Assembly: GCA_903869345.1 (NCBI GenBank)
Contig: CAIPYM010000032.1
Coordinates: 1 to 58,999, forward strand
Direction: 5' to 3'
Source of the DNA: an uncultured Pseudomonadota bacterium
Lineage (GTDB): Bacteria > Pseudomonadota > Alphaproteobacteria > UBA9219
DNA: 58,999 nucleotides
Part shown: positions 1-58,999 of the stretch, piece after piece
How the letters are laid out: every line of letters begins with the position of its first letter
Position numbering within the stretch: position 1 is the stretch's first letter
Notes under the pieces: model-generated
Seen by the model: only the letters and a program-made list of their open reading frames with translations
Told to the model about the DNA's origin: nothing
Databases searched by the model: none
Translations under genes and position numbers: made by a program

Positions 1-735
1 AGCTCACCACGAGAAAAACAAAATGATTTAAAATCAAACGCTTAGGCCCTTATCCCCGTGCCCCCCCCTCGGGCTCCCTTCTCCCTTGCCTTCAAAATCC
101 CTTCCGCTCACCCCCGTCCCCCCTTTTCGCAAAGGGTTCCTCTTGGTGGTGCACGTAACGTGAAGTGCGACGGTAACGCTGTCGTTCATGGGCTCGGGGA
201 AGTGTCTCCCGTTGTTGTATCTTTTGGTTCCTCGGCTCGCATTATGGGGTATAGGCAAAGAGGCGTCACGAATGCTGAAGCAACGGTCATGCCGCCTGTC
301 AGGGTTTGGGACGGATTGAATATGGCTGTGGGTTCAAACAATTGGTTCCCGGACGGCACTTCTGTCGCAAAAGGTGGCACCCTTACCCTTGGGGCGGGCA
401 CAACCGTCGATGATGCGGGTATCAGGGTTAAAGACGGAGGCCGTTTGAATTTAGGAGAGGGCAATAGCTCGTTGGTAGACCAGGGTAAAGTTCATGCACC
501 TTCTGGCACCGTTTATGCGCACGGTCACGTGTTTGATCATCAACTTGGTTGAGCGTTTCGGGGCGTATTAACGCAAGAAAGCCCTTTAAGCACGGGCTGT
601 GCTGTGGGATGCCGTAGACTCCCTCGCTCCCTGAAAAGGGAGGGGGGGAGGCCTCTGGCTTTTCGTCATCCTCCCCCTCGACCGAACAAAGGCGGGATGT
701 TTCAGGGCGCGGGGTTTGCGTGTAGGCTCCAGCGG
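1..735. other. Window start and uvrA upstream region
   Basis: This stretch before uvrA holds no complete gene that I can support. It contains a fragment resembling a beta-solenoid surface protein (listed separately). From about 553 to 735 lies a GC-rich spacer with C- and G-runs around 610-690. A frame extends upstream of the uvrA start, but its translation there is low-complexity and unlike UvrA. No clear promoter was seen. Confidence 0.5.
244..552 (+). pseudogene. Possible beta-solenoid/autotransporter-like fragment
   Basis: This 102-residue open frame begins at an ATG with no visible ribosome binding site; the same frame is open back to a GTG at 58. The second half reads as short Gly-rich strands (GGTLTLGAGTTV, then GGRLNLGEGNSS). 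That resembles the strand-turn repeats of autotransporter passengers and other beta-helical surface proteins. There is no signal peptide, no translocator domain and only a few turns. It is therefore more likely a remnant of a larger surface-protein gene than a working one. The resemblance is a pattern judgement and the frame could be non-coding. Confidence 0.3.
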
Positions 736-3558
736 ATGTTGACCTCTCTTCATGTGCGCGGGGCGCGGGAACACAACCTCAAGAACATTGAGGTGACGAT
801 GCCGCGCGACAAGCTTATCGTTATCACGGGCCTCAGCGGTTCGGGAAAATCCTCGCTCGCGTTCGATACCATTTATGCCGAAGGCCAGCGGCGGTACGTC
901 GAAAGCCTGTCGGCGTACGCGCGGCAATTCCTGGAGATGATGCAAAAGCCCGACGTGGATTCCATCGAAGGACTTTCGCCCGCGATTTCGATTGAGCAAA
1001 AGACCACCTCGCGCAATCCGCGATCCACCGTCGGGACTGTGACCGAGATTTACGACTATTTGCGCCTGCTCTTTGCCCGAATCGGCGTGCCGTACTCACC
1101 CGTGACGGGCCTGCCGATTGAGAGCCAAACGGTCTCGCAGATGACGGACCGCATCAAGGCCATGCCCGAGGGGACCAAGCTGCTCCTCCTCGCGCCGATT
1201 GTGCGGGGGCGCAAGGGCGAATACCGGAAGGAGCTGCACGACCTCCGCCGCCAAGGTTTCCAGCGCGTGAAGATTGACGGGCAGGTGCACGAGATTGACG
1301 ACGCCCCCGCGCTCAACAAAAAGCTCAAGCATGACCTGGCCGTGGTCGTTGATCGCGTGGTGATCAAGCCGGACCTTGGCACGCGGCTGGCGGATTCGCT
1401 GGAAACCGCGCTGCGCCTCGCGGACGGTCTGGTGATGGCCGAGAACATGGTGACGGGCGACGTGACAACGTTTTCCGCCAAGTTCGCGTGCCCCGTGAGC
1501 GGGTTCACGATTGACGAGATTGAGCCGCGTTTGTTCTCGTTCAACAGTCCGCACGGCGCGTGCCCCGCGTGCGATGGCCTCGGGGAAAAGCTCTACTTCG
1601 ATCCCGCGTTGGTCATTCCTGACGAGGACCTGAGCCTGGAAGACGGGGCGATTGCGCCGTGGAAAAACACGTCGTCGATGTTCTACACGCAGACCCTGGA
1701 AGGGCTTGCGCAGCATTTCCGGGAGTCGCTCGAAACGCCTTGGCGGAAATTGTCCCCGACGTTTCGGGAGGCCGTGCTGCACGGCACGGGCGATGTGGTG
1801 GTGAATTTTTCGTTCGAGGACACTTCCCGCAAGATGAGTTTTAAGAAGCCCTTTGAAGGCGTTTTGCCCAACCTGGAGCGTCGTTGGCGTGAGACCGACA
1901 GTGCCTGGATGCGGGAAGAACTCAGCCGGTACCAGTCCTCGCAGCCGTGCGAGGTGTGTCACGGGGCGCGGCTGAAACCCGAGGCCCTGGCTGTGAAAAT
2001 TAGAGGCTCCGCGATCAGCGAGGTGTGTGCGTTGTCGCTGGTGGACGCGGCGGGATGGTTCCGCGACCTGCCCCAGAAACTGACTCCCCAGCACAAAACC
2101 ATCGCCGCGCGGATTTTGAAAGAAATCAACGAACGCCTTGGGTTCTTGAACGACGTGGGCCTTTCCTACCTCACGCTTGATCGGGCGAGCGGGACTCTGT
2201 CGGGGGGTGAGAGCCAACGGATTCGTCTGGCCTCCCAAATTGGTTCGGGGCTTACGGGCGTTTTGTACGTGCTCGATGAGCCGTCGATTGGGCTTCACCA
2301 ACGCGATAATGATCGGTTGCTCGGGACCCTCCGGCATTTGCGGGACCTTGGGAACACGGTGATTGTCGTGGAGCATGACGAGGACGCCATTCGCGCGGCG
2401 GATCACCTCATCGACATGGGCCCCGGCGCGGGTGTTCACGGCGGGCGCGTGGTGGCCGAGGGTACGCCGGACGAGGTGATGCGCGTTCCCGAAAGCCTCA
2501 CGGCGCAATACCTCACGGGCGTGCGGACGATCCCGATTCCTGCCAAGCGGCGTCCGGGGCTGAAGGGCAAGTTTCTGGAAATACGTGGAGCGCGGGCCAA
2601 CAACCTCAAGAATCTTCACGCGCGGTTTCCGCTGGGGACTCTTACGTGCGTGACGGGGGTTTCGGGCAGCGGCAAGTCCACGCTGGTGAACGAAACGCTT
2701 TACCGCGCCGTGGCGCGGCACCTGAACGGCACGCGCACGATTCCAGGGGCGTATGACACGCTCAAGGGGCTCGAACACCTTGATAAGATTGTGGACATTG
2801 ACCAAGCCCCCATCGGACGAACGCCCCGGTCGAACCCCGCGACGTACACGGGCGCGTTTACGCCCATTCGGGACTGGTACGCGGGTCTTCCCGAATCCAA
2901 GGCGCGTGGCTACGGGCCGGGGCGGTTCTCGTTCAACGTGAAGGGCGGGCGGTGCGAGGCGTGCGAGGGTGACGGCGTTCTGAAAATTGCCATGCACTTT
3001 CTGCCCGACGTGTTCGTGACGTGCGATGTGTGCCACGGCAAACGCTACAACCGCGAGACCCTCGAGGTTCATTACAAGGGCAAGTCCATCGCCGACGTGC
3101 TCGACATGACGGTGGAGGAGGGCGCGGTATTTTTCGAGGCCGTGCCGTCCATCCGCGACAAGCTGAAGATGCTGGAGCGCGTAGGCCTTGATTACATCAA
3201 GATCGGCCAGGCCGCGACGACCCTTTCCGGCGGCGAGGCCCAGCGGATCAAGCTGTCCAAGGAGCTGGCGCGTCGCGCGACGGGCCGGACGCTCTACATC
3301 CTCGACGAGCCGACAACGGGCCTGCACTTCGAAGACGTGCGGCGCTTGCTGGAGGTCCTTCAGGCGCTGGTGGACCAGGGCAACACGGTGCTCGTGATTG
3401 AGCACAACCTGGAGGTCATCAAGACCGCCGACCACCTGCTTGACCTCGGCCCCGAAGGAGGCGAAGGCGGCGGGTTCCTCGTGGCCTCCGGCACGCCAGA
3501 AGCCGTCGCCCAGGTGGACGCGAGCTTCACGGGGCAGTACCTGCGGAGGGTGCTATAG
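736..3558 (+). CDS. uvrA: Excinuclease ABC subunit A
   Basis: UvrA is the damage-recognition ATPase of nucleotide excision repair. It dimerises, loads UvrB at lesions and acts on DNA in the cytoplasm. The 940-residue length is typical. The first Walker A (GLSGSGKSS) is near residue 32, followed by a CPACDGLG zinc-binding stretch, the ABC signature [11 protein letters not shown] and Walker [10 protein letters not shown]. The second half repeats the architecture: [39 protein letters not shown] and [12 protein letters not shown]. The ATG at 736 gives the canonical start [18 protein letters not shown]; the 44 codons open upstream are low-complexity. UvrB and UvrC are not in the window. Confidence 0.97.
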
Positions 3559-3777
3559 GGGGGATTGCCCCCACAAAACTTGCACGGAGTCCCCGGAGGG
3601 GCTGAGGCGGGCCATATCACGAGGAATCATCGACCGGACAACCAACCCGGCTAATTGATTGGCGCAACAGCGAAGGGGGTCCACGTAGCGCGAGGCTTCC
3701 CGATTCGTGCCCCCGCCAGGACCCTTGTATAAGCGGGGTCTTCCTCGTGAGAACCCTCGCCCCAAAAGGCTTCAACC

Positions 3778-4956
3778 ATGGTGATTCGGAACATCAGGCT
3801 TTTGTACTTCCATAATTTCTTGTGTGATTTTCGGCTGCAAGATGCTTTTCTCGCCATTTATTTTGCTGAAATCGCGGGCTCTTACACGTTAGCCATGGCC
3901 GTTTTCGCCATTACCTCCGCAACATCCGCCCTCATGGACATCCCCACCGGCATTTTATCCGACAAGATGGGACGAAAAGGAACGATGATCCTGGCGTCCT
4001 TCTGTTCGACGCTCAGCATCGTCCTTTACGCTTCGGCGAACGGAATGTGGGCGCTTTGTCTGGGAGGATTCTTGGGGGGCCTGAGCCAGTGCCTCTTCAA
4101 TGGAAACAACAACGCTCTTCTTTTTGAAAGCCTTAAGTCCGCCAACCTGCAGGACAAATTTCATCATTATCAGGGACGGACAAGCAGCCTGTTTCAAGTG
4201 GGCTTGGGGCTTTCGGCCCTCATCGCCTCTTTTTTAACAAACTATGGGTTGCACGTTATTTTTATGCTCGGGATTATTCCTCAGGTTTTATCCCTCGTCG
4301 TCAGTTTTGGGTTTCAAGAACCCCGCACATATCGCCCTGCTCCCACAAAAAATTTCCTTCACATGAAAGAAGCGTGCCTCAAGATTTACACCCATCCGCG
4401 TTTGTTTCTCCTCGTAACTGCCAACGCTCTCCATCATGGGGCCGGGGAAGCCTTGTTTCAATCTCAGACCCCTTTCCTGAATACTTTATGGCCGTTATGG
4501 GCCCTGGGCCTCTACCGATGCCTCGGGAATCTCGCAGGGTTCATCGGTTTCTGGTTCTCGGGCCCCCTCATTGATCGGATCAGCAGAATCCACATTTTGA
4601 TTTTCAGAGACGTCTACTGGCTGTTTTCGCAGACGTTGGGGCTCTTGATGTCAAATGTTGCCACCCCCTTGCTCTTCCTGAGCGGGGCGTTCGTTTTCGG
4701 GCCGGGACTCGTCGCCAGTGATCAGATGATGCAAGAGGAATTCACCGACGACCAACGCGCCACCTTGGGGTCCATCGCCTCGTTCGCAGGCAGCGTTGTT
4801 TTCTCGATCGTTGTGCTCTGTATGGGCCTGATTTCGGATCACTTCAGCCTGGTCCTGGGTGTGGGGTTCGGCGTCGCCCTTTGTGCAACCTCCCTGCCTC
4901 TTTATGTGGTCCTGGCTCGCCGAATGCCGCTCTCCTCCTCGCGCTCCGCCCAATAG
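3778..4956 (+). CDS. Major facilitator superfamily transporter
   Basis: This 392-residue polytopic inner-membrane protein has many hydrophobic helices. It carries a clear MFS motif A (GILSDKMGRKGTM) in the loop after the second helix, near residue 60. It begins ...NIRLLYFHNFLCDFRL, and the first helices are typical of MFS exporters of the drug/sugar-efflux type. A weak AAGG precedes the ATG. It stands alone: uvrA ends about 220 bases upstream and glnA converges downstream. The substrate cannot be inferred. Its AT content and codon choice (more TTT, ATT, AAA) look slightly different from uvrA, which may hint at transfer, but this was not measured. Confidence 0.85.
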   Translation: MVIRNIRLLYFHNFLCDFRLQDAFLAIYFAEIAGSYTLAMAVFAITSATSALMDIPTGILSDKMGRKGTMILASFCSTLSIVLYASANGMWALCLGGFLGGLSQCLFNGNNNALLFESLKSANLQDKFHHYQGRTSSLFQVGLGLSALIASFLTNYGLHVIFMLGIIPQVLSLVVSFGFQEPRTYRPAPTKNFLHMKEACLKIYTHPRLFLLVTANALHHGAGEALFQSQTPFLNTLWPLWALGLYRCLGNLAGFIGFWFSGPLIDRISRIHILIFRDVYWLFSQTLGLLMSNVATPLLFLSGAFVFGPGLVASDQMMQEEFTDDQRATLGSIASFAGSVVFSIVVLCMGLISDHFSLVLGVGFGVALCATSLPLYVVLARRMPLSSSRSAQ

Positions 4957-5101
4957 CCTCTCGTCCCGATTCGTCCCGCCCGCTCAACCCTGGGTATGAG
5001 TAAAGATGGCTCCGAGCGGGGGGCCGCCTTACCGCCTTGCTCCCGGTCCCCCTGTCAGCCAGGGCCTCCAGAGGAACCGAGAGACAAGATCCACCGGAAA
5101 C

Positions 5102-6511
5102 TTACAGCGAATAGTACATGTCGTATTCGATGGGGTGCGGGGCCGTGCGGAAACGATCCCATTCATCGCGTTTCAGATCCAGGTACGATTCCAAAAACTC
5201 TTCCGTGAACACGTCGCCCTTCAAAAGGAAGGCGTGGTCTTTTTCGAGCGACTGGATCGCCTGGTCCAACGACCCGCACACCGTCGGAACCTTCGCGAGT
5301 TCCTTGGGCGGAAGCTCGTACAGGTTATCCTCCATGGCCTTGCCGGGGTGCATCTTGTTCACGATCCCGTCGAGCCCGGCCATCAGCATCGCGGCGTACG
5401 CCAAATAGGGGTTGGCGCTCGGGTCGGGGAACCGCACTTCGACGCGCTTGGCCTTGGGGCCCACCGAGTACGGAATGCGGCACGAGGCCGAACGGTTCCG
5501 CGCGGAGTACGCGAGCAAGACCGGGGCTTCGTACCCTGGCACCAGACGCTTGTAACTGTTGGTCGTGGGGTTCGTCAGCGCATTAAGAGCGCGGGCGTGC
5601 TTGATGATCCCGCCGATGTAGAAGAGGGCCGTTTCGGACAGACCCGCGTACGCATCCCCCGCAAACAGCGGTTTGCCCCCCTTCCACAGGGATTGGTGAA
5701 CGTGCATCCCGGACCCGTTGTCCCCAAACAAGGGCTTGGGCATGAACGTCGCCGTCTTGCCGTAAGCCGCCGCCACATTGCGCACCACGTACTTATAGAC
5801 CTGCATCGCATCGCCACACGCCCCCAGCGGCTGGAACTTGATTCCCAGCTCATGCTGCGAGGAGGCCACTTCGTGGTGGTGCTTTTCGATCCCCAGCCCC
5901 ATGGCCTCCATCGTCCCCAACATCTCGGAGCGCATGTCTTGCTCGGAGTCGACGGGGTTGACGGGGAAATAGCCGCCCTTAACGCGGGGCCGATGGCCCA
6001 GGTTGCCTTGGGGGTAGTCGCGCCCTGAATTGTAGGGTCCTTCGGACGAATCCAAACGGTAAAATGTGTGGTGGGGATCATTGCTGAATTTGATTTCATC
6101 GAAGACAAAAAATTCAGCCTCAGGACCAAAATAGGCCGTGTCGCCGACCTTGGATTGCACGAGGTACGCCTCGGCTTTCTGCGCAATGGACCGTGGACAA
6201 CGCGTGTAGGCCTTGCCCGTCAGCGGATCATGGACATTGCAGAAAAGGACAATCGTCGGTTCCGCGTAAAAGGGATCCAGAACCGCCGTTTCCAAATCAG
6301 GGATCAACGCCATGTCGGATTCGTTGATGTGCTTCCATCCGTCGATGGACGACCCATCAAACATAAATCCGTTTTTGATCGTACCCTCGTCCACCGTTTC
6401 CATGGCGTGCGTCAGGTGATGCAAAACACCGCGCGGGTCCGTGAACCGCAGATCAACGAACTTGGCACCGCTCTTTTTAACGAGGTCCTCGAAAGTCTTG
6501 GGCAGGGACAT
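5102..6511 (-). CDS. glnA: Glutamine synthetase, type I
   Basis: GlnA makes glutamine from glutamate, ammonia and ATP and is the main entry point for ammonium. The 469-residue length matches GSI-beta enzymes. Visible landmarks are FMFDGSSIDGW, the glutamate/metal-binding FGPEAEFFVFD, HHHEVASSQHELG, the ATP-loop region NGSGMHVHQSLW, and NRSASCRIPY. The adenylylation Tyr lies in NLYELPP near residue 398, so GlnE-type covalent control is likely. In many alphaproteobacteria glnB precedes glnA; here no PII gene lies upstream. A candidate sigma-70 promoter lies 60-90 bases upstream. No sigma-54 site was recognised. Confidence 0.97.
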   Translation of the reverse strand: MSLPKTFEDLVKKSGAKFVDLRFTDPRGVLHHLTHAMETVDEGTIKNGFMFDGSSIDGWKHINESDMALIPDLETAVLDPFYAEPTIVLFCNVHDPLTGKAYTRCPRSIAQKAEAYLVQSKVGDTAYFGPEAEFFVFDEIKFSNDPHHTFYRLDSSEGPYNSGRDYPQGNLGHRPRVKGGYFPVNPVDSEQDMRSEMLGTMEAMGLGIEKHHHEVASSQHELGIKFQPLGACGDAMQVYKYVVRNVAAAYGKTATFMPKPLFGDNGSGMHVHQSLWKGGKPLFAGDAYAGLSETALFYIGGIIKHARALNALTNPTTNSYKRLVPGYEAPVLLAYSARNRSASCRIPYSVGPKAKRVEVRFPDPSANPYLAYAAMLMAGLDGIVNKMHPGKAMEDNLYELPPKELAKVPTVCGSLDQAIQSLEKDHAFLLKGDVFTEEFLESYLDLKRDEWDRFRTAPHPIEYDMYYSL

Positions 6512-7076
6512 GGTGGCAGCGTCCTTGAAAGGGTGGGCAACGTGCGACGCTTATGCGCCGGACGCCGGGGACCCTAAGCGCCCCCAAGTCCCTTGACAAC
6601 GTTGATTCTTTGTGCTCCCTGTGCAGGCACCTCTTATTGTACGCGCGTTTTTAGCGTCCCGCCTTTGAGAATCGGCCCCGCGCCCTGCAATTGTTCCTGT
6701 CCTCGCTCGTGAGGCGTTGCGTCTGCGGAGTGCCCGAACACGCCATTTGAGGCCGCAGCCCTCGCCTTCGCCTTTCCGAAACGACGGCGTCCAGCCGCCG
6801 GAACGAGGCAAAAGCCCTTAATTTTCGTTTCTAATTCGATCCAAATAGGGGCGCTTTTGCCCAAAAGGGGCAAGAATGTATCCGGAAGTAATGATGTTCG
6901 TTCATTAAAATAATGGATATAGATTAATCTTCATTTACTACGATTTTTATTGCAATCGAACGCTTATGTGTGTAGGATTTGTCCTAGCCGCCGACATTGA
7001 CATCCTGCACCAACCTGCAAGGAATCAACGGTCTGGCAGCGACGGGATGGACATCAAACCAAGGGTAGAAACCGTG
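6512..7076. other. Intergenic region upstream of glnA
   Basis: Apart from the candidate glnA promoter, no gene is supported here. Bases about 6890-6965 are clearly AT-rich against the GC-rich background and could hold further promoter elements. A small inverted repeat, TTGCCC/GGGCAA, lies at 6857-6873 without a following T-run. Open frames on both strands here are short or low-complexity. Confidence 0.5.
6571..6599 (-). promoter_or_regulatory. Candidate sigma-70 promoter of glnA
   Basis: Read on the minus strand, TTGTCA (6594-6599) is followed after 17 bases by TAGGGT (6571-6576), about 60 bases before the glnA ATG. The -35 is close to consensus and the spacing is ideal, but the -10 is weak. 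This is a pattern match only. Confidence 0.35.
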
Positions 7077-7343
7077 TCAAACGCTCAGGTTCACCTTTTC
7101 GCCCTCTCTTTCCTCCCCCTCGGGAGGGTTGCTGGGGCCGCGCTTGCCGGAACGAACGGAGGCACGACGATCGCCCGGCATTCGCGCCTTGGCGTCCGTT
7201 TCGGCCTTTGCCGGCGGGGGACTTGCGTTACGGGTAATCGGTGCGACGGCTTGCACGGGCCCCACGGGAGTCACGGTTTGCGGAGCGCCGGGCGCGACCG
7301 CGCCCACGGTGGCCGGTGCGGGGGGGGCGGGCGTAATTTGCAT
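7077..7343 (-). CDS. Small Pro/Ala-rich hypothetical protein
   Basis: This possible 88-residue protein begins at an ATG with AAGGAGA about nine bases upstream. The N-terminal half is rich in Pro, Ala and Val (MQITPAPPAPATVGAV); the C-terminal half is charged (GDRRASVRSGKRG, EGEEREGEK). The frame stays open to a TTG at 7439, so a 120-residue form is possible. It is divergent from the DUF2336 gene. I recognise no family. Low complexity and an open antisense frame make a false call quite possible. Confidence 0.35.
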   Translation of the reverse strand: MQITPAPPAPATVGAVAPGAPQTVTPVGPVQAVAPITRNASPPPAKAETDAKARMPGDRRASVRSGKRGPSNPPEGEEREGEKVNLSV

Positions 7344-7650
7344 AGCCTGGGTCTCCTTCTGCGGAACCGCGCTTCCCGTCATCAACCTGGCACGATCCGC
7401 TTTGGAAAGCAATTTTCCTTCCCCCAACGGTCCTCTCAAACCCTCAACGCTTTTTTTCTTCGTTCAGCTCACGTGAAAGGAGACCTTCATGAACGGTTCG
7501 TCGATGGCCGCCCCCTGGGCAGCAGCAGGCTTTCCTCCGGCGGTTCTTTTCTGTACCGTGCGCGAAAGTTTAACCCATCCCAACACCCCCGGTTCCTTCG
7601 CCGCGCCGCGTGTTCCGGGCGCCGCTTCTCTCCAGCCCCGTAGGCCGCCG

Positions 7651-8814
7651 ATGCTCGACCGCATTCACGCACAATGGCCCAACCTCCTGGCCCTGGCGCA
7701 CACCCCGACCGAGGAGGCCCGTGCCCAGCTCGCAAGCTCCCTCGTCGACCTGTTCTTTGCTGAGGACATCAACCTAAACGCCCGCGAAGAGACGTTGGTG
7801 AACGAACTGCTTCAAAGCCTCCTGGGGGCCTCGTCCCACACAGCGCGGCAGGAATTGGCCCGACAGTTCGCCGGATGCCTTCGTCTGCCTCACACAACCG
7901 CCCTGAGCCTCGCGCGTGAACCTCTGGACGTCGCGCGGCCTCTGCTCATCAACAGCGAAGTTCTGACAGACGAGGACCTGATCCACCTTGCCAGCGAGCA
8001 GGGCCGCGACCACGCGGAAGCCATTGCCCAACGCGCGGCGATCAGTGAAGCCGTTGCGGATGCACTGGTCGTCACGGGGGACCTTGGAGTCATGCAAATG
8101 GTCGTTGAAAACCTTGGTGCGCACCTGTCCGAACGCGCCATTGACATCTTGGTGGAAGCGAGTCGCCTCACGGCCACGTTGCATCGCCCCCTTCTGACGC
8201 GTCCCGAGATGACCGCCTCCAAAGCATCGCTTCTTTACTGGTGGGTCTCACAAGACCTCCGGCGCTACACCTTGCAAAAATTCGGCCTGTCGAGTGGCCA
8301 ACTGGACGAGACGCTGCGCCAATCCATCGACGACCTTTTGCGCGATCACGCGGTGGAGCGTCAGGATGACACCGCAATGGCCGCCGTCGCCAACTGGCTG
8401 GAGGAGCGTCGTGCCATCACGCCGCGCCTTTTGCCCCAGCTGTTGCGCTTGGGGTATTTCCGCCTGTTCCTGATCGTCCTCAGCCGTCTGAGCCACCTGC
8501 CGATGCCGATTATTGAGTCCGTCGTCGAGGAACCGGGAGGCCGCATGTTGGCGGCTCTCTGCCGGTCGATGAACCTGGATAAGGCGAACTTCATCTCGCT
8601 GTTCCTTCTCGCCCGAGGAGCGCGCCCCGACGATCACATTGTTCATCCGCGCGAGCTCAGCCAAGCGCTGGTGGCCTGGGACCGCCTACGTCCCAGCGAG
8701 GCTTACGACATGGTCGCGTCGTGGCATGAAAACCTGAAAACCCTCCGCCACACCAAGAGGGAGAAGAACGACGAGGAGACAGAGACCTCCCCCACGCCTT
8801 CCACCCAGCACTAG
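7651..8814 (+). CDS. DUF2336 domain-containing protein
   Basis: This 387-residue soluble helical protein resembles the DUF2336 family, found almost only in alphaproteobacteria. It is built of Leu/Ala-rich helical repeats, e.g. LTDEDLIHLASEQGRDHAEAIAQR and SEAVADALVVTGD in the N-terminal half, a HEAT-like layout. The C-terminus is charged and probably disordered (KREKNDEETETS). No catalytic motif is visible. The ATG at 7651 starts MLDRIHAQWPNLLALA; the frame extends upstream, but that part is low-complexity. The sensor kinase gene follows within 90 bases and may be co-transcribed. Family function is unknown; a regulatory role is only suggested by the neighbour. Confidence 0.8.
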   Translation: MLDRIHAQWPNLLALAHTPTEEARAQLASSLVDLFFAEDINLNAREETLVNELLQSLLGASSHTARQELARQFAGCLRLPHTTALSLAREPLDVARPLLINSEVLTDEDLIHLASEQGRDHAEAIAQRAAISEAVADALVVTGDLGVMQMVVENLGAHLSERAIDILVEASRLTATLHRPLLTRPEMTASKASLLYWWVSQDLRRYTLQKFGLSSGQLDETLRQSIDDLLRDHAVERQDDTAMAAVANWLEERRAITPRLLPQLLRLGYFRLFLIVLSRLSHLPMPIIESVVEEPGGRMLAALCRSMNLDKANFISLFLLARGARPDDHIVHPRELSQALVAWDRLRPSEAYDMVASWHENLKTLRHTKREKNDEETETSPTPSTQH

Positions 8815-8898
8815 GGCGGAACGCGGACGAACATTTTGCCGCCTGTCCTCTCCGCGCGTATCCTCAGGGCGCTTCATCGCGCCCCGAGGATCACGCCC

Positions 8899-10638
8899 GT
8901 GAACGTTCCCCCGTCCCTCCCCTCTCCCCCTGCGGTACCGGCCCTTCGTCCTGTGCCGATCGAACGCGAGTCCTCGCGCCGTCGCATCTCGCCCCTGACG
9001 CTGCGGATCATGGCCGTCAACATGCTGGCGCTGGCGATTCTGGTGGGCAGTTTGCTTTACCTTGGACGTTACCAGGATCGGCTCGTGGGGGCTGAGCTGG
9101 ACGCTTTGCTGCTCCAAGCGCGCATGTCGGCCAGTGCGCTCGGCGAGGGCGCAGCCGTGTTGGACCGTGAAAAACGCACGTTTCTCTCGCCTCTCCTGGC
9201 GCGGCTCATGGTCCGGCGGCTGACGGAATCGAGCACGGCCCGCATTCAGCTCTTTGGCGTGGACGATTCCCCCTTGGCCGATAGCCTGTCGCTTCACAAA
9301 CACGGTGAGGACACACCCTCTTCTCCCCACGCCGCCCCTCCAGCCCTTTCCGCGACTGCCCGCCTCGGATTCTTCGTTCAAGACCTCGTCACGCACGGGG
9401 ACGACAAACTGGAAGCCTGGATCGCCGCAGATCGCCTGCCCATTTACCCCGACGACGCGAAGGAGCAGCAGAACGCCACGTACGCTCCGGCCCGCGAAGC
9501 CTTGACCGGCACGCAAGCCACGCGCGTTTGGCGTCTGCCCGAAGGGGGGCTTTTGCTGGCCGCCGCCGTGCCCGTGCAGCGTTACCAGCACATTCTGGGC
9601 GTTGTGCTTCTTTCGCGGCCCGATTCCAACGTGGATGCCGCCATGCGCGCCGTGCGGCTCAGCATCCTGCAGGTTTTTGCCCTCACGCTGATCATCACGG
9701 TCGGGCTGTCCATCTACCTCGCGCGAACCATCGTGCACCCCTTGCGCCTGTTGGCCTCAGCAGCTGAAGGGATTCGCCGCAACCAGATGAAAATCACAGG
9801 GCTCGGGGACAAAGCTCAACGCCCAGGCTCCACGGATCTGCCGGATTTCGGCGAACGGCATGACGAAATTGGGGATCTCTCCACCGCGCTCCGGGCCATG
9901 ACGGGAGCCCTGGGCAAGCGCGTGGGGGCGATTGAAAACTTCGCCGCCGATGTCGCCCACGAACTGAAAAACCCGCTCACGTCCCTTCGCAGCGCGATTG
10001 AGACCATGGAGCTTGTCCAAGACGATCCCGAACGACGGCGACGTTTGTTGCGCCTTTTGCGCGACGACGTGGACCGCTTGGATCGGTTGCTGAGCGACAT
10101 CGCCAAAGCCTCGCGCCTGGACGCTGAACTGATCCGGTCGGAGGCCACGCCGATTGACCTCGGAGCGTTGACGCGCCTGGTGGTGGAAACCTTCGGGCCT
10201 TCCGACGAAAGCGGGGACAATCCCTCGCCGCGCGTCACGTTGGCTCCCCTGCCGCCCGGCTCGCTCCGCGTGCGGGGGGTGGAAGGCCGTCTGGCCCAAG
10301 TCCTTCAAAACCTGCTCGACAACGCCCTGTCGTTTTCCCCGCCCGGTCAGCTCGTAACCGTAAGCCTTCAGCGCGAGGGAACGCGGCTGGAAATTCTTGT
10401 GGACGACAACGGCCCCGGCATTCCCGAAAACAAGCGCGAGACGATTTTCGAGCGCTTTTACACCGAGCGTCCCGCAGCGGAAAAATTCGGGACCCACTCG
10501 GGCCTTGGCCTCAGCATTGCGCGGCAAATCATCGAAGCGCACGGCGGGCACCTCAGCGCCGAGAACCGCCCACGGCCGGATGGCACCACGGAGGGCGCAC
10601 GGTTTATCGTAAGTCTTCCGGCGGCCTCCACCGCGTAA
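8899..10638 (+). CDS. Two-component sensor histidine kinase, ChvG-type
   Basis: This is an inner-membrane sensor kinase of 579 residues. Order: a short N-terminal cytoplasmic tail, TM1 (MAVNMLALAILVGSLLYLG), a periplasmic sensor of about 190 residues, TM2 (VFALTLIITVGLSIYLA), HAMP, the H-box VAHELKNPLTSLRSA with phospho-accepting His near residue 354, N-box QNLLDNALSFS, DDNGPGIP and HSGLGLSIA. The layout resembles ChvG/ExoS of alphaproteobacteria. GTG 8899 has GAGGA eight bases upstream and is preferred to a TTG at 8836. The usual ChvI-type response regulator is not adjacent; upstream is DUF2336 and downstream is pabBC. Confidence 0.88.
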   Translation: MNVPPSLPSPPAVPALRPVPIERESSRRRISPLTLRIMAVNMLALAILVGSLLYLGRYQDRLVGAELDALLLQARMSASALGEGAAVLDREKRTFLSPLLARLMVRRLTESSTARIQLFGVDDSPLADSLSLHKHGEDTPSSPHAAPPALSATARLGFFVQDLVTHGDDKLEAWIAADRLPIYPDDAKEQQNATYAPAREALTGTQATRVWRLPEGGLLLAAAVPVQRYQHILGVVLLSRPDSNVDAAMRAVRLSILQVFALTLIITVGLSIYLARTIVHPLRLLASAAEGIRRNQMKITGLGDKAQRPGSTDLPDFGERHDEIGDLSTALRAMTGALGKRVGAIENFAADVAHELKNPLTSLRSAIETMELVQDDPERRRRLLRLLRDDVDRLDRLLSDIAKASRLDAELIRSEATPIDLGALTRLVVETFGPSDESGDNPSPRVTLAPLPPGSLRVRGVEGRLAQVLQNLLDNALSFSPPGQLVTVSLQREGTRLEILVDDNGPGIPENKRETIFERFYTERPAAEKFGTHSGLGLSIARQIIEAHGGHLSAENRPRPDGTTEGARFIVSLPAASTA

Positions 10639-10654
10639 GGGGGCGAGCCCGCGT

Positions 10655-12478
10655 ATGAACGCCTCCACCTTCCCGTCCTCCTCCGTCACCGCGTTCCTGG
10701 ATTTCCCGGACGCGACGCCGGACGCTGAAGCAACGGCAAACGGTGAAGACCCTGCGGCGCGAGAAACACGCTGGTTCGCGCACCCCTTGCGAACGCTCTG
10801 CGCCACAACCTTGGACGACGTGATCCCCACCCTTCGGGCCGCCGAAGCCGAGGCCCACGCGGGCCGTTGGATCCTCGGCTTTGTCGCCTACGAAGCCGCG
10901 CCTGCCTTTGATGCTGCACTGACGGTCCGCCCTCCCGACCCGCACGCGCCCCTGGCCGCCTTTGCCGTTTTCGATCACCCCGAAGATGCCCCGTGTCCCT
11001 TGTCCGAAGACACGTCACACGGCGCGACGTGCGACCTTTGGCAGGCGGAAACGCCCGCACGCACGTGGATGCAGCGCCTGGAGTCCACCCGAGAGGCCAT
11101 CGCAGCAGGTGCCTACTACCAAACAAACCTCACGGGCCGTTGGCACGCTGCATTGACAGGGGATTCTTGGGACCTCTTTCAGGCCCTTCGTGCGGCGCAA
11201 CCCGGCGGGCATGGGCTGTACCTCAACCTGGGCGAGATTCAGGTCTGTTCCGTCTCGCCCGAAATGTTTTTCGCCTGGGACCCGGAATCACGCGCCCTCG
11301 TCACGCGCCCCATGAAGGGCACGGCGGATCCCGAAAACCCTGGGGACCTGGAGGCACTGCGCACCTCGGCCAAAGACAGAGCCGAAAATCTGATGATCGT
11401 TGACCTTTTGCGCAACGACCTCGCGAAAATCGCCGAGCGCGATTCAGTTCGCGTGCCCACGCTGTACGCCATCACGCGCCTGCCCAGCGTCCTTCAGATG
11501 ACCTCGACCGTCACGTGCCGAACCCGCGAGGACGTGACCCTGACCGATGTGTTTCGGGCCCTCTTCCCGTGCGGGTCCATCACAGGAGCGCCCAAGGTCG
11601 CAGCAATGAAGGCCATCGCGACCAACGAAGATTCGCCGCGCGGCGCGTACTGCGGAGCCCTTGGTGTCATCCGACCAGGAGGCGCATGCCGGTGGAGCGT
11701 CGGCATTCGGACCGTCACGGTGCAAAAAGGCCAAGCGACCTACGGCGCTGGCAGCGGCATCACGTGGGATTCACGCCCCGAGGCTGAACTCGCCGAATGG
11801 ACGATGAAGCGACGTTTTGTGAATCGCGCGACCGCCTCGTTTTCCCTTCTCGAAACCCTGCGCCTGGAGGAGGGCTGCCTGGTCGAAGGTGATCGTCACC
11901 TCGCGCGTCTTCAGCGCGGGGCCCGGCATTTCGGCTTTGCGCTGAACGAAAACGCGGCGCGGGAAGCGCTTTCATCGCTGCAACGCGCCCACCCGCACGG
12001 CACCTGGCGCGTGCGTCTGCAAACGGACCGTGCGGGGCTCGTGCAAACCGACATTGTACCCCTTCCCGCAACGCCTCCCGTTGTCACCGTCGCGCTCGCC
12101 ACGGCCCCGCTTCGGGGTGAGCCCGAGTTTTTGATCCACAAGACGACCGAGCGCAGCGCCTACGCCCCCTTTGCGCCCCCGCTGGACAGCGGGATTTTCG
12201 ACACGCTCCTTTTCAACGACCACGAGGAAATCACCGAATTCACGCGCGGCAACGTGGCCTTCACGTTGGGAGAGGGCGGGCCGTTTCTGACGCCGCCCGT
12301 TGCTTGCGGGCTTCTGCCCGGCATTCGTCGGGAAGTCCTGCTGGAATCGGGTGCGCTCTGCGAAGGTCTTTTGCGCCTGCGCGACCTTCCTCACCTCACG
12401 GGCCTTTGGTTCCTCAACAGCCTGCGCGGGGTGATCCCGGCGCAAGGAACGTTCAGAGGCACAAAAGCCCTTACGTGA
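10655..12478 (+). CDS. pabB: Fused aminodeoxychorismate synthase I / 4-amino-4-deoxychorismate lyase
   Basis: This 607-residue fusion serves p-aminobenzoate synthesis for folate. Residues about 130-390 form the chorismate-binding domain: SPEMFFAW, PMKGTADP with Lys221 (the PIKGT lysine typical of PabB rather than anthranilate synthase), DLLRNDLAKI, PCGSITGAPK and AGSGITWDS. Residues about 400-605 form a fold-type IV PLP domain like PabC. They start at FSLLETLRLEEG, have the catalytic Lys in IHKTTERSAY, and end at LWFLNSLRGVIPA. Such PabBC fusions are known. The PabA glutaminase is not in the window. The last codons and stop lie inside a 57-bp direct repeat that recurs before recN. Confidence 0.93.
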   Translation: MNASTFPSSSVTAFLDFPDATPDAEATANGEDPAARETRWFAHPLRTLCATTLDDVIPTLRAAEAEAHAGRWILGFVAYEAAPAFDAALTVRPPDPHAPLAAFAVFDHPEDAPCPLSEDTSHGATCDLWQAETPARTWMQRLESTREAIAAGAYYQTNLTGRWHAALTGDSWDLFQALRAAQPGGHGLYLNLGEIQVCSVSPEMFFAWDPESRALVTRPMKGTADPENPGDLEALRTSAKDRAENLMIVDLLRNDLAKIAERDSVRVPTLYAITRLPSVLQMTSTVTCRTREDVTLTDVFRALFPCGSITGAPKVAAMKAIATNEDSPRGAYCGALGVIRPGGACRWSVGIRTVTVQKGQATYGAGSGITWDSRPEAELAEWTMKRRFVNRATASFSLLETLRLEEGCLVEGDRHLARLQRGARHFGFALNENAAREALSSLQRAHPHGTWRVRLQTDRAGLVQTDIVPLPATPPVVTVALATAPLRGEPEFLIHKTTERSAYAPFAPPLDSGIFDTLLFNDHEEITEFTRGNVAFTLGEGGPFLTPPVACGLLPGIRREVLLESGALCEGLLRLRDLPHLTGLWFLNSLRGVIPAQGTFRGTKALT

Positions 12479-12519
12479 CAGGCCTTCCCTCCCTTTGGTA
12501 AGGAGGTTGCTGCGTCAAG
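12463..12519 (+). repeat. 57-bp direct repeat, left copy (overlaps pabBC stop)
   Basis: This copy is identical over 57 bases to 13982-14038. It begins AAAAGCCCTTACGTGA, so it includes the last four codons and the stop of pabBC. It contains an imperfect hairpin (CCTCCCTT, loop, AAGGAGG) and ends GCTGCGTCAAG. The two copies enclose a 1462-bp segment with a single minus-strand gene. A perfect repeat overlapping a gene's 3' end resembles an attachment-site duplication, but no integrase is present. Confidence 0.95.
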
Positions 12520-12550
12520 CAAAGACGAAGGAGATCGCGTGCAGAACGAT

Positions 12551-13807
12551 CTACGGTTGAGAATGGAAGACTTTATCCTGGGGGATCCAGAGCCAGAAAA
12601 CCTCCTCCGGAGCCCCAAAACTGTTCAATTCATACCCGACCTTACGCCGTCCCGTTCGTGCGACATATCCCCCCCCGTCTACGCCCAAACTCACCAAGGA
12701 ATCGGTGTAAGATAATGGTTCGGTCAGGCGCGTCGGCTCGATGTGTTGTTCGGCGCTTGCCTCAAGCGGCAGTAAGAATACATCGTTGTTCAGCCATGTA
12801 CGTCGTGCGTCGGGGGACCAAATATCAGCCAAGGGCCATTTGGACCAAGACTCCGATTCTTGGTAGCAATCACTTGCCCATAGCAAGACGGCCCGCGAGC
12901 CGATACGTGCCGATTGAAGGTGACTCACGTTACCGCAAATGTTCAGTTTGATGGGAGAGGACCAAACGTCTTGCCCTTTATCCAACCTCTGAACATACAA
13001 GGCACTGTCGAGCACATAGGCCGCCCACAGGCGATTTTCGTCCCCAATCAACGTCGATTCCATCAGTAAATCGTTGATCGTCGAGGCGGCGTTGGCAATG
13101 GTCATCTCATGCCAAGTTCGTCCCCCATCCAACGACACAAGATGGTCAAGACGGTGCTGGGGATGCCCACTCTTGGGGTCGGGGAACGCAATCATCGGAA
13201 CAAGAACGTGAAAAGCATCGTTCCACCAAACGACGGACGGGCTCAGAAGCCCCGTGGCTCTATGCAAAAGAGCTTTTTTTGCAACACGCGCGAAAGAGGC
13301 TGTTGGCTCATCAGTACGCCACAGGGACAGTTCGTCCCTATACGTTGATGCGGCCACAGTCGTTCCTTGGGGGGAGGATTGCGTCGCAACGCGGCTCATG
13401 GCGTCGCCAGGAACTAAGACGTTCGGAAGGGAATGCGATCTCTGTTCATCCCCTTCAATCATCACGCGCTCAAAATAAGGTGGACAGATAATCAGGTGTC
13501 CATGTGTAACATGCATAAGCGTTGAATTGCACAGGTCCAGCCTTGTCCCAGGGGATGTCAAAGATCGAGGGGCTGCCGCGTGATTCTCCACCATATCCGT
13601 CAGGCTGAAACGATCACTGTCCTGTACGACTATAACGGCGCCAGCAGACGTCGCGCCGAGGCCTACAAAACCCCGGGCAGTTCCGAATGTTCCCCATGTG
13701 TTCCATGTTTCAGCACCCGACGGTCGAGGAAACCCCATCATCAGCAAAAAGAATATCGGGAAGAAACAGACAGAGACCAACCTAAAACCGAAAAGATCCT
13801 GAGCCAT
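12551..13807 (-). CDS. Secreted BNR/Asp-box sialidase-like protein
   Basis: This 418-residue protein has an N-terminal signal peptide: a hydrophobic run VSVCFFPIFFLLMMGF with likely cleavage after PSGA. The body is beta-rich with one clear Asp-box (SLDGGRTWHEM, matching SxDxGxTW) and a degenerate one (SPDARRTW). Both are hallmarks of sialidase-type beta-propellers and BNR-repeat proteins. A good site (GGAG, seven bases) precedes the ATG. Sialidase activity is not shown: I cannot identify the Arg triad or the nucleophile Tyr/Glu pair. The gene is opposite in strand to both neighbours, is lower in GC, and lies wholly between two 57-bp direct repeats, so it was probably acquired. Confidence 0.75.
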   Translation of the reverse strand: MAQDLFGFRLVSVCFFPIFFLLMMGFPRPSGAETWNTWGTFGTARGFVGLGATSAGAVIVVQDSDRFSLTDMVENHAAAPRSLTSPGTRLDLCNSTLMHVTHGHLIICPPYFERVMIEGDEQRSHSLPNVLVPGDAMSRVATQSSPQGTTVAASTYRDELSLWRTDEPTASFARVAKKALLHRATGLLSPSVVWWNDAFHVLVPMIAFPDPKSGHPQHRLDHLVSLDGGRTWHEMTIANAASTINDLLMESTLIGDENRLWAAYVLDSALYVQRLDKGQDVWSSPIKLNICGNVSHLQSARIGSRAVLLWASDCYQESESWSKWPLADIWSPDARRTWLNNDVFLLPLEASAEQHIEPTRLTEPLSYTDSLVSLGVDGGGYVARTGRRKVGYELNSFGAPEEVFWLWIPQDKVFHSQP

Positions 13808-13981
13808 TCCGTGTCTCCTTCAACACGGCCGGAGCACAAAACTTCCGACTCGGAGGCATGCGTTTTGAGCGCGAACCTAGGTGGATTTTGTCTCAAGGAG
13901 TCCATACGAGTCAAACCGACGACAACCCAGTGTAGCACCTTGCACGAGGGGCATTTGGATCACCCTGTGTCAGAATGACTG

Positions 13982-14038
13982 AAAAGCCCTTACGTGACAG
14001 GCCTTCCCTCCCTTTGGTAAGGAGGTTGCTGCGTCAAG
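13982..14038 (+). repeat. 57-bp direct repeat, right copy (upstream of recN)
   Basis: This is a perfect copy of 12463-12519. Here the piece encoding the pabBC C-terminus is out of context, 52 bases before the recN start. Removing one repeat plus the enclosed segment (1519 bp) would leave pabBC directly followed by recN with pabBC intact. Offset between copies is exactly 1519 bases. Confidence 0.95.
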
Positions 14039-14089
14039 AGCGGCTCCCGCGTGTCGTTCTTACGCCGGGAAGCGGAAAGGATCGCGTCC

Positions 14090-15769
14090 GTGCTCACTCG
14101 GCTGGTTATTCATGATGTCGTGCTGATTGACCGCCTGACGCTCGCGCTCGGGCCGGGGTTGAACGTCTTCACGGGCGAGACGGGCGCGGGCAAGTCCATC
14201 GTGCTGGACGCCTTGGGGTTCGCGCTGGGGGCGCGGGGCGACGCGGGCCTCATCCGCGCAGGCGCGGACAACGCCAGTGTCACGGCCGAGTGGGGAAGCC
14301 CTCGGGGGCTCCCGTCCGCAACGTGTGCGCTTTTGCGCGATCAGGGGATCACGCCCGAGGACCCGCTGATCACGCGGCGAACGCTGGGCCGGGATGGTCG
14401 CTCGCGGGCGTTCATCAACGACCAGCCCATCGGCATTGGTTTGCTGAAAGCACTCGGGGCGACGCTGTTCACGCTGCACGGGCAGTTTGAATCGCACGGG
14501 CTCTTGGACCCCGCGACCCACCGCGTGTGGCTCGACGCCTTCGCGGGTCTGGACGCGCCGCGAAGCGCGGTTGCCGAGGCCCATGCCGCTTGGCGCAAGG
14601 CCGAGGCCGAGCATCAAGCCGCCCTCGACAACCAAGCCCGCGCGAGGGCCGAAGCCGATTTCCTCCGCGCTGCCGTGGCCGAGCTTGGCGCCCTCGGCCC
14701 TCAGGACGGCGAGGCCGCGACGCTGGCTGAGCGACGCACGACCCTTCAGGCGCGGGGACGCATCGGGGAGCATCTGCGCACGGCGCTGGAGGACCTGGAC
14801 GGTGAGCGCGGCGCGGCAACAGGCTTGGCGCGAGCAGGGCGGACTCTGGCGCGGCTGGCCGAGAAAGCCCCCGAGATCGCAAGCATCCTCGCGTTTGTGG
14901 ACCGCGCGATGGACGACGCTGCCGAGGCTCTTCAGGCCCTGCAACGCCTCGTGGACGAGGAAGCGAACGGCCCCGAGGAACTTCAGCGCCTCGAAGATCG
15001 CCTGTTCAGCCTGCGGGGGGTGGCCCGCAAACACAACGTGGACCCCGACGCCCTGCCCGCCCTGCATCGGACATTGGCCGAGCGCCTGGAGCTTTTGGAC
15101 GATGCGGAAACCCACCTCCCCGTGCTGGCCAAAGCCGTGGGAGCGGCGCGAGCGCAGTACCTGGAGTTGGCACGAGCCCTCAGTGCCCTTCGCCGCAAAG
15201 GAGCCGAGGCCCTGGCCAAGCGGCTTCACAAAGAGCTTGCGCCGTTGAAACTTGAACGGGCGCGGTTTGAGGCGAACCTCACGCCCCTGCCCGAGGATGA
15301 AGGCCAAGCCGAGGGGTTGGAGCGCGTGACGTTCCAGGCGACGATCAACCCCGGCACGCCCCCCGGTGCGTTGCATAAAGTCGCCTCGGGCGGGGAGCTC
15401 GCGCGGTTCCTGCTCGCCCTTCACGTCATTTTGGCCGCCGAGGATTCCGTCCCCACGCTCGTGTTCGACGAAGTGGACGCGGGCATTGGCGGGGCTGTCG
15501 CGGCGGCGGTCGGCGCACGCCTCGCGCGTTTGGCGGGTCAGGGGCAGCAAGTCTTGGTCGTCACGCACAGCCCCCAGGTCGCAGCCCGCGCCCAAACGCA
15601 TTTCCGCGTTTCCAAAAAAACAACGGGCGAGGGGCAGACCCTAACCCGCGTGGAATCCCTCGATGTCCCCGAGCGCGTGGAGGAACTGGCCCGCATGCTG
15701 GCAGGCTCCACCGTCACCGACGCCGCCCGCGCCGCCGCCCGGCATTTGATGGAGGATGGAAAGGGGTAG
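14090..15769 (+). CDS. recN: DNA repair protein RecN
   Basis: RecN is an SMC-like ATPase for double-strand-break repair. The 559-residue protein has Walker A GETGAGKS near residue 31, a central coiled-coil rich in Ala/Glu/Arg (residues about 150-360), the ABC signature KVASGGELARFLLAL, and Walker B TLVFDEVDAGIGG followed by the H-loop VTHSPQVAARA. GTG 14090 gives MLTRLVIHDVVLIDRL, the normal RecN start, with AAGGA eight bases upstream; an upstream GTG at 14051 is less likely. In many alphaproteobacteria recN sits beside comL/bamD and ligA; here the neighbours are pabBC (via the inserted unit) and a coiled-coil membrane protein. Confidence 0.95.
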   Translation: MLTRLVIHDVVLIDRLTLALGPGLNVFTGETGAGKSIVLDALGFALGARGDAGLIRAGADNASVTAEWGSPRGLPSATCALLRDQGITPEDPLITRRTLGRDGRSRAFINDQPIGIGLLKALGATLFTLHGQFESHGLLDPATHRVWLDAFAGLDAPRSAVAEAHAAWRKAEAEHQAALDNQARARAEADFLRAAVAELGALGPQDGEAATLAERRTTLQARGRIGEHLRTALEDLDGERGAATGLARAGRTLARLAEKAPEIASILAFVDRAMDDAAEALQALQRLVDEEANGPEELQRLEDRLFSLRGVARKHNVDPDALPALHRTLAERLELLDDAETHLPVLAKAVGAARAQYLELARALSALRRKGAEALAKRLHKELAPLKLERARFEANLTPLPEDEGQAEGLERVTFQATINPGTPPGALHKVASGGELARFLLALHVILAAEDSVPTLVFDEVDAGIGGAVAAAVGARLARLAGQGQQVLVVTHSPQVAARAQTHFRVSKKTTGEGQTLTRVESLDVPERVEELARMLAGSTVTDAARAAARHLMEDGKG

Positions 15770-16048
15770 AGGGGGGGGGCGGCCTCGGTATTTTGTTCCA
15801 GGCACAACGGTTGCGGAAGGGACGACGGTGTCCCCGCTCTCCCCTTCAACCTCACTCCGAGACATGAGCGGCTCTGCCCCGCCCAAGACCCCGATTGCTT
15901 TCCGGGACGAGCGGGCCATAATGCTCCCTCGGGTTTGTTGTCCTGGGGTGTTTCTCGGGGCGCGGCCCCGGTCAAGCGGGGTGTTCCCGAGCTTTATGCG
16001 CCGCGTCCTTTTCGCGCGGCAACCTCAAGCGCGGTAAGGATTTTTGCG

Positions 16049-18268
16049 ATGCACAACGCCGACGATTCCCTCGCTCCCCCCCCTCCCCCTTCGCCCCCCC
16101 TTCCGCGTGAGTCTTCGTCCACAGCCGTGCTTGCCCTCGGTTTGGCAACCCTCCTGTTCCTCGCGTTGGTTGCAGGGGGTGCGTACGCCACTTACCGCTT
16201 GGACATGGCCCGCACGGACTTGGTCGCGGCTGCGGCAGCCTCGGTCGTCTCTCCCGCTCTCCCCGCAACCTCTCACGAACACCCAGCCCTCCCCCTTTCA
16301 TCCCCCGAGACAACGGCCCGCACAGCCGTTACGCGCGCCCTGGGCTTCGGCGGCTTTCTGAACGAGGCGCGACAAGCCGCCCTTCAACGCGACCGTGCGG
16401 CGCTGGATCGGGCCAAGCGCGCCCTCGAAACCGCGCGGGTGGCAGCGGCGAGGCTTGCAGATACGCCGGGCGCGAACGCCGAGGAGGAACGTTGGAATCT
16501 TGATTCGGTCATCGGGCTCGCGTCGACCCTGGCAACCGAACTCGAGATCGCCCTGGACCCCGAATCGCCCACCGTAACCTCGGACGCGCTGATGGCCTTA
16601 GGCGTGGCCCTTGCCGCCCTGCCACCGTTGCCGTCCGCCGTACCGGTCGTTGTCGTGGAATCCTCCGCGACGGGGTCCTTTGCCCCCCTGCCTCCGTCGG
16701 CTCAGGCTCTGCAGGACATCCGGTTCTGGGGGCTTGTGCTGCTGATGCTTGTGGGGTTGGGCCCCCTGGGTGTTGGGGCTTTGCTGTTGGAAGCTAACCG
16801 GGCCCGCAGCCGTCAAAAAGACACCGCGCTTTTCCTCTTGATGCGCAGCGTCGAAAGTTTGGCCACGGGGGATCTCTACGCCCCGCTTTGGGGCCTGGAC
16901 CGCCCTGACGCTTTGGGCGATTTGGCCCGCGCCTTGGACCGCACGCGCCAGCGCATCGGCCAGATTCCCGACGTTACCCTCATGGGCGAAAATGGCCCGG
17001 TGCCATTAAAGTTTGAGGGGGAATCCAAGACCCTCTTCAGGGCCCTGACTCAGACCCTCAGCGAAGATTACGAGCGCGTACGTAAAGAGCTTTCCGCCTC
17101 GGCGGAAGCCCTACATCAAGCCGAGCACACCACCATCACGCACGAGGCCGCTATCAACCGCGCGGTCACGGCCCTGAACGAATCGTCGAAGCATTTGGAG
17201 CACACGCACACGGCGACCGTTGAGCACCTCAACGACCTTGTGCCCTACACGCGCGAACGCGCGGATGACCTTGCGGACGTCGCGCGGATTCTTCAGGACC
17301 AAGTGCCCCGGCTTTTGCAAACCCTGGTGCGCAGTGCGAGCGAAACGCAAGAGCTCGCCACCCGCGCGCATGAAGGCAACAGCCTCCTGACCGCAGCGGC
17401 GCAAACGCTTGCCGACCAACTGGGAACAACCTCCGTCGCCGTGGGCGAACGGATTCAGCGCCTCGATGCCTCCGCCACGGCAGTCGAGGAGCGCTTGTGT
17501 GCTGTCACGGACCTTGTGACGCAGCAGGTCGAGAAGGTTCAAGCCCTCACATCCCGCGCACAGGAAGGCACCGAAGCAGCCTTGGCCACGCAAGCCGCCG
17601 TGGAGGACCTCAAGGCCAAAACCCAGGACAACGCGGACCGAGCTTCAGCGGCTTTGCAAGCGTTCAGCGAGCACACCACCGCCGTGGATGCGCAAACCGA
17701 GGCGACCCAGACCAAGCTGGCCGAACTCATGGCCACGTTTGGGCCTGCGCAAGAATCCCTGGCCGCGCTTGCCCCGATCATGGACATGCTCCGCACCCTT
17801 GGACCCCGGTGCGAGGAGGCTCTTCACGAGTCGCTGGCACGTCATCAAACCGCCATGGACGACGCCGCGCGAGCGCTCGCGGGGCACAACGGCGCGACAA
17901 CCGAGCAAATACGGACGCTCGCGGACAGCGCCCAGAACCTTTTGGCAGCCTCCCAAACCGTGCAAGAGGCCGTGACGCACAGCCTGTCCACCCTGGGCAT
18001 TCTGGAAAATCAAACCACCTCCCTTCGCGCCAGTCTGGAATCGCAGATCACCCGCCTCGGCCAGACGGTAACGCGGAACGATGAATCCTTAGCGACCCAC
18101 CTTGAATCGTTAGGGGCCGCCCTCCACCAAGCCAAACGCGAGGATTCCACCCTCGGCCTGCGCCAAGCCGAGGCCCTGTCCGAAATCGCCAGCGCCCTCG
18201 TCCAGTTGCACAACACGCTGAATCCTGAAGACGGCACGTCGCCTACCCAACATCCCCTGCCCGGCTAA
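16049..18268 (+). CDS. Two-TM coiled-coil membrane protein with HAMP-like linker
   Basis: This is a 739-residue protein. A Pro-rich cytoplasmic tail (PPPPPSPPLP) precedes TM1 (VLALGLATLLFLALVAGG, residues about 26-45). Then come a periplasmic helical region of about 175 residues, TM2 (FWGLVLLMLVGLGPLGVGALLL, about 223-246) and a HAMP-like segment (LATGDLYAPLW...DALGDLARALDRTRQRI). The last 400 residues are long Ala/Thr/Glu/Gln-rich coiled coil. Overall shape is that of a chemoreceptor, but I do not see the conserved signalling-tip motif, so chemotaxis is not supported. AAGGA lies eight bases before the ATG. Function unknown; a scaffold or divergent receptor is possible. Confidence 0.7.
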   Translation: MHNADDSLAPPPPPSPPLPRESSSTAVLALGLATLLFLALVAGGAYATYRLDMARTDLVAAAAASVVSPALPATSHEHPALPLSSPETTARTAVTRALGFGGFLNEARQAALQRDRAALDRAKRALETARVAAARLADTPGANAEEERWNLDSVIGLASTLATELEIALDPESPTVTSDALMALGVALAALPPLPSAVPVVVVESSATGSFAPLPPSAQALQDIRFWGLVLLMLVGLGPLGVGALLLEANRARSRQKDTALFLLMRSVESLATGDLYAPLWGLDRPDALGDLARALDRTRQRIGQIPDVTLMGENGPVPLKFEGESKTLFRALTQTLSEDYERVRKELSASAEALHQAEHTTITHEAAINRAVTALNESSKHLEHTHTATVEHLNDLVPYTRERADDLADVARILQDQVPRLLQTLVRSASETQELATRAHEGNSLLTAAAQTLADQLGTTSVAVGERIQRLDASATAVEERLCAVTDLVTQQVEKVQALTSRAQEGTEAALATQAAVEDLKAKTQDNADRASAALQAFSEHTTAVDAQTEATQTKLAELMATFGPAQESLAALAPIMDMLRTLGPRCEEALHESLARHQTAMDDAARALAGHNGATTEQIRTLADSAQNLLAASQTVQEAVTHSLSTLGILENQTTSLRASLESQITRLGQTVTRNDESLATHLESLGAALHQAKREDSTLGLRQAEALSEIASALVQLHNTLNPEDGTSPTQHPLPG

Positions 18269-18434
18269 AGGTGCACGCTCCCGCCTCATGGCAGGCAGGC
18301 AATCGCTGGTCCCTTGCGGGGGCTCTCGCAAAAGCAGGCTTGGGCGTGGTAGAGGGGCAAAAGAGAGCATAAACTGCATGGCCCCTTGTGTTGGGCCGTT
18401 GTTCGTGCCCCTTTTGGTCCGTTAGGAGACCCCG

Positions 18435-19703
18435 ATGCCAAAATCCTCCCCCCCCGACCGTTGGGCCGTAGGTCCGCGCTTTCGTTCACTCGATGATGCC
18501 GCCAAGCGGTTTGCGGACCCCTTGGATAACGGCACCTACCTGCGCAACGGGCATGCAGGCCTGGAACGTCTGGCGGATCGCATCACGGCTCTCGAGGGCG
18601 GCACGATGGGAGTCGCTGTCTCAACCGGCCAAGCTGCCAACGCGCTTTTGTTCTCAGTCCTTTTAACTTCCGGCGACGCGGTGATCGCCTCGCGCCATGT
18701 GTTCGGCGGCACGTTCGCGTTGCTCAAGTTGCTCGGGACCCAAGGGGTCAAGGTGTTCTGGGCCGATCCCGCTGAGCCCACGACGTTCGAGTCCGCCTTG
18801 CAGGAAGCGGGCGAGTCCGTACGTCTGGTGTTCACCGAGTCGGTCTCCAACCCCGACGGGCGCGTCGCGGACTTGGATGCAATCGCTGCTCTTGCGCACA
18901 AGGCCCGCGTACCGCTTGCCGTGGACAACACACTCGGGTTCGGCGCGTGCCGCCCGATCAAACACGGCGCGGACATCGTGACAGTCTCGCTGACCAAACT
19001 CGTCGCGGCCCAAAACGACGTGATGGGCGGCATGATTGTGGATGCAGGGACCTTCCCGCATTGGCAAGCCCCCCGTTTTCCCGCCCTTTCGTCGCCGCAA
19101 GCGCCAGGGGGCCCCAGCATCGCTGAGGAATTCGGCCCCAAGGCTTTTGCCGTCGCAGCCCGCAAACGCGGCTCGCTTCTTGGTCCGACCCTGGGGCTGC
19201 GCGACGCTGATCTCCTGGTCCGCCGTCTGGCAGGCCTCAAGGCCCGTCTGAGCCGCCAAGAAGCGAACGCCAAGGCGCTTGCAAAGTTTCTCAGCAAGCA
19301 TCCGGCGGTCAAAACCTTACGCGGTGCGGGGCTGGATGCGGACGCCGCGAACACAGCGAGGGCCCAACGCACCATGCCCAAGGCCCGCGTTGGCACGGTG
19401 TTGCTCGTGACGTTGGCGGGAGGCCGCCCGGCCCTCGCCCGGTTCTTTCAGCGACTCAAGGTCATCACCCACCGCGCCAACATCGGCCAAGCGGACACGT
19501 TGGTCATTGAGCCCGCCACCACGACGCACCGCCAATTTGGACCCGAGGAACGCGCCCGCGCAGGAATCGAGGACGGCACCGTGCGCCTGTCGGTCGGCAT
19601 CGAGCCCCTGGCCACACTGATCAAAGACTTGTCGCAGGCACTCGCTGAGCCGACTCCCGCACGTCGCCGCGCCGCCCCCCCGAAAGCTAAAGCGTCGCGC
19701 TGA
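18435..19703 (+). CDS. Cys/Met-metabolism PLP-dependent enzyme (MetY/MetZ-like sulfhydrylase)
   Basis: This 422-residue cytoplasmic enzyme belongs to the cystathionine gamma-synthase/O-acylhomoserine sulfhydrylase family. Visible features are YLRNGHAGLERLADRITALEGG, STGQAAN in the phosphate-binding region, TESVSNPDGRVADLDAIAALAH, VDNTLGFGACRP and the Schiff-base Lys (about K188) in SLTKLVAAQNDVMGG. The likely reaction is sulfhydrylation of O-acetyl- or O-succinylhomoserine in methionine synthesis. The Lys motif departs from the common SATKY form, and the C-terminus ends in a basic Ala/Pro/Lys tail, so exact specificity is uncertain. GGAG precedes the ATG. The deacylase gene follows 18 bases later, suggesting one transcript. 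Confidence 0.85.
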   Translation: MPKSSPPDRWAVGPRFRSLDDAAKRFADPLDNGTYLRNGHAGLERLADRITALEGGTMGVAVSTGQAANALLFSVLLTSGDAVIASRHVFGGTFALLKLLGTQGVKVFWADPAEPTTFESALQEAGESVRLVFTESVSNPDGRVADLDAIAALAHKARVPLAVDNTLGFGACRPIKHGADIVTVSLTKLVAAQNDVMGGMIVDAGTFPHWQAPRFPALSSPQAPGGPSIAEEFGPKAFAVAARKRGSLLGPTLGLRDADLLVRRLAGLKARLSRQEANAKALAKFLSKHPAVKTLRGAGLDADAANTARAQRTMPKARVGTVLLVTLAGGRPALARFFQRLKVITHRANIGQADTLVIEPATTTHRQFGPEERARAGIEDGTVRLSVGIEPLATLIKDLSQALAEPTPARRRAAPPKAKASR

Positions 19704-19721
19704 ACGTTCAAGGAGAGCTCG

Positions 19722-20657
19722 ATGATCCGCTCCTCCCTTTACGTTGCGGAAACCCCTGGGCCACGGGTGTTGATCCTCGGGGCTGTGCACGGGGACGAGA
19801 CATGCGGCACGAAAGCCCTGGAGCGAATCCAAACCCTTTTTGAATCGGGCACCTGGACCCTGATCTGCGGACAGCTCCAGGTGATCCCCGTCTGCAACCC
19901 CGGAGCGTACAAAGCTGGCGTGCGCTACCTGGAGCGAAACCTCAACCGCTACCTTGTGCCGCAGAACGTCCCCACCACGTACGAAGCACGACTCGGGAAC
20001 ATCCTCTGCCCGTGGCTCGCGGCGTGCGATACCCTGCTTGATCTGCATTCTTACGATGTTGTCGGTGGGCCGCCGTTTCTGTTCCTCGAATCGGGCAGCG
20101 CTGCCAACAGGTCGCTCGCGCAGAGCCTCGGGATCACAACCGCTGTTACAGGATGGGCCGATGCGTACGCCGCTTCGGGCCGCGCCAAGCCTTCGAATTC
20201 GGAATCCACCGACGAGTCCACGGGCACGACCGAATACGCACGTAGGTTCGGAGCCCGAGCCTGCACGCTTGAGTGCGGGCACCATGCGGACCCTCACGCG
20301 CCCGAGGTCGCTTTCCGCGCCGCGCGGTCACTGCTGATCGCCGAAGGGCTTCTGCCGCCCGAGGTCGCAGCAAACGATCCGCCGTTGACGCCTGAACCGT
20401 TTCGCTTGGTCCGTGTCACGCGTGTTGTCGATCAAGAAACGCCCCTTGGCGTCTTCGCCAAACCCTGGAACCACCTCGATCCCATTCAGAAGGGCGAAGT
20501 CCTTGCCACACGCGGCGACGGAACGACGATTTGCGCCCCCGAGGACGGGTTTATCATCCTCCCCAAAGCCACCGCTGCTCCAGGGGATGAATGGTTTTAC
20601 GTTGGAATTGAAACCGGACTCACAACCAGGAACGATCCGCTTCACGAAAGAAGCTAG
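19722..20657 (+). CDS. Succinylglutamate desuccinylase/aspartoacylase-family protein
   Basis: This 311-residue zinc-dependent amidohydrolase-like protein has the M14-related AstE/AspA fold. Zinc ligands are suggested by GAVHGDETCG (HxxE near residues 23-26) and DLHSYD (His near residue 109). Two further family landmarks are CNPGAYKAGVRYLERNLNR, which corresponds to the substrate-binding Asn-Arg region, and TLECGHH, a candidate catalytic Glu. An AAGGAG site precedes the ATG. The gene probably shares a transcript with the PLP enzyme upstream. No other arginine-degradation (ast) genes are present, so the substrate is unknown; it may deacylate another N-acyl amino acid. Confidence 0.85.
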   Translation: MIRSSLYVAETPGPRVLILGAVHGDETCGTKALERIQTLFESGTWTLICGQLQVIPVCNPGAYKAGVRYLERNLNRYLVPQNVPTTYEARLGNILCPWLAACDTLLDLHSYDVVGGPPFLFLESGSAANRSLAQSLGITTAVTGWADAYAASGRAKPSNSESTDESTGTTEYARRFGARACTLECGHHADPHAPEVAFRAARSLLIAEGLLPPEVAANDPPLTPEPFRLVRVTRVVDQETPLGVFAKPWNHLDPIQKGEVLATRGDGTTICAPEDGFIILPKATAAPGDEWFYVGIETGLTTRNDPLHERS

Positions 20658-20723
20658 ATAAAAGCCTTCCCAGGAAAGACGCGAAAAGACCTTACTTAAC
20701 AAATCATGAAAAAATGTTTCTGA

Positions 20724-20737
20724 AAGATTAAAATCTT
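20724..20737. promoter_or_regulatory. Inverted repeat abutting the -35 of curlin gene 1
   Basis: AAGATT (20724-20729), two bases, then AATCTT (20732-20737) form a perfect short inverted repeat ending one base before the -35 hexamer at 20739. This is the usual place for an activator or repressor site. Short AT-rich palindromes can also occur by chance. Confidence 0.3.
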
Positions 20738-20738
20738 C

Positions 20739-20767
20739 TTGACTCGGTAGGGAAGAGTTTCTAAAAC
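20739..20767 (+). promoter_or_regulatory. Candidate sigma-70 promoter of curlin gene 1
   Basis: TTGACT (20739-20744), a 17-base spacer and TAAAAC (20762-20767) form a good sigma-70 match about 80 bases before the ATG. It lies in the AT-rich gap after the deacylase gene. Confidence 0.5.
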
Positions 20768-20791
20768 AGGGGGCAGGTGCAGGCGGTCCGT

Positions 20792-20808
20792 CCTCACGAA
20801 AAGTGAGG
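20792..20808 (+). promoter_or_regulatory. 5'-leader hairpin before curlin gene 1
   Basis: CCTCAC, loop GAAAA, GTGAGG form a perfect 6-bp stem between the candidate promoter and the TAAGGAG ribosome binding site. It could stabilise the mRNA or affect translation. No T-run follows, so it is not a simple terminator. Confidence 0.35.
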
Positions 20809-20847
20809 TGGTTCCAGGCCTTGTGACACCCCTAAGGAGTGCGGATT

Positions 20848-23055
20848 ATGTCCTCGAAACATCTTCTTCTCGCCACCAGTGCCTTGGCCCTCGTGTTGAT
20901 GATCGGCGCGGCTTTCGCCGACAGCAACGTGGCCAACGTCAGTCAATCGGGGACAGGGAACAGCATCTCAATTGCACAAGTTGGGAACGCCAACACCGCC
21001 GGGACGAGTATAAGCCCCATCCTCCAGGCGGGCGTTAACGGCGACGCAACCATTGTTCAGGGAACAACGTCCGACAGCAGCAACGGAGCCATCGTGGCCC
21101 TTCAGCAAGGTGGCAGCTTCACCAGCGCCACCATCACCCAAACAGGGACCGGGGCTGTTAACCAAGCGACAGTGACTCAAAATGGTTCTGGAACAGATGT
21201 TGCGCATCAAGAAACTGCGGTTGTTCAGCAAAGCATCGGCGGTGGATATGCCAGCATCACCCAGAGCGGCAGCGCCGATAACGCAACCATCGTTCAGACA
21301 AATATCGGCACAGCTGTTATTCAGCAGAATGCGTCTTCCGGCAACACGGCGGGTGTGACCCAGCATGGTCTCGGCGGTTACGTGGGAGTCACCCAAACGG
21401 GCGCGGGCAACGTAGCGAATTTTCTTGAAACCGCAACGGCTCTTGGCAACACAGCCTCCTTGCTCGACCAATCAGGCACCGGCAACCATGCAGGAGTCAC
21501 ACAAAGTGGCACCGGGGGCCAGGGGCTGACCGTCACACAACATGGCACGAGCAGCACAGCGACGGCGGATCAGGGGGGTACCTCGAATAAGCTGATCATC
21601 ACCCAGACGGCATCCACCGCCCTTTCCGAAGCGACGATCATCCAGACGGGCACGTTAGGCGTTGCCGAAATCACGCAGTCCAGCGTGTCGGACAAGGCCA
21701 GCATCCGGCAGTCCGGGCAGAAAGATCACGCGACCATTGATCAGAGTGCCGCTCGGCAGGAGCTTGACATTGTTCAAAATGGAACGGGACCCCTGGGCAA
21801 CACCCTCAACGTCAGGCAACACAACACCGATGAAAAAGTGTTCCTTTCGCAGAGTGGTGACAACAACACGCTTGACATCACGCAGAACGGGATCGGTGAC
21901 ATTGTCGGCGTCGACGCCTCTCACCCTCTCAGCCAGGCGGGCACCGGCAACGTGTTCACCATCACCCAAGGCACCGCCGGGAACAACAGCGTCACGGGCA
22001 GCCAAACGAGTGGGGGTGGTGTTATCATTTCGAACCAGGTTGGTGAACATGGAACGGCCAACTTTACCCAACGGGGACGGATCAATGATATCACGCTCAC
22101 CCAGAAAGGCGTATCGGACAGCGCGGACGTCGCCCAGATTGGCGTTCGGGATGAGGCCACTATCCTTCAGAATGCCAACAGAGAGACGGTCAACATCGTC
22201 CAAAACGGAATGGGCGCTGGAAACCTGCTTGATGTCACCCAGAACAACACAGATGAACATGTCTTCCTCGCACAAGGTGGCAGCCGGAACCAGCTGAACC
22301 TTACGCAGAACGGAGTCGGTGACATCGTGGGCGTCGATGCCTCTCACCCTCTTAGCCAAGCGGGCACCGGCAACGCGTTCGCCATCACCCAAGGCACCGC
22401 CGGGAACAACAGCGTCACGGGCAGCCAGACCGGAACCAACAACACGCTCTTTGTAAATCAGTGGGGCAGCAGCGGTACGGCTAACGTCGCCCAAAGCGGA
22501 ACGTACAATTATGTCGACCTCTCTCAGGAGGGTGTTGGGGATCACGCAAGCGTGACCCAGAATGGAACAAGCGACTTGGCTCTCTTGTCTCAGAACGCCA
22601 ACAGCGACACCGTCAGCATTGTTCAAAACGGAACAGGCGCTGGAAACGCGCTCTTTATCCTGCAGGGCAACACCGACGAGAGCGCGTTCATTTCCCAGGG
22701 GGGAGAAGGCAACGTCATCAACGTCAAGCAGCACGGAGTCAATGACGTTGTGGGCAGTGCGACCGACCCCCTTACGCAGGCGGGAACCGGCAACCTCTTT
22801 GTGATCGCGCAAGGAAGTGCAAGTGCAGGAAACAACAGCGTCACGGGAAGCCAGACAGGAACCAACGGCAGGATCGACGTGTCCCAGTTGGGTGGAAACG
22901 ATACGGCTGCCTTTAACCAGCAAGGTTCGAACAACGTTGCTTTGCTCACGCAAAACGGCTTCAACGATCACGCGAGCATCACGCAGCTTGGCAACAACGA
23001 TCTTGTGAACGTCGTTCAGAGCGCCAACAACGCTGTCATCGTTATCCAACACTAG
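20848..23055 (+). CDS. Large secreted curlin-repeat protein (paralogue 1)
   Basis: This is a 735-residue exported protein. The signal peptide (HLLLATSALALVLMIGAAFA) has likely cleavage before DSN. The mature part is almost wholly curlin-type repeats of about 20-25 residues, rich in Gln, Asn, Gly, Ser and Thr (pattern xITQxGxxNxxxxxQ, e.g. VSQSGTGNSISIAQVGN). Such repeats form stacked beta-strands in CsgA/CsgB amyloid. A 141-residue super-repeat occurs three times, marked by GDIVGVDASHPLSQAGTGN and NNSVTGSQT, at exact 423-base spacing. The size is several times that of CsgA. The ATG at 20848 is preferred: TAAGGAG lies eight bases upstream, too close for the GTG at 20839. No csgE/F/G or csgD homologue lies nearby. 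Confidence 0.9.
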   Translation: MSSKHLLLATSALALVLMIGAAFADSNVANVSQSGTGNSISIAQVGNANTAGTSISPILQAGVNGDATIVQGTTSDSSNGAIVALQQGGSFTSATITQTGTGAVNQATVTQNGSGTDVAHQETAVVQQSIGGGYASITQSGSADNATIVQTNIGTAVIQQNASSGNTAGVTQHGLGGYVGVTQTGAGNVANFLETATALGNTASLLDQSGTGNHAGVTQSGTGGQGLTVTQHGTSSTATADQGGTSNKLIITQTASTALSEATIIQTGTLGVAEITQSSVSDKASIRQSGQKDHATIDQSAARQELDIVQNGTGPLGNTLNVRQHNTDEKVFLSQSGDNNTLDITQNGIGDIVGVDASHPLSQAGTGNVFTITQGTAGNNSVTGSQTSGGGVIISNQVGEHGTANFTQRGRINDITLTQKGVSDSADVAQIGVRDEATILQNANRETVNIVQNGMGAGNLLDVTQNNTDEHVFLAQGGSRNQLNLTQNGVGDIVGVDASHPLSQAGTGNAFAITQGTAGNNSVTGSQTGTNNTLFVNQWGSSGTANVAQSGTYNYVDLSQEGVGDHASVTQNGTSDLALLSQNANSDTVSIVQNGTGAGNALFILQGNTDESAFISQGGEGNVINVKQHGVNDVVGSATDPLTQAGTGNLFVIAQGSASAGNNSVTGSQTGTNGRIDVSQLGGNDTAAFNQQGSNNVALLTQNGFNDHASITQLGNNDLVNVVQSANNAVIVIQH
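21656..23049 (+). repeat. Three tandem 423-bp modules inside curlin gene 1
   Basis: Equivalent anchors GAC-ATT/ATC/GTT (start of DIVGVD, DIVGVD, DVVGSA) lie at 21898, 22321 and 22744, each 423 bases apart. The upstream anchor around IVQNG lies at 21766, 22192 and 22615, spacings of 426 and 423; the first copy has one extra residue. The third copy is followed by a shorter end. Outer limits are approximate because flanking curlin units also resemble one another. Confidence 0.8.
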
Positions 23056-23216
23056 ACACTGTTCGTAAAGGTGGAGGGGGATGGTGGCGAAGGGGCGATG
23101 AAGCCGAGGAACGCGTTGTCTTTTTTTTCGTAGTGAACGGCCAACCGTCTGTTTTCCTTAATTTTTCCGAAGAACATTTCGATGCGCCGTCGCAAGCGGT
23201 AGATGGTTTTGGGCAT
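23052..23216 (-). pseudogene. IS5-family transposase, C-terminal fragment
   Basis: The minus-strand reading PKTIYRLRRRIEMFFGKIKE followed by NRRLAVHYEKKDNAFLGFIA matches the C-terminal end of IS5-group DDE transposases (RxxIExFFxxLKxxRRIAxRYDK). The Glu in RIEMFF corresponds to the catalytic E. The N-terminal and central catalytic parts are missing: upstream the reading runs into unrelated GC-rich sequence. The fragment ends one codon into the 3' end of the curlin gene, whose stop overlaps it in antisense. Confidence 0.7.
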
Positions 23217-23403
23217 AATGGACAAAGTGTGTGGGTAAAAATTGAGGGCTGAAGGACACGAAGGGTTGCAAGTCAAAGGGGCTGTGGACGGGGCGAGCGG
23301 AGCGGGAGCCCTCACGAGCGGAGCGACGCGAGCCCCCGTTTGCGTGAAACGTTTAGGGGTCCCTGGTTTTCGTGTTTTCATACGGACCGTCGGAGAGAGC
23401 CGA

Positions 23404-23637
23404 TCAGGAATCGGCGAGGAGGAAAGCGATCATTTTGGAACGCCGTGCGGGGCGGAAGCCGCGATGGATTTTGACTGTGTTTTTCCAATGCGCGAAGGAG
23501 CCATCACAGGAATTGGTGGTGGCCGGGACCATAAGGTGAGGGAAGCGTTTGTACGTAAAAAGGAAAGGCAGGTTGGAACGTAGACTGCGCACGGCGCTGC
23601 GCAACGTGCGGTGTTTGAACTGTCCAAGCTCGTTGCG
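23404..23637 (-). pseudogene. DDE-type transposase, C-terminal fragment
   Basis: The minus-strand frame contains LRSAVRSLRSNLPFLFTYKR, PATTNSCDGSFAHWKNTVKI and HRGFRPARRSKMI. This resembles the C-terminus of a bacterial DDE transposase group with the pattern NTTNxxxGxFxxLKxxxRxHxGLxxxRRxKxI. The frame is open further upstream, but there it lies antisense to the IS630 fragment, so the recognisable homology stops near 23637. No start or catalytic Asp residues remain. I am unsure of the IS family name. Confidence 0.5.
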
Positions 23638-23922
23638 TCCTTTCAGAAAATCGGCGTAACGATTCCGAATGGCGTGCAGGCGTGGATTGCGGAAAACGCC
23701 AACAAAATAGCCGTTTTCCACCCGCCGCCGTACACACCCGATCTCAATCCGGATGAGTACTTGAACAACGATCTCAAGAAGAACGTCCACCGTCTGTCGG
23801 GGCTCGCCTCCTCCAAGAAGGAACGGAAATCCAACGTTCTCGCCTACTTGCGGCACATTCCGAAATCCCCCGCCAAGGTCCGATCCTTCTTCCAGGCCAA
23901 GGAAACCAAGTACGCCGCCTAG
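23611..23922 (+). pseudogene. IS630-family transposase, C-terminal fragment
   Basis: The 103-codon frame contains VQAWIAENANKIAVFHPPPY and TPDLNPDEYLNNDLKK, the hallmark of IS630 transposases (FxLPPYSPELNPDExLNxDLK with the catalytic Glu), and ends VRSFFQAKETKYAA, the usual C-terminus. Homology begins around codon 12. The N-terminal helix-turn-helix and the first catalytic Asp residues are missing, so it cannot be active. It lies head-to-head with the minus-strand DDE fragment. Confidence 0.75.
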
Positions 23923-23965
23923 AGAATGTTATCTATTTATGTGCATTTATAGTAAGTCGATAACA

Positions 23966-24010
23966 TCCCAGCAGAGCTGGGAGTTCGAAGTAGAACCACC
24001 AAAGGTGGTT
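23966..24010. repeat. Two adjacent hairpins at an IS200-like end
   Basis: TCCCAGC-AGA-GCTGGGA (23966-23982) and AACCACC-AAA-GGTGGTT (23994-24010) are perfect 7-bp stems with 3-base loops, 11 bases apart, just beyond the 3' end of the tnpA remnant. IS200/IS605 elements carry subterminal hairpins recognised by TnpA, so these may mark the element end. Confidence 0.5.
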
Positions 24011-24094
24011 TGAAAGGATTTGATGACAAAGTATGAGACTTTATGAGACCCCCTGTCTCATCTCAATCTGATCCGCCTTTTTATTGGCAATCTC

Positions 24095-24484
24095 CTAGTT
24101 TCGAATGTAGAGCCTGATCTTTTCCTCATCACGCCCTGCTGTCGTCACAAAAGTGCCTCGTGCCCAGAATGTGCGCTCCGCAAAATTGCGCATCCTCCTC
24201 TCGATGTTCTGCGCAATCCAAATCGAGCTCTTCCCCTTCAGATACCCAATGATTTCCGCTACCGAGTATTTGGAAGGAATCGAAATCAGCATGTGCACAC
24301 ATGGTCCCCCATCAAGTGCCCTTCCGCAATCTCACACTCCTTGCGCCGGGCCAGATCGTGAAAGCCCCCCCCCGATTCCCTTTGATCCTGCCGAACAGAA
24401 CTTTTTCCGGTACTTTGGCGTGAACACCACGTGGTGCTTGCATTCCCATGTGCTGTGATTAAGGTGGTTGATGTCTTGATTCAT
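24095..24484 (-). pseudogene. tnpA: IS200/IS605-family TnpA, frameshifted
   Basis: Read from the ATG at 24484, the sequence begins MNQDINHLNHSTWECKHHVV, the normal start of IS200 TnpA. After YRKK the frame shifts to give LFGRIKGNR and DLARRKECEIAEGHLMGDH. After GDHV a 2-base insertion shifts it again, before HMLISIPSKYSVAEIIGYLK. The HUH-type motif (HVHM) is thus disrupted. The C-terminal region ends GRDEEKIRLYIRN, which includes the region of the catalytic Tyr, and stops slightly early. At least two frameshifts make it inactive. No tnpB is present. Confidence 0.85.
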
Positions 24485-24597
24485 GTATTCGCTCCGTCCT
24501 AGGCGGAGGTTTCGCAGGAATCCATGACGTTCCGAGAGTTTGGCGTATCGAATCGGGACCTGCGCGGTTTTGATTCCCTATTTTTGAGGAGGGCACA

Positions 24598-25497
24598 GTG
24601 TCTCATCCTATCCTGTCCTGGAAATCCCTTGTGCTGACGGTTTTGGTGGCGGCGGGCGTGTCCGCGGGGGTAGTAGGATGGATCGTGCCGCGCGGAGGCG
24701 TGTCCATCCAAGCGAACGGCGTTTTCAAAAGCGTTCTGCCTCGCATTTTGGAAACGGGCGTGATCCGGGCCGGGTACATCGCGTACCCACCGCTTTGCGT
24801 GGTGGATCCGACGACGCATGCCGTGAGCGGGATCTTTGCCGAAGCTCTGGAAAATATTGCCTCCCGAGCGAATCTGAAAGTGGAATGGGTTGAAGAGGCG
24901 GGGTTCAGTTCCATGGTCGAAGGGCTCAACCTGGGGCGGTACGACATCATGCCGTGCGGCGTTTGGGGCACAACGGTGCGCGCGCAGAGGGCCACGCTCA
25001 CGCGGCCTTTTGTTTACAGCAGCATTAAAGCCTGGGCGCGACAGGATGACACGCGCTTTGCCCAAGGTCTTGCGGCGATCAACGATTCCTCGATCACGGT
25101 GGGAGGGCTGGACGGGTCCATGTCCCTTGCAATTGCCAAGATGGATTTTCCGGAAGCGAAGACCATCAGCCTGCCCAATTTGACGTCGGAATCCCAGGTG
25201 CTGTTGGACGTGGTCCATAAGAGGGCCGATGTGACATTTACGGATGCCTACCAAGCGCAACTGTTCGTAAAGCAAAATCCGGGAACGCTGGTTCAGGTTG
25301 GTACAAAACCCGTGCGTGTTTTTCCGAATGTGATGATGGTGCCGATGGGCGATTTTGCTTTTCGGTCTTTTCTGGACGCGGGGATTGAGGAAATCACCAA
25401 CCTGGGGCTTGCCGAGCGTTTGATCCAAAAATACGCGCCCGAGCCAGGGACGTTTTTGTTCCTGAGATCGCCTTACCGGATCGACTCGGATTCCTGA
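24598..25497 (+). CDS. Extracellular solute-binding protein, family 3
   Basis: This 299-residue periplasmic or membrane-anchored binding protein begins with a hydrophobic segment (LVLTVLVAAGVSAGVVGWIV, residues about 11-30). It then shows the bilobal SBP family 3 pattern: VIRAGYIAYPPLCVVDPTTH, GIFAEALENIASRANLKVEW, GLNLGRYDIMPCGVWGTTVRA, TRPFVYSS and DVVHKRADVTFTDAYQAQLF. These proteins usually bind amino acids. A GTG start is preceded by GAGGAGG. No permease or ATPase gene of an ABC transporter follows, so it may act with a distant system or in sensing. It lies directly after the IS cluster. Confidence 0.85.
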   Translation: MSHPILSWKSLVLTVLVAAGVSAGVVGWIVPRGGVSIQANGVFKSVLPRILETGVIRAGYIAYPPLCVVDPTTHAVSGIFAEALENIASRANLKVEWVEEAGFSSMVEGLNLGRYDIMPCGVWGTTVRAQRATLTRPFVYSSIKAWARQDDTRFAQGLAAINDSSITVGGLDGSMSLAIAKMDFPEAKTISLPNLTSESQVLLDVVHKRADVTFTDAYQAQLFVKQNPGTLVQVGTKPVRVFPNVMMVPMGDFAFRSFLDAGIEEITNLGLAERLIQKYAPEPGTFLFLRSPYRIDSDS

Positions 25498-25557
25498 CGC
25501 GGCTTGAGCTCTTTCATACTGTGGCACGGCATGGATTCTCTAGGCTTCCTCTTCATG

Positions 25558-25630
25558 CGTCACCCCGACGGAAGCCGGGGTCCATGTTACTTCTGTCACA
25601 GAAAACGGCCCTGGATTCGCCGGAATGACG
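25558..25630. repeat. Dispersed palindromic repeat, family B, copy 1
   Basis: It begins CGTCACCCCGACGGAAGCCGG and ends CCTGGATTCGCCGGAATGACG, so the ends are inverted repeats. It sits in the gap between the solute-binding protein and gpsA. A related element lies at 35723-35800. Such CGTCAnnCC...GGnnTGACG elements are small non-coding repeats seen in several alphaproteobacteria. Confidence 0.7.
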
Positions 25631-25730
25631 GTAAAGAGAACGGGGCTTCCAGAAAGTCATCTTGTGCCTTGTTGCAGGATAAAAACGACTTTACTTCCAC
25701 CCGCTCCCTTGTTCCTCAGGAGGCCTTTGC

Positions 25731-26735
25731 ATGACCCAACCTCTCGGTGTGATCGGCGGCGGCGCGTGGGGCACGGCCCTGGCGCAGGTGCTGGCTCACA
25801 AAGGCCATGAAGTCTTGCTGTGGACGCGCGAGCCCGAAGTCGCGGACGCCGTGAATCGTACGCATGAAAACCCCGTTTTTCTGCCGGGCGTCGTGTTGAA
25901 TGCGCACCTGAAGGCCACTCCCTCCCTGCCGGAGATGGCAGCGTGCGCGGCCTGGGTGCTGGCCGTGCCCGTTCAACATCTGCGGAGTCTTGCGGTGCAG
26001 CTGGCCGCCCTCCCCCCGACCGAGCCTCCCCCGCAGCCCCTGATCGTCGCGTCCAAGGGCCTGGAAGTTGCAACCCTTACCCTGCCGAGCCGTATCCTTG
26101 CCGAGATTCTTCCGGGGCATTCCCTGGCCGTTCTTTCGGGCCCGAGTTTCGCGGGCGAGGTGGCACGGGGGCTCCCCGTCGCCCTCACGCTCGGGTGCGC
26201 CGATGACGAGGCGAGTGCTCGGTGGGTTGCCGGGTTCAGCGGACGGTCCGTGCGCCTCTACCCGACCACGGACGTGATCGGCGTTCAGGTCGGCGGGGCT
26301 GTTAAAAACGTCCTCGCCCTGGCGTGCGGAATCGCGCTCGGCCTGCAGCTGGGCGATAACGCCCGCGCCGCCCTGATCTCGCGGGGCTTGGTGGAGATGA
26401 TGCGCCTGGCCGAGGCCCTGGGGGGCCGCGCCGAGACGCTCATGGGGCTCTCGGGCGTGGGCGACACGGTGTTGACGTGCTCCAGCCTTCAATCCCGCAA
26501 CATGGCGTTCGGCGTCGCCCTGGGCCAAGGGGCCCGAGCCGAGGACCTGCTCGCGGGCCGTGTGAGTGTGTGCGAGGGCGTTCCGACGGCCAAGGCCGTG
26601 CGCGCACTGGCGGGCAAGCTGGGCGTCCGCATGCCCATTTGCGAGGCCGTGGACGATGTCCTGCACGGGCACATCCCCCTCCAGGAGGCCATTGCCCACC
26701 TTCTCGACCGCCCTTCCCGCCCGGAAGGACGGTAA
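25731..26735 (+). CDS. gpsA: Glycerol-3-phosphate dehydrogenase [NAD(P)+]
   Basis: GpsA reduces dihydroxyacetone phosphate to sn-glycerol 3-phosphate for phospholipid synthesis. The 334-residue enzyme starts with the Rossmann motif GVIGGGAWGTALA. It also shows LSGPSFAGEVARGLPVA, the catalytic Lys in GGAVKNVLALACGIA, and GLSGVGDTVLTC. An AGGAGG site lies close to the ATG. In many alphaproteobacteria tsaD (gcp) precedes gpsA; here it is absent and a dispersed repeat occupies the upstream gap. Confidence 0.96.
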   Translation: MTQPLGVIGGGAWGTALAQVLAHKGHEVLLWTREPEVADAVNRTHENPVFLPGVVLNAHLKATPSLPEMAACAAWVLAVPVQHLRSLAVQLAALPPTEPPPQPLIVASKGLEVATLTLPSRILAEILPGHSLAVLSGPSFAGEVARGLPVALTLGCADDEASARWVAGFSGRSVRLYPTTDVIGVQVGGAVKNVLALACGIALGLQLGDNARAALISRGLVEMMRLAEALGGRAETLMGLSGVGDTVLTCSSLQSRNMAFGVALGQGARAEDLLAGRVSVCEGVPTAKAVRALAGKLGVRMPICEAVDDVLHGHIPLQEAIAHLLDRPSRPEGR

Positions 26736-26764
26736 ACAAAGACGGCACGTCTACCGAAAGGCCC

Positions 26765-27409
26765 TTACGCCAGAACCTTTTGAAGAAACGTCAACCCAGC
26801 CTGCAGACCTGCCGGATCAATGCTGTGCCCGAGGTTGGGGCACGCGAGGGAGGAGACCTCAAGCCCTGCGCGTTTCAGCCCCCCAAGGGCCGCCCGGAAA
26901 TACGTAAACGGCACCACCTCGTCCTCTTCGCCGTGAACAAGCAGAACGGGCGGCGATGAGCGCTTTTCCTGCGCCAAAAGGTCCCCGCCGATCAAAAGGC
27001 CGGAATAGCCCAGCACCCCGGCCAAGACTTCGGCGCGGCGCGGCGCGACGTAAAGACTCATCATCGTGCCTTGCGAAAACCCCATCAGGGCAACCCGCGA
27101 GGCGGGCAGGGAAAGCCGCTCCATCACGGCGTCTAGAAACGCGTTCAGATCGACCGAAGCCCGACGAATCCCGTCCAGCAAGGCCTCGGCGCTGCGGTCG
27201 TTCAGGCCAAACCACTGCCGCCCAAAGGGAGCCCCTTCGTAGGGAAACGGCGCGTCGGGCGCAAAAAAGGCCGTTTGCGGAAGGCCCGAGGCCCAGGCCC
27301 CCGCAATGTCCATCAGCCCCGCGCCGCTGTCGCCAATGCCGTGCAGGAGGATCACCGCCGAATCAGCGGGCTGGCCGTTGGCCGGAGAAAGAGAAGGTCC
27401 ATTCAACAT
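26765..27409 (-). CDS. Phospholipase/carboxylesterase-family alpha/beta hydrolase
   Basis: This 214-residue cytoplasmic serine hydrolase has VILLHGIGDSGAG at the oxyanion region, the nucleophile Ser112 in GFSQG, Asp163 in EEDEVVP and His195 in GHSID, a complete triad. The family covers carboxylesterases and acyl-protein thioesterase-like enzymes; the natural substrate is unknown. It converges on gpsA with a 29-base gap. The GST gene lies upstream on the same strand, 66 bases away, so the two may be co-transcribed. Confidence 0.88.
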   Translation of the reverse strand: MLNGPSLSPANGQPADSAVILLHGIGDSGAGLMDIAGAWASGLPQTAFFAPDAPFPYEGAPFGRQWFGLNDRSAEALLDGIRRASVDLNAFLDAVMERLSLPASRVALMGFSQGTMMSLYVAPRRAEVLAGVLGYSGLLIGGDLLAQEKRSSPPVLLVHGEEDEVVPFTYFRAALGGLKRAGLEVSSLACPNLGHSIDPAGLQAGLTFLQKVLA

Positions 27410-27475
27410 CGTCCCAACGATCCTTGCATCACGAGAAAGGGCAGAAACGCACGTTTTAAAGGCGCACGGGAGGGG

Positions 27476-28159
27476 CTAGAAATCCACGTCGGCATAATGC
27501 CCCGTGGGAGGAAGGCCAACGAGCCGGTCCCCGAGCAGGGAGCGAAACGCGGGGCGCGATTTGATTCGTCCGTACCAATCGCGGGCGCTGACATGCTGGT
27601 CCCACGGAACATCGCCGATGTAATCGAGCGCGGACAGTTGGGCCGCCGCCGCGAGATCGGCCAGGGAAAGTTCACTGCCCGCCAGCCAATTGCGGTGATC
27701 CACAAGCCACCCAATGTAATCAAGATGGGCGTGAATGTTTTGGTAGCCCGCGCGAAGGCAAACGCTGTTGGGTTCCCCTGAACCGTGCAGCCGCTTGAAA
27801 ACTTTTTCGCCCAAAAGGTGCTGGGTGACTTCCTCGGCCATACGGTGCTCGAACCAATGGACGAGGCGACGGACCTCGGCCCTGACCGCAGGATCCGCTC
27901 CAAGAAGCGAAGGCGAGGGTTGCGTTTCTTCCAGGTATTCACAAATGGCGTCCGCACCCCCGAGGACAAGCGCACGTGATTCGTCCTCCATCACCAAGAC
28001 CGGCACGGCCCCCGAGGGGTCGAGCGCCAGGTAATCGGGACGCGGGGCCCAGGGGCGCTCCAGCAGCGTTTCAAACGCTACCCCCTTTTCCCCCAAAGCA
28101 AGCCGCACCCGCCGCGAGGGTGGGTCCAGAGGATGATGATGGAGATGAAGGGACGGCAT
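27476..28159 (-). CDS. Glutathione S-transferase family protein
   Basis: This 227-residue protein has an N-terminal thioredoxin-like domain: PSRRVRLALGEKGVAFE, then YLALDPSGAVPVLVMEDE with the cis-Pro, and ADAICEYLEETQP. The C-terminal domain is helical, with WLAGSELSLADLAAAAQLS, the family N-capping/hydrophobic staple region. The ATG at 28159 gives MPSLHLHHHPLDPPSRRVR. The frame is open upstream, but that part is not GST-like. The substrate is not known. The esterase gene follows on the same strand. Confidence 0.88.
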   Translation of the reverse strand: MPSLHLHHHPLDPPSRRVRLALGEKGVAFETLLERPWAPRPDYLALDPSGAVPVLVMEDESRALVLGGADAICEYLEETQPSPSLLGADPAVRAEVRRLVHWFEHRMAEEVTQHLLGEKVFKRLHGSGEPNSVCLRAGYQNIHAHLDYIGWLVDHRNWLAGSELSLADLAAAAQLSALDYIGDVPWDQHVSARDWYGRIKSRPAFRSLLGDRLVGLPPTGHYADVDF

Positions 28160-28465
28160 GGGCGAGCCGAAGGAAGCGGGAGGGCACGGCAACACGCGAC
28201 GCCCCCAAGGAACGACGCGGGGCAAGAAGCAGCCTCCCCCCTGTAGCATATTTTGAGGGAGATTCTCGAGCCGTCTGTTGAAAAAACCAAGAAGCAGGGG
28301 TTGGATTTTTCGGGAGGGAGGGGAACGGGGATAGGTTGTGGACCGTTGGAAGGGGTGTTGGACGATCGTGTGCCGTGGACGTCGTCTTTCGGAGCAACGC
28401 TTCCCTGTTGCACAACAGCGAATCACAACCTACGGCTTAAGGGGGAGAGGTTTTTCAGCAGACGA
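28160..28465. other. Gap between GST and small membrane protein genes
   Basis: This stretch of about 300 bases shows no supported gene. It carries G-rich runs (about 28310-28350) and moderate AT content near 28230-28300. The GST promoter should lie here, but no convincing -35/-10 pair was picked out. Confidence 0.4.
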
Positions 28466-28594
28466 TTAGGGGAATCGAAAAATGCCCGTGCTCACCAAAA
28501 ACGCGGCCCCTAAAAGCCCGAGAACAGCGAACAGAAAGGCCATAGGCCCCACAATGCGGCCACGATCGGAAGAAGCGGTCAGACGGTTGGACAT
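28466..28594 (-). CDS. 42-residue single-pass membrane protein
   Basis: This short gene has a good ribosome binding site: AGGAG six bases before the ATG. The product begins MSNRLTASSDRGRIVGP and has one strongly hydrophobic helix (MAFLFAVLGLLGAAFLVST, residues about 18-36), then ends GIFRFP. The short polar N-terminus, one helix and very short tail suggest a small inner-membrane subunit or regulator. It lies downstream of gyrB on the same strand, 180 bases away. I recognise no family. Confidence 0.55.
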   Translation of the reverse strand: MSNRLTASSDRGRIVGPMAFLFAVLGLLGAAFLVSTGIFRFP

Positions 28595-28628
28595 GGGATT
28601 CTCCTGATCATCGTTTTAAGGAGTCGAC

Positions 28629-28659
28629 GTTGAGCCTGATTCCGAAGTTTGGGCTCAAC
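28629..28659 (-). terminator. Hairpin downstream of gyrB
   Basis: GTTGAGCC (28629-28636) and GGCTCAAC (28652-28659) form an 8-bp stem in the 180 bases between gyrB and the small membrane gene. A second pair, GTGTGA/TCACAC, lies next to it. No T-run follows on the minus strand, so intrinsic termination is uncertain. Confidence 0.3.
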
Positions 28660-28774
28660 GGTGTGACCTTATACCTTCCATTCGGTTCACACACGCTCCT
28701 TCCCCCCGAGGGGAATCACTTCAGCCCCCCTTTTCAACTTATCCAGGCCATCCGATCTCTGCTGAATCAGGCCG

Positions 28775-31631
<2,857 letters not shown>

Positions 31632-32597
31632 ATGGCTGAATCCCCCTCGCCTCCAACCGCCAATCCCTCTTCGCCCCTCCAGGCGGAGCCTCCGCCATCC
31701 TCCGCGTCCGGGCCGCCGCGTCGCGCGACGTTGGCCTCCTCCCCGGTGGGATCGCGGCCCTCGGAATGGTGGGGCGCGTTCCTCGTCTTGGCGTTGGTCG
31801 TGGGCAGCGTCCTGAGCATCCTGGCCTTTCGAGGCATGTTCCTCACCGAAGAGGTGATCTCCCTGCCGCCGGGATCCCAAGCCCTCGTTCGCGTGGAAAA
31901 CGCCCCGTCCGCAGGGCCAGCGCTGATTCAGGAGGTGCCTGCCCTCCCCTCCACCGTTGATTCAACTCCTAAAAACGATCCAACAGCGGTCGAGGTCCGT
32001 GCTTTGCGCGAGGCCCTGGCTCAGCTGCAAACGTCCGTGGCGCGAACGCAGCATGTGGCCCTCGCGTTTACCGACGTGCGAATCGCGGCCCGTCTGGGCG
32101 AGCATTTGTCGCGCCCCCTGGCAGCGTTGCGGAAAGCCCTCGGCCCCGAGGCCACGGTGCCCTCCGTTGCCGCCGCCCTGGAGTCCCTGCAACCGTGGGC
32201 CGAGCAAAACGTTCCCTCACAAGCCCAGCTCATGTCCACGTGGGAAACGCTGACGCCCCGCGTTCGCGCCGCCTTGTCCCGTGCCCAAGCGACGACCTGG
32301 GGAGAGCGTGTTCGCGCCGAGATTCGGGGCCTGATCACCGTGCGTTCCCTCGACGATCAACCACCCCGTGACGCTGTTACAGCGGTTCAGCGTACGCTGG
32401 AAAGCGGCGCGTGGAGCGACGCCCTTCGCGAGATCGCGACCTGGCCTGAAGCTGCGCAAGCCGTGCTAACCTCCTGGACCGCCGAAGCCGAGGCACGTCA
32501 GAGTCTCGATGCCGCCCTGACGTCCTTGGCAACCGTCCTGATTGAAACACCGCCCACCCCCTTGAGATCCACCGAATCATCCCCCTCGAGGACCTGA
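31632..32597 (+). CDS. COG4223/mitofilin-like inner-membrane protein
   Basis: This 321-residue protein has a Pro/Ser-rich cytoplasmic N-terminus, one transmembrane helix (WWGAFLVLALVVGSVLSILAF, residues about 46-66) and a periplasmic helical domain. Its place immediately before hemY matches the alphaproteobacterial gene proposed as a relative of mitochondrial Mic60/mitofilin, which is thought to shape membranes. The C-terminal part (TWGERVRAEIRGLITVRSLD, then DAVTAVQRTLESGAWSDALREI) matches the mitofilin-signature region. hemC and hemD, often upstream, are missing. The stop overlaps the hemY ATG by one base. Confidence 0.75.
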   Translation: MAESPSPPTANPSSPLQAEPPPSSASGPPRRATLASSPVGSRPSEWWGAFLVLALVVGSVLSILAFRGMFLTEEVISLPPGSQALVRVENAPSAGPALIQEVPALPSTVDSTPKNDPTAVEVRALREALAQLQTSVARTQHVALAFTDVRIAARLGEHLSRPLAALRKALGPEATVPSVAAALESLQPWAEQNVPSQAQLMSTWETLTPRVRAALSRAQATTWGERVRAEIRGLITVRSLDDQPPRDAVTAVQRTLESGAWSDALREIATWPEAAQAVLTSWTAEAEARQSLDAALTSLATVLIETPPTPLRSTESSPSRT

Positions 32598-33991
32598 TGC
32601 GCCTTTTTAAACTTCTCGTGTTCGTGGCGATTGTAGGGGGATTGACCCTGGTGGTGGTCCACGACCCTGGCTCGGCCCGGTTTGTGTGGCGCAGCACGGT
32701 TGTGGAAACGACGGCGGCCCTCGCTTTGGCGGCCGCGTTGGCGGGCGGGTGCGTCTTTGTGCTGCTCGACCGTTTGGTGCGGTTTGTGTTGCAGGGGCCC
32801 GCGCTCTGGAAAGCGCGACGGCGTTCGCGTCGTCTGGAAGGTGCCCATGCCGACGAAGAAAAAGCGCTCGCGGCGTTGGCCCTCGGTGATGCGGTGCACG
32901 CTGGACATGCGGCTCTTGCGGCGCGGCGAATTTGGGGCTCAACGCCTCTTGTGACGTGGCTTCAAGCGCGCGCTGCGGACATGGCGGGGGATCAGCGCGT
33001 CGCGCAAGAAGAATGCCGCCGTCTCGTTCAAACATCCGGTGCAGGGCCCCTGCTGGGACATTACGGCTTAGCCGCTCATGCGCTGCGTCGAGGCGATGAT
33101 TCGGAGGCCGAACGGGAGGTTGAATCCCTCGCACGGCTGAAACCTGACGCTCCGTGGGTTGCTCTCGCTCGCTTGGAACTGTTCACGCGTCGCTGTCGGT
33201 GGGCGGACGCCCTTCGCGTCCTTCCGTTGGTGACGGCGGGGCACCTTCTGCCGCCGAACAAGGCCCGCGCGATTCAGGTGATGCTCATTCTGGCCGAGGC
33301 GCAAGAATTTCACCGTCAGGACGCCCGCGAACCCGCTCTTGCCGGAGCCGAGCAAGCCCTTCGCCTTTTGCCCACGTTTCTCCCCGCTGCGTTGACCCTG
33401 GCTCAGACGCAACGCGCATCCGGTTATGAACGCGCGGCCCGCCGGACGGCGCTGCGGGCGTGGAACCATCGGCCCCATCCCAATCTTATCGTCTTTTTGG
33501 ACGACCCCGCCGAACGCCGCGAGGATGGGGCTCTTGGAACTTACCGCCGCCTTGAGAAGCTTATGCGCGAGACCGCCGAGGACCCCGTGTGCCGTTTGGC
33601 CCTTGCTGAAGCGGCGCTGCACGCGGACCTTTGGGGGGAGGCGCGACGGTTGCTCACGGGCCTTACCGAACGCCCCCGCGTGACGCGTCACGTTTACCGC
33701 TTGCTGGCCGACCTTGAACGCCGAGAATCACGCAATGACCGCGCGGCGGCTGTCTGGCTGGAACGCGCGGCAACCGCTTGGCCCGAACCCCGCTGGCTCT
33801 GCACAACCTGCGGCCAGGGGCACCCAACGTGGCAGGCAACATGCCCCACGTGCGGAACTCTGGGGAGCCTCGCGTGGGGAATCCCCGGTGAGGCTCGCTC
33901 AACGCAAGGAGCCAACACCGAGGAGAGAGGCCTTCTCCACGTTGCCTCCCCCTGGCTTGCTCCCGAGGCGTTGGTGGGGGGATCGGTGTGA
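32597..33991 (+). CDS. hemY: HemY-like TPR membrane protein
   Basis: This 464-residue protein has two N-terminal transmembrane helices (LLVFVAIVGGLTLVVV, and ALALAAALAGGCVFVLLDRLV) and then tetratricopeptide-like helices to about residue 400. The end is a four-Cys zinc-ribbon-like element (CTTCGQGHPTWQATCPTCG). This is the alphaproteobacterial HemY of the hemCD-mitofilin-hemY locus. It is not protoporphyrinogen oxidase, despite the shared symbol; its role is unclear, perhaps membrane-associated assembly. The terminal Cys ribbon resembles that of LapB. It overlaps the genes on both sides, so the three genes form one operon. Confidence 0.85.
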   Translation: MRLFKLLVFVAIVGGLTLVVVHDPGSARFVWRSTVVETTAALALAAALAGGCVFVLLDRLVRFVLQGPALWKARRRSRRLEGAHADEEKALAALALGDAVHAGHAALAARRIWGSTPLVTWLQARAADMAGDQRVAQEECRRLVQTSGAGPLLGHYGLAAHALRRGDDSEAEREVESLARLKPDAPWVALARLELFTRRCRWADALRVLPLVTAGHLLPPNKARAIQVMLILAEAQEFHRQDAREPALAGAEQALRLLPTFLPAALTLAQTQRASGYERAARRTALRAWNHRPHPNLIVFLDDPAERREDGALGTYRRLEKLMRETAEDPVCRLALAEAALHADLWGEARRLLTGLTERPRVTRHVYRLLADLERRESRNDRAAAVWLERAATAWPEPRWLCTTCGQGHPTWQATCPTCGTLGSLAWGIPGEARSTQGANTEERGLLHVASPWLAPEALVGGSV

Positions 33992-34590
33992 CCGAAGGTC
34001 GGGTCCTCGCGGTCTTCGACTGGGACGGCACGTTGGCCGAGGGCGATTGCCTGTTCCCGTTTCTTGTCGCCGTCGCAGGCCCCGCCGCGTGCGCGTTGAC
34101 CTGGGGCGCGGCCCTTGGAGAGGGAGTCGCAGGACCCGGTGATGCGACCGGGAAAGACCTTCGCACGCGCGTCAAGGAAGCTTGGGTTCGCCGCCTGCTG
34201 CAGGGACGCCCCCTGGCCGAGGTCCGCGAGGTGGCCCGCACCCGCCTTCGACCCCAGCGCCGTTGGAGAACCTTCATGCATGCAACGCTTGAGCGTCATC
34301 ACGCGGCGGGACACGACGTGCTCATCGCGTCCGGCGCGTTGGACGTCTGCATGGACGCGCTGCTGGATGACGTGCCCCACACCGATCGACTCTGCACGTC
34401 CCTGGAAACGCGGGACGGGATTCTGACCGGTTCCTTCACTGCCGAGGGCAACTGCGTCCGCAACCGCAAGGCCGAGCGCGTCGCCGCCTGGATCGCGGAC
34501 CACGGCCCCTACGCGACAACCTGGGGGTACGGGAACCTTCCCCACGACCTTCCCATGCTGAACCTTTTGGACAACCGCGTGGTGGTGTGA
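33988..34590 (+). CDS. HAD-superfamily hydrolase, subfamily IB
   Basis: This is a 200-residue phosphatase-like protein. Motif I is FDWDGTLAEGD, with nucleophile Asp and acid Asp near residues 10 and 12. Motif II is VLIASGA; motif III Lys lies in NRKAERV; motif IV is in GYGNLPHDLPML, a variant of the usual GDSxxDxPM. Members include phosphoserine phosphatase-like and CicA-like enzymes; the substrate is unknown. It starts at a GTG overlapping the hemY stop by four bases (GTGA), so translation is likely coupled. Confidence 0.85.
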   Translation: MTEGRVLAVFDWDGTLAEGDCLFPFLVAVAGPAACALTWGAALGEGVAGPGDATGKDLRTRVKEAWVRRLLQGRPLAEVREVARTRLRPQRRWRTFMHATLERHHAAGHDVLIASGALDVCMDALLDDVPHTDRLCTSLETRDGILTGSFTAEGNCVRNRKAERVAAWIADHGPYATTWGYGNLPHDLPMLNLLDNRVVV

Positions 34591-34740
34591 GAGAGGCTAC
34601 CGTCAATCCCAACAAGAACCACACCGCGACACGGCACAACATAACCTTTTCCCAGCCCTGGGGCCCTCTCATCCTCCTCGTGTCCAACCTTCCCCTTCCG
34701 CGCCGCTTCTGCTAGCTTCAATCTGCCGTTCTGTTTTTCC

Positions 34741-35655
34741 ATGAAATCCTTGAGGCCTTCCGTGTCCGCTCTTACGCTCGGTCCTCTTTTGTACCCGTGG
34801 CCGCCCGAACAGCAACGCGACTTCTATTTTCGCGTGGCCGATGAAGCCCCCGTCGAAACCGTCGTCTTAGGTGAAGTCGTGTGCGCCAAGCGTGCGTCGT
34901 TTTTTGACGCCTACGGCGAGGACATCATCAACCGGTTGCAAGGGGCGGGAAAGCAGATCGTTTTTTCAACGCTCTCCCTGATCACCTCGGACCGGGAGCG
35001 CGAGGCCGTGCGTGAACAGGCCTCCTCGGGCTTGATGATCGAGGCCAACGACATCGCGTGCGTTCAAGCCCTGGAAGGCAAGCCACACATCATCGGCCCC
35101 TTCGTCAACGTGTTCAACGAAGATACGCGGGATTTTTTAGCCGCTAAAGGGGCCACGCGCGTGGTGCTCCCCGTGGAGCTTTCCCTGGACGCGCAAAAAG
35201 CCATGGCGCAAACGAGCGGAGCGTGTGAGACCGAGGTCTTGGCGTTTGGCCGTCAGCCGCTTGCCGTTTCCATGCGCTGCTACCACGCGCGAGCGTACGA
35301 TCTGCACAAGGACACCTGCCAATTCGCGTGCACCCGCGACCCCGACGGCTTGCCCGTGAACACGTTGACCCAGCAGCCGCTTTTGTCCATCAGCGGGACG
35401 CACACGTTCTCGCACGGCTACGCCGTCCTGATGACCGAACTAGCCGCCTTGTGCCAAAGCGGGGTCACACACTTCCGCCTGTCCCCGCAGACGTGTGACA
35501 TGGTCGCGGTCGCAAGCCTCTTTCGGCGTGTGCTCGACGGGTTGCTTGCCCCTCATGAAGGGTTACAGAACCTGCGTGGCATCGCGGGCAACGTGTCCTT
35601 CATCAACGGCTACAGCCGAGGTCGCGAAGGCCTCGCCTGGGAAGCCGCCGGATAA
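34741..35655 (+). CDS. ubiV: Ubiquinone biosynthesis protein UbiV (U32 family)
   Basis: This 304-residue protein of the peptidase-U32-like family matches UbiV, which acts with UbiU in oxygen-independent ubiquinone hydroxylation. The four Cys expected for the 4Fe-4S cluster are present: one in LGEVVCAKR (about residue 49), one in SMRCYHARAYDLHKD, and two in CQFAC (about residues 194 and 198). UbiU and UbiT, usually adjacent, are not in the window. No good ribosome binding site precedes the ATG; a GTG at 34762 is an alternative. Its presence suggests the organism can respire without oxygen. Confidence 0.88.
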   Translation: MKSLRPSVSALTLGPLLYPWPPEQQRDFYFRVADEAPVETVVLGEVVCAKRASFFDAYGEDIINRLQGAGKQIVFSTLSLITSDREREAVREQASSGLMIEANDIACVQALEGKPHIIGPFVNVFNEDTRDFLAAKGATRVVLPVELSLDAQKAMAQTSGACETEVLAFGRQPLAVSMRCYHARAYDLHKDTCQFACTRDPDGLPVNTLTQQPLLSISGTHTFSHGYAVLMTELAALCQSGVTHFRLSPQTCDMVAVASLFRRVLDGLLAPHEGLQNLRGIAGNVSFINGYSRGREGLAWEAAG

Positions 35656-36061
35656 GGCAGAGTGGAGCGCGATTCCCTGCCCTGCCCTCGCGAACGGGGA
35701 GGGACGGAACCTCAAAAAGACTCGTCATCCCGACGAAAGTCGGATCCATTCTCCTATTTTCACGAAAAAACGGCTCGGGATCCCGGCTTTCGCCGGTAGG
35801 TCGGTGAAGAGAGAGGTGCCTGAGCTGGATCGCTCCGTCGGCTCCGGCTCCGTTGTCTGTTTCCTGCAGGCCCTTCCCTGTGCAGTCACCAACGTGGGGA
35901 TGCGAATCAGGTTGAGCAGAAAATCTCTGGCGATGCGGGACAAACCGCAATGCTTGGTCGTGCGCATCGTGCCGTGCTGTTTTTTCAGCCGACTGCTAGA
36001 CAGGCCCCGCCTTCTGAGGCTTAATCTCCCCCCAAGGGCCTTTCGGATGAGGAGCAGCGTC
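35656..36061. other. Gap between ubiV and the EAL-like gene
   Basis: These 406 bases hold a family B dispersed repeat (35723-35800) and otherwise no gene. The frame of the downstream gene stays open through here, but the translation is Arg/Pro/Ser-rich and unlike a protein. No convincing promoter was picked out. Confidence 0.5.
35723..35800. repeat. Dispersed palindromic repeat, family B, copy 2
   Basis: It begins CGTCATCCCGACGAAAGTCGG and ends with GGGATCCCGGCTTTCGCCGG. Two smaller palindromes (CCGACGAAAGTCGG and CCGGCTTTCGCCGG) flank a less conserved centre. It corresponds to 25558-25630, but the last bases after CCGG have diverged from the TGACG end. Confidence 0.7.
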
Positions 36062-37288
36062 ATGCGTATTCAGACAATGGACGACATCAACGCCCAGCCC
36101 TCCGCCCTGGTGCGCGAGCAAGATTTCGTCTTGAACGTCCGGCGACTGTACCGCACAGGAAGCCCTTTCCTCGTGGCCAACGTGACTCTCAGCACCTTGG
36201 CCAACGAGGGCAAGGGGGACGGCCCCCTGGAAGGGATGCAGGACCGTTTGCGCGACATGGCACGGCGCACCGGGGCGACCTATGCCGAGATGTCCAATGG
36301 CGATATTTTCTTGGTGTGGAACGCGGTCCCCGGTGCCGAACATTGGCCGCGTGAAGCGTGGGACGGCGTGCTGGCCAAGGATGTGAACATTCCGGATCTC
36401 ATGGCACGAACCCTTTTCATTTATAATCTGCCCACGGGTTACTCGGCGCTGCGGGAACGCATTAACCACTACGTCGAAACTTCACGAGCTGCGGCCCTTG
36501 CCCCCGAGGGACCCACCCCCGCCGAGGTTCTACGCGGCGACAGTGCACGTGGTCCTCTGACCGCTTGGACGGTGGACCAGATCGGACGTCTGCTGGGGCA
36601 AATTGACCTGCGTCGTTTTCTCCGCGCCCAGACAATTTATATCCATCGGGGACGGGAGGCCTGGGGCCCTCTTTCCGAAGAATATTTCATCGGGTTTGAA
36701 GAACTGCGAAAGACGTATTTTCCCCGCTTGGAGGTTGCCGAATCGGCCCATTTCTTTTTAGCCATCTGCCAGATTTTGGACCAACGGCTTTTGGAAGAAA
36801 TGGCCCTCACCTTTGAGCTTCCTGAAAATGGGGCCTGTTTCTTGAACCTCACGGTTCCCTCCATCATGGGATCCGCTTTTGCACGGTTTGCTCATGCCAT
36901 CACGCCCGCCAATCGGGGACGAATCGGGTTTGAGCTGAACAGCAGTGACGTGTTTCAAGACATTTCGTTGACCCTCTACACCATTACCGAGATTCGGCGT
37001 GAAGGCTTCCTTGTTGCGCTCGACGGGGTGAGGCCCAACATGCTGCCCTACTTCAATGCAGCAAAGTTTGATGTGGATTATATCAAGGTCAACGTCTCAA
37101 AAGGACCTCTCAAGGATCGAGCGGCGCAACTCAAAGGTCCCGCTGTCCAACGTGCTCTGGCGGCTTTACCGCGCGAGAAAATTATCTTCTTCCGTTGCGA
37201 TAGCGAGGAGGCTTTAGCCTTGGGCCTCAAAATGGGCGTTACCAAATTTCAAGGGTGGTTGATTGATGACAAGGCGCGCCTTGAATAG
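36062..37288 (+). CDS. Degenerate EAL-domain-like protein
   Basis: This 408-residue soluble protein's C-terminal two thirds resemble a c-di-GMP phosphodiesterase (EAL) domain with lost catalytic residues. The EAL signature reads FEELR. FELNSSDVFQD stands where ELTES is expected. The DDFGTG motif is LVALDGVRPN, with only one Asp. YIKVNVSKG fits the conserved Lys strand. Enzyme activity is therefore unlikely; such proteins can bind partners or c-di-GMP. The N-terminal 190 residues are not recognised. GAGGAG lies seven bases before the ATG at 36062. dnaN follows after 96 bases. Confidence 0.7.
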   Translation: MRIQTMDDINAQPSALVREQDFVLNVRRLYRTGSPFLVANVTLSTLANEGKGDGPLEGMQDRLRDMARRTGATYAEMSNGDIFLVWNAVPGAEHWPREAWDGVLAKDVNIPDLMARTLFIYNLPTGYSALRERINHYVETSRAAALAPEGPTPAEVLRGDSARGPLTAWTVDQIGRLLGQIDLRRFLRAQTIYIHRGREAWGPLSEEYFIGFEELRKTYFPRLEVAESAHFFLAICQILDQRLLEEMALTFELPENGACFLNLTVPSIMGSAFARFAHAITPANRGRIGFELNSSDVFQDISLTLYTITEIRREGFLVALDGVRPNMLPYFNAAKFDVDYIKVNVSKGPLKDRAAQLKGPAVQRALAALPREKIIFFRCDSEEALALGLKMGVTKFQGWLIDDKARLE

Positions 37289-37384
37289 GAAACCACACGC
37301 ACACGACGCCTACACAGACACTCTGGTTAGACCCTTTCTTCTCTGCTACCGTCGCCCAACCTTTTCTGTTTCGGAGATTTCCCG

Positions 37385-38515
37385 ATGCATCTCATCCTTG
37401 AACGTGCCGATCTTTTGAAAAGCCTCAGCCACGCGCAAAGCGTCGTCGAACGGCGCAACACCATTTTCATTCTGGGGAACGTCCTGCTGAACGCTTCGGC
37501 GGAAGCAACCGATATAACGGCCACGGACATGGAAATTGAAATCCGCGAGCGTGTTCCCGCAGAGGTGCGTACAGCCGGTTCGGTGACGGCCCCGGCGCAT
37601 ATGCTGTACGAAATCGTCCGCAAGCTGCCCGAGGGCTCGCAAGTGGAGATCAAGACCGACAAATCGGGGGATCGAATCACGTTGTCGGCGGGACGTTCGC
37701 GGTTCAAGCTGGGCACGTTGCCCGTCAGCGATTTTCCGCAAATGCCTGCGGGCGATTTGGGGCGTCGTTTTGCGATGACGGCTGGTGATTTGCGGCAACT
37801 CATTGATCGCACAAAGTTTGCCATTTCAACGGAGGAAACGCGGTATTACCTCAACGGTATTTACCTTCACGCGACGGACGGTGGAGAAGGCAACCAGGTC
37901 CTGCGGGCCGTGGCAACCGATGGGCATCGCATGGCGCGGTTTGAACTTCCTGCCCCCAAGGGCGCGGAGGACATGGCGGGAATCATCGTGCCCCGCAAGA
38001 CGATGATGGAAGTCCGCAAACTTTTGGAGGAATCCAACGACGACGTGAACTTGGAACTTTCCGAAAGCAAAATCCGCTTCACGTTCGGGGAGGGCCTTGT
38101 GCTGGCGTCCAAACTGATTGACGGCACCTTCCCGAACTACGAGCGCGTGATCCCGTCCAATCAGGATAAATCACTCTCCGCCCCCACCAAGGACCTGGCC
38201 GCCGCCGTGGACCGCGTGGCGACCATCGCAGCGTCCGAACGGATCGCGCGGGGCGTCAAGCTGGCCCTTTCGTCCGGGCGGTTGGTGGTCTCCGCCGAAT
38301 CTTCCGAGACAGGAAGCGCGACGGAAGAACTGGATGCGGTTTACGAAGGCGAGAATCTGGAAATCGGATTCAACGCGCGTTACCTCCTGGATGTTCTGCA
38401 ACAGGTCGAAGGCGACCGCGTCCTTTTTGGTCTGACGGACTCCGCCTCGCCCGCTTTGGTGCACGATGCGGCAACCACGAAAGCCCTGTTTGTCCTGATG
38501 CCGATGCGGGTCTAA
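37385..38515 (+). CDS. dnaN: DNA polymerase III beta subunit (sliding clamp)
   Basis: This is the ring-shaped processivity factor of the replicase. The 376-residue protein shows the three-domain clamp: AQSVVERRNTIFILGNVLL near the N-terminus, FAISTEETRYYLNGIYLH, VATDGHRMARFELP, and DGTFPNYERVIP in the middle. The C-terminal FVLMPMRV is the conserved clamp end. GGAG precedes the ATG. dnaA and recF are absent, so this gene is detached from the usual dnaA-dnaN-recF-gyrB order, although gyrB is on the same window. Confidence 0.96.
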   Translation: MHLILERADLLKSLSHAQSVVERRNTIFILGNVLLNASAEATDITATDMEIEIRERVPAEVRTAGSVTAPAHMLYEIVRKLPEGSQVEIKTDKSGDRITLSAGRSRFKLGTLPVSDFPQMPAGDLGRRFAMTAGDLRQLIDRTKFAISTEETRYYLNGIYLHATDGGEGNQVLRAVATDGHRMARFELPAPKGAEDMAGIIVPRKTMMEVRKLLEESNDDVNLELSESKIRFTFGEGLVLASKLIDGTFPNYERVIPSNQDKSLSAPTKDLAAAVDRVATIAASERIARGVKLALSSGRLVVSAESSETGSATEELDAVYEGENLEIGFNARYLLDVLQQVEGDRVLFGLTDSASPALVHDAATTKALFVLMPMRV

Positions 38516-38580
38516 GGCGCTTTCCGAGGGGTAGAGCCGACCTCCGAATGACGGAATGTTTGTGCTTCCGTCCTCTCCAC

Positions 38581-38606
38581 CGTCATCGCGAGCGAAGCGA
38601 TCCATC
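38581..38606. repeat. Dispersed repeat, family A, partial copy
   Basis: CGTCATCGCGAGCGAAGCGA followed by TCCA matches one arm of the family A elements at 43569, 52150 and 53147. The other arm is missing or diverged (a GAATGACGG lies at 38546). It lies between dnaN and the sapC gene. Confidence 0.5.
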
Positions 38607-38661
38607 TCACGACCTTTCGGGCGAATGGAAAGAGCCGGGGATGGGTTGTTTGATGGGGGGC

Positions 38662-39450
38662 CTATTTCTTCGTGCGGACTTCCTGATCGAGAAGCGCGAG
38701 GTTCACCCACCGCTGCGCCGAAAGCATGTGCGCGTAGACAAACCCCGCCCAGCCCTTACGTCGCCATGTCAAAAAGACATTGTCCGGCAAGGCTTCAAAC
38801 TTGCGCGGATCGACGACCAAGAATCCCGTGACGGGCATTTTTGCGCCCTCAGGCAGGCCGGGAATCTGGTCGCCGGGGATCAACAACTGATGCTCCTGCA
38901 ACGCCTTCACAAACTCCTCGGTCGCATCGCCCTGCTGCTTGAGCAAGCCGCAAAACTCGATGACGCCTTGCGTGAAGGGGGTCGGCTCGCCCTTCTCAAA
39001 CAGCGAGAACTCCCCTTGCGGACCGATCATGTCGGTCTCTTCATCCAAGCAAAGGACGAACTGCTTGTGATCCGGATCGTCCATGAGGATAAAGGGGTAG
39101 CGCCGCACGTAAGCGGGAATGTAAGCCCCCTCGCGCCATTGGCCCGTCGCGGGATCGATGGCGAGGTTGCTGTCGGCATTCAGGCCCACGACAACCGCAG
39201 GAACGGGCGTTGGACCCGAAGCAAACACGATTGGAAACCACGCCGCCGCCATGGGAAACTCGTCAGCGAGCAGAGGAATCGCGTTCGTCTTTTCCGCAAA
39301 GCGGAAATCCTTGGGCCGCGAGATGTGCAGATCCTTGTCGCGCTCCCGGTCCAGAGGACGGGGCTTCTTGTAGAACAGCGGAAGGACCTCGGCCCCTTGA
39401 GGACCGGCAACGGCGGCAGGCGAAAGGGAGGAAGAGTTCGGATCGGCCAT
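38662..39450 (-). CDS. SapC family protein
   Basis: This 262-residue soluble protein matches the SapC family, named from an S-layer locus in Campylobacter fetus and widespread in proteobacteria. Typical stretches are FRFAEKTNAIPLLADEFPMA, YIPAYVRRYPFILMDD, FCLDEE-like VLCLDEETDMI, and VTGFLVVDPRKFEALPDN near the C-terminus. The biochemical function is unknown and the S-layer link is historical. The ATG at 39450 is chosen; a GTG three codons upstream is possible. Confidence 0.85.
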   Translation of the reverse strand: MADPNSSSLSPAAVAGPQGAEVLPLFYKKPRPLDRERDKDLHISRPKDFRFAEKTNAIPLLADEFPMAAAWFPIVFASGPTPVPAVVVGLNADSNLAIDPATGQWREGAYIPAYVRRYPFILMDDPDHKQFVLCLDEETDMIGPQGEFSLFEKGEPTPFTQGVIEFCGLLKQQGDATEEFVKALQEHQLLIPGDQIPGLPEGAKMPVTGFLVVDPRKFEALPDNVFLTWRRKGWAGFVYAHMLSAQRWVNLALLDQEVRTKK

Positions 39451-39721
39451 GATTCCCACGAGGTCAGAAGAAGAGGATCAGAGAACAACGGGTGCAAGAC
39501 CATTCCCGCCGTCGCCCTCGCCTTGCGCGAAAACGTGGCCCACCATAGCGCCCCCAGCCCATAGGTCAACACCCTGGTGCACCCTGGGACCGTCCTGTCC
39601 GCGCGTTGATCCCGAAGAGCCCACTTGTTAGGGTGCGACTCGCTCCGCTGCCTTGATGCGGAGCGTGTGCGCTCGTTCCGTTGTGTGTCTTCCCTGCAAC
39701 TTTCCCCCTGTGAGGCCGCGC

Positions 39722-40807
39722 ATGCAGCGTCTTCTTGTGACCGGGGCGGCCGGGTTCATCGGCTCGGCCTTTTGTCGGCAAGGGCTCCGTCAGGGGCTGG
39801 CCGACATCGTGGGATTCGACGCGATGACGTACGCCGCCTCGCCACGCACGGTGGAGGACCTGCGCGGCCTCGGCCCTTTTCGCCTGATGGAGGGGGACAT
39901 CGCCGATCCCGTGGCCGTCAAAGCCGCTTTTGCAAGCGCTCGCCCTCAGGCCGTTGTGCACTTCGCGGCGGAAACGCACGTGGACCGTTCGATTGACGGC
40001 CCGGCTGCCTTCGTGCGGACCAACGTCCTCGGAACGTCCACGCTTCTGGAAGCTGCGCGGGATTACGTGGCTGGGCTGCCTCCCGCCGAACGCACGGCGT
40101 TTCGGTTCCTGCACATCTCAACGGACGAGGTGTTTGGGTCCCTCGGGCCTGAGGGCGCGTTCACCGAAGAATCGCCTTACGCGCCGAACAGCCCCTACGC
40201 GGCCAGCAAAGCCGCAGCCGATCATCTGGTCCGCGCGTGGCATACGACCTACGGTCTGCCAACCTTAATCACAAACTGTTCCAACAACTACGGCCCCTAC
40301 CAATTCCCCGAAAAGCTGATTCCCACGATCCTCCTCAAGGCCTTGGACAGCAAGCCGTTGCCCGTTTACGGCCAAGGACTCAACGTCCGCGATTGGCTTT
40401 ACGTGGACGACCACGCCGAAGCGTTGTGGCAGGTTTTGACGCGCGGGCGTGTGGGCGAAACGTACGGCATCGGAGGCGAAGGGGGCACCATCACCAACCT
40501 GGAGCTTGTCCGCATCCTGTGCCGGTTGATGGACGAGCGCCGACCCACCACCCCCGAGGGTCCGCACGAGCGGCTTATCACGTTTGTTGCGGACCGTCCT
40601 GGGCATGATCTGCGCTACACGATCGACAGCACCAAAACTCGCCGTGAGCTCGGTTGGTCCCCCCGCACATCCCTGCACGACGGACTCGCGGCAACACTGG
40701 ACTGGTACCTTGCGAACGCCCCGTGGTGGCGTGCGATTGAGGCGACACGCTACCGGGGCGAACGCCTCGGACTCGGATGCACGCCCACCCGCGAGGTCGC
40801 CGCATGA
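39722..40807 (+). CDS. rfbB: dTDP-glucose 4,6-dehydratase
   Basis: RmlB/RfbB converts dTDP-glucose to dTDP-4-keto-6-deoxyglucose, the second step to dTDP-rhamnose and related sugars. This 361-residue short-chain dehydrogenase has GAAGFIGS at the NAD site, [15 protein letters not shown], the active-site STDEVFG, YxxxK in YAASKAAAD, and [14 protein letters not shown]. The start at 39722 gives [15 protein letters not shown]; upstream codons do not fit the family. Its stop overlaps the rmlA ATG in ATGA, so the pair is translationally coupled. rmlC and rmlD are not here. Confidence 0.95.
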
Positions 40808-41727
40808 AAGGAATCATTCTTGCCGGAGGTCGGGCCACACGCCTTTACCCCAGCACGCTGGCCATCAGCAAACAACTGCTGCCGGTTTACGACAAACCGA
40901 TGATCTACTACCCCCTGTCCACGCTGATGTTGGCGGGGGTGCGCGAGATTCTGATCATCAGCACCCCGCGTGACCTGCCCTTGTTTCGGGACCTTTTGGG
41001 CGATGGATCGGCCTGGGGTCTTGCGCTTTCGTACATTGAACAGACCGAACCGCGCGGGTTAGCCGACGCCTTTCGCCTTGGACGTTCGTTCATCGGTTCT
41101 GACTCGGTGGCGTTCATTTTGGGCGACAACATTTTTCACGGGCCGAACTTTGGCCAACAGCTGCGCGCGACGTTCCAAACCAACACAGGGGCCACGGTTT
41201 TTGCCTACCGTGTGAGCGATCCCGAGCGCTACGGTGTTGTCGCGTTCGGAGACGATGACGAGCCGACGGACGTGATCGAAAAGCCCGTCGTGCCTCCGTC
41301 CAATTGGGCCGTGACGGGGCTTTATTTTTACGACAACCGCGTTGTGGATATTGCGGCCTCGCTCGCTCCTTCACCACGCGGTGAGCTGGAAATCACGGAC
41401 GTCAACCGTGCGTACTTGCGCCAAGGCGCGTTATCGGTTGTGAAGATCGGGCGCGGTGTCGCGTGGCTGGATACCGGTACGCACGCCTCCATGAATCAGG
41501 CCTCCGAGTTCATTCGGATCCTCGAACAGCGCCAGGGTCTCAAGATCGGTTGCCCCGAAGAAATCGCGTTCACCTGCGGGTATATCTCGGCGCATCAACT
41601 TGCGGCTCTCGCCGCACCCCTGTGTGCAGGCGATTACGGGACTTACCTTCTTTCGCTCTTGGATGACGTTCAACACGATGAATCCTTGTCGTCGTTGGAA
41701 AGACTTTGGCGTCAGAGCCTCGGTTAA
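40804..41727 (+). CDS. rfbA: Glucose-1-phosphate thymidylyltransferase
   Basis: RmlA/RfbA joins dTTP and glucose 1-phosphate to give dTDP-glucose, feeding the RmlB reaction. The 307-residue enzyme has the nucleotidyltransferase signature in slightly altered form ([11 protein letters not shown] for GGSGTRLYP), then [61 protein letters not shown] and the Gly/Asp-rich [12 protein letters not shown]. The ATG overlaps the rmlB stop. Products probably supply a cell-surface polysaccharide. Confidence 0.95.
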
Positions 41728-41808
41728 CGTATGCTGCGCGTGCAGGGAGGCGAGTCGCCCCTCGCCGTCCGTTCGCGTTCGTTCGCGCTTTGCCGTCCGG
41801 GGTGTGCC

Positions 41809-42132
41809 GTGAAAATCACCGTTAACGTCGAATGTTCACCCGAAGAAGCCCGTGCGTTCATGGGACTTCCGGACGTCGGTCCCCTGCAAGAGCGATTGAT
41901 GGGCGAGCTTGAACACCGCCTGAGCTCGAACCTTCAGGCCATGACTCCCGAATCACTCCTCAGCGTCTGGCTTCCCGCCGGACTTCAAGGGGCCGAGCAG
42001 ATCCACAAGATGTTCTGGTCGCATATGCAGAGCGTCTTGTCCGGCATGGGGGGCACGGTTCAAACCCAAATCGGTGGACCATCGTCCTCCCCCTCGTCAC
42101 CTCCAAGCCTCACGGACCGTCGCCGCGCTTAA
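41809..42132 (+). CDS. DUF6489 family protein
   Basis: This 107-residue protein reads MKITVNVECSPEEARAFMGL, then VGPLQERLMGELEHRL, WLPAGLQGAEQIHKMFWSHM and a Ser/Pro-rich end. It matches the small alphaproteobacterial family I know as DUF6489, whose members share the EARxFxGLPDVxPLQ and WLPAGxQGxEQMxxxFW patterns. Function is unknown. GTG 41809 is preferred over the upstream ATG at 41731, whose added residues are unrelated to the family. It converges on the M16 gene. Confidence 0.75.
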   Translation: MKITVNVECSPEEARAFMGLPDVGPLQERLMGELEHRLSSNLQAMTPESLLSVWLPAGLQGAEQIHKMFWSHMQSVLSGMGGTVQTQIGGPSSSPSSPPSLTDRRRA

Positions 42133-42145
42133 CGGTGAGGCGGCG

Positions 42146-43537
42146 TTACCGACACACCGCCGGACCTGTGCCGTCCGGCACGGTGCAGGCGCGGGTGAAG
42201 GTCATCCCGTGAGGTGCCCCCAGCGCGACCCAGGTGAGGCGCGAGGGGTCGAGCCAACGATCTAAAACGCGGCGGACATCCTCCAACGTCACCGCCCTCA
42301 ACCTTGCCAGGTGCTGCGCCCATTCGTCGGGCGGGCGGTGATCCAGCCGAAGCTCCAACATCCCCTCGGCCAAAGACGCGGTGGACGTGAGCGCCAGAGG
42401 CAACGCGCCGATCACATAATCCTGCGCCCGCGCGACGTCCTCTTGCGAGGGACCTTCGTCCCGCAAGCGTTGCCACACGTCCAAAATCGTCCCCTGAACG
42501 CGGCCCGCTTCGGCGTTGCTCACAATCGTTTTTCCCATCAAGAACGAGGCCAGCTCCATCGGCGCAAGACCCGTCCCGATGCCATACGTCAGGCCTGCGT
42601 CCTCCCGCACGGCTTTGGCCAAACGCGAGGTCAGTCCTCCCCCGCCGAGAATCCAATTGGCAACCTCCACGGCCTCCCAATCCGGATCCGTGGGGCGCGG
42701 CAAGGGCAGAGCGAACATCAGCCGTGTCTGCTCGCCCTCGCGTGGGACCTCCACGGCCACGGGCGTTTCGGGCCAAACGGCGGGAAGAAGCGTGCGATCC
42801 GGCAACGCGGCGGGCAACGCACCAAAGATTTGATCCACCACCTTGCCGAGTTCCTGAGGGGTGAGCGCCCCCGCCGCCGTCACAACAAGTCGCGCACGTG
42901 TCAACCCCCGCGCGAGGCCCCGCACATCGTCGAGCGTAAGGTTGTTCAACGTTTTCTCGGTGCCAAGGCTGCGTTGATGGTAGGGGTGATTCGGGAAAAC
43001 GGTCTCCAGCAACACGGCCCGCGCTTGCCAATCCGTGTCCCCCGCCAGCGTCCGAACGGCGGCTTTTTGGCGGTCGCGCAGACGCTCAAAATCGCGCGGG
43101 TCCAAACGCGGAGCCGTCAACGCAAGCCGCGCCATCGTCACCGCGACTCCGCGCTGGTCGCGTGGCGAGCGCACGACCCCCCGAACAGCGTCGCGCCCCG
43201 CGTCCACAGAAAAAGAGATGCCGTGATTGGCCAAGCGCCGCTGAAACGTAAGAGCATCCCACGGCCCCGCGCCACCTTCGGCCAGAAGGGACGCCGTCAG
43301 AACGGCAAGGCCTTGTTTGTCCGCTGGGTCCCTCTCCACGCCCCCCTGAAACCCGAACGCCAACGTGAACAACGGCAACCGATGGTCTTCCACAAGCCAC
43401 GCGTGAATCCCGCCAGGGCTCGTGACTTCTTGAATCGCTGGCAGCGCCCGCGCGGGCAGGGAAAGGCTGAGGAGGATCCCAAGCACGATCAGAAGGGTGG
43501 AAAACCCTGTGCGATAAAGGATCACGTGCTTGGGCAT
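42146..43537 (-). CDS. M16 peptidase-like protein lacking the zinc motif
   Basis: This 463-residue exported protein has a signal peptide (TLLIVLGILLSLSLPARA, cleavage near residue 32) and the M16 fold: GVERDPADKQGLAVLTASLL in place of the HxxEH helix, AGDTDWQARAVLLETVFP, and ANWILGGGGLTSRLAKAVRE and EDAGLTYGIGTGL in the C-terminal half. There is no HxxEH, so it is the non-catalytic partner. With the catalytic M16 gene upstream it probably forms a periplasmic heterodimer, as in the known alphaproteobacterial pairs. GGAGG lies six bases before the ATG. Confidence 0.88.
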   Translation of the reverse strand: MPKHVILYRTGFSTLLIVLGILLSLSLPARALPAIQEVTSPGGIHAWLVEDHRLPLFTLAFGFQGGVERDPADKQGLAVLTASLLAEGGAGPWDALTFQRRLANHGISFSVDAGRDAVRGVVRSPRDQRGVAVTMARLALTAPRLDPRDFERLRDRQKAAVRTLAGDTDWQARAVLLETVFPNHPYHQRSLGTEKTLNNLTLDDVRGLARGLTRARLVVTAAGALTPQELGKVVDQIFGALPAALPDRTLLPAVWPETPVAVEVPREGEQTRLMFALPLPRPTDPDWEAVEVANWILGGGGLTSRLAKAVREDAGLTYGIGTGLAPMELASFLMGKTIVSNAEAGRVQGTILDVWQRLRDEGPSQEDVARAQDYVIGALPLALTSTASLAEGMLELRLDHRPPDEWAQHLARLRAVTLEDVRRVLDRWLDPSRLTWVALGAPHGMTFTRACTVPDGTGPAVCR

Positions 43538-43568
43538 TTTGGACCTCCGTTGATCAACAACCCAACCT

Positions 43569-43654
43569 CGTCATCGCGAGCGGAGCGAAGCGATCCAGGG
43601 GACCTGGCACGTGGCCCTGGATTGCTTCGGCCCTTTCAGGGCCTCGCAATGACG
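43569..43654. repeat. Dispersed palindromic repeat, family A, copy 1
   Basis: It begins CGTCATCGCGAGCGGAGCGA and ends GGGCCTCGCAATGACG, i.e. inverted ends CGTCATCGCGAG/CTCGCAATGACG with one mismatch. It is in the opposite orientation to the copies at 52150 and 53147, and lies in the 126-base gap between the two M16 genes. The centre differs. Confidence 0.75.
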
Positions 43655-43663
43655 ATGAAGGGA

Positions 43664-45058
43664 TCACGGCCTCTCCCCTACCCCCACGACCTCAGGCAGC
43701 AAACTCCCCGCAACGCGGCGCTTTTCGGCATCCAGCGCACGGAGCGCCGCATTCGCCTCGGCGTGGGTGATCCCCCGCAAGCGATCGGGCCAGGCCTCAA
43801 CGTTGTCCGCACGTTGCCCGGAGGCCCAGACGGTGCCGAACGCAAGCCCCGGCGCTGTCACGCTGTCGCGGGCCCAGAGCGCCCCGTACCCCAGACGCCT
43901 TTTGGCCGAGCGGACATCACGCGCCGCAAGGCCTGCACGCGCGACTTCCCGCAACGTCGCTGCCAGCGCCCGTTTCAACGTTTCCGGCGCGACGCCAGGG
44001 GCAGGCGTGGCCGATACCCCGAACACCGTGGGCCCGCGCACGTCGGGGTCGTAACTCACGTTTAAGGCGCTAGCCACGCGGCGCTCATGCACAAGCCGAC
44101 GAGTCAGAACCCCCGTCTCGCCGCCGAGGGCCTCGGCGACAACCTCCAAGGCGTAGGTGGCTTTCCACGCATCAGCCGACATCCCGTGCGCGGTCAGCGC
44201 CCCCCGCGAGGGAGCGATGATTTGAAGAGTCATTTGCGGCTGGCGAACTTCCGCCTCACGCTGCGTGAACGAACCCGACACGGGCGAGGGGGCCGAGGGC
44301 AACGGAGGCCGAGGGCACACGGGGCGAGCAGGCACGCGCCCCAACGTCGCCGCCACCAGCGCAAACGTCGCGTGCGCATCCAGCGGACCCGTGATGACAA
44401 CCAGCGCGTTGGAGGGCGCGTAGCGGCAACGGTAGAACGCCTCCGCCTTGTCCGGCGTCATGGCCGTCAGATCGCTTTCCGTCCCAACGACGGGCTCCCC
44501 GTAAGGATGGCCGGGGAAAAGGACATGACGCAGGCCCTCCACAAAGCGGCCTTCGGGATCATCACTCGTGCGTTGGCGACGCTCGCTCCGCACCACGTTC
44601 AGCTCGGGCGCAGCCGTCGCAGGAAGAATCGCCAGGTTCTGCATCCGGTCGGCCTCCAACATCAGCGCAGCTGCGAGATTCCCCGGCGCAACCAACGTGG
44701 TGAAAAACGTCCCGTCGGCGGTCGTGAAGGCGTTGTCCTGCCCGCCGTGATCGGCCACCCAACGGCTGAAGCCCCCCGGCGGCACATTCGTCGTTCCGCG
44801 AAACATCAAGTGTTCGAGGTAATGCGCGACACCCGATTCGTTGGGAGGTGAATCGGCCCCGCCCGCCCTGTACCCCACAAGGATGCTCGTCGCGGCCACA
44901 AGCGGCGTAGAGACCACCAGGACCTCAAGGCCATTTGCCAACCGCACCCTCTGGGGTGCGAACACCGTCGCCGAGGCGGGAAGCATCCCGGCCCCTAGCA
45001 GAAGACTTCCCAGGACCACCCCGACGCCGAGGAATCGCAAGGCTCGCAGGCTCCTCAC
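43664..45058 (-). CDS. M16 zinc peptidase, catalytic
   Basis: This 464-residue periplasmic insulinase-family peptidase has a signal segment (FLGVGVVLGSLLLGAGMLPASA, residues about 9-30). The zinc motif HYLEH lies at residues 79-83 (His79, Glu82, His83) in GVAHYLEHLMFRGTT. Downstream features are ELNVVRSERRQRTSDDPEGR, with a candidate third zinc ligand Glu, and the R/Y-type C-terminal domain (VFGVSATPAPGVAPETL). It starts at a GTG overlapping the stop of the lipoprotein gene. The non-catalytic homologue follows. Together they may process envelope proteins or peptides. Confidence 0.9.
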   Translation of the reverse strand: MRSLRALRFLGVGVVLGSLLLGAGMLPASATVFAPQRVRLANGLEVLVVSTPLVAATSILVGYRAGGADSPPNESGVAHYLEHLMFRGTTNVPPGGFSRWVADHGGQDNAFTTADGTFFTTLVAPGNLAAALMLEADRMQNLAILPATAAPELNVVRSERRQRTSDDPEGRFVEGLRHVLFPGHPYGEPVVGTESDLTAMTPDKAEAFYRCRYAPSNALVVITGPLDAHATFALVAATLGRVPARPVCPRPPLPSAPSPVSGSFTQREAEVRQPQMTLQIIAPSRGALTAHGMSADAWKATYALEVVAEALGGETGVLTRRLVHERRVASALNVSYDPDVRGPTVFGVSATPAPGVAPETLKRALAATLREVARAGLAARDVRSAKRRLGYGALWARDSVTAPGLAFGTVWASGQRADNVEAWPDRLRGITHAEANAALRALDAEKRRVAGSLLPEVVGVGERP

Positions 45059-45657
45059 GGCGTCGAGGATTCCAGCAAACCCGGCTTGTGGCGTTCAAGG
45101 GTCGGCGTGGGTGTCGCATCGGGCGAGGTTCCCGACTCTTTCGCGGCGCGAAGGCGTGCTGCTTCCTTCGGCGCGTTCACAACCGGCGCGTTGGCGTCGG
45201 GATTCCGCCCCAAAAGCGCGTCCACCACGCTGCGATCCGCGCTGCCCTCGGATTCGGTTTCTTGAGTCACAAGACGCCGAACATTCGGGTCCACGTTTGT
45301 CGCCTTGGCCTTGGTCAACAGCGCCTGTTCACCCGGCGAGAGCCTCGCTTGCGTCGCGCCTCCCGCAGCAGGCCCCGCCCCTTCGTCCCCCCTCAGGGCT
45401 CGTTCGGCCATGTCACGCGGTGAAACCTCTTGCGGACGCGGCACCCCTGGCTGCGGAGGGCGCAAGGTGAAGTCCGGCGGCACCGAGAGCGGCGGCCTTT
45501 CGACGACCGCGAACGCATCCGGCGACATTCGGCCCAGGCCAAGCGCGTCTCGAACATCCGAACACCCGGACACCAGCACCAACATCGCCAGCAAGCTCAC
45601 ACACCCGGTGCCGAATCGCACCTCCGGCACGGCTCGCGCACGTTCCTGTTTCCGCAT
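45055..45657 (-). CDS. DUF3035 lipoprotein (BamF-like)
   Basis: This 200-residue lipoprotein has a hydrophobic leader ending in a lipobox VLVSGCSD (Cys near residue 32). The mature part is Pro/Ala/Arg-rich with PPLSVPPDFTLRPPQPGVPR, the core DUF3035 motif. BamF, a member, is a component of the BAM complex in Caulobacter, so an outer-membrane role is plausible. GGAGG precedes the ATG at 45657. Its stop overlaps the GTG of the catalytic M16 gene (GTGA), so the lipoprotein and both M16 genes form one operon, as in other alphaproteobacteria. Confidence 0.83.
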   Translation of the reverse strand: MRKQERARAVPEVRFGTGCVSLLAMLVLVSGCSDVRDALGLGRMSPDAFAVVERPPLSVPPDFTLRPPQPGVPRPQEVSPRDMAERALRGDEGAGPAAGGATQARLSPGEQALLTKAKATNVDPNVRRLVTQETESEGSADRSVVDALLGRNPDANAPVVNAPKEAARLRAAKESGTSPDATPTPTLERHKPGLLESSTP

Positions 45658-45717
45658 GATTTTCCTCCCGCGCATGAATCATCGCGCTCCGGTTTTATAC
45701 CTCAGCCGCTGAGACCC

Positions 45718-46725
45718 TCAAAGCCACCCACGACGTTTGAAATAGAGGTACGGCAAAAGAGCCGACAAAAGAATCAAGACGATGGCCCAGGGGTAGCCCA
45801 AAAACCAGTCCAGCTCCGGCATGCGCTTGAAGTTCATGCCGTAGATGGACGCGACGAGCGTCGGCGGCAGGAACATCACCGCCGCGACGGAGAAAATTTT
45901 GATGATCTGGTTTTGCTCCAGGTTGATAAGCCCAAGAGTCGCCTCCAGCATGAACGTGATTTTGCCCGACAGAAACGTCGCGTGATCCGAAAGCGAGATC
46001 ACGTCCCGTTGGATGAGCTTGATCCGTGCTCGCGCTTCCTTGCTGGGCTTGCGGTCGTTCAAGTCCAACGCTTGATGGTACGTGGCGAGCCGCGCGATGG
46101 TCATCAGGCTTTCACGCCCCATGGTCACCAAATCGCCCTTGCGCCCGATGCGGTGGATCAGCCCTTGCAGCGGGTAACTCGCGGACAACGCGTCCCCCAC
46201 GTGCGAGCGGAAAATCTCACGGGAGATCGCATCAATCTCGGTCCCTGTACCCTCCAGAACGTCGGCCAGTTGATCGATCATGGCCTCGACAAGCCCCAGC
46301 ATCACGCTTTCCCCGTCCGGGGCGCTGATTTTGGAGAGACGGCTTGTGAACTGCAGAAAGGGACGAGGCTCCGCGTAACGGATCGTGACAAGCGCCTGGT
46401 CCTTCAGGATAAACGCGATGGAGCGTTTCAGTGGATCACCTGTCTCGACATCCACAAGGACCAGGATGGTCATGAACTCCGCGCTATCTTCATAATAGAG
46501 TCGCGAAGACAGCTCGATCTCGTCCATCTCCTCGCGCGTCGGAAGGTCAAGCCCCAGCTGGGTTTCGGCAAAGTGCTTTTCTTCCGTCGTGGGGCTTAAA
46601 AGGTCGTACCAGACGACATCCGGGCTGCCCGGCTCGGCGGGCACCAACGGAGCCGACACCTCGGTGCCCACAAGACTCGCGCGGGCGGCCGGATCGCGGG
46701 GGTCGCGGGTGTAAAGACGCAGCAT
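45718..46725 (-). CDS. corA: CorA family magnesium/divalent cation transporter
   Basis: This 335-residue inner-membrane channel has a large cytoplasmic N-terminal domain: LGLDLPTREEMDEIELSSRL, then QDALVTIRYAE-like DQALVTIRYAEPRPF. A long stalk helix leads to two C-terminal transmembrane helices (FSVAAVMFLPPTLVASIYGM and YPWAIVLILLSALLPYLYF) with the essential GMN motif in YGMNFKRMPE. It ends in a basic tail (KRRGWL). It likely brings in Mg2+ as a homopentamer. It is a single gene. A short frame with an SD-like sequence lies 77 bases upstream. Confidence 0.95.
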   Translation of the reverse strand: MLRLYTRDPRDPAARASLVGTEVSAPLVPAEPGSPDVVWYDLLSPTTEEKHFAETQLGLDLPTREEMDEIELSSRLYYEDSAEFMTILVLVDVETGDPLKRSIAFILKDQALVTIRYAEPRPFLQFTSRLSKISAPDGESVMLGLVEAMIDQLADVLEGTGTEIDAISREIFRSHVGDALSASYPLQGLIHRIGRKGDLVTMGRESLMTIARLATYHQALDLNDRKPSKEARARIKLIQRDVISLSDHATFLSGKITFMLEATLGLINLEQNQIIKIFSVAAVMFLPPTLVASIYGMNFKRMPELDWFLGYPWAIVLILLSALLPYLYFKRRGWL

Positions 46726-47037
46726 GGGCGGCCCTCGAGGGTTCCTTAAACGGCCCCAACGTCCACCCCGAAGGGACCGATGTCAACGACGGAAATTCCC
46801 CTCAAAAAATCTTTTCATCGATTTTCTTGAGCTTAATGGTTAATTTTTGTTCACGCATTGTCTCCACCACGAGGACGTCCAGCCTCATCCGCAGATGAGG
46901 GGCGTCCGCTCCTCCGCGCACGGCGGGATTCCCTCTCTCCCAAGGGGCGAGGGAGTCGCGCCGAGCCTCCTTCACGACCTGCACCTGACTCTGATTCCGT
47001 GCTCATTTTGGGCCATGCGGAAAGGAATCGCCCTCCC
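46726..47037. other. corA/radC intergenic region
   Basis: These 312 bases contain a possible structured element: CCTCATC-CGCA-GATGAGG at 46883-46900, bounded by GGACG/CGTCC arms (about 46874-46905). They also contain an AT-rich stretch at about 46800-46860 that could hold the corA promoter. No larger gene is supported. Confidence 0.45.
46883..46900. repeat. Hairpin between radC and corA
   Basis: CCTCATC, loop CGCA, GATGAGG form a perfect 7-bp stem with possible outer GGACG/CGTCC pairing. It follows radC on the minus strand but lacks a T-run there. It may be part of a terminator or a leader structure; I cannot tell which. Confidence 0.35.
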
Positions 47038-47778
47038 CTACAACAACCCCAAGCTCTTAAAACTTGTCACGTCCTCGCGCCCGACGATCAGGTGGTCGTG
47101 GATCGTGATCCCCAGAGGGCGGCAGGCTTCGACGATGGCGCGAGTCATGGTGATATCTTCTTGACTCGGTTGCGTGTCGCCGCTCGGGTGGTTGTGGACC
47201 AGGACCAGGGCCCCCGCACCCAGCTCCAAGGCACGTCCGACGATCTCGCGTGGGTAAACCGGGGTGTGATCGATCGTACCGCGCTGGTGGACCTCCTCGC
47301 TGATGAGGCGATTCCGACGGTCCAAAAACAGCAAACGGAACTGCTCGCGCGTCTCGTGCCCCAGGGCCGCGCGGCAATAATCCAGAAGGCGTTGCCAGTT
47401 GTTCAAAATCGGCTGGTTGCTCACCTCGGACCTGTGCGCACGAAGGGCCAAGGCCCCCGTGGTCGCCAAAAGCGCTGTCGCAGCTTCGCTGAGACCAAAG
47501 GCTCGAAGACGTTCGGGGCGCGCTTGAATAACGGCCCAGAGGCTTTTGAATTCCTTCAACAAAGCCTTGGCAACGGGCTTCACGTCTCGCCGGGGAATGG
47601 CCCCGAACAGCACAAGTTCGAGCAGCTCATAATCTTGCAAAGCCTGCGGCCCCGCCTGCAAAAGTCGTTCCCGCAGCCGCTGCCGATGGCCCGTGTAAAA
47701 GGGCAAGGAGGCCTCGGCATCGGACCCCTCCGGCGCAACGTCCGCCTCCAACGGAGGGAGAGGCGGCAGGGTGCTCAT
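47038..47778 (-). CDS. radC: RadC family JAMM-domain protein
   Basis: This 246-residue protein has an N-terminal helix-hairpin-helix-like region (YTGHRQRLRERLLQAGPQAL) and a C-terminal JAMM/MPN+ domain with HNHPSGDTQPSQED, preceded by EEVHQRGTIDHTPVYPREI. The family name reflects an old mapping error; the function is unclear, with DNA-related roles proposed. The start MSTLPPLPPLEAD is at 47778, overlapping the map stop in ATGA, so the two genes are coupled. The map-radC order is common in alphaproteobacteria. Confidence 0.92.
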   Translation of the reverse strand: MSTLPPLPPLEADVAPEGSDAEASLPFYTGHRQRLRERLLQAGPQALQDYELLELVLFGAIPRRDVKPVAKALLKEFKSLWAVIQARPERLRAFGLSEAATALLATTGALALRAHRSEVSNQPILNNWQRLLDYCRAALGHETREQFRLLFLDRRNRLISEEVHQRGTIDHTPVYPREIVGRALELGAGALVLVHNHPSGDTQPSQEDITMTRAIVEACRPLGITIHDHLIVGREDVTSFKSLGLL

Positions 47779-48605
47779 GGCCCCCGCACCTCGGAAAACG
47801 AGTCCAACCCCTGCGGCGAGAGGGTGAAAATCTCGCACCCTTCCTCGGTTACGGCAAGCGAGTGCTCGGCTTGCGCCGACAGGGACTTGTCGCGCGTCAC
47901 GGCCGTCCAACCATCGTCCAAGATTTTCACGTCGTGGCGCCCTGCGTTGATCATAGGCTCGATGGTGAAAAACATCCCAGGCCGAAGCACAAGGCCCCTC
48001 CCTGGCTGGCCGTAGTGCATCACCGAGGGTGCGGTGTGGAACGTCGTCCCAAGGCCATGGCCACAAAAATCGCGCACGACCGAAAACCCCGCCCCTTCAG
48101 CGTAGCTCTGAATCGCGTGCCCCACGTCACCCAGGGTCGCGCCGGGTCGCACCGCCGCGATCCCGCGCCGCAAGGACTCGCGCGTCACCTCCACAAGCCG
48201 TCGGGCCTTCAGGCTGACTTTCGTGCCCACCAGAAACATCCGGCTGGTGTCGCCATGCCAGCCATCCACAATCACGGTCACGTCCACGTTGGCAATGTCG
48301 CCTTCCTCCAGCCGCCGATCGCCCGGAATCCCGTGGCACACCACGTGGTTAAGGGAAATGCATGTTGCCTTGGGAAAGCCCTTGTACCCCAGGGGGGCCG
48401 AAATCCCCCCCCTTTCCCGCGTGAACACATCGCAGAGACGATCAAGCTCGCCCGTCGTGACGCCCGGCTGCACAAAAGGCGTGATGTAATCCAGGACTTC
48501 GGCAGCCAAACGCCCCGCGCGGCGCATACCCACAAAATCCGCCGCATCGTGCAAGATGACGGGCCCCTCGGAGCTGGGAACGGAAACGATGTTCGTGTCC
48601 ATCAT
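47775..48605 (-). CDS. map: Methionine aminopeptidase, type I
   Basis: Map removes the initiator methionine from new proteins. The 276-residue enzyme shows the five metal ligands in context: NVDVTVIVDGWHGDTSRMF (two Asp), CGHGLGTTFH (His), TIEPMI (Glu) and AEHSLAV (Glu). The catalytic His lies in LNHVVCHGIPGD. Two ATG codons begin the frame (MMDTNIVS); either may be used. It shares four bases with radC downstream and lies 34 bases from the asd stop, so asd-map-radC may be one transcript. Confidence 0.96.
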   Translation of the reverse strand: MMDTNIVSVPSSEGPVILHDAADFVGMRRAGRLAAEVLDYITPFVQPGVTTGELDRLCDVFTRERGGISAPLGYKGFPKATCISLNHVVCHGIPGDRRLEEGDIANVDVTVIVDGWHGDTSRMFLVGTKVSLKARRLVEVTRESLRRGIAAVRPGATLGDVGHAIQSYAEGAGFSVVRDFCGHGLGTTFHTAPSVMHYGQPGRGLVLRPGMFFTIEPMINAGRHDVKILDDGWTAVTRDKSLSAQAEHSLAVTEEGCEIFTLSPQGLDSFSEVRGP

Positions 48606-48639
48606 GAGTCCCCTTCACCCCGGCCCGCTGCCGTCCCTG

Positions 48640-49659
48640 TTATTTCAGGTAATTCCGCGCGAGCACTTCCGCGATTTGGACGGCGTTGAGCGCCGCGCCT
48701 TTGCGGAGATTATCGCTGACAACCCAGAGATTCAGTCCATACGGCACCGAAGGATCGCGGCGTACGCGGCTCACGAACGTCGCGTCCTCGCCCACACAGT
48801 CAATCGGCGTCGCGTATTCTTCCTCCTCGGGACGATCCATCAACATCACGCCGGGGGCTTTCCGCAAAAGCGTCCGCGCCGTCGCCACGTCCAGAGGACG
48901 CTCAAACTCCACGTTGACGGATTCGGAATGCCCCACAAACACCGGCACGCGCACGCATGTGGCCGAGACCTGAATGCGCGGATCCAGGATTTTTTGCGTT
49001 TCCACAACCATCTTCCATTCTTCTTTTGTGGAACCGTCCTCCTGGAACACGTCGATGCGCGGAATGATGTTAAAAGCGATTTGCTTGGGAAACCGCTCCT
49101 TCACAATGGAATCGTGGACGAGCAGCGCCCGCGTTTGCGTGAACAATTCGTCCATCGCCTCGCGTCCCGCGCCCGAAACCGCCTGGTAAGTGGACACAAC
49201 AATGCGCTTGATCGTCGCGCGGTCGTGCAAGGGCTTCAAAGCCACCAGCATCTGAATGGTCGAGCAGTTAGGATTCGCAATGATGTTCCGTTTCGTGTAG
49301 CCCGCAATCGCCTCGGGGTTCACCTCGGGCACGATCAACGGAACATCGGGGTCCATGCGAAAGTGCGCCGTGTTGTCAATGACAACGCACCCCGCCGCCG
49401 CCGCACGGGGCGCAAACTCCGCCGACACGCTTCCCCCCGGTGAAGACAGGCAGATGTCCGTCCCCTTAAAATCGAACTTGGCAAGGTCCTGAACCTTCAA
49501 AACCTTGTTTTCGCCAAAGCTCACCTCGCCACCCGCCGAACGGCCCGAGGCGAGCGCGACAACCTCGCTCGTCGGAAACTCCCTCTGCGCAAGGGTTTTG
49601 AGCATCTCCTGCCCCACAGCCCCGGTCGCACCGACAACCGCTACTTTAAATGCGCGCAT
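48640..49659 (-). CDS. asd: Aspartate-semialdehyde dehydrogenase
   Basis: Asd reduces aspartyl phosphate to aspartate semialdehyde, the branch point to lysine/diaminopimelate, threonine and methionine. The 339-residue enzyme has the Rossmann motif VVGATGAVGQEM, the catalytic Cys in NPNCSTIQ, YQAVSGAGREAMDEL, and GHSESVNVEFERP containing the catalytic His. AAGGAG precedes the ATG. It divides from the FadN-type gene across about 110 bases. With dapD, the window encodes two steps of lysine and peptidoglycan precursor synthesis. Confidence 0.96.
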   Translation of the reverse strand: MRAFKVAVVGATGAVGQEMLKTLAQREFPTSEVVALASGRSAGGEVSFGENKVLKVQDLAKFDFKGTDICLSSPGGSVSAEFAPRAAAAGCVVIDNTAHFRMDPDVPLIVPEVNPEAIAGYTKRNIIANPNCSTIQMLVALKPLHDRATIKRIVVSTYQAVSGAGREAMDELFTQTRALLVHDSIVKERFPKQIAFNIIPRIDVFQEDGSTKEEWKMVVETQKILDPRIQVSATCVRVPVFVGHSESVNVEFERPLDVATARTLLRKAPGVMLMDRPEEEEYATPIDCVGEDATFVSRVRRDPSVPYGLNLWVVSDNLRKGAALNAVQIAEVLARNYLK

Positions 49660-49768
49660 GATGATCCGACTCCTTGTAGAACAAGCGGGAACTTCGCTTG
49701 ATGTTTTCCCCCGCTACCCCCCAAAATAGGGACGGCAAGAATCACAAGTCAACAGGAGGAACGAGGCG

Positions 49769-52117
49769 ATGTCGGCTGCGGGATTTAAAAACGTTGCCGT
49801 GATCGGCGCGGGCGTCATGGGCAGCCAGATTGCGGCCCAGGTCGCCAACGCGGGCGTTCCTGTCCTTTTGTTGGACGTCGTCCCTTCGGGGGCCACCGAC
49901 CGCAACGCGCTCGCCAAGGCCGCCCTGGAGCGCTTGAAGACGTTGCAACCCGCCCCGCTCATGACCCCGGACGCTCTGCGCCTGATGACCCCCGGCAACC
50001 TGGAAGACGACCTCGGACGTCTGGCCACCGCCGATTGGATTGTGGAAGCCGTTTTGGAAGATGTGACCATCAAGCGGAACCTCTACGCGCAGATTGAGGC
50101 CGTGCGAAAACCCGATTCCATCGTGGCCTCCAACACGTCCACGATCCGCCTGGAGACCCTGATCGAGGGCCTTCCTGAGCGGTTTGCCAAAGATTTCCTG
50201 ATCGCGCATTTCTTTAACCCGCCCCGGTATTTGCGCCTTTTGGAGCTTGTGGAAGGGCCCGCAACCCGCCCCGCCGCCCTGGACCGCGTACGAGCGTTTT
50301 GCGACCGTGACTTGGGGCGTTGCGTTGTGCCGTGCAACGACACGCCGGGATTTATCGCCAACCGCTTGGGCGCGTTTTTCCTGAACGTGGCCCTGAATGC
50401 AGCTATCACGAACAACCTGACCGTTGAACAGGCCGATTTTCTGTGTGCCAAAGTTCTCGGTCTGCCCAAGACGGGCGTTTTTGGGCTCTTGGATCTCATC
50501 GGTCTTGACCTGATGCGACTCATTGATAAGAGCCTCTTGACCCATCTCCCGCCCGACGACCTTTTCCGCGTCCTCTACCGCGACCCGCCGCTTCTGCAAC
50601 GCATGGTGGATCAAGGCTTGGTGGGACGAAAAGGCAAGGGTGGTTTTTACCGCCTCGCGCGAGCAGCCGATGGAAGCCCCCCCACCAAGGAGGCCCTGGA
50701 CCTCGCCACGGGAACGTACCGACCTCTTCAGACACCTGCCTGGGCAGCGCTGAAAGAGACGACCAGCAACCTCCGCGTTTTGTGCGAAGCGCAAGATTCC
50801 GAAAGCACGTTCTTGCGGCAAACGTTGATTGCAACGCTGGCTTACGCGGCCTCGCTCGTGCCCGACGTGACGGACAGCCCTGCCGACGTGGACGCGGCCA
50901 TGGAGCTTGGGTACGCGTGGCGCGAAGGCCCCTTTGCCCTCATGGACCGCGTGGGCACATCGTGGCTTGTGGACCAAATCGAACGCGCAGGCGGCAAGGT
51001 GCCGCGCGCCCTCCGCCGGGCCGTGGGGCGGACGTTTTACACCGTCACCAACAGCAAGCGTGAGGTGATCGGGCCGGAGGGCGACTACGTCCCGCTCACG
51101 CGCGGGCCGGGGACACTGCTTCTCACGGATCTTCACCTCACCAGCAAACCCGTTGTGACAAGTCCTGTCGCCAGCGTGTGGGACCTGGGCGAGGGTGTCC
51201 TCAACTTTGAGATGCACACGAAGGTCAACATCTTCACCCCGGCCGTTTTCGACCAATTAAGAAAAACCGTGGACCTGATCGCAACCAGCGGCGGCACGTG
51301 GAAAGGCCTTGTGATCCACAACGCTGCGGCGCTGTTCTCCGCCGGAGCGGACCTTGGCTTCATCCGCGATGCGATCCGGGAAAAACGGTGGGACGTTATT
51401 GAATCGTTTGTGCGCCAGGGCCAAGCCACCTTTACGGCGCTGCGCCGCGCCCCTTTCCCTTCCGTCGCGGCCCTAGGGGGAATCGCCCTTGGCGGAGGGT
51501 GCGAGGTGGCGTTGCACTGTTCAACGATCCAGGCCCATGCTGACACCGCCCTGGGTCTCGTGGAATCGCACGTCGGCCTCATTCCCTGCTGGGGCGGGTG
51601 CACCCAGATGCTCGGGCGCGCCTTCGCCGAGGCCGCGCGCTCGTCCAACGCCTCCCCCCCCCCCGTCAGCCACGTGTTTGAGACGATGCGGCTCGGCAAG
51701 ACCACGGGCTCGGCGTTGGAGGCCCGTGCCTGGGGGTACCTCCGCGCCACCGACGGCATCACGATGAACAAGGATCGGCTCTTGTACGACGCACGGGCCA
51801 AGGTTCTAGCCCTTGCGCCCGATTACCGCCCGCCCGAGCCTTGGACGTTGCCGCTCCCAGGTCCCGGAGGCTGCGCGGCCCTGAACCTTGTCCTCGCGAG
51901 TCTCGCGCACGGCGAAACCCTCTCGCCGCATGAAAAAACCATCGCCGAGACGCTCGAGACCGTCCTGTGCGGCGGGTCTGCGCCCCTGGGTCGCGCTCTG
52001 ACCGAAAGCGACATCATGGACCTTGAATGCGAAGGGTTCCTGCGCCTCACCCGCACACCCGAAACCCTCGCCCGCATCGAGCACATGTTGACAACCGGCA
52101 AACCGCTGCGGAATTAG
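49769..52117 (+). CDS. 3-hydroxyacyl-CoA dehydrogenase/enoyl-CoA hydratase (FadN-type)
   Basis: This is a 782-residue bifunctional beta-oxidation enzyme. The N-terminal NAD domain starts [39 protein letters not shown] carries the dehydrogenase His, and a second C-terminal 3HCDH part follows to about residue 450. Residues about 490-640 form an enoyl-CoA hydratase domain ([16 protein letters not shown], then [20 protein letters not shown] and [15 protein letters not shown] with the Glu). This order, dehydrogenase first and hydratase last, matches FadN, the reverse of FadB/FadJ. AGGAGG precedes the ATG. No thiolase or acyl-CoA dehydrogenase is adjacent. Confidence 0.9.
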
Positions 52118-52149
52118 GGGGGGTGTGTGGGCGTTGTCCCCTCAACCGC

Positions 52150-52232
52150 CCTTGCGAGCCCCCGTAGGGGGCGCGGCAATCCAGAGCCACGTGCCCAGTC
52201 CCCTGGATCGCTTCGCTCCGCTCGCGATGACG
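52150..52232. repeat. Dispersed palindromic repeat, family A, copy 2
   Basis: It runs from CTTGCGAGCCCCCGTAGGGG to CGCTCCGCTCGCGATGACG in the gap between the FadN-type gene and dapD, 31 bases before the dapD ATG. It is almost identical to the copy at 53147-53232 on the other side of dapD, in the same orientation. Thus dapD is flanked by direct copies about 1 kb apart. Confidence 0.85.
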
Positions 52233-52262
52233 GTTCTTTTGAAAGCAACCGATGAGGCTTCC

Positions 52263-53117
52263 ATGTCCCTTGATCTCGCCGCCGTGATCGATGCCGCGTG
52301 GGAGGGTCGCGCGACGCTCACCCCCGCAACGCAAGGCCCCGTGCGCGATGCCGTCAGCGAGGCCCTCGCGGGTCTGGATGCGGGGCGTTTGCGCATTGCC
52401 GAAAAGACGGACGGCGTCTGGCGGGTGAAGGCGTGGCTCAAAAAGGCGGTTCTGTTGTCCTTTCGCCTGAACGAGGAACACCTGCTCCCCGGAGGCTTTG
52501 AACCGAGCGACGGGGCCGTTGCGCCCTGGTGGGACAAGGTGCCTTCCAAATGGGCAGGCTGGGACGCAGGCGCGTTCAAACGCGCGGGCTTTCGCGCGGT
52601 ACCGGGCAGCTTTGTACGCTTTTCGGCCTACATCGCGCCGGGCGCTGTCCTGATGCCGTGCTTTGTGAACGTTGGGGCGCGGGTTGAGGACAACACGATG
52701 GTGGACAGCTGGACCACCGTGGGCAGCTGCGCCCAAATTGGCCGCAACTGCCACCTCTCGGCCAGTGTGATGATCGGCGGCGTCCTCGAGCCGCTTCAGG
52801 CCGAGCCCGTGATCATCGAAGACGATTGCTTTATCGGCGCGGGCTCGCAAGTCGCCGAAGGCATGGTGATAGAGCGCGGTGCGGTGATTGCGATGGGGGT
52901 TTCCCTCGGCGCGTCCACCAAAATCGTGGACCGCACGACGGGCGAAGTCGTTCAGGGCCGCGTTCCGGCGTATTCGGTCGTGGTACCGGGGACGCTCCCC
53001 GGCCCGGTGCTGCCGAACGGCGCCCCTGGCCCGAGCCTCGCGTGCGCCGTGATCGTCAAGCGCGTGGATGCGCAAACACGCGCCAAAACGTCGCTGAATG
53101 ACTTGCTGCGGGCGTAA
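52263..53117 (+). CDS. dapD: 2,3,4,5-tetrahydropyridine-2,6-dicarboxylate N-succinyltransferase
   Basis: DapD succinylates tetrahydrodipicolinate in the diaminopimelate/lysine pathway. The 284-residue enzyme has a helical N-terminus ([19 protein letters not shown]) and a left-handed beta-helix of hexapeptide repeats: [39 protein letters not shown], and [24 protein letters not shown] lies close to the ATG at 52263; the upstream frame is merely the dispersed repeat. It is flanked by two family A repeats. dapE, often the next gene, is absent. Confidence 0.96.
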
Positions 53118-53146
53118 AGGCGGGGGATAGAAGAAAATACTCTCCG

Positions 53147-53232
53147 CGTCATTGCGAGCCCCCGTAGGGGGCGCGGCAATCCAGGGCCACGAGCCTAGTC
53201 CCCTGGATCGCTTCGCTCCGCTCGCGATGACG
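53147..53232. repeat. Dispersed palindromic repeat, family A, copy 3
   Basis: Ends CGTCATTGCGAG and CTCGCGATGACG are inverted with one mismatch. Internal stems are CCCCCGTAGGGGG and GGATCGCTTCG. It fills the gap between dapD and fabD and nearly matches 52150-52232. The fabD ribosome binding site lies just after it. Confidence 0.85.
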
Positions 53233-53266
53233 GTGTACTGGATGTTCATGAAAGAAGGAGTGCAGC

Positions 53267-54214
53267 ATGACAAAACGCGCATGGGTTTTTCCGGGACAAG
53301 GCAGTCAAAAAGTCGGCATGGGCCAAGCCCTCGACGCGGCGTTTGCCGACGCGCATGCGGTCTTTCAGGAAGTGGACGACGCGCTGGGGCAACACCTCAC
53401 GCGCCTCATGTTTGAAGGGCCTGAGGACGACTTGCGCCTCACCATCAACGCGCAGCCCGCGCTGATGGCGGTCAGCCTCGCGGTCGTTCGGGTCCTGGAT
53501 CGGCAGGGCGGCTTTCGCCTGCCGGAGGCCGGGGCCTACGTCGCGGGGCACAGCCTCGGCGAATACGCCGCGCTTGCCGCGGCCGGAAGCCTCACGTTGG
53601 CCGACACAGCACGGCTTTTGCGCGTGCGCGGACAGGCGATGCAAGAGGCTGTTCCGGTCGGCGTCGGCGGCATGGCGGCGATCCTGGGGGCGGATTGGGA
53701 CGCGGCGGAGGCGATGGCGGCCGCGGCTTCGGCCCCTGGCGAGCTCTGCTGCGCGGCCAACGACAACGCGCCGGGGCAAGTCGTTATTAGCGGGCATCTC
53801 CCGGCCCTTGAACGCGCCTTGGCCTTGGCAGCCGAGCGCGGCTTTTCGCGCAGCGTGCGCCTCCCCGTCAGCGCGCCCTTCCATTCGCCCCTGATGGAAC
53901 CCGCCACTGTGATCATGCGGACGGCTCTTGCCAACGTCGCGCTGCAAAAACCCTGCGTGCCGGTCGTGGCGAACGTGACCGCCGAGAGCGCCTCCGACCC
54001 CACGCTGATCCGTGACCTTTTGGTGCGCCAAGTGACCTCCCCCGTGCGGTGGCGCGAGTCGGTCCTGGCCCTCAAAGCCCAAGGCGTTGAGCAGATGGTG
54101 GAGATCGGCGCGGGCACCGTCCTCGCAGGCCTCACCCGCCGCATCGACCGGGCCCTCGCAACGGCCTCGCTTCACACGCCCGAGGACATCGAGGCGTTCT
54201 TGAAGACCGTGTGA
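53267..54214 (+). CDS. fabD: Malonyl-CoA:ACP transacylase
   Basis: FabD loads malonyl groups onto acyl carrier protein for fatty-acid synthesis. The 315-residue protein starts WVFPGQGSQKVGMG and has the nucleophile Ser96 in GHSLGEYAAL, the Arg in LRVRGQAMQ, the catalytic His in SAPFHSPLM and the GAGTVLAGL end motif. GAAGGAG precedes the ATG. fabG, acpP and fabF, which commonly follow, are absent: downstream is the convergent second curlin gene. Confidence 0.96.
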   Translation: MTKRAWVFPGQGSQKVGMGQALDAAFADAHAVFQEVDDALGQHLTRLMFEGPEDDLRLTINAQPALMAVSLAVVRVLDRQGGFRLPEAGAYVAGHSLGEYAALAAAGSLTLADTARLLRVRGQAMQEAVPVGVGGMAAILGADWDAAEAMAAAASAPGELCCAANDNAPGQVVISGHLPALERALALAAERGFSRSVRLPVSAPFHSPLMEPATVIMRTALANVALQKPCVPVVANVTAESASDPTLIRDLLVRQVTSPVRWRESVLALKAQGVEQMVEIGAGTVLAGLTRRIDRALATASLHTPEDIEAFLKTV

Positions 54215-54305
54215 AACGTGTCGCTAAGATCCACAATCCCCCCCTTAGCCGCCATGCCATGGCTCACGGGAAAGCGTCCCTGCCAAGAAAAGGGATCCCC
54301 CCTCT

Positions 54306-56369
54306 TCAGTTCTGTGTAATGCTCACACGGCCTGGTCCGGCTTGATCCACATGCGCCATGTTGTTCATCCCCCCTTGAACAACGGTGGCCGTGGCCTGGC
54401 TGCCGCTTTGGAAGATATCGGCAACATCTTGTGTCCCGCTCTGGACAATTTCTGCCATATTCTCGTTACCAGGCTGATAGATCATGGCGGAATTATTGGT
54501 GCCGACGTTCTGGGTAATCGCTGCGATGTTCCTATCCCCCGGCTGAACAATCACCCCCCTGTTTGCAAACCCATCGTTTTGCGTCACCGAAGCGACATTC
54601 TCGTTTCCGTCTTGAAAGGCCCAAACGATATTAAACAAGCCACTCTGGGAAACCGTGGCCTCATTTTTATTCCCCGCCTGTTGAAGAGTAGCAAAATCGG
54701 TGTCGCCCTTTTGAACAATTGTTCCTTGGTGCGTCATCCCGGTTTGAAGGATGTTGACGCTACCGTCTACGCCACTTTGCGTGATCCAAGACCCGTTGGC
54801 ATCACTCAATTGAGAAACGTTAGCATGATTTGTTGCACCCGACTGCGTAACGACGCCCGTGTTTCCGACAGCAAGGGAAGTCTGGGAAACAGTTGCCCTA
54901 TTGTATCGTTCGTTTTGGGTCACGGAGAGAGTGTTTCCAGGGCCGTTCTGGGTGATGTCTGCCTGGTCAAACGATGATGTTTGAACGAGATGAACCTCGT
55001 CGTTATCCCCGTTTTGAACGATCTTCGCCAGACCATCCGCCAATGTTGCGTTCAGGCCCGTTTGCACAACGCTTGCCCGATCCCCCACTCTCTGCTGGGT
55101 CACAAGAGCGTTGTTAAACGTTCCGCTCTGCGCTAAATCAGCAAGGCCATTTTCACCTTGCTGATCGACCGTCATCTGGCCGTGATCTCCTACCTGCTTG
55201 CCCGTCACACGGTTCCCCCCCAAGGATCCTTGCGTGACGGTCAACGTGTTTCCATGGCCAACTTGGACAAAGGGGACCGCCTCGCTCGTGCCCACCGTGT
55301 CACCAACCCCGTTCTGCGTGAGGTGGAGAACGTTATCGCTGCCCCCCTGCTGAAAGAACACACGTTCGTTGGCGGCCTGTTGAGCAATGTCCACCAGATT
55401 ACCGCCCAACCCGTTCTGAAAGACGTTGACTTCTTGCCCATCCGCATTTTGGACAAGAGTCGCACGATCCCCGAAGCCCTGCTGCGTGATCGTCGCTAGA
55501 TCCAAGGATCCCAACTGCTGAACGGTGGTAGAGCCTGAGGCCCCGGTCTGTGCAACCGTCACAACAGAGCCATTCGACATCGCATTCTGGAAGATATCCA
55601 ATGCGTTGTTGGTGCCTCCCTGGTTCACCACGTTCACCCAACCGTTTGTCCCAAACTGCACAACGGACAGGCCAACATTACCCGTCCCGCTCTGTTGAAC
55701 AGTGGCCTGATTTCCACCCCCGCCATGCTGCGCGATCAAAGAAGAATGTGTGTTCAAAGCGCCTGTATCCAAAAAGTTTGCCGTATTGCTGGTTCCATCT
55801 TGCAGGATCGTCACCCCCCCCACCCCGCTGCTGCTTCCACGTTGAGTCACATGAGCCGTGTTACCAAAAGACAGCCCAAATGATCCCTGTTGAATGGCAG
55901 CAAAATTCAGGCCTGTTTGGTTAATGTCTGCAACATCGGAACTACCGTTCTGAATGATCGACGCGAATCCACCTCCAACGCTTTGTGTAACAAAGGCTTG
56001 CTCAAGGGAACCCACATCCGTGCCCGTTTGGGTAACAAAGGTTCTGTTACTGAAAGAAGGGTCACCCATTCCGGTCTGATGGACCGTCGCCTGGGTGTTG
56101 TAGCCCGATTGCTCAAGAGCGACCACGTCACCAAGGCTCGGGGTGGCGTTCGTTCCTTGAACAATATCGGCCGTGCCGTTGATTCCCGCCTGAAGAAGGG
56201 GGGCGAGGCTGTTGCCTGCAAAGTTAAAAGCCCCAACTTGCTCAATGGAGATGGTGTTGCCCGTTCCGGTCTGGCTAACGACAGCCGTGTTGCTGTCGGC
56301 AAAAACCGTGCTGGACACCAAAAAGAGCGCTAAAGCGCTGGACGCAAGAAGAACCTTCTTCGACAACAT
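54306..56369 (-). CDS. Large secreted curlin-repeat protein (paralogue 2)
   Basis: This 687-residue exported protein has a signal peptide (VLLASSALALFLVSSTVFA, cleavage before DSN). The rest is curlin-type repeats, e.g. VSQTGTGNTISIEQVGAFN. The first 70 mature residues align closely with paralogue 1 (shared ADSNxAxVSQ, GTGNxISIxQVG, PLLQAGING, IVQGT), so the genes are duplicates. It holds one copy of the 141-residue module (NGVGDTVGTSEAVPFVQVGH then GGNRVTGKQVG) where paralogue 1 has three. It ends GPGRVSITQN. GGAG lies six bases before ATG 56369. The gene lies alone, convergent with fabD, with no curli secretion genes nearby. Confidence 0.9.
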   Translation of the reverse strand: MLSKKVLLASSALALFLVSSTVFADSNTAVVSQTGTGNTISIEQVGAFNFAGNSLAPLLQAGINGTADIVQGTNATPSLGDVVALEQSGYNTQATVHQTGMGDPSFSNRTFVTQTGTDVGSLEQAFVTQSVGGGFASIIQNGSSDVADINQTGLNFAAIQQGSFGLSFGNTAHVTQRGSSSGVGGVTILQDGTSNTANFLDTGALNTHSSLIAQHGGGGNQATVQQSGTGNVGLSVVQFGTNGWVNVVNQGGTNNALDIFQNAMSNGSVVTVAQTGASGSTTVQQLGSLDLATITQQGFGDRATLVQNADGQEVNVFQNGLGGNLVDIAQQAANERVFFQQGGSDNVLHLTQNGVGDTVGTSEAVPFVQVGHGNTLTVTQGSLGGNRVTGKQVGDHGQMTVDQQGENGLADLAQSGTFNNALVTQQRVGDRASVVQTGLNATLADGLAKIVQNGDNDEVHLVQTSSFDQADITQNGPGNTLSVTQNERYNRATVSQTSLAVGNTGVVTQSGATNHANVSQLSDANGSWITQSGVDGSVNILQTGMTHQGTIVQKGDTDFATLQQAGNKNEATVSQSGLFNIVWAFQDGNENVASVTQNDGFANRGVIVQPGDRNIAAITQNVGTNNSAMIYQPGNENMAEIVQSGTQDVADIFQSGSQATATVVQGGMNNMAHVDQAGPGRVSITQN

Positions 56370-56448
56370 CTTTATTCTCCACAGCTGCAAAAGACCGAAG
56401 GACTCGGAACGCGTGGGACCTACGCCTATTCGTTAGTGAAATCAAGCC

Positions 56449-56477
56449 GTTATAGACAGCTATAGAATGCGTTTAAA
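56449..56477 (-). promoter_or_regulatory. Candidate sigma-70 promoter of curlin gene 2
   Basis: On the minus strand, TTTAAA (56472-56477), 17 bases, then TATAAC (56449-56454) lie about 80 bases before the ATG. The -10 matches consensus at five of six positions. The -35 is weaker and falls inside an inverted repeat. Confidence 0.4.
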
Positions 56478-56488
56478 GGGCCTTTAAA
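56472..56488. promoter_or_regulatory. 17-bp palindrome over the -35 of curlin gene 2
   Basis: TTTAAAGG-G-CCTTTAAA is a perfect palindrome (8+1+8) that covers the candidate -35. It is a plausible operator for a dimeric regulator. Paralogue 1 also has an inverted repeat at its -35, although the sequences differ. Confidence 0.4.
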
Positions 56489-56598
56489 GTAGTGAGTCTG
56501 GATGGCAATGGGTTTGTGGCCTTTTTGAGGGGGTGACGGTTGCGTTGAAAAACCCGGACCAAGGGTCTGGCAGAGGTCCCCCTCCCGTCGTTTGGCGT

Positions 56599-58086
56599 TT
56601 ACGCGCCCCCCGATGGGCGATCGGACTGCGCTGTGATGGTTTGTTCGCCGCGACGGGGCGACCACGCGTCGGGCGAAAAATCCCCATAAAGCGCGATTCC
56701 GGGCACGTCCTCGGCCAAAACGCTCAGCATCCGTTGTGCCACGGGCCGAAGCGTCGGGTGAACCGTTGCTCCCGAACGCAACTCACCGACGTAAACGGTC
56801 TGGGGCACGGTGTAGGCCACATGGACCAGGCCGCGCATCCCCATCGGGAGGAGGTACTGCGTCAACGCAGGGGACAGCTCCCCCCCCTGCCGAGGCAGGG
56901 CCTCAAGGTTGGCGAACAGACGATCCAGCGCCCTGCGAACCGAGGTGGCGGCCTCGGGACCCAGAAGGTCCTCGATTTGCGCGAGGTACCAGGGATGGAA
57001 CCCGAACGAGGTGTCAAAAATCGGCTGCGGGCAAACGCCGTTCCGGTGGCGCTGAAGGTCGCGGAACGACCCGAAATCCAAGAGGAACAGGAACGAATAA
57101 CACCCGTAGGCCCCAAGCGCCCAGGGCAGGGCGGCTCCTCGCGGGCGCTTGGTCAGCGCCGGGACTTCATGGCGACGCAAGCCGGGAAGATCAAGTGCCG
57201 CGCGGCGCACAAGGACCTCGCCGGTTCGCAGACGTTGGTTTTCGTCCTCGGTCACCTCCCACCGCGCCGCAAGGTCCTCCGCCGAGGGAACGTGATGCGG
57301 CTGAAGGACGTCGCGGGCGTACGTGCACCGGGCATCGTCCGGGGAGGGCGTCGCATCGTCGGGCTTGAAGCTGTGGGGGTAGCGTTCCCGCAGCTTGATC
57401 AGGATGGCCTTGGCGAGGTCCCGAACCTCGGGCAGGGGGTGCGTGGCCAAGCGCCGCACGCTGTCCCGCGCATGGCGGAGCGAGGTCGTCCAGCTCAGAA
57501 GCGTCGTGGTGCCCATCGGTAACAGGCTCCGGGCGATGTCAAAGCTTCGGGCGGCTAGGGCGTTGCGCCAAATTCTCTCGCTTTTATGCGCCGTAGGATC
57601 AAACGGATGCCGCGCTTCAAGGGCCGCTTCCAGGCGCGGGCGTATGTTGCTGTAAAGAGCCTTGAGACCATCCTGAATCGCGGCGCTGGCCGGATGCGCG
57701 TAGGGGTCGAGCACGCTTTGCCGCGCGAAATCCAGGTAGCGCGTTGAGGCTTCTTGCCCGTTGTAAAGGGGCGAGTCCTGCACGGCCTTGGCCGCGAGCA
57801 TCGAGACGCCCTCCAGGAACAACGTCGTTGCGCCGCAGTCGCCGATGGACGCGTGGCCATAGCCCACATAGTACTGTTCCATGAACGTGCCGCTGCCCAC
57901 CTGTCGGAGTTTCTCCAGGTGCGTTAGGACGCTCGCGGGGCTGCGCGAGTAGAGTGCTTGCAGCATAGCCGCGTCTTCGGGATGCAGGTCGTCGAAAAGA
58001 AACACGTCGGGGGGCATGAGGGCCTCAGGAACAAAGGAGCGAGCGGATTCGGGAAGGACAAAATCCCTGGGTAGCGTGCGCCGCAT
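56599..58086 (-). CDS. Long ThyX-like (FAD-dependent thymidylate synthase-related) protein
   Basis: This 495-residue protein consists of two ThyX-like halves. The first (about residues 60-125) has MEQYYVGYGHASIGDCG, LEGVSMLAAKAVQD and SPLYNGQEASTRYLDF, recalling ThyX's QxxRHRxxSxNExSxRY but without the RHR. The second (about residues 330-480) has YSFLFLLDFGSFRDLQRHRN, supplying the RHR, followed by no NE/SxRY part. The family motif is thus split between halves. True ThyX enzymes are usually 200-300 residues, so activity as a thymidylate synthase is uncertain. The ATG at 58086 gives MRRTLPRDFVLPESARS; the open upstream frame is not protein-like. Confidence 0.7.
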   Translation of the reverse strand: MRRTLPRDFVLPESARSFVPEALMPPDVFLFDDLHPEDAAMLQALYSRSPASVLTHLEKLRQVGSGTFMEQYYVGYGHASIGDCGATTLFLEGVSMLAAKAVQDSPLYNGQEASTRYLDFARQSVLDPYAHPASAAIQDGLKALYSNIRPRLEAALEARHPFDPTAHKSERIWRNALAARSFDIARSLLPMGTTTLLSWTTSLRHARDSVRRLATHPLPEVRDLAKAILIKLRERYPHSFKPDDATPSPDDARCTYARDVLQPHHVPSAEDLAARWEVTEDENQRLRTGEVLVRRAALDLPGLRRHEVPALTKRPRGAALPWALGAYGCYSFLFLLDFGSFRDLQRHRNGVCPQPIFDTSFGFHPWYLAQIEDLLGPEAATSVRRALDRLFANLEALPRQGGELSPALTQYLLPMGMRGLVHVAYTVPQTVYVGELRSGATVHPTLRPVAQRMLSVLAEDVPGIALYGDFSPDAWSPRRGEQTITAQSDRPSGGA

Positions 58087-58152
58087 GACGCGTTTATACC
58101 GAAGGGCGAAAACCTTTGAAAGAACGCTCAGTCGTGGACGGGGTTGCCCAGG

Positions 58153-58776
58153 ATGCTCACCGTGATCGTCAACACCGTTGGGGTTGTCGCGGCTGTGACC
58201 AGCACGGCCCTTTACCTGCTGGATATGCGGGCCGGACGGGTGCAACCGAACCGTGTGTCGTGGTTTTTGTGGGGGGTGCCCCCTCTGATTGCGGCGGGAA
58301 TCGCGTGGGGGGAGGGCGCACGCGACTCGGCGGCTCTGGTTGCTCTTTTTGGCGTGTGCCCCCTGATCATCGTTGGGGCCTCGTTTTTCATGCGGCAGGC
58401 GCGCTGGGCGTTGGGGTCCTTTGACTACGCTTGCGGAGCCCTTTCGGTGATGGCGCTCGCCGTCTGGATTGGTTTGGATCACCCCTTCTACGCTACGTTG
58501 ATGTCCATTGGGGCGGATTCATGCGCTTCGTTGCCGACACTTCGGAAAAGCTGGCGATCGCCTTTCAGTGAATCGTGGATGCCCTACCTCTTGGGGGGAA
58601 TCGGATCCGCATGCGCGGTGTTGGAGGTGCGTGATCCCTTGTCCGTTGAGATGATGTTCCCCGCATGGCTCTTGGGATGGAGCCTTGGCCTCGCACTTGT
58701 GATCGGGTTCAGGCAGCGGATTTTCGCCCGACGCGGTGTTTATTCACAACCCAAGAAAGATGTTTGTTCATCCTAA
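58153..58776 (+). CDS. PQ-loop/SWEET-like polytopic membrane protein
   Basis: This 207-residue protein has about six or seven hydrophobic helices. The first repeat (VNTVGVVAAVTSTALYLLDM then QPNRVSWFLWGVPP) resembles PQ-loop or SemiSWEET-type membrane proteins (Pro-x-x-x-S-W-x-x-W pattern). A second similar block comes later: SIGADSCASLPTLRKSW followed by SESWMPYLLGG. The C-terminus is basic (RQRIFARRG). The substrate is unknown. It is divergent from the ThyX-like gene; ATG 58153 has only an AGG nearby. Confidence 0.65.
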   Translation: MLTVIVNTVGVVAAVTSTALYLLDMRAGRVQPNRVSWFLWGVPPLIAAGIAWGEGARDSAALVALFGVCPLIIVGASFFMRQARWALGSFDYACGALSVMALAVWIGLDHPFYATLMSIGADSCASLPTLRKSWRSPFSESWMPYLLGGIGSACAVLEVRDPLSVEMMFPAWLLGWSLGLALVIGFRQRIFARRGVYSQPKKDVCSS

Positions 58777-58792
58777 AAAGATGTGCTACAGT
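58764..58792 (+). promoter_or_regulatory. Candidate sigma-70 promoter of the last gene
   Basis: TTGTTC (58764-58769), a 17-base spacer and TACAGT (58787-58792) lie about 40 bases before the ATG at 58833. It overlaps the end of the PQ-loop-like gene (stop at 58774-58776). Confidence 0.45.
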
Positions 58793-58832
58793 CTGGGTAA
58801 GTCGATTCCTTTTTCCGGAAGGGGTTCATCCC

Positions 58833-58999
58833 ATGCGCACGTTTGCTTTAGCCACTCTCGTTGTTGCCGCTTGGATGGCCTGTAGCTCCGTTCCTGCTCA
58901 GGCGACGGCCGCTGCTCCCGTGCCAGGGCGAATTGTCCCCCCGGCTAATCTGGATCAAAGCGATCCAACCTCATCTACAGCTCAAAATTGTCCGTCCAC
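58833..58999 (+). CDS. Secreted protein, 5' part only
   Basis: The gene runs off the window end. The visible 55 residues start with a signal peptide (MRTFALATLVVAAWMACSSV, then PAQA, with likely cleavage after AQA). A Cys in MACSS could also serve as a weak lipobox. The mature start is rich in Ala, Pro, Ser and Thr. AAGGGG lies nine bases upstream of the ATG. No family can be named from this piece. Confidence 0.7.
   Translation, partial: MRTFALATLVVAAWMACSSVPAQATAAAPVPGRIVPPANLDQSDPTSSTAQNCPS

Follow-up and report, generated by a model that had tools for sequence, protein, structure and literature searches.

We propose that the segment separating pabBC from recN in the genome of an uncultured alphaproteobacterium of the UBA9219 lineage is a short piece of foreign DNA that brought in a single complete gene. 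On balance, we favor reading it as one of about eight insertions of different ages that duplicated their targets in this genome, most likely without a dedicated recombinase. This explanation builds on the observed anatomy of the units, their recurrence, the unrelated sequences of their repeats, the intact flanking genes, and a target at the ampD/rppH locus that can still be read. The window referred to below is the whole stretch of 58,999 nt that contains the pabBC-recN locus, and it belongs to a 76-contig draft genome of 1.74 Mb that is 99% complete.

The two 57-bp direct repeats at this locus are identical at 57 of 57 positions and spaced 1519 bp from start to start (Table 1). As the preliminary description had reported, the left copy includes the end and stop codon of pabBC and the right copy precedes recN. 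Just 5' of the recN GTG at 14090 is an AAGGA motif, while the GTG at 14051 gives a longer reading; the right repeat ends 12 bp before the latter and 51 bp before the former, likelier start. Removal of one 1519-bp unit would, as first described, restore a simple junction between pabBC and recN, ~92 nt long by our count, and the description of a discrete inserted unit that encodes no recombinase and whose duplication leaves both neighbors intact is supported. We infer from the sequence that an insertion, rather than another history, produced this arrangement. A search for further copies of the 57-mer, which had been suggested at the outset, found two in the whole genome, both at this locus. The identity of 57 bp at a distance of 1.5 kb is not chance, because exact repeats of 25 bp or more that are unique in this genome and lie no more than 5 kb apart occur as 14 direct pairs and no inverted pair.

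Table 1 Features of the pabBC-recN locus and comparable repeat-bounded units. C, contigs of the same genome; G013, another member of the family.
Feature	Location	Strand	Repeats	Target or context	Contents or remarks
pabBC fusion	10655-12478	+		3' end inside left repeat	chorismate-binding and aminotransferase IV domains; intact
Left 57-bp direct repeat copy	12463-12519	+		last 5 codons and stop of pabBC, then 41 nt	
Inserted segment	12520-13981				1,462 bp
Terminator-like hairpin	12532-12552	-		directly 3' of orphan gene, within insert	consensus match only
Orphan gene	12551-13807	-			418 aa with signal peptide at the N-terminus; single Asp-box (SLDGGRTW)
Promoter-like site	13885-13914	-		5' of orphan gene, within insert	weak consensus match; number of such sites as expected by chance
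Right 57-bp direct repeat copy	13982-14038	+		directly ahead of recN	
recN	14051-15769	+			likely start GTG 14090, in frame with GTG 14051
Unit on C27			55 bp, 94.5% (45 exact)	between mfd 5' end and crp-type gene	218-aa orphan; GC 0.50
Unit on C4			37 bp, 100%	repeats contain stop of peptide ABC ATPase gene	127-aa orphan
Unit on C15	23466-24278 (L151 5466-6278)		65 bp, 89%	amidase gene 3' end	RelB/DinJ-YafQ pair
Unit on C15	26292-27513		112 bp, 97%	across start of sufB-like gene	insert GC 0.497
Unit on C17 (L082)	5991-6073 and 7006-7088 (repeats)		83 bp, 84%	ampD/rppH	295-aa orphan; GC 0.47
Unit on C41			48 bp, 100%	5' of ilvD	acyltransferase-SGNH gene, its stop in right repeat
Unit on C9	L148 3313-4387		228 bp, 91%	rpsD 3' end	carboxymuconolactone-decarboxylase-like gene
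Similar unit on C20	1-101		101 bp, exact	begins at contig end	
Unit in G013	C6:133567-138621		284 bp, 97%	OsmC-like gene 3' end (assigned by eye)	4.7-kb unit

The GC content of the insert (0.538) is below that of the genome (0.608) and of the flanking genes (0.65-0.69), and 3.9% of equal-length genome windows are as GC-poor. The insert is not the sole GC-poor part of the window, since the stretches at 3500-5000, 23000-24750, and 54250-56500 have values of ~0.51-0.54 in 1-kb windows; long flanking repeats were not found around these. No second copy or paralog of the insert was detected anywhere in the genome, its ends bear no terminal inverted repeats, and its single ORF contains no recombinase domain. 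No RNA family scored above its gathering threshold within the unit, and the window contains no tRNA. The 57-mer was absent from 58 related genomes and had no match among viral contigs.

The preliminary description had called the inserted gene secreted, minus-strand, and low in GC, all of which agrees with our analysis, and had also called it a BNR-type, sialidase-like gene. The Asp-box behind that name is present, but this single box yields a Pfam BNR match below the cut-off (E = 0.12), and the protein has no match among NCBIfam families or PDB sequences; the sialidase identity is not supported. Comparison with PHROGs gave a match at chance level only. No relatives were found in 58 near relatives and 385 class-wide genomes (~440 in total), nor among plasmids, phages, viral contigs, and GTDB contigs, and a single-sequence AlphaFold model was uninformative (pLDDT 32). 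The product is best named a secreted orphan, possibly with a beta-propeller fold.

Elsewhere in the window, positions 20839-23055 encode a 738-aa secreted protein whose QxGxxN-type repeats resemble those of curlin, a functional amyloid, and which includes an internal tandem duplication of ~423 bp. A multi-copy palindromic repeat ('GTCATTGCGAGC...GCAATCCAG') is found at 43569-43695, 52147-52234, and 53147-53234, and one copy is read into the N-terminus of a DapD-like ORF (52125-53117).

In no relative examined does pabBC adjoin recN, and these genomes yielded no site of either kind, empty or filled. The gene before recN is bamD in most relatives with readable flanks, and a pabBC fusion either does not occur in the family or was met only in more distant genomes. 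As far as the compared genomes reach, all of them from outside the genus, the pabBC-recN junction thus appears to be private to this lineage. The lack of an empty site follows from this poor conservation of the junction, and the absence of the 57-mer from relatives is uninformative, and no refutation of an insertion, because none of those examined has pabBC beside recN.

We listed close repeats across ~1.72 Mb of the same genome, scanned in stretches. Direct pairs prevailed among locally unique repeats of at least 28 bp within 8 kb (35 direct, 1 inverted) and among gapped BLAST pairs (21 direct, 1 inverted). Many direct pairs are tandem paralogs or coding repeats and were set aside: C3, C7, C15 4407-7315, C24, C36 1-763, C37, C41 54524, C52, C64, C75, and window positions 21768-22908. 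Roughly seven further segments, small and poor in GC, are bounded by direct repeats that are locally unique, 37-228 bp long, and 84-100% identical (Table 1). They form a class that we assembled after seeing the window case, with ambiguous paralogous and contig-end pairs dropped by eye. Most contain one gene, and one contains a RelB/DinJ-YafQ toxin-antitoxin pair. Taken together, the nine inserts have a low GC content (Fisher combined p ~8e-6). Their repeats are local gene junctions, comprising the 3' ends of pabBC, the ABC ATPase gene, the amidase gene, rpsD, ampD, and rppH, the 5' end of the sufB-like gene, and the spacers before mfd and ilvD. The spread of repeat identity from 100% down to 84% suggests that the events occurred at different times.

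The units on C20 and C36 (16638) were kept separate from this class because they touch contig ends. Contigs C20 (1-101), C36 (16638-18735), and C52 (13007-14696) each have, at one end, one copy of a direct repeat whose partner is close by, and this could mark tandem copies or population variants that broke the assembly. A scan of 362 kb of G013 yielded a larger unit (Table 1), which contains tail-fiber-like secreted proteins and lies beside an apparent tRNA-Ser start.

The ampD/rppH locus preserves the most direct view of a target. Both repeat copies there encode the C-terminus and stop of an AmpD-type amidase on one strand (...CANDEA.GAK.A.TRA*) and those of a NUDIX RppH-like protein on the other (PIYARV.A.FAPLASSLAQ..G.CA*), so that the sequence itself reveals the ancestral target without recourse to a relative. 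Only one ampD end and one rppH end are in use today. Most simply, a single copy once held the convergent overlap of ampD and rppH, and the insertion duplicated that overlap, in which case both genes would have kept their ends because the overlap was doubled. Two other loci show uneven repeat identity. In the amidase unit on C15, 46 bp match at 98% and similarity beyond is weak; the other gene end there can likewise be translated as an amidase C-terminus and has the look of a homolog acquired from elsewhere. In the C9 unit, mismatches in the ungapped part number 0 of 74 positions in rpsD codons and 7 of 103 outside them (p = 0.04). The unevenness in C9 and C15 appears to be better explained by gene conversion or the import of homologous DNA than by the decay of an exact duplication.

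Several other histories were weighed. A tyrosine or serine recombinase might have inserted a small element that lacked its own integrase, and was mobilized in trans or decayed, at the 3' end of pabBC, leaving the 57-mers as attL and attR, as the att-like ends of the preliminary description implied. We consider this unlikely. Gene 3' ends are classic attB sites, the 57-bp repeat restores the end of pabBC, the genome contains five tyrosine-recombinase genes (all on contigs other than that of the window), and the amidase unit on C15 resembles an attP that mimics a gene end; but the pabBC-recN unit has no recombinase, the repeats include one gene 5' end and two spacers that precede genes, and the 57-mer folds no better than shuffled sequence (z-scores 0.58 and -1.1). 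Moreover, the repeats of the nine units share no core, their longest common word being 9 bp against a shuffled null median of 9, and their lengths vary from 37 to 228 bp, which speaks against att-like ends. Quite unlikely, in our judgment, is Campbell-type homologous recombination of a circle carrying the gene and a homologous piece of the junction, with circles arising from inter-repeat loss in another strain. It leaves the first placement of the gene beside that junction unexplained, and at 37-57 bp the shorter repeats offer RecA little length for efficient recombination, even though it would account for the diverged homologous repeats of C9 (91%), C15 (89%), and C17 (84%) and for the patchy, block-wise pattern in C9. 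For E. coli, PMC2884548 cites a threshold of close to 30 bp.

It is very unlikely that the repeats predate the insertion or that the unit is the remnant of a larger tandem duplication or decayed island: direct repeats are indeed common in this genome, including the tandem paralogs on C24, C37, C52, and C64, but the 57-mers are exact, the insert has no second copy or paralog, and eight one-gene units would require eight independent, precise decays. An assembly artifact, in which a 57-bp overlap caused a false join in the draft, seems highly improbable, given that usual reads are longer than 57 bp, that the gene is complete and both flanks are read through, and that a like anatomy recurs on six other contigs, several of them with repeats diverged beyond any overlap error; in its favor, some comparable repeats (C20, C36, C52) lie at contig ends, where assemblers break or loop.

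For the favored reading, insertion of a foreign fragment with duplication of its target, we infer how the DNA was joined, where it came from, and its later loss through inter-repeat recombination as follows. Incoming foreign DNA would have been joined by illegitimate recombination, duplicating 57 bp of target that comprises the 3' end of pabBC and intergenic sequence. Either a nascent strand may switch to the foreign fragment and return 40-230 bp upstream of its exit point, or one end of the fragment may recombine through homology while the other is joined illegitimately. Selection would then keep only those events whose duplication spares the genes on both sides, and the unit could later be lost by recombination between its repeats. 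No common motif was found at the insert ends among the nine loci, and this, together with coreless repeats of variable length, argues against a single integrase, a transposon with a fixed duplication, and integron cassettes. Ku (PF02735) had no match in the 99% complete genome, making classic end joining of staggered breaks unlikely. ComEC is present, a weak pointer to DNA uptake and transformation because it occurs in most bacteria.

The units resemble several known systems in part. Variable segments bounded by direct repeats have been described between core genes of E. coli, S. aureus, and S. pyogenes, where illegitimate recombination was proposed; repeats occurred at 10-18% of variable segments, and most were shorter than 30 bp (Touzain et al. 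2010, PMC2884548). The pabBC-recN unit is likewise a small segment with direct-repeat bounds and no mobility gene, whereas the units of the UBA9219 genome have repeats of 37-228 bp and contain mainly whole single genes. With their longer repeats and whole-gene inserts, we regard them as a variant of the known repeat-bounded segments and not as a new category. Homology-facilitated and double illegitimate recombination during natural transformation, for which PMC2884548 cites work on Acinetobacter, Pneumococcus, and Pseudomonas stutzeri, is a further parallel. There, too, foreign fragments are captured without a recombinase. The outcomes described for such recombination are mainly insertion with deletion of target DNA, whereas target DNA is duplicated in the UBA9219 units; competence of this organism is putative.

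Integrase-borne islets at gene 3' ends also have direct repeats that restore the gene end, but the UBA9219 units lack an integrase and a common core and occupy other types of target as well. Integron gene cassettes are similar in having one gene per unit and a sequence of ~57 bp at the end; the 57-mer differs in being confined to a single site, in having neither the core motifs of attC (by inspection) nor a stable hairpin, and in including host coding sequence. In contrast to the constant, short duplications of transposons, insertion sequences, and MITEs, the duplication varies in length from 37 to 228 bp across units. The minimal mobile elements of Neisseria are alike in that variable genes lie between fixed neighbors, and they differ from the UBA9219 units in depending on homology within the conserved genes on either side, for which duplication of a junction is not required.

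The entry of single genes into compact bacterial genomes in the absence of a mobile element is poorly understood, as a signature is usually missing from the junctions. In this genome the duplicated target provides a clear one, at about eight sites of different age. If the units are confirmed in strains, additive gene gain would become directly measurable in its rate, its length distribution, and its reversibility, and long, unique, close direct repeats across a gene junction provide a search rule for other genomes. It is possible, though we think doubtful, that this lineage has an undescribed pathway by which single foreign genes are added repeatedly, with 40-230 bp of target duplicated, and without Ku, a transposase, or a site-specific recombinase. 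If so, such a pathway would be a general route of additive gene gain that spares overlapping or abutting genes and leaves behind a reversible, repeat-bounded unit.
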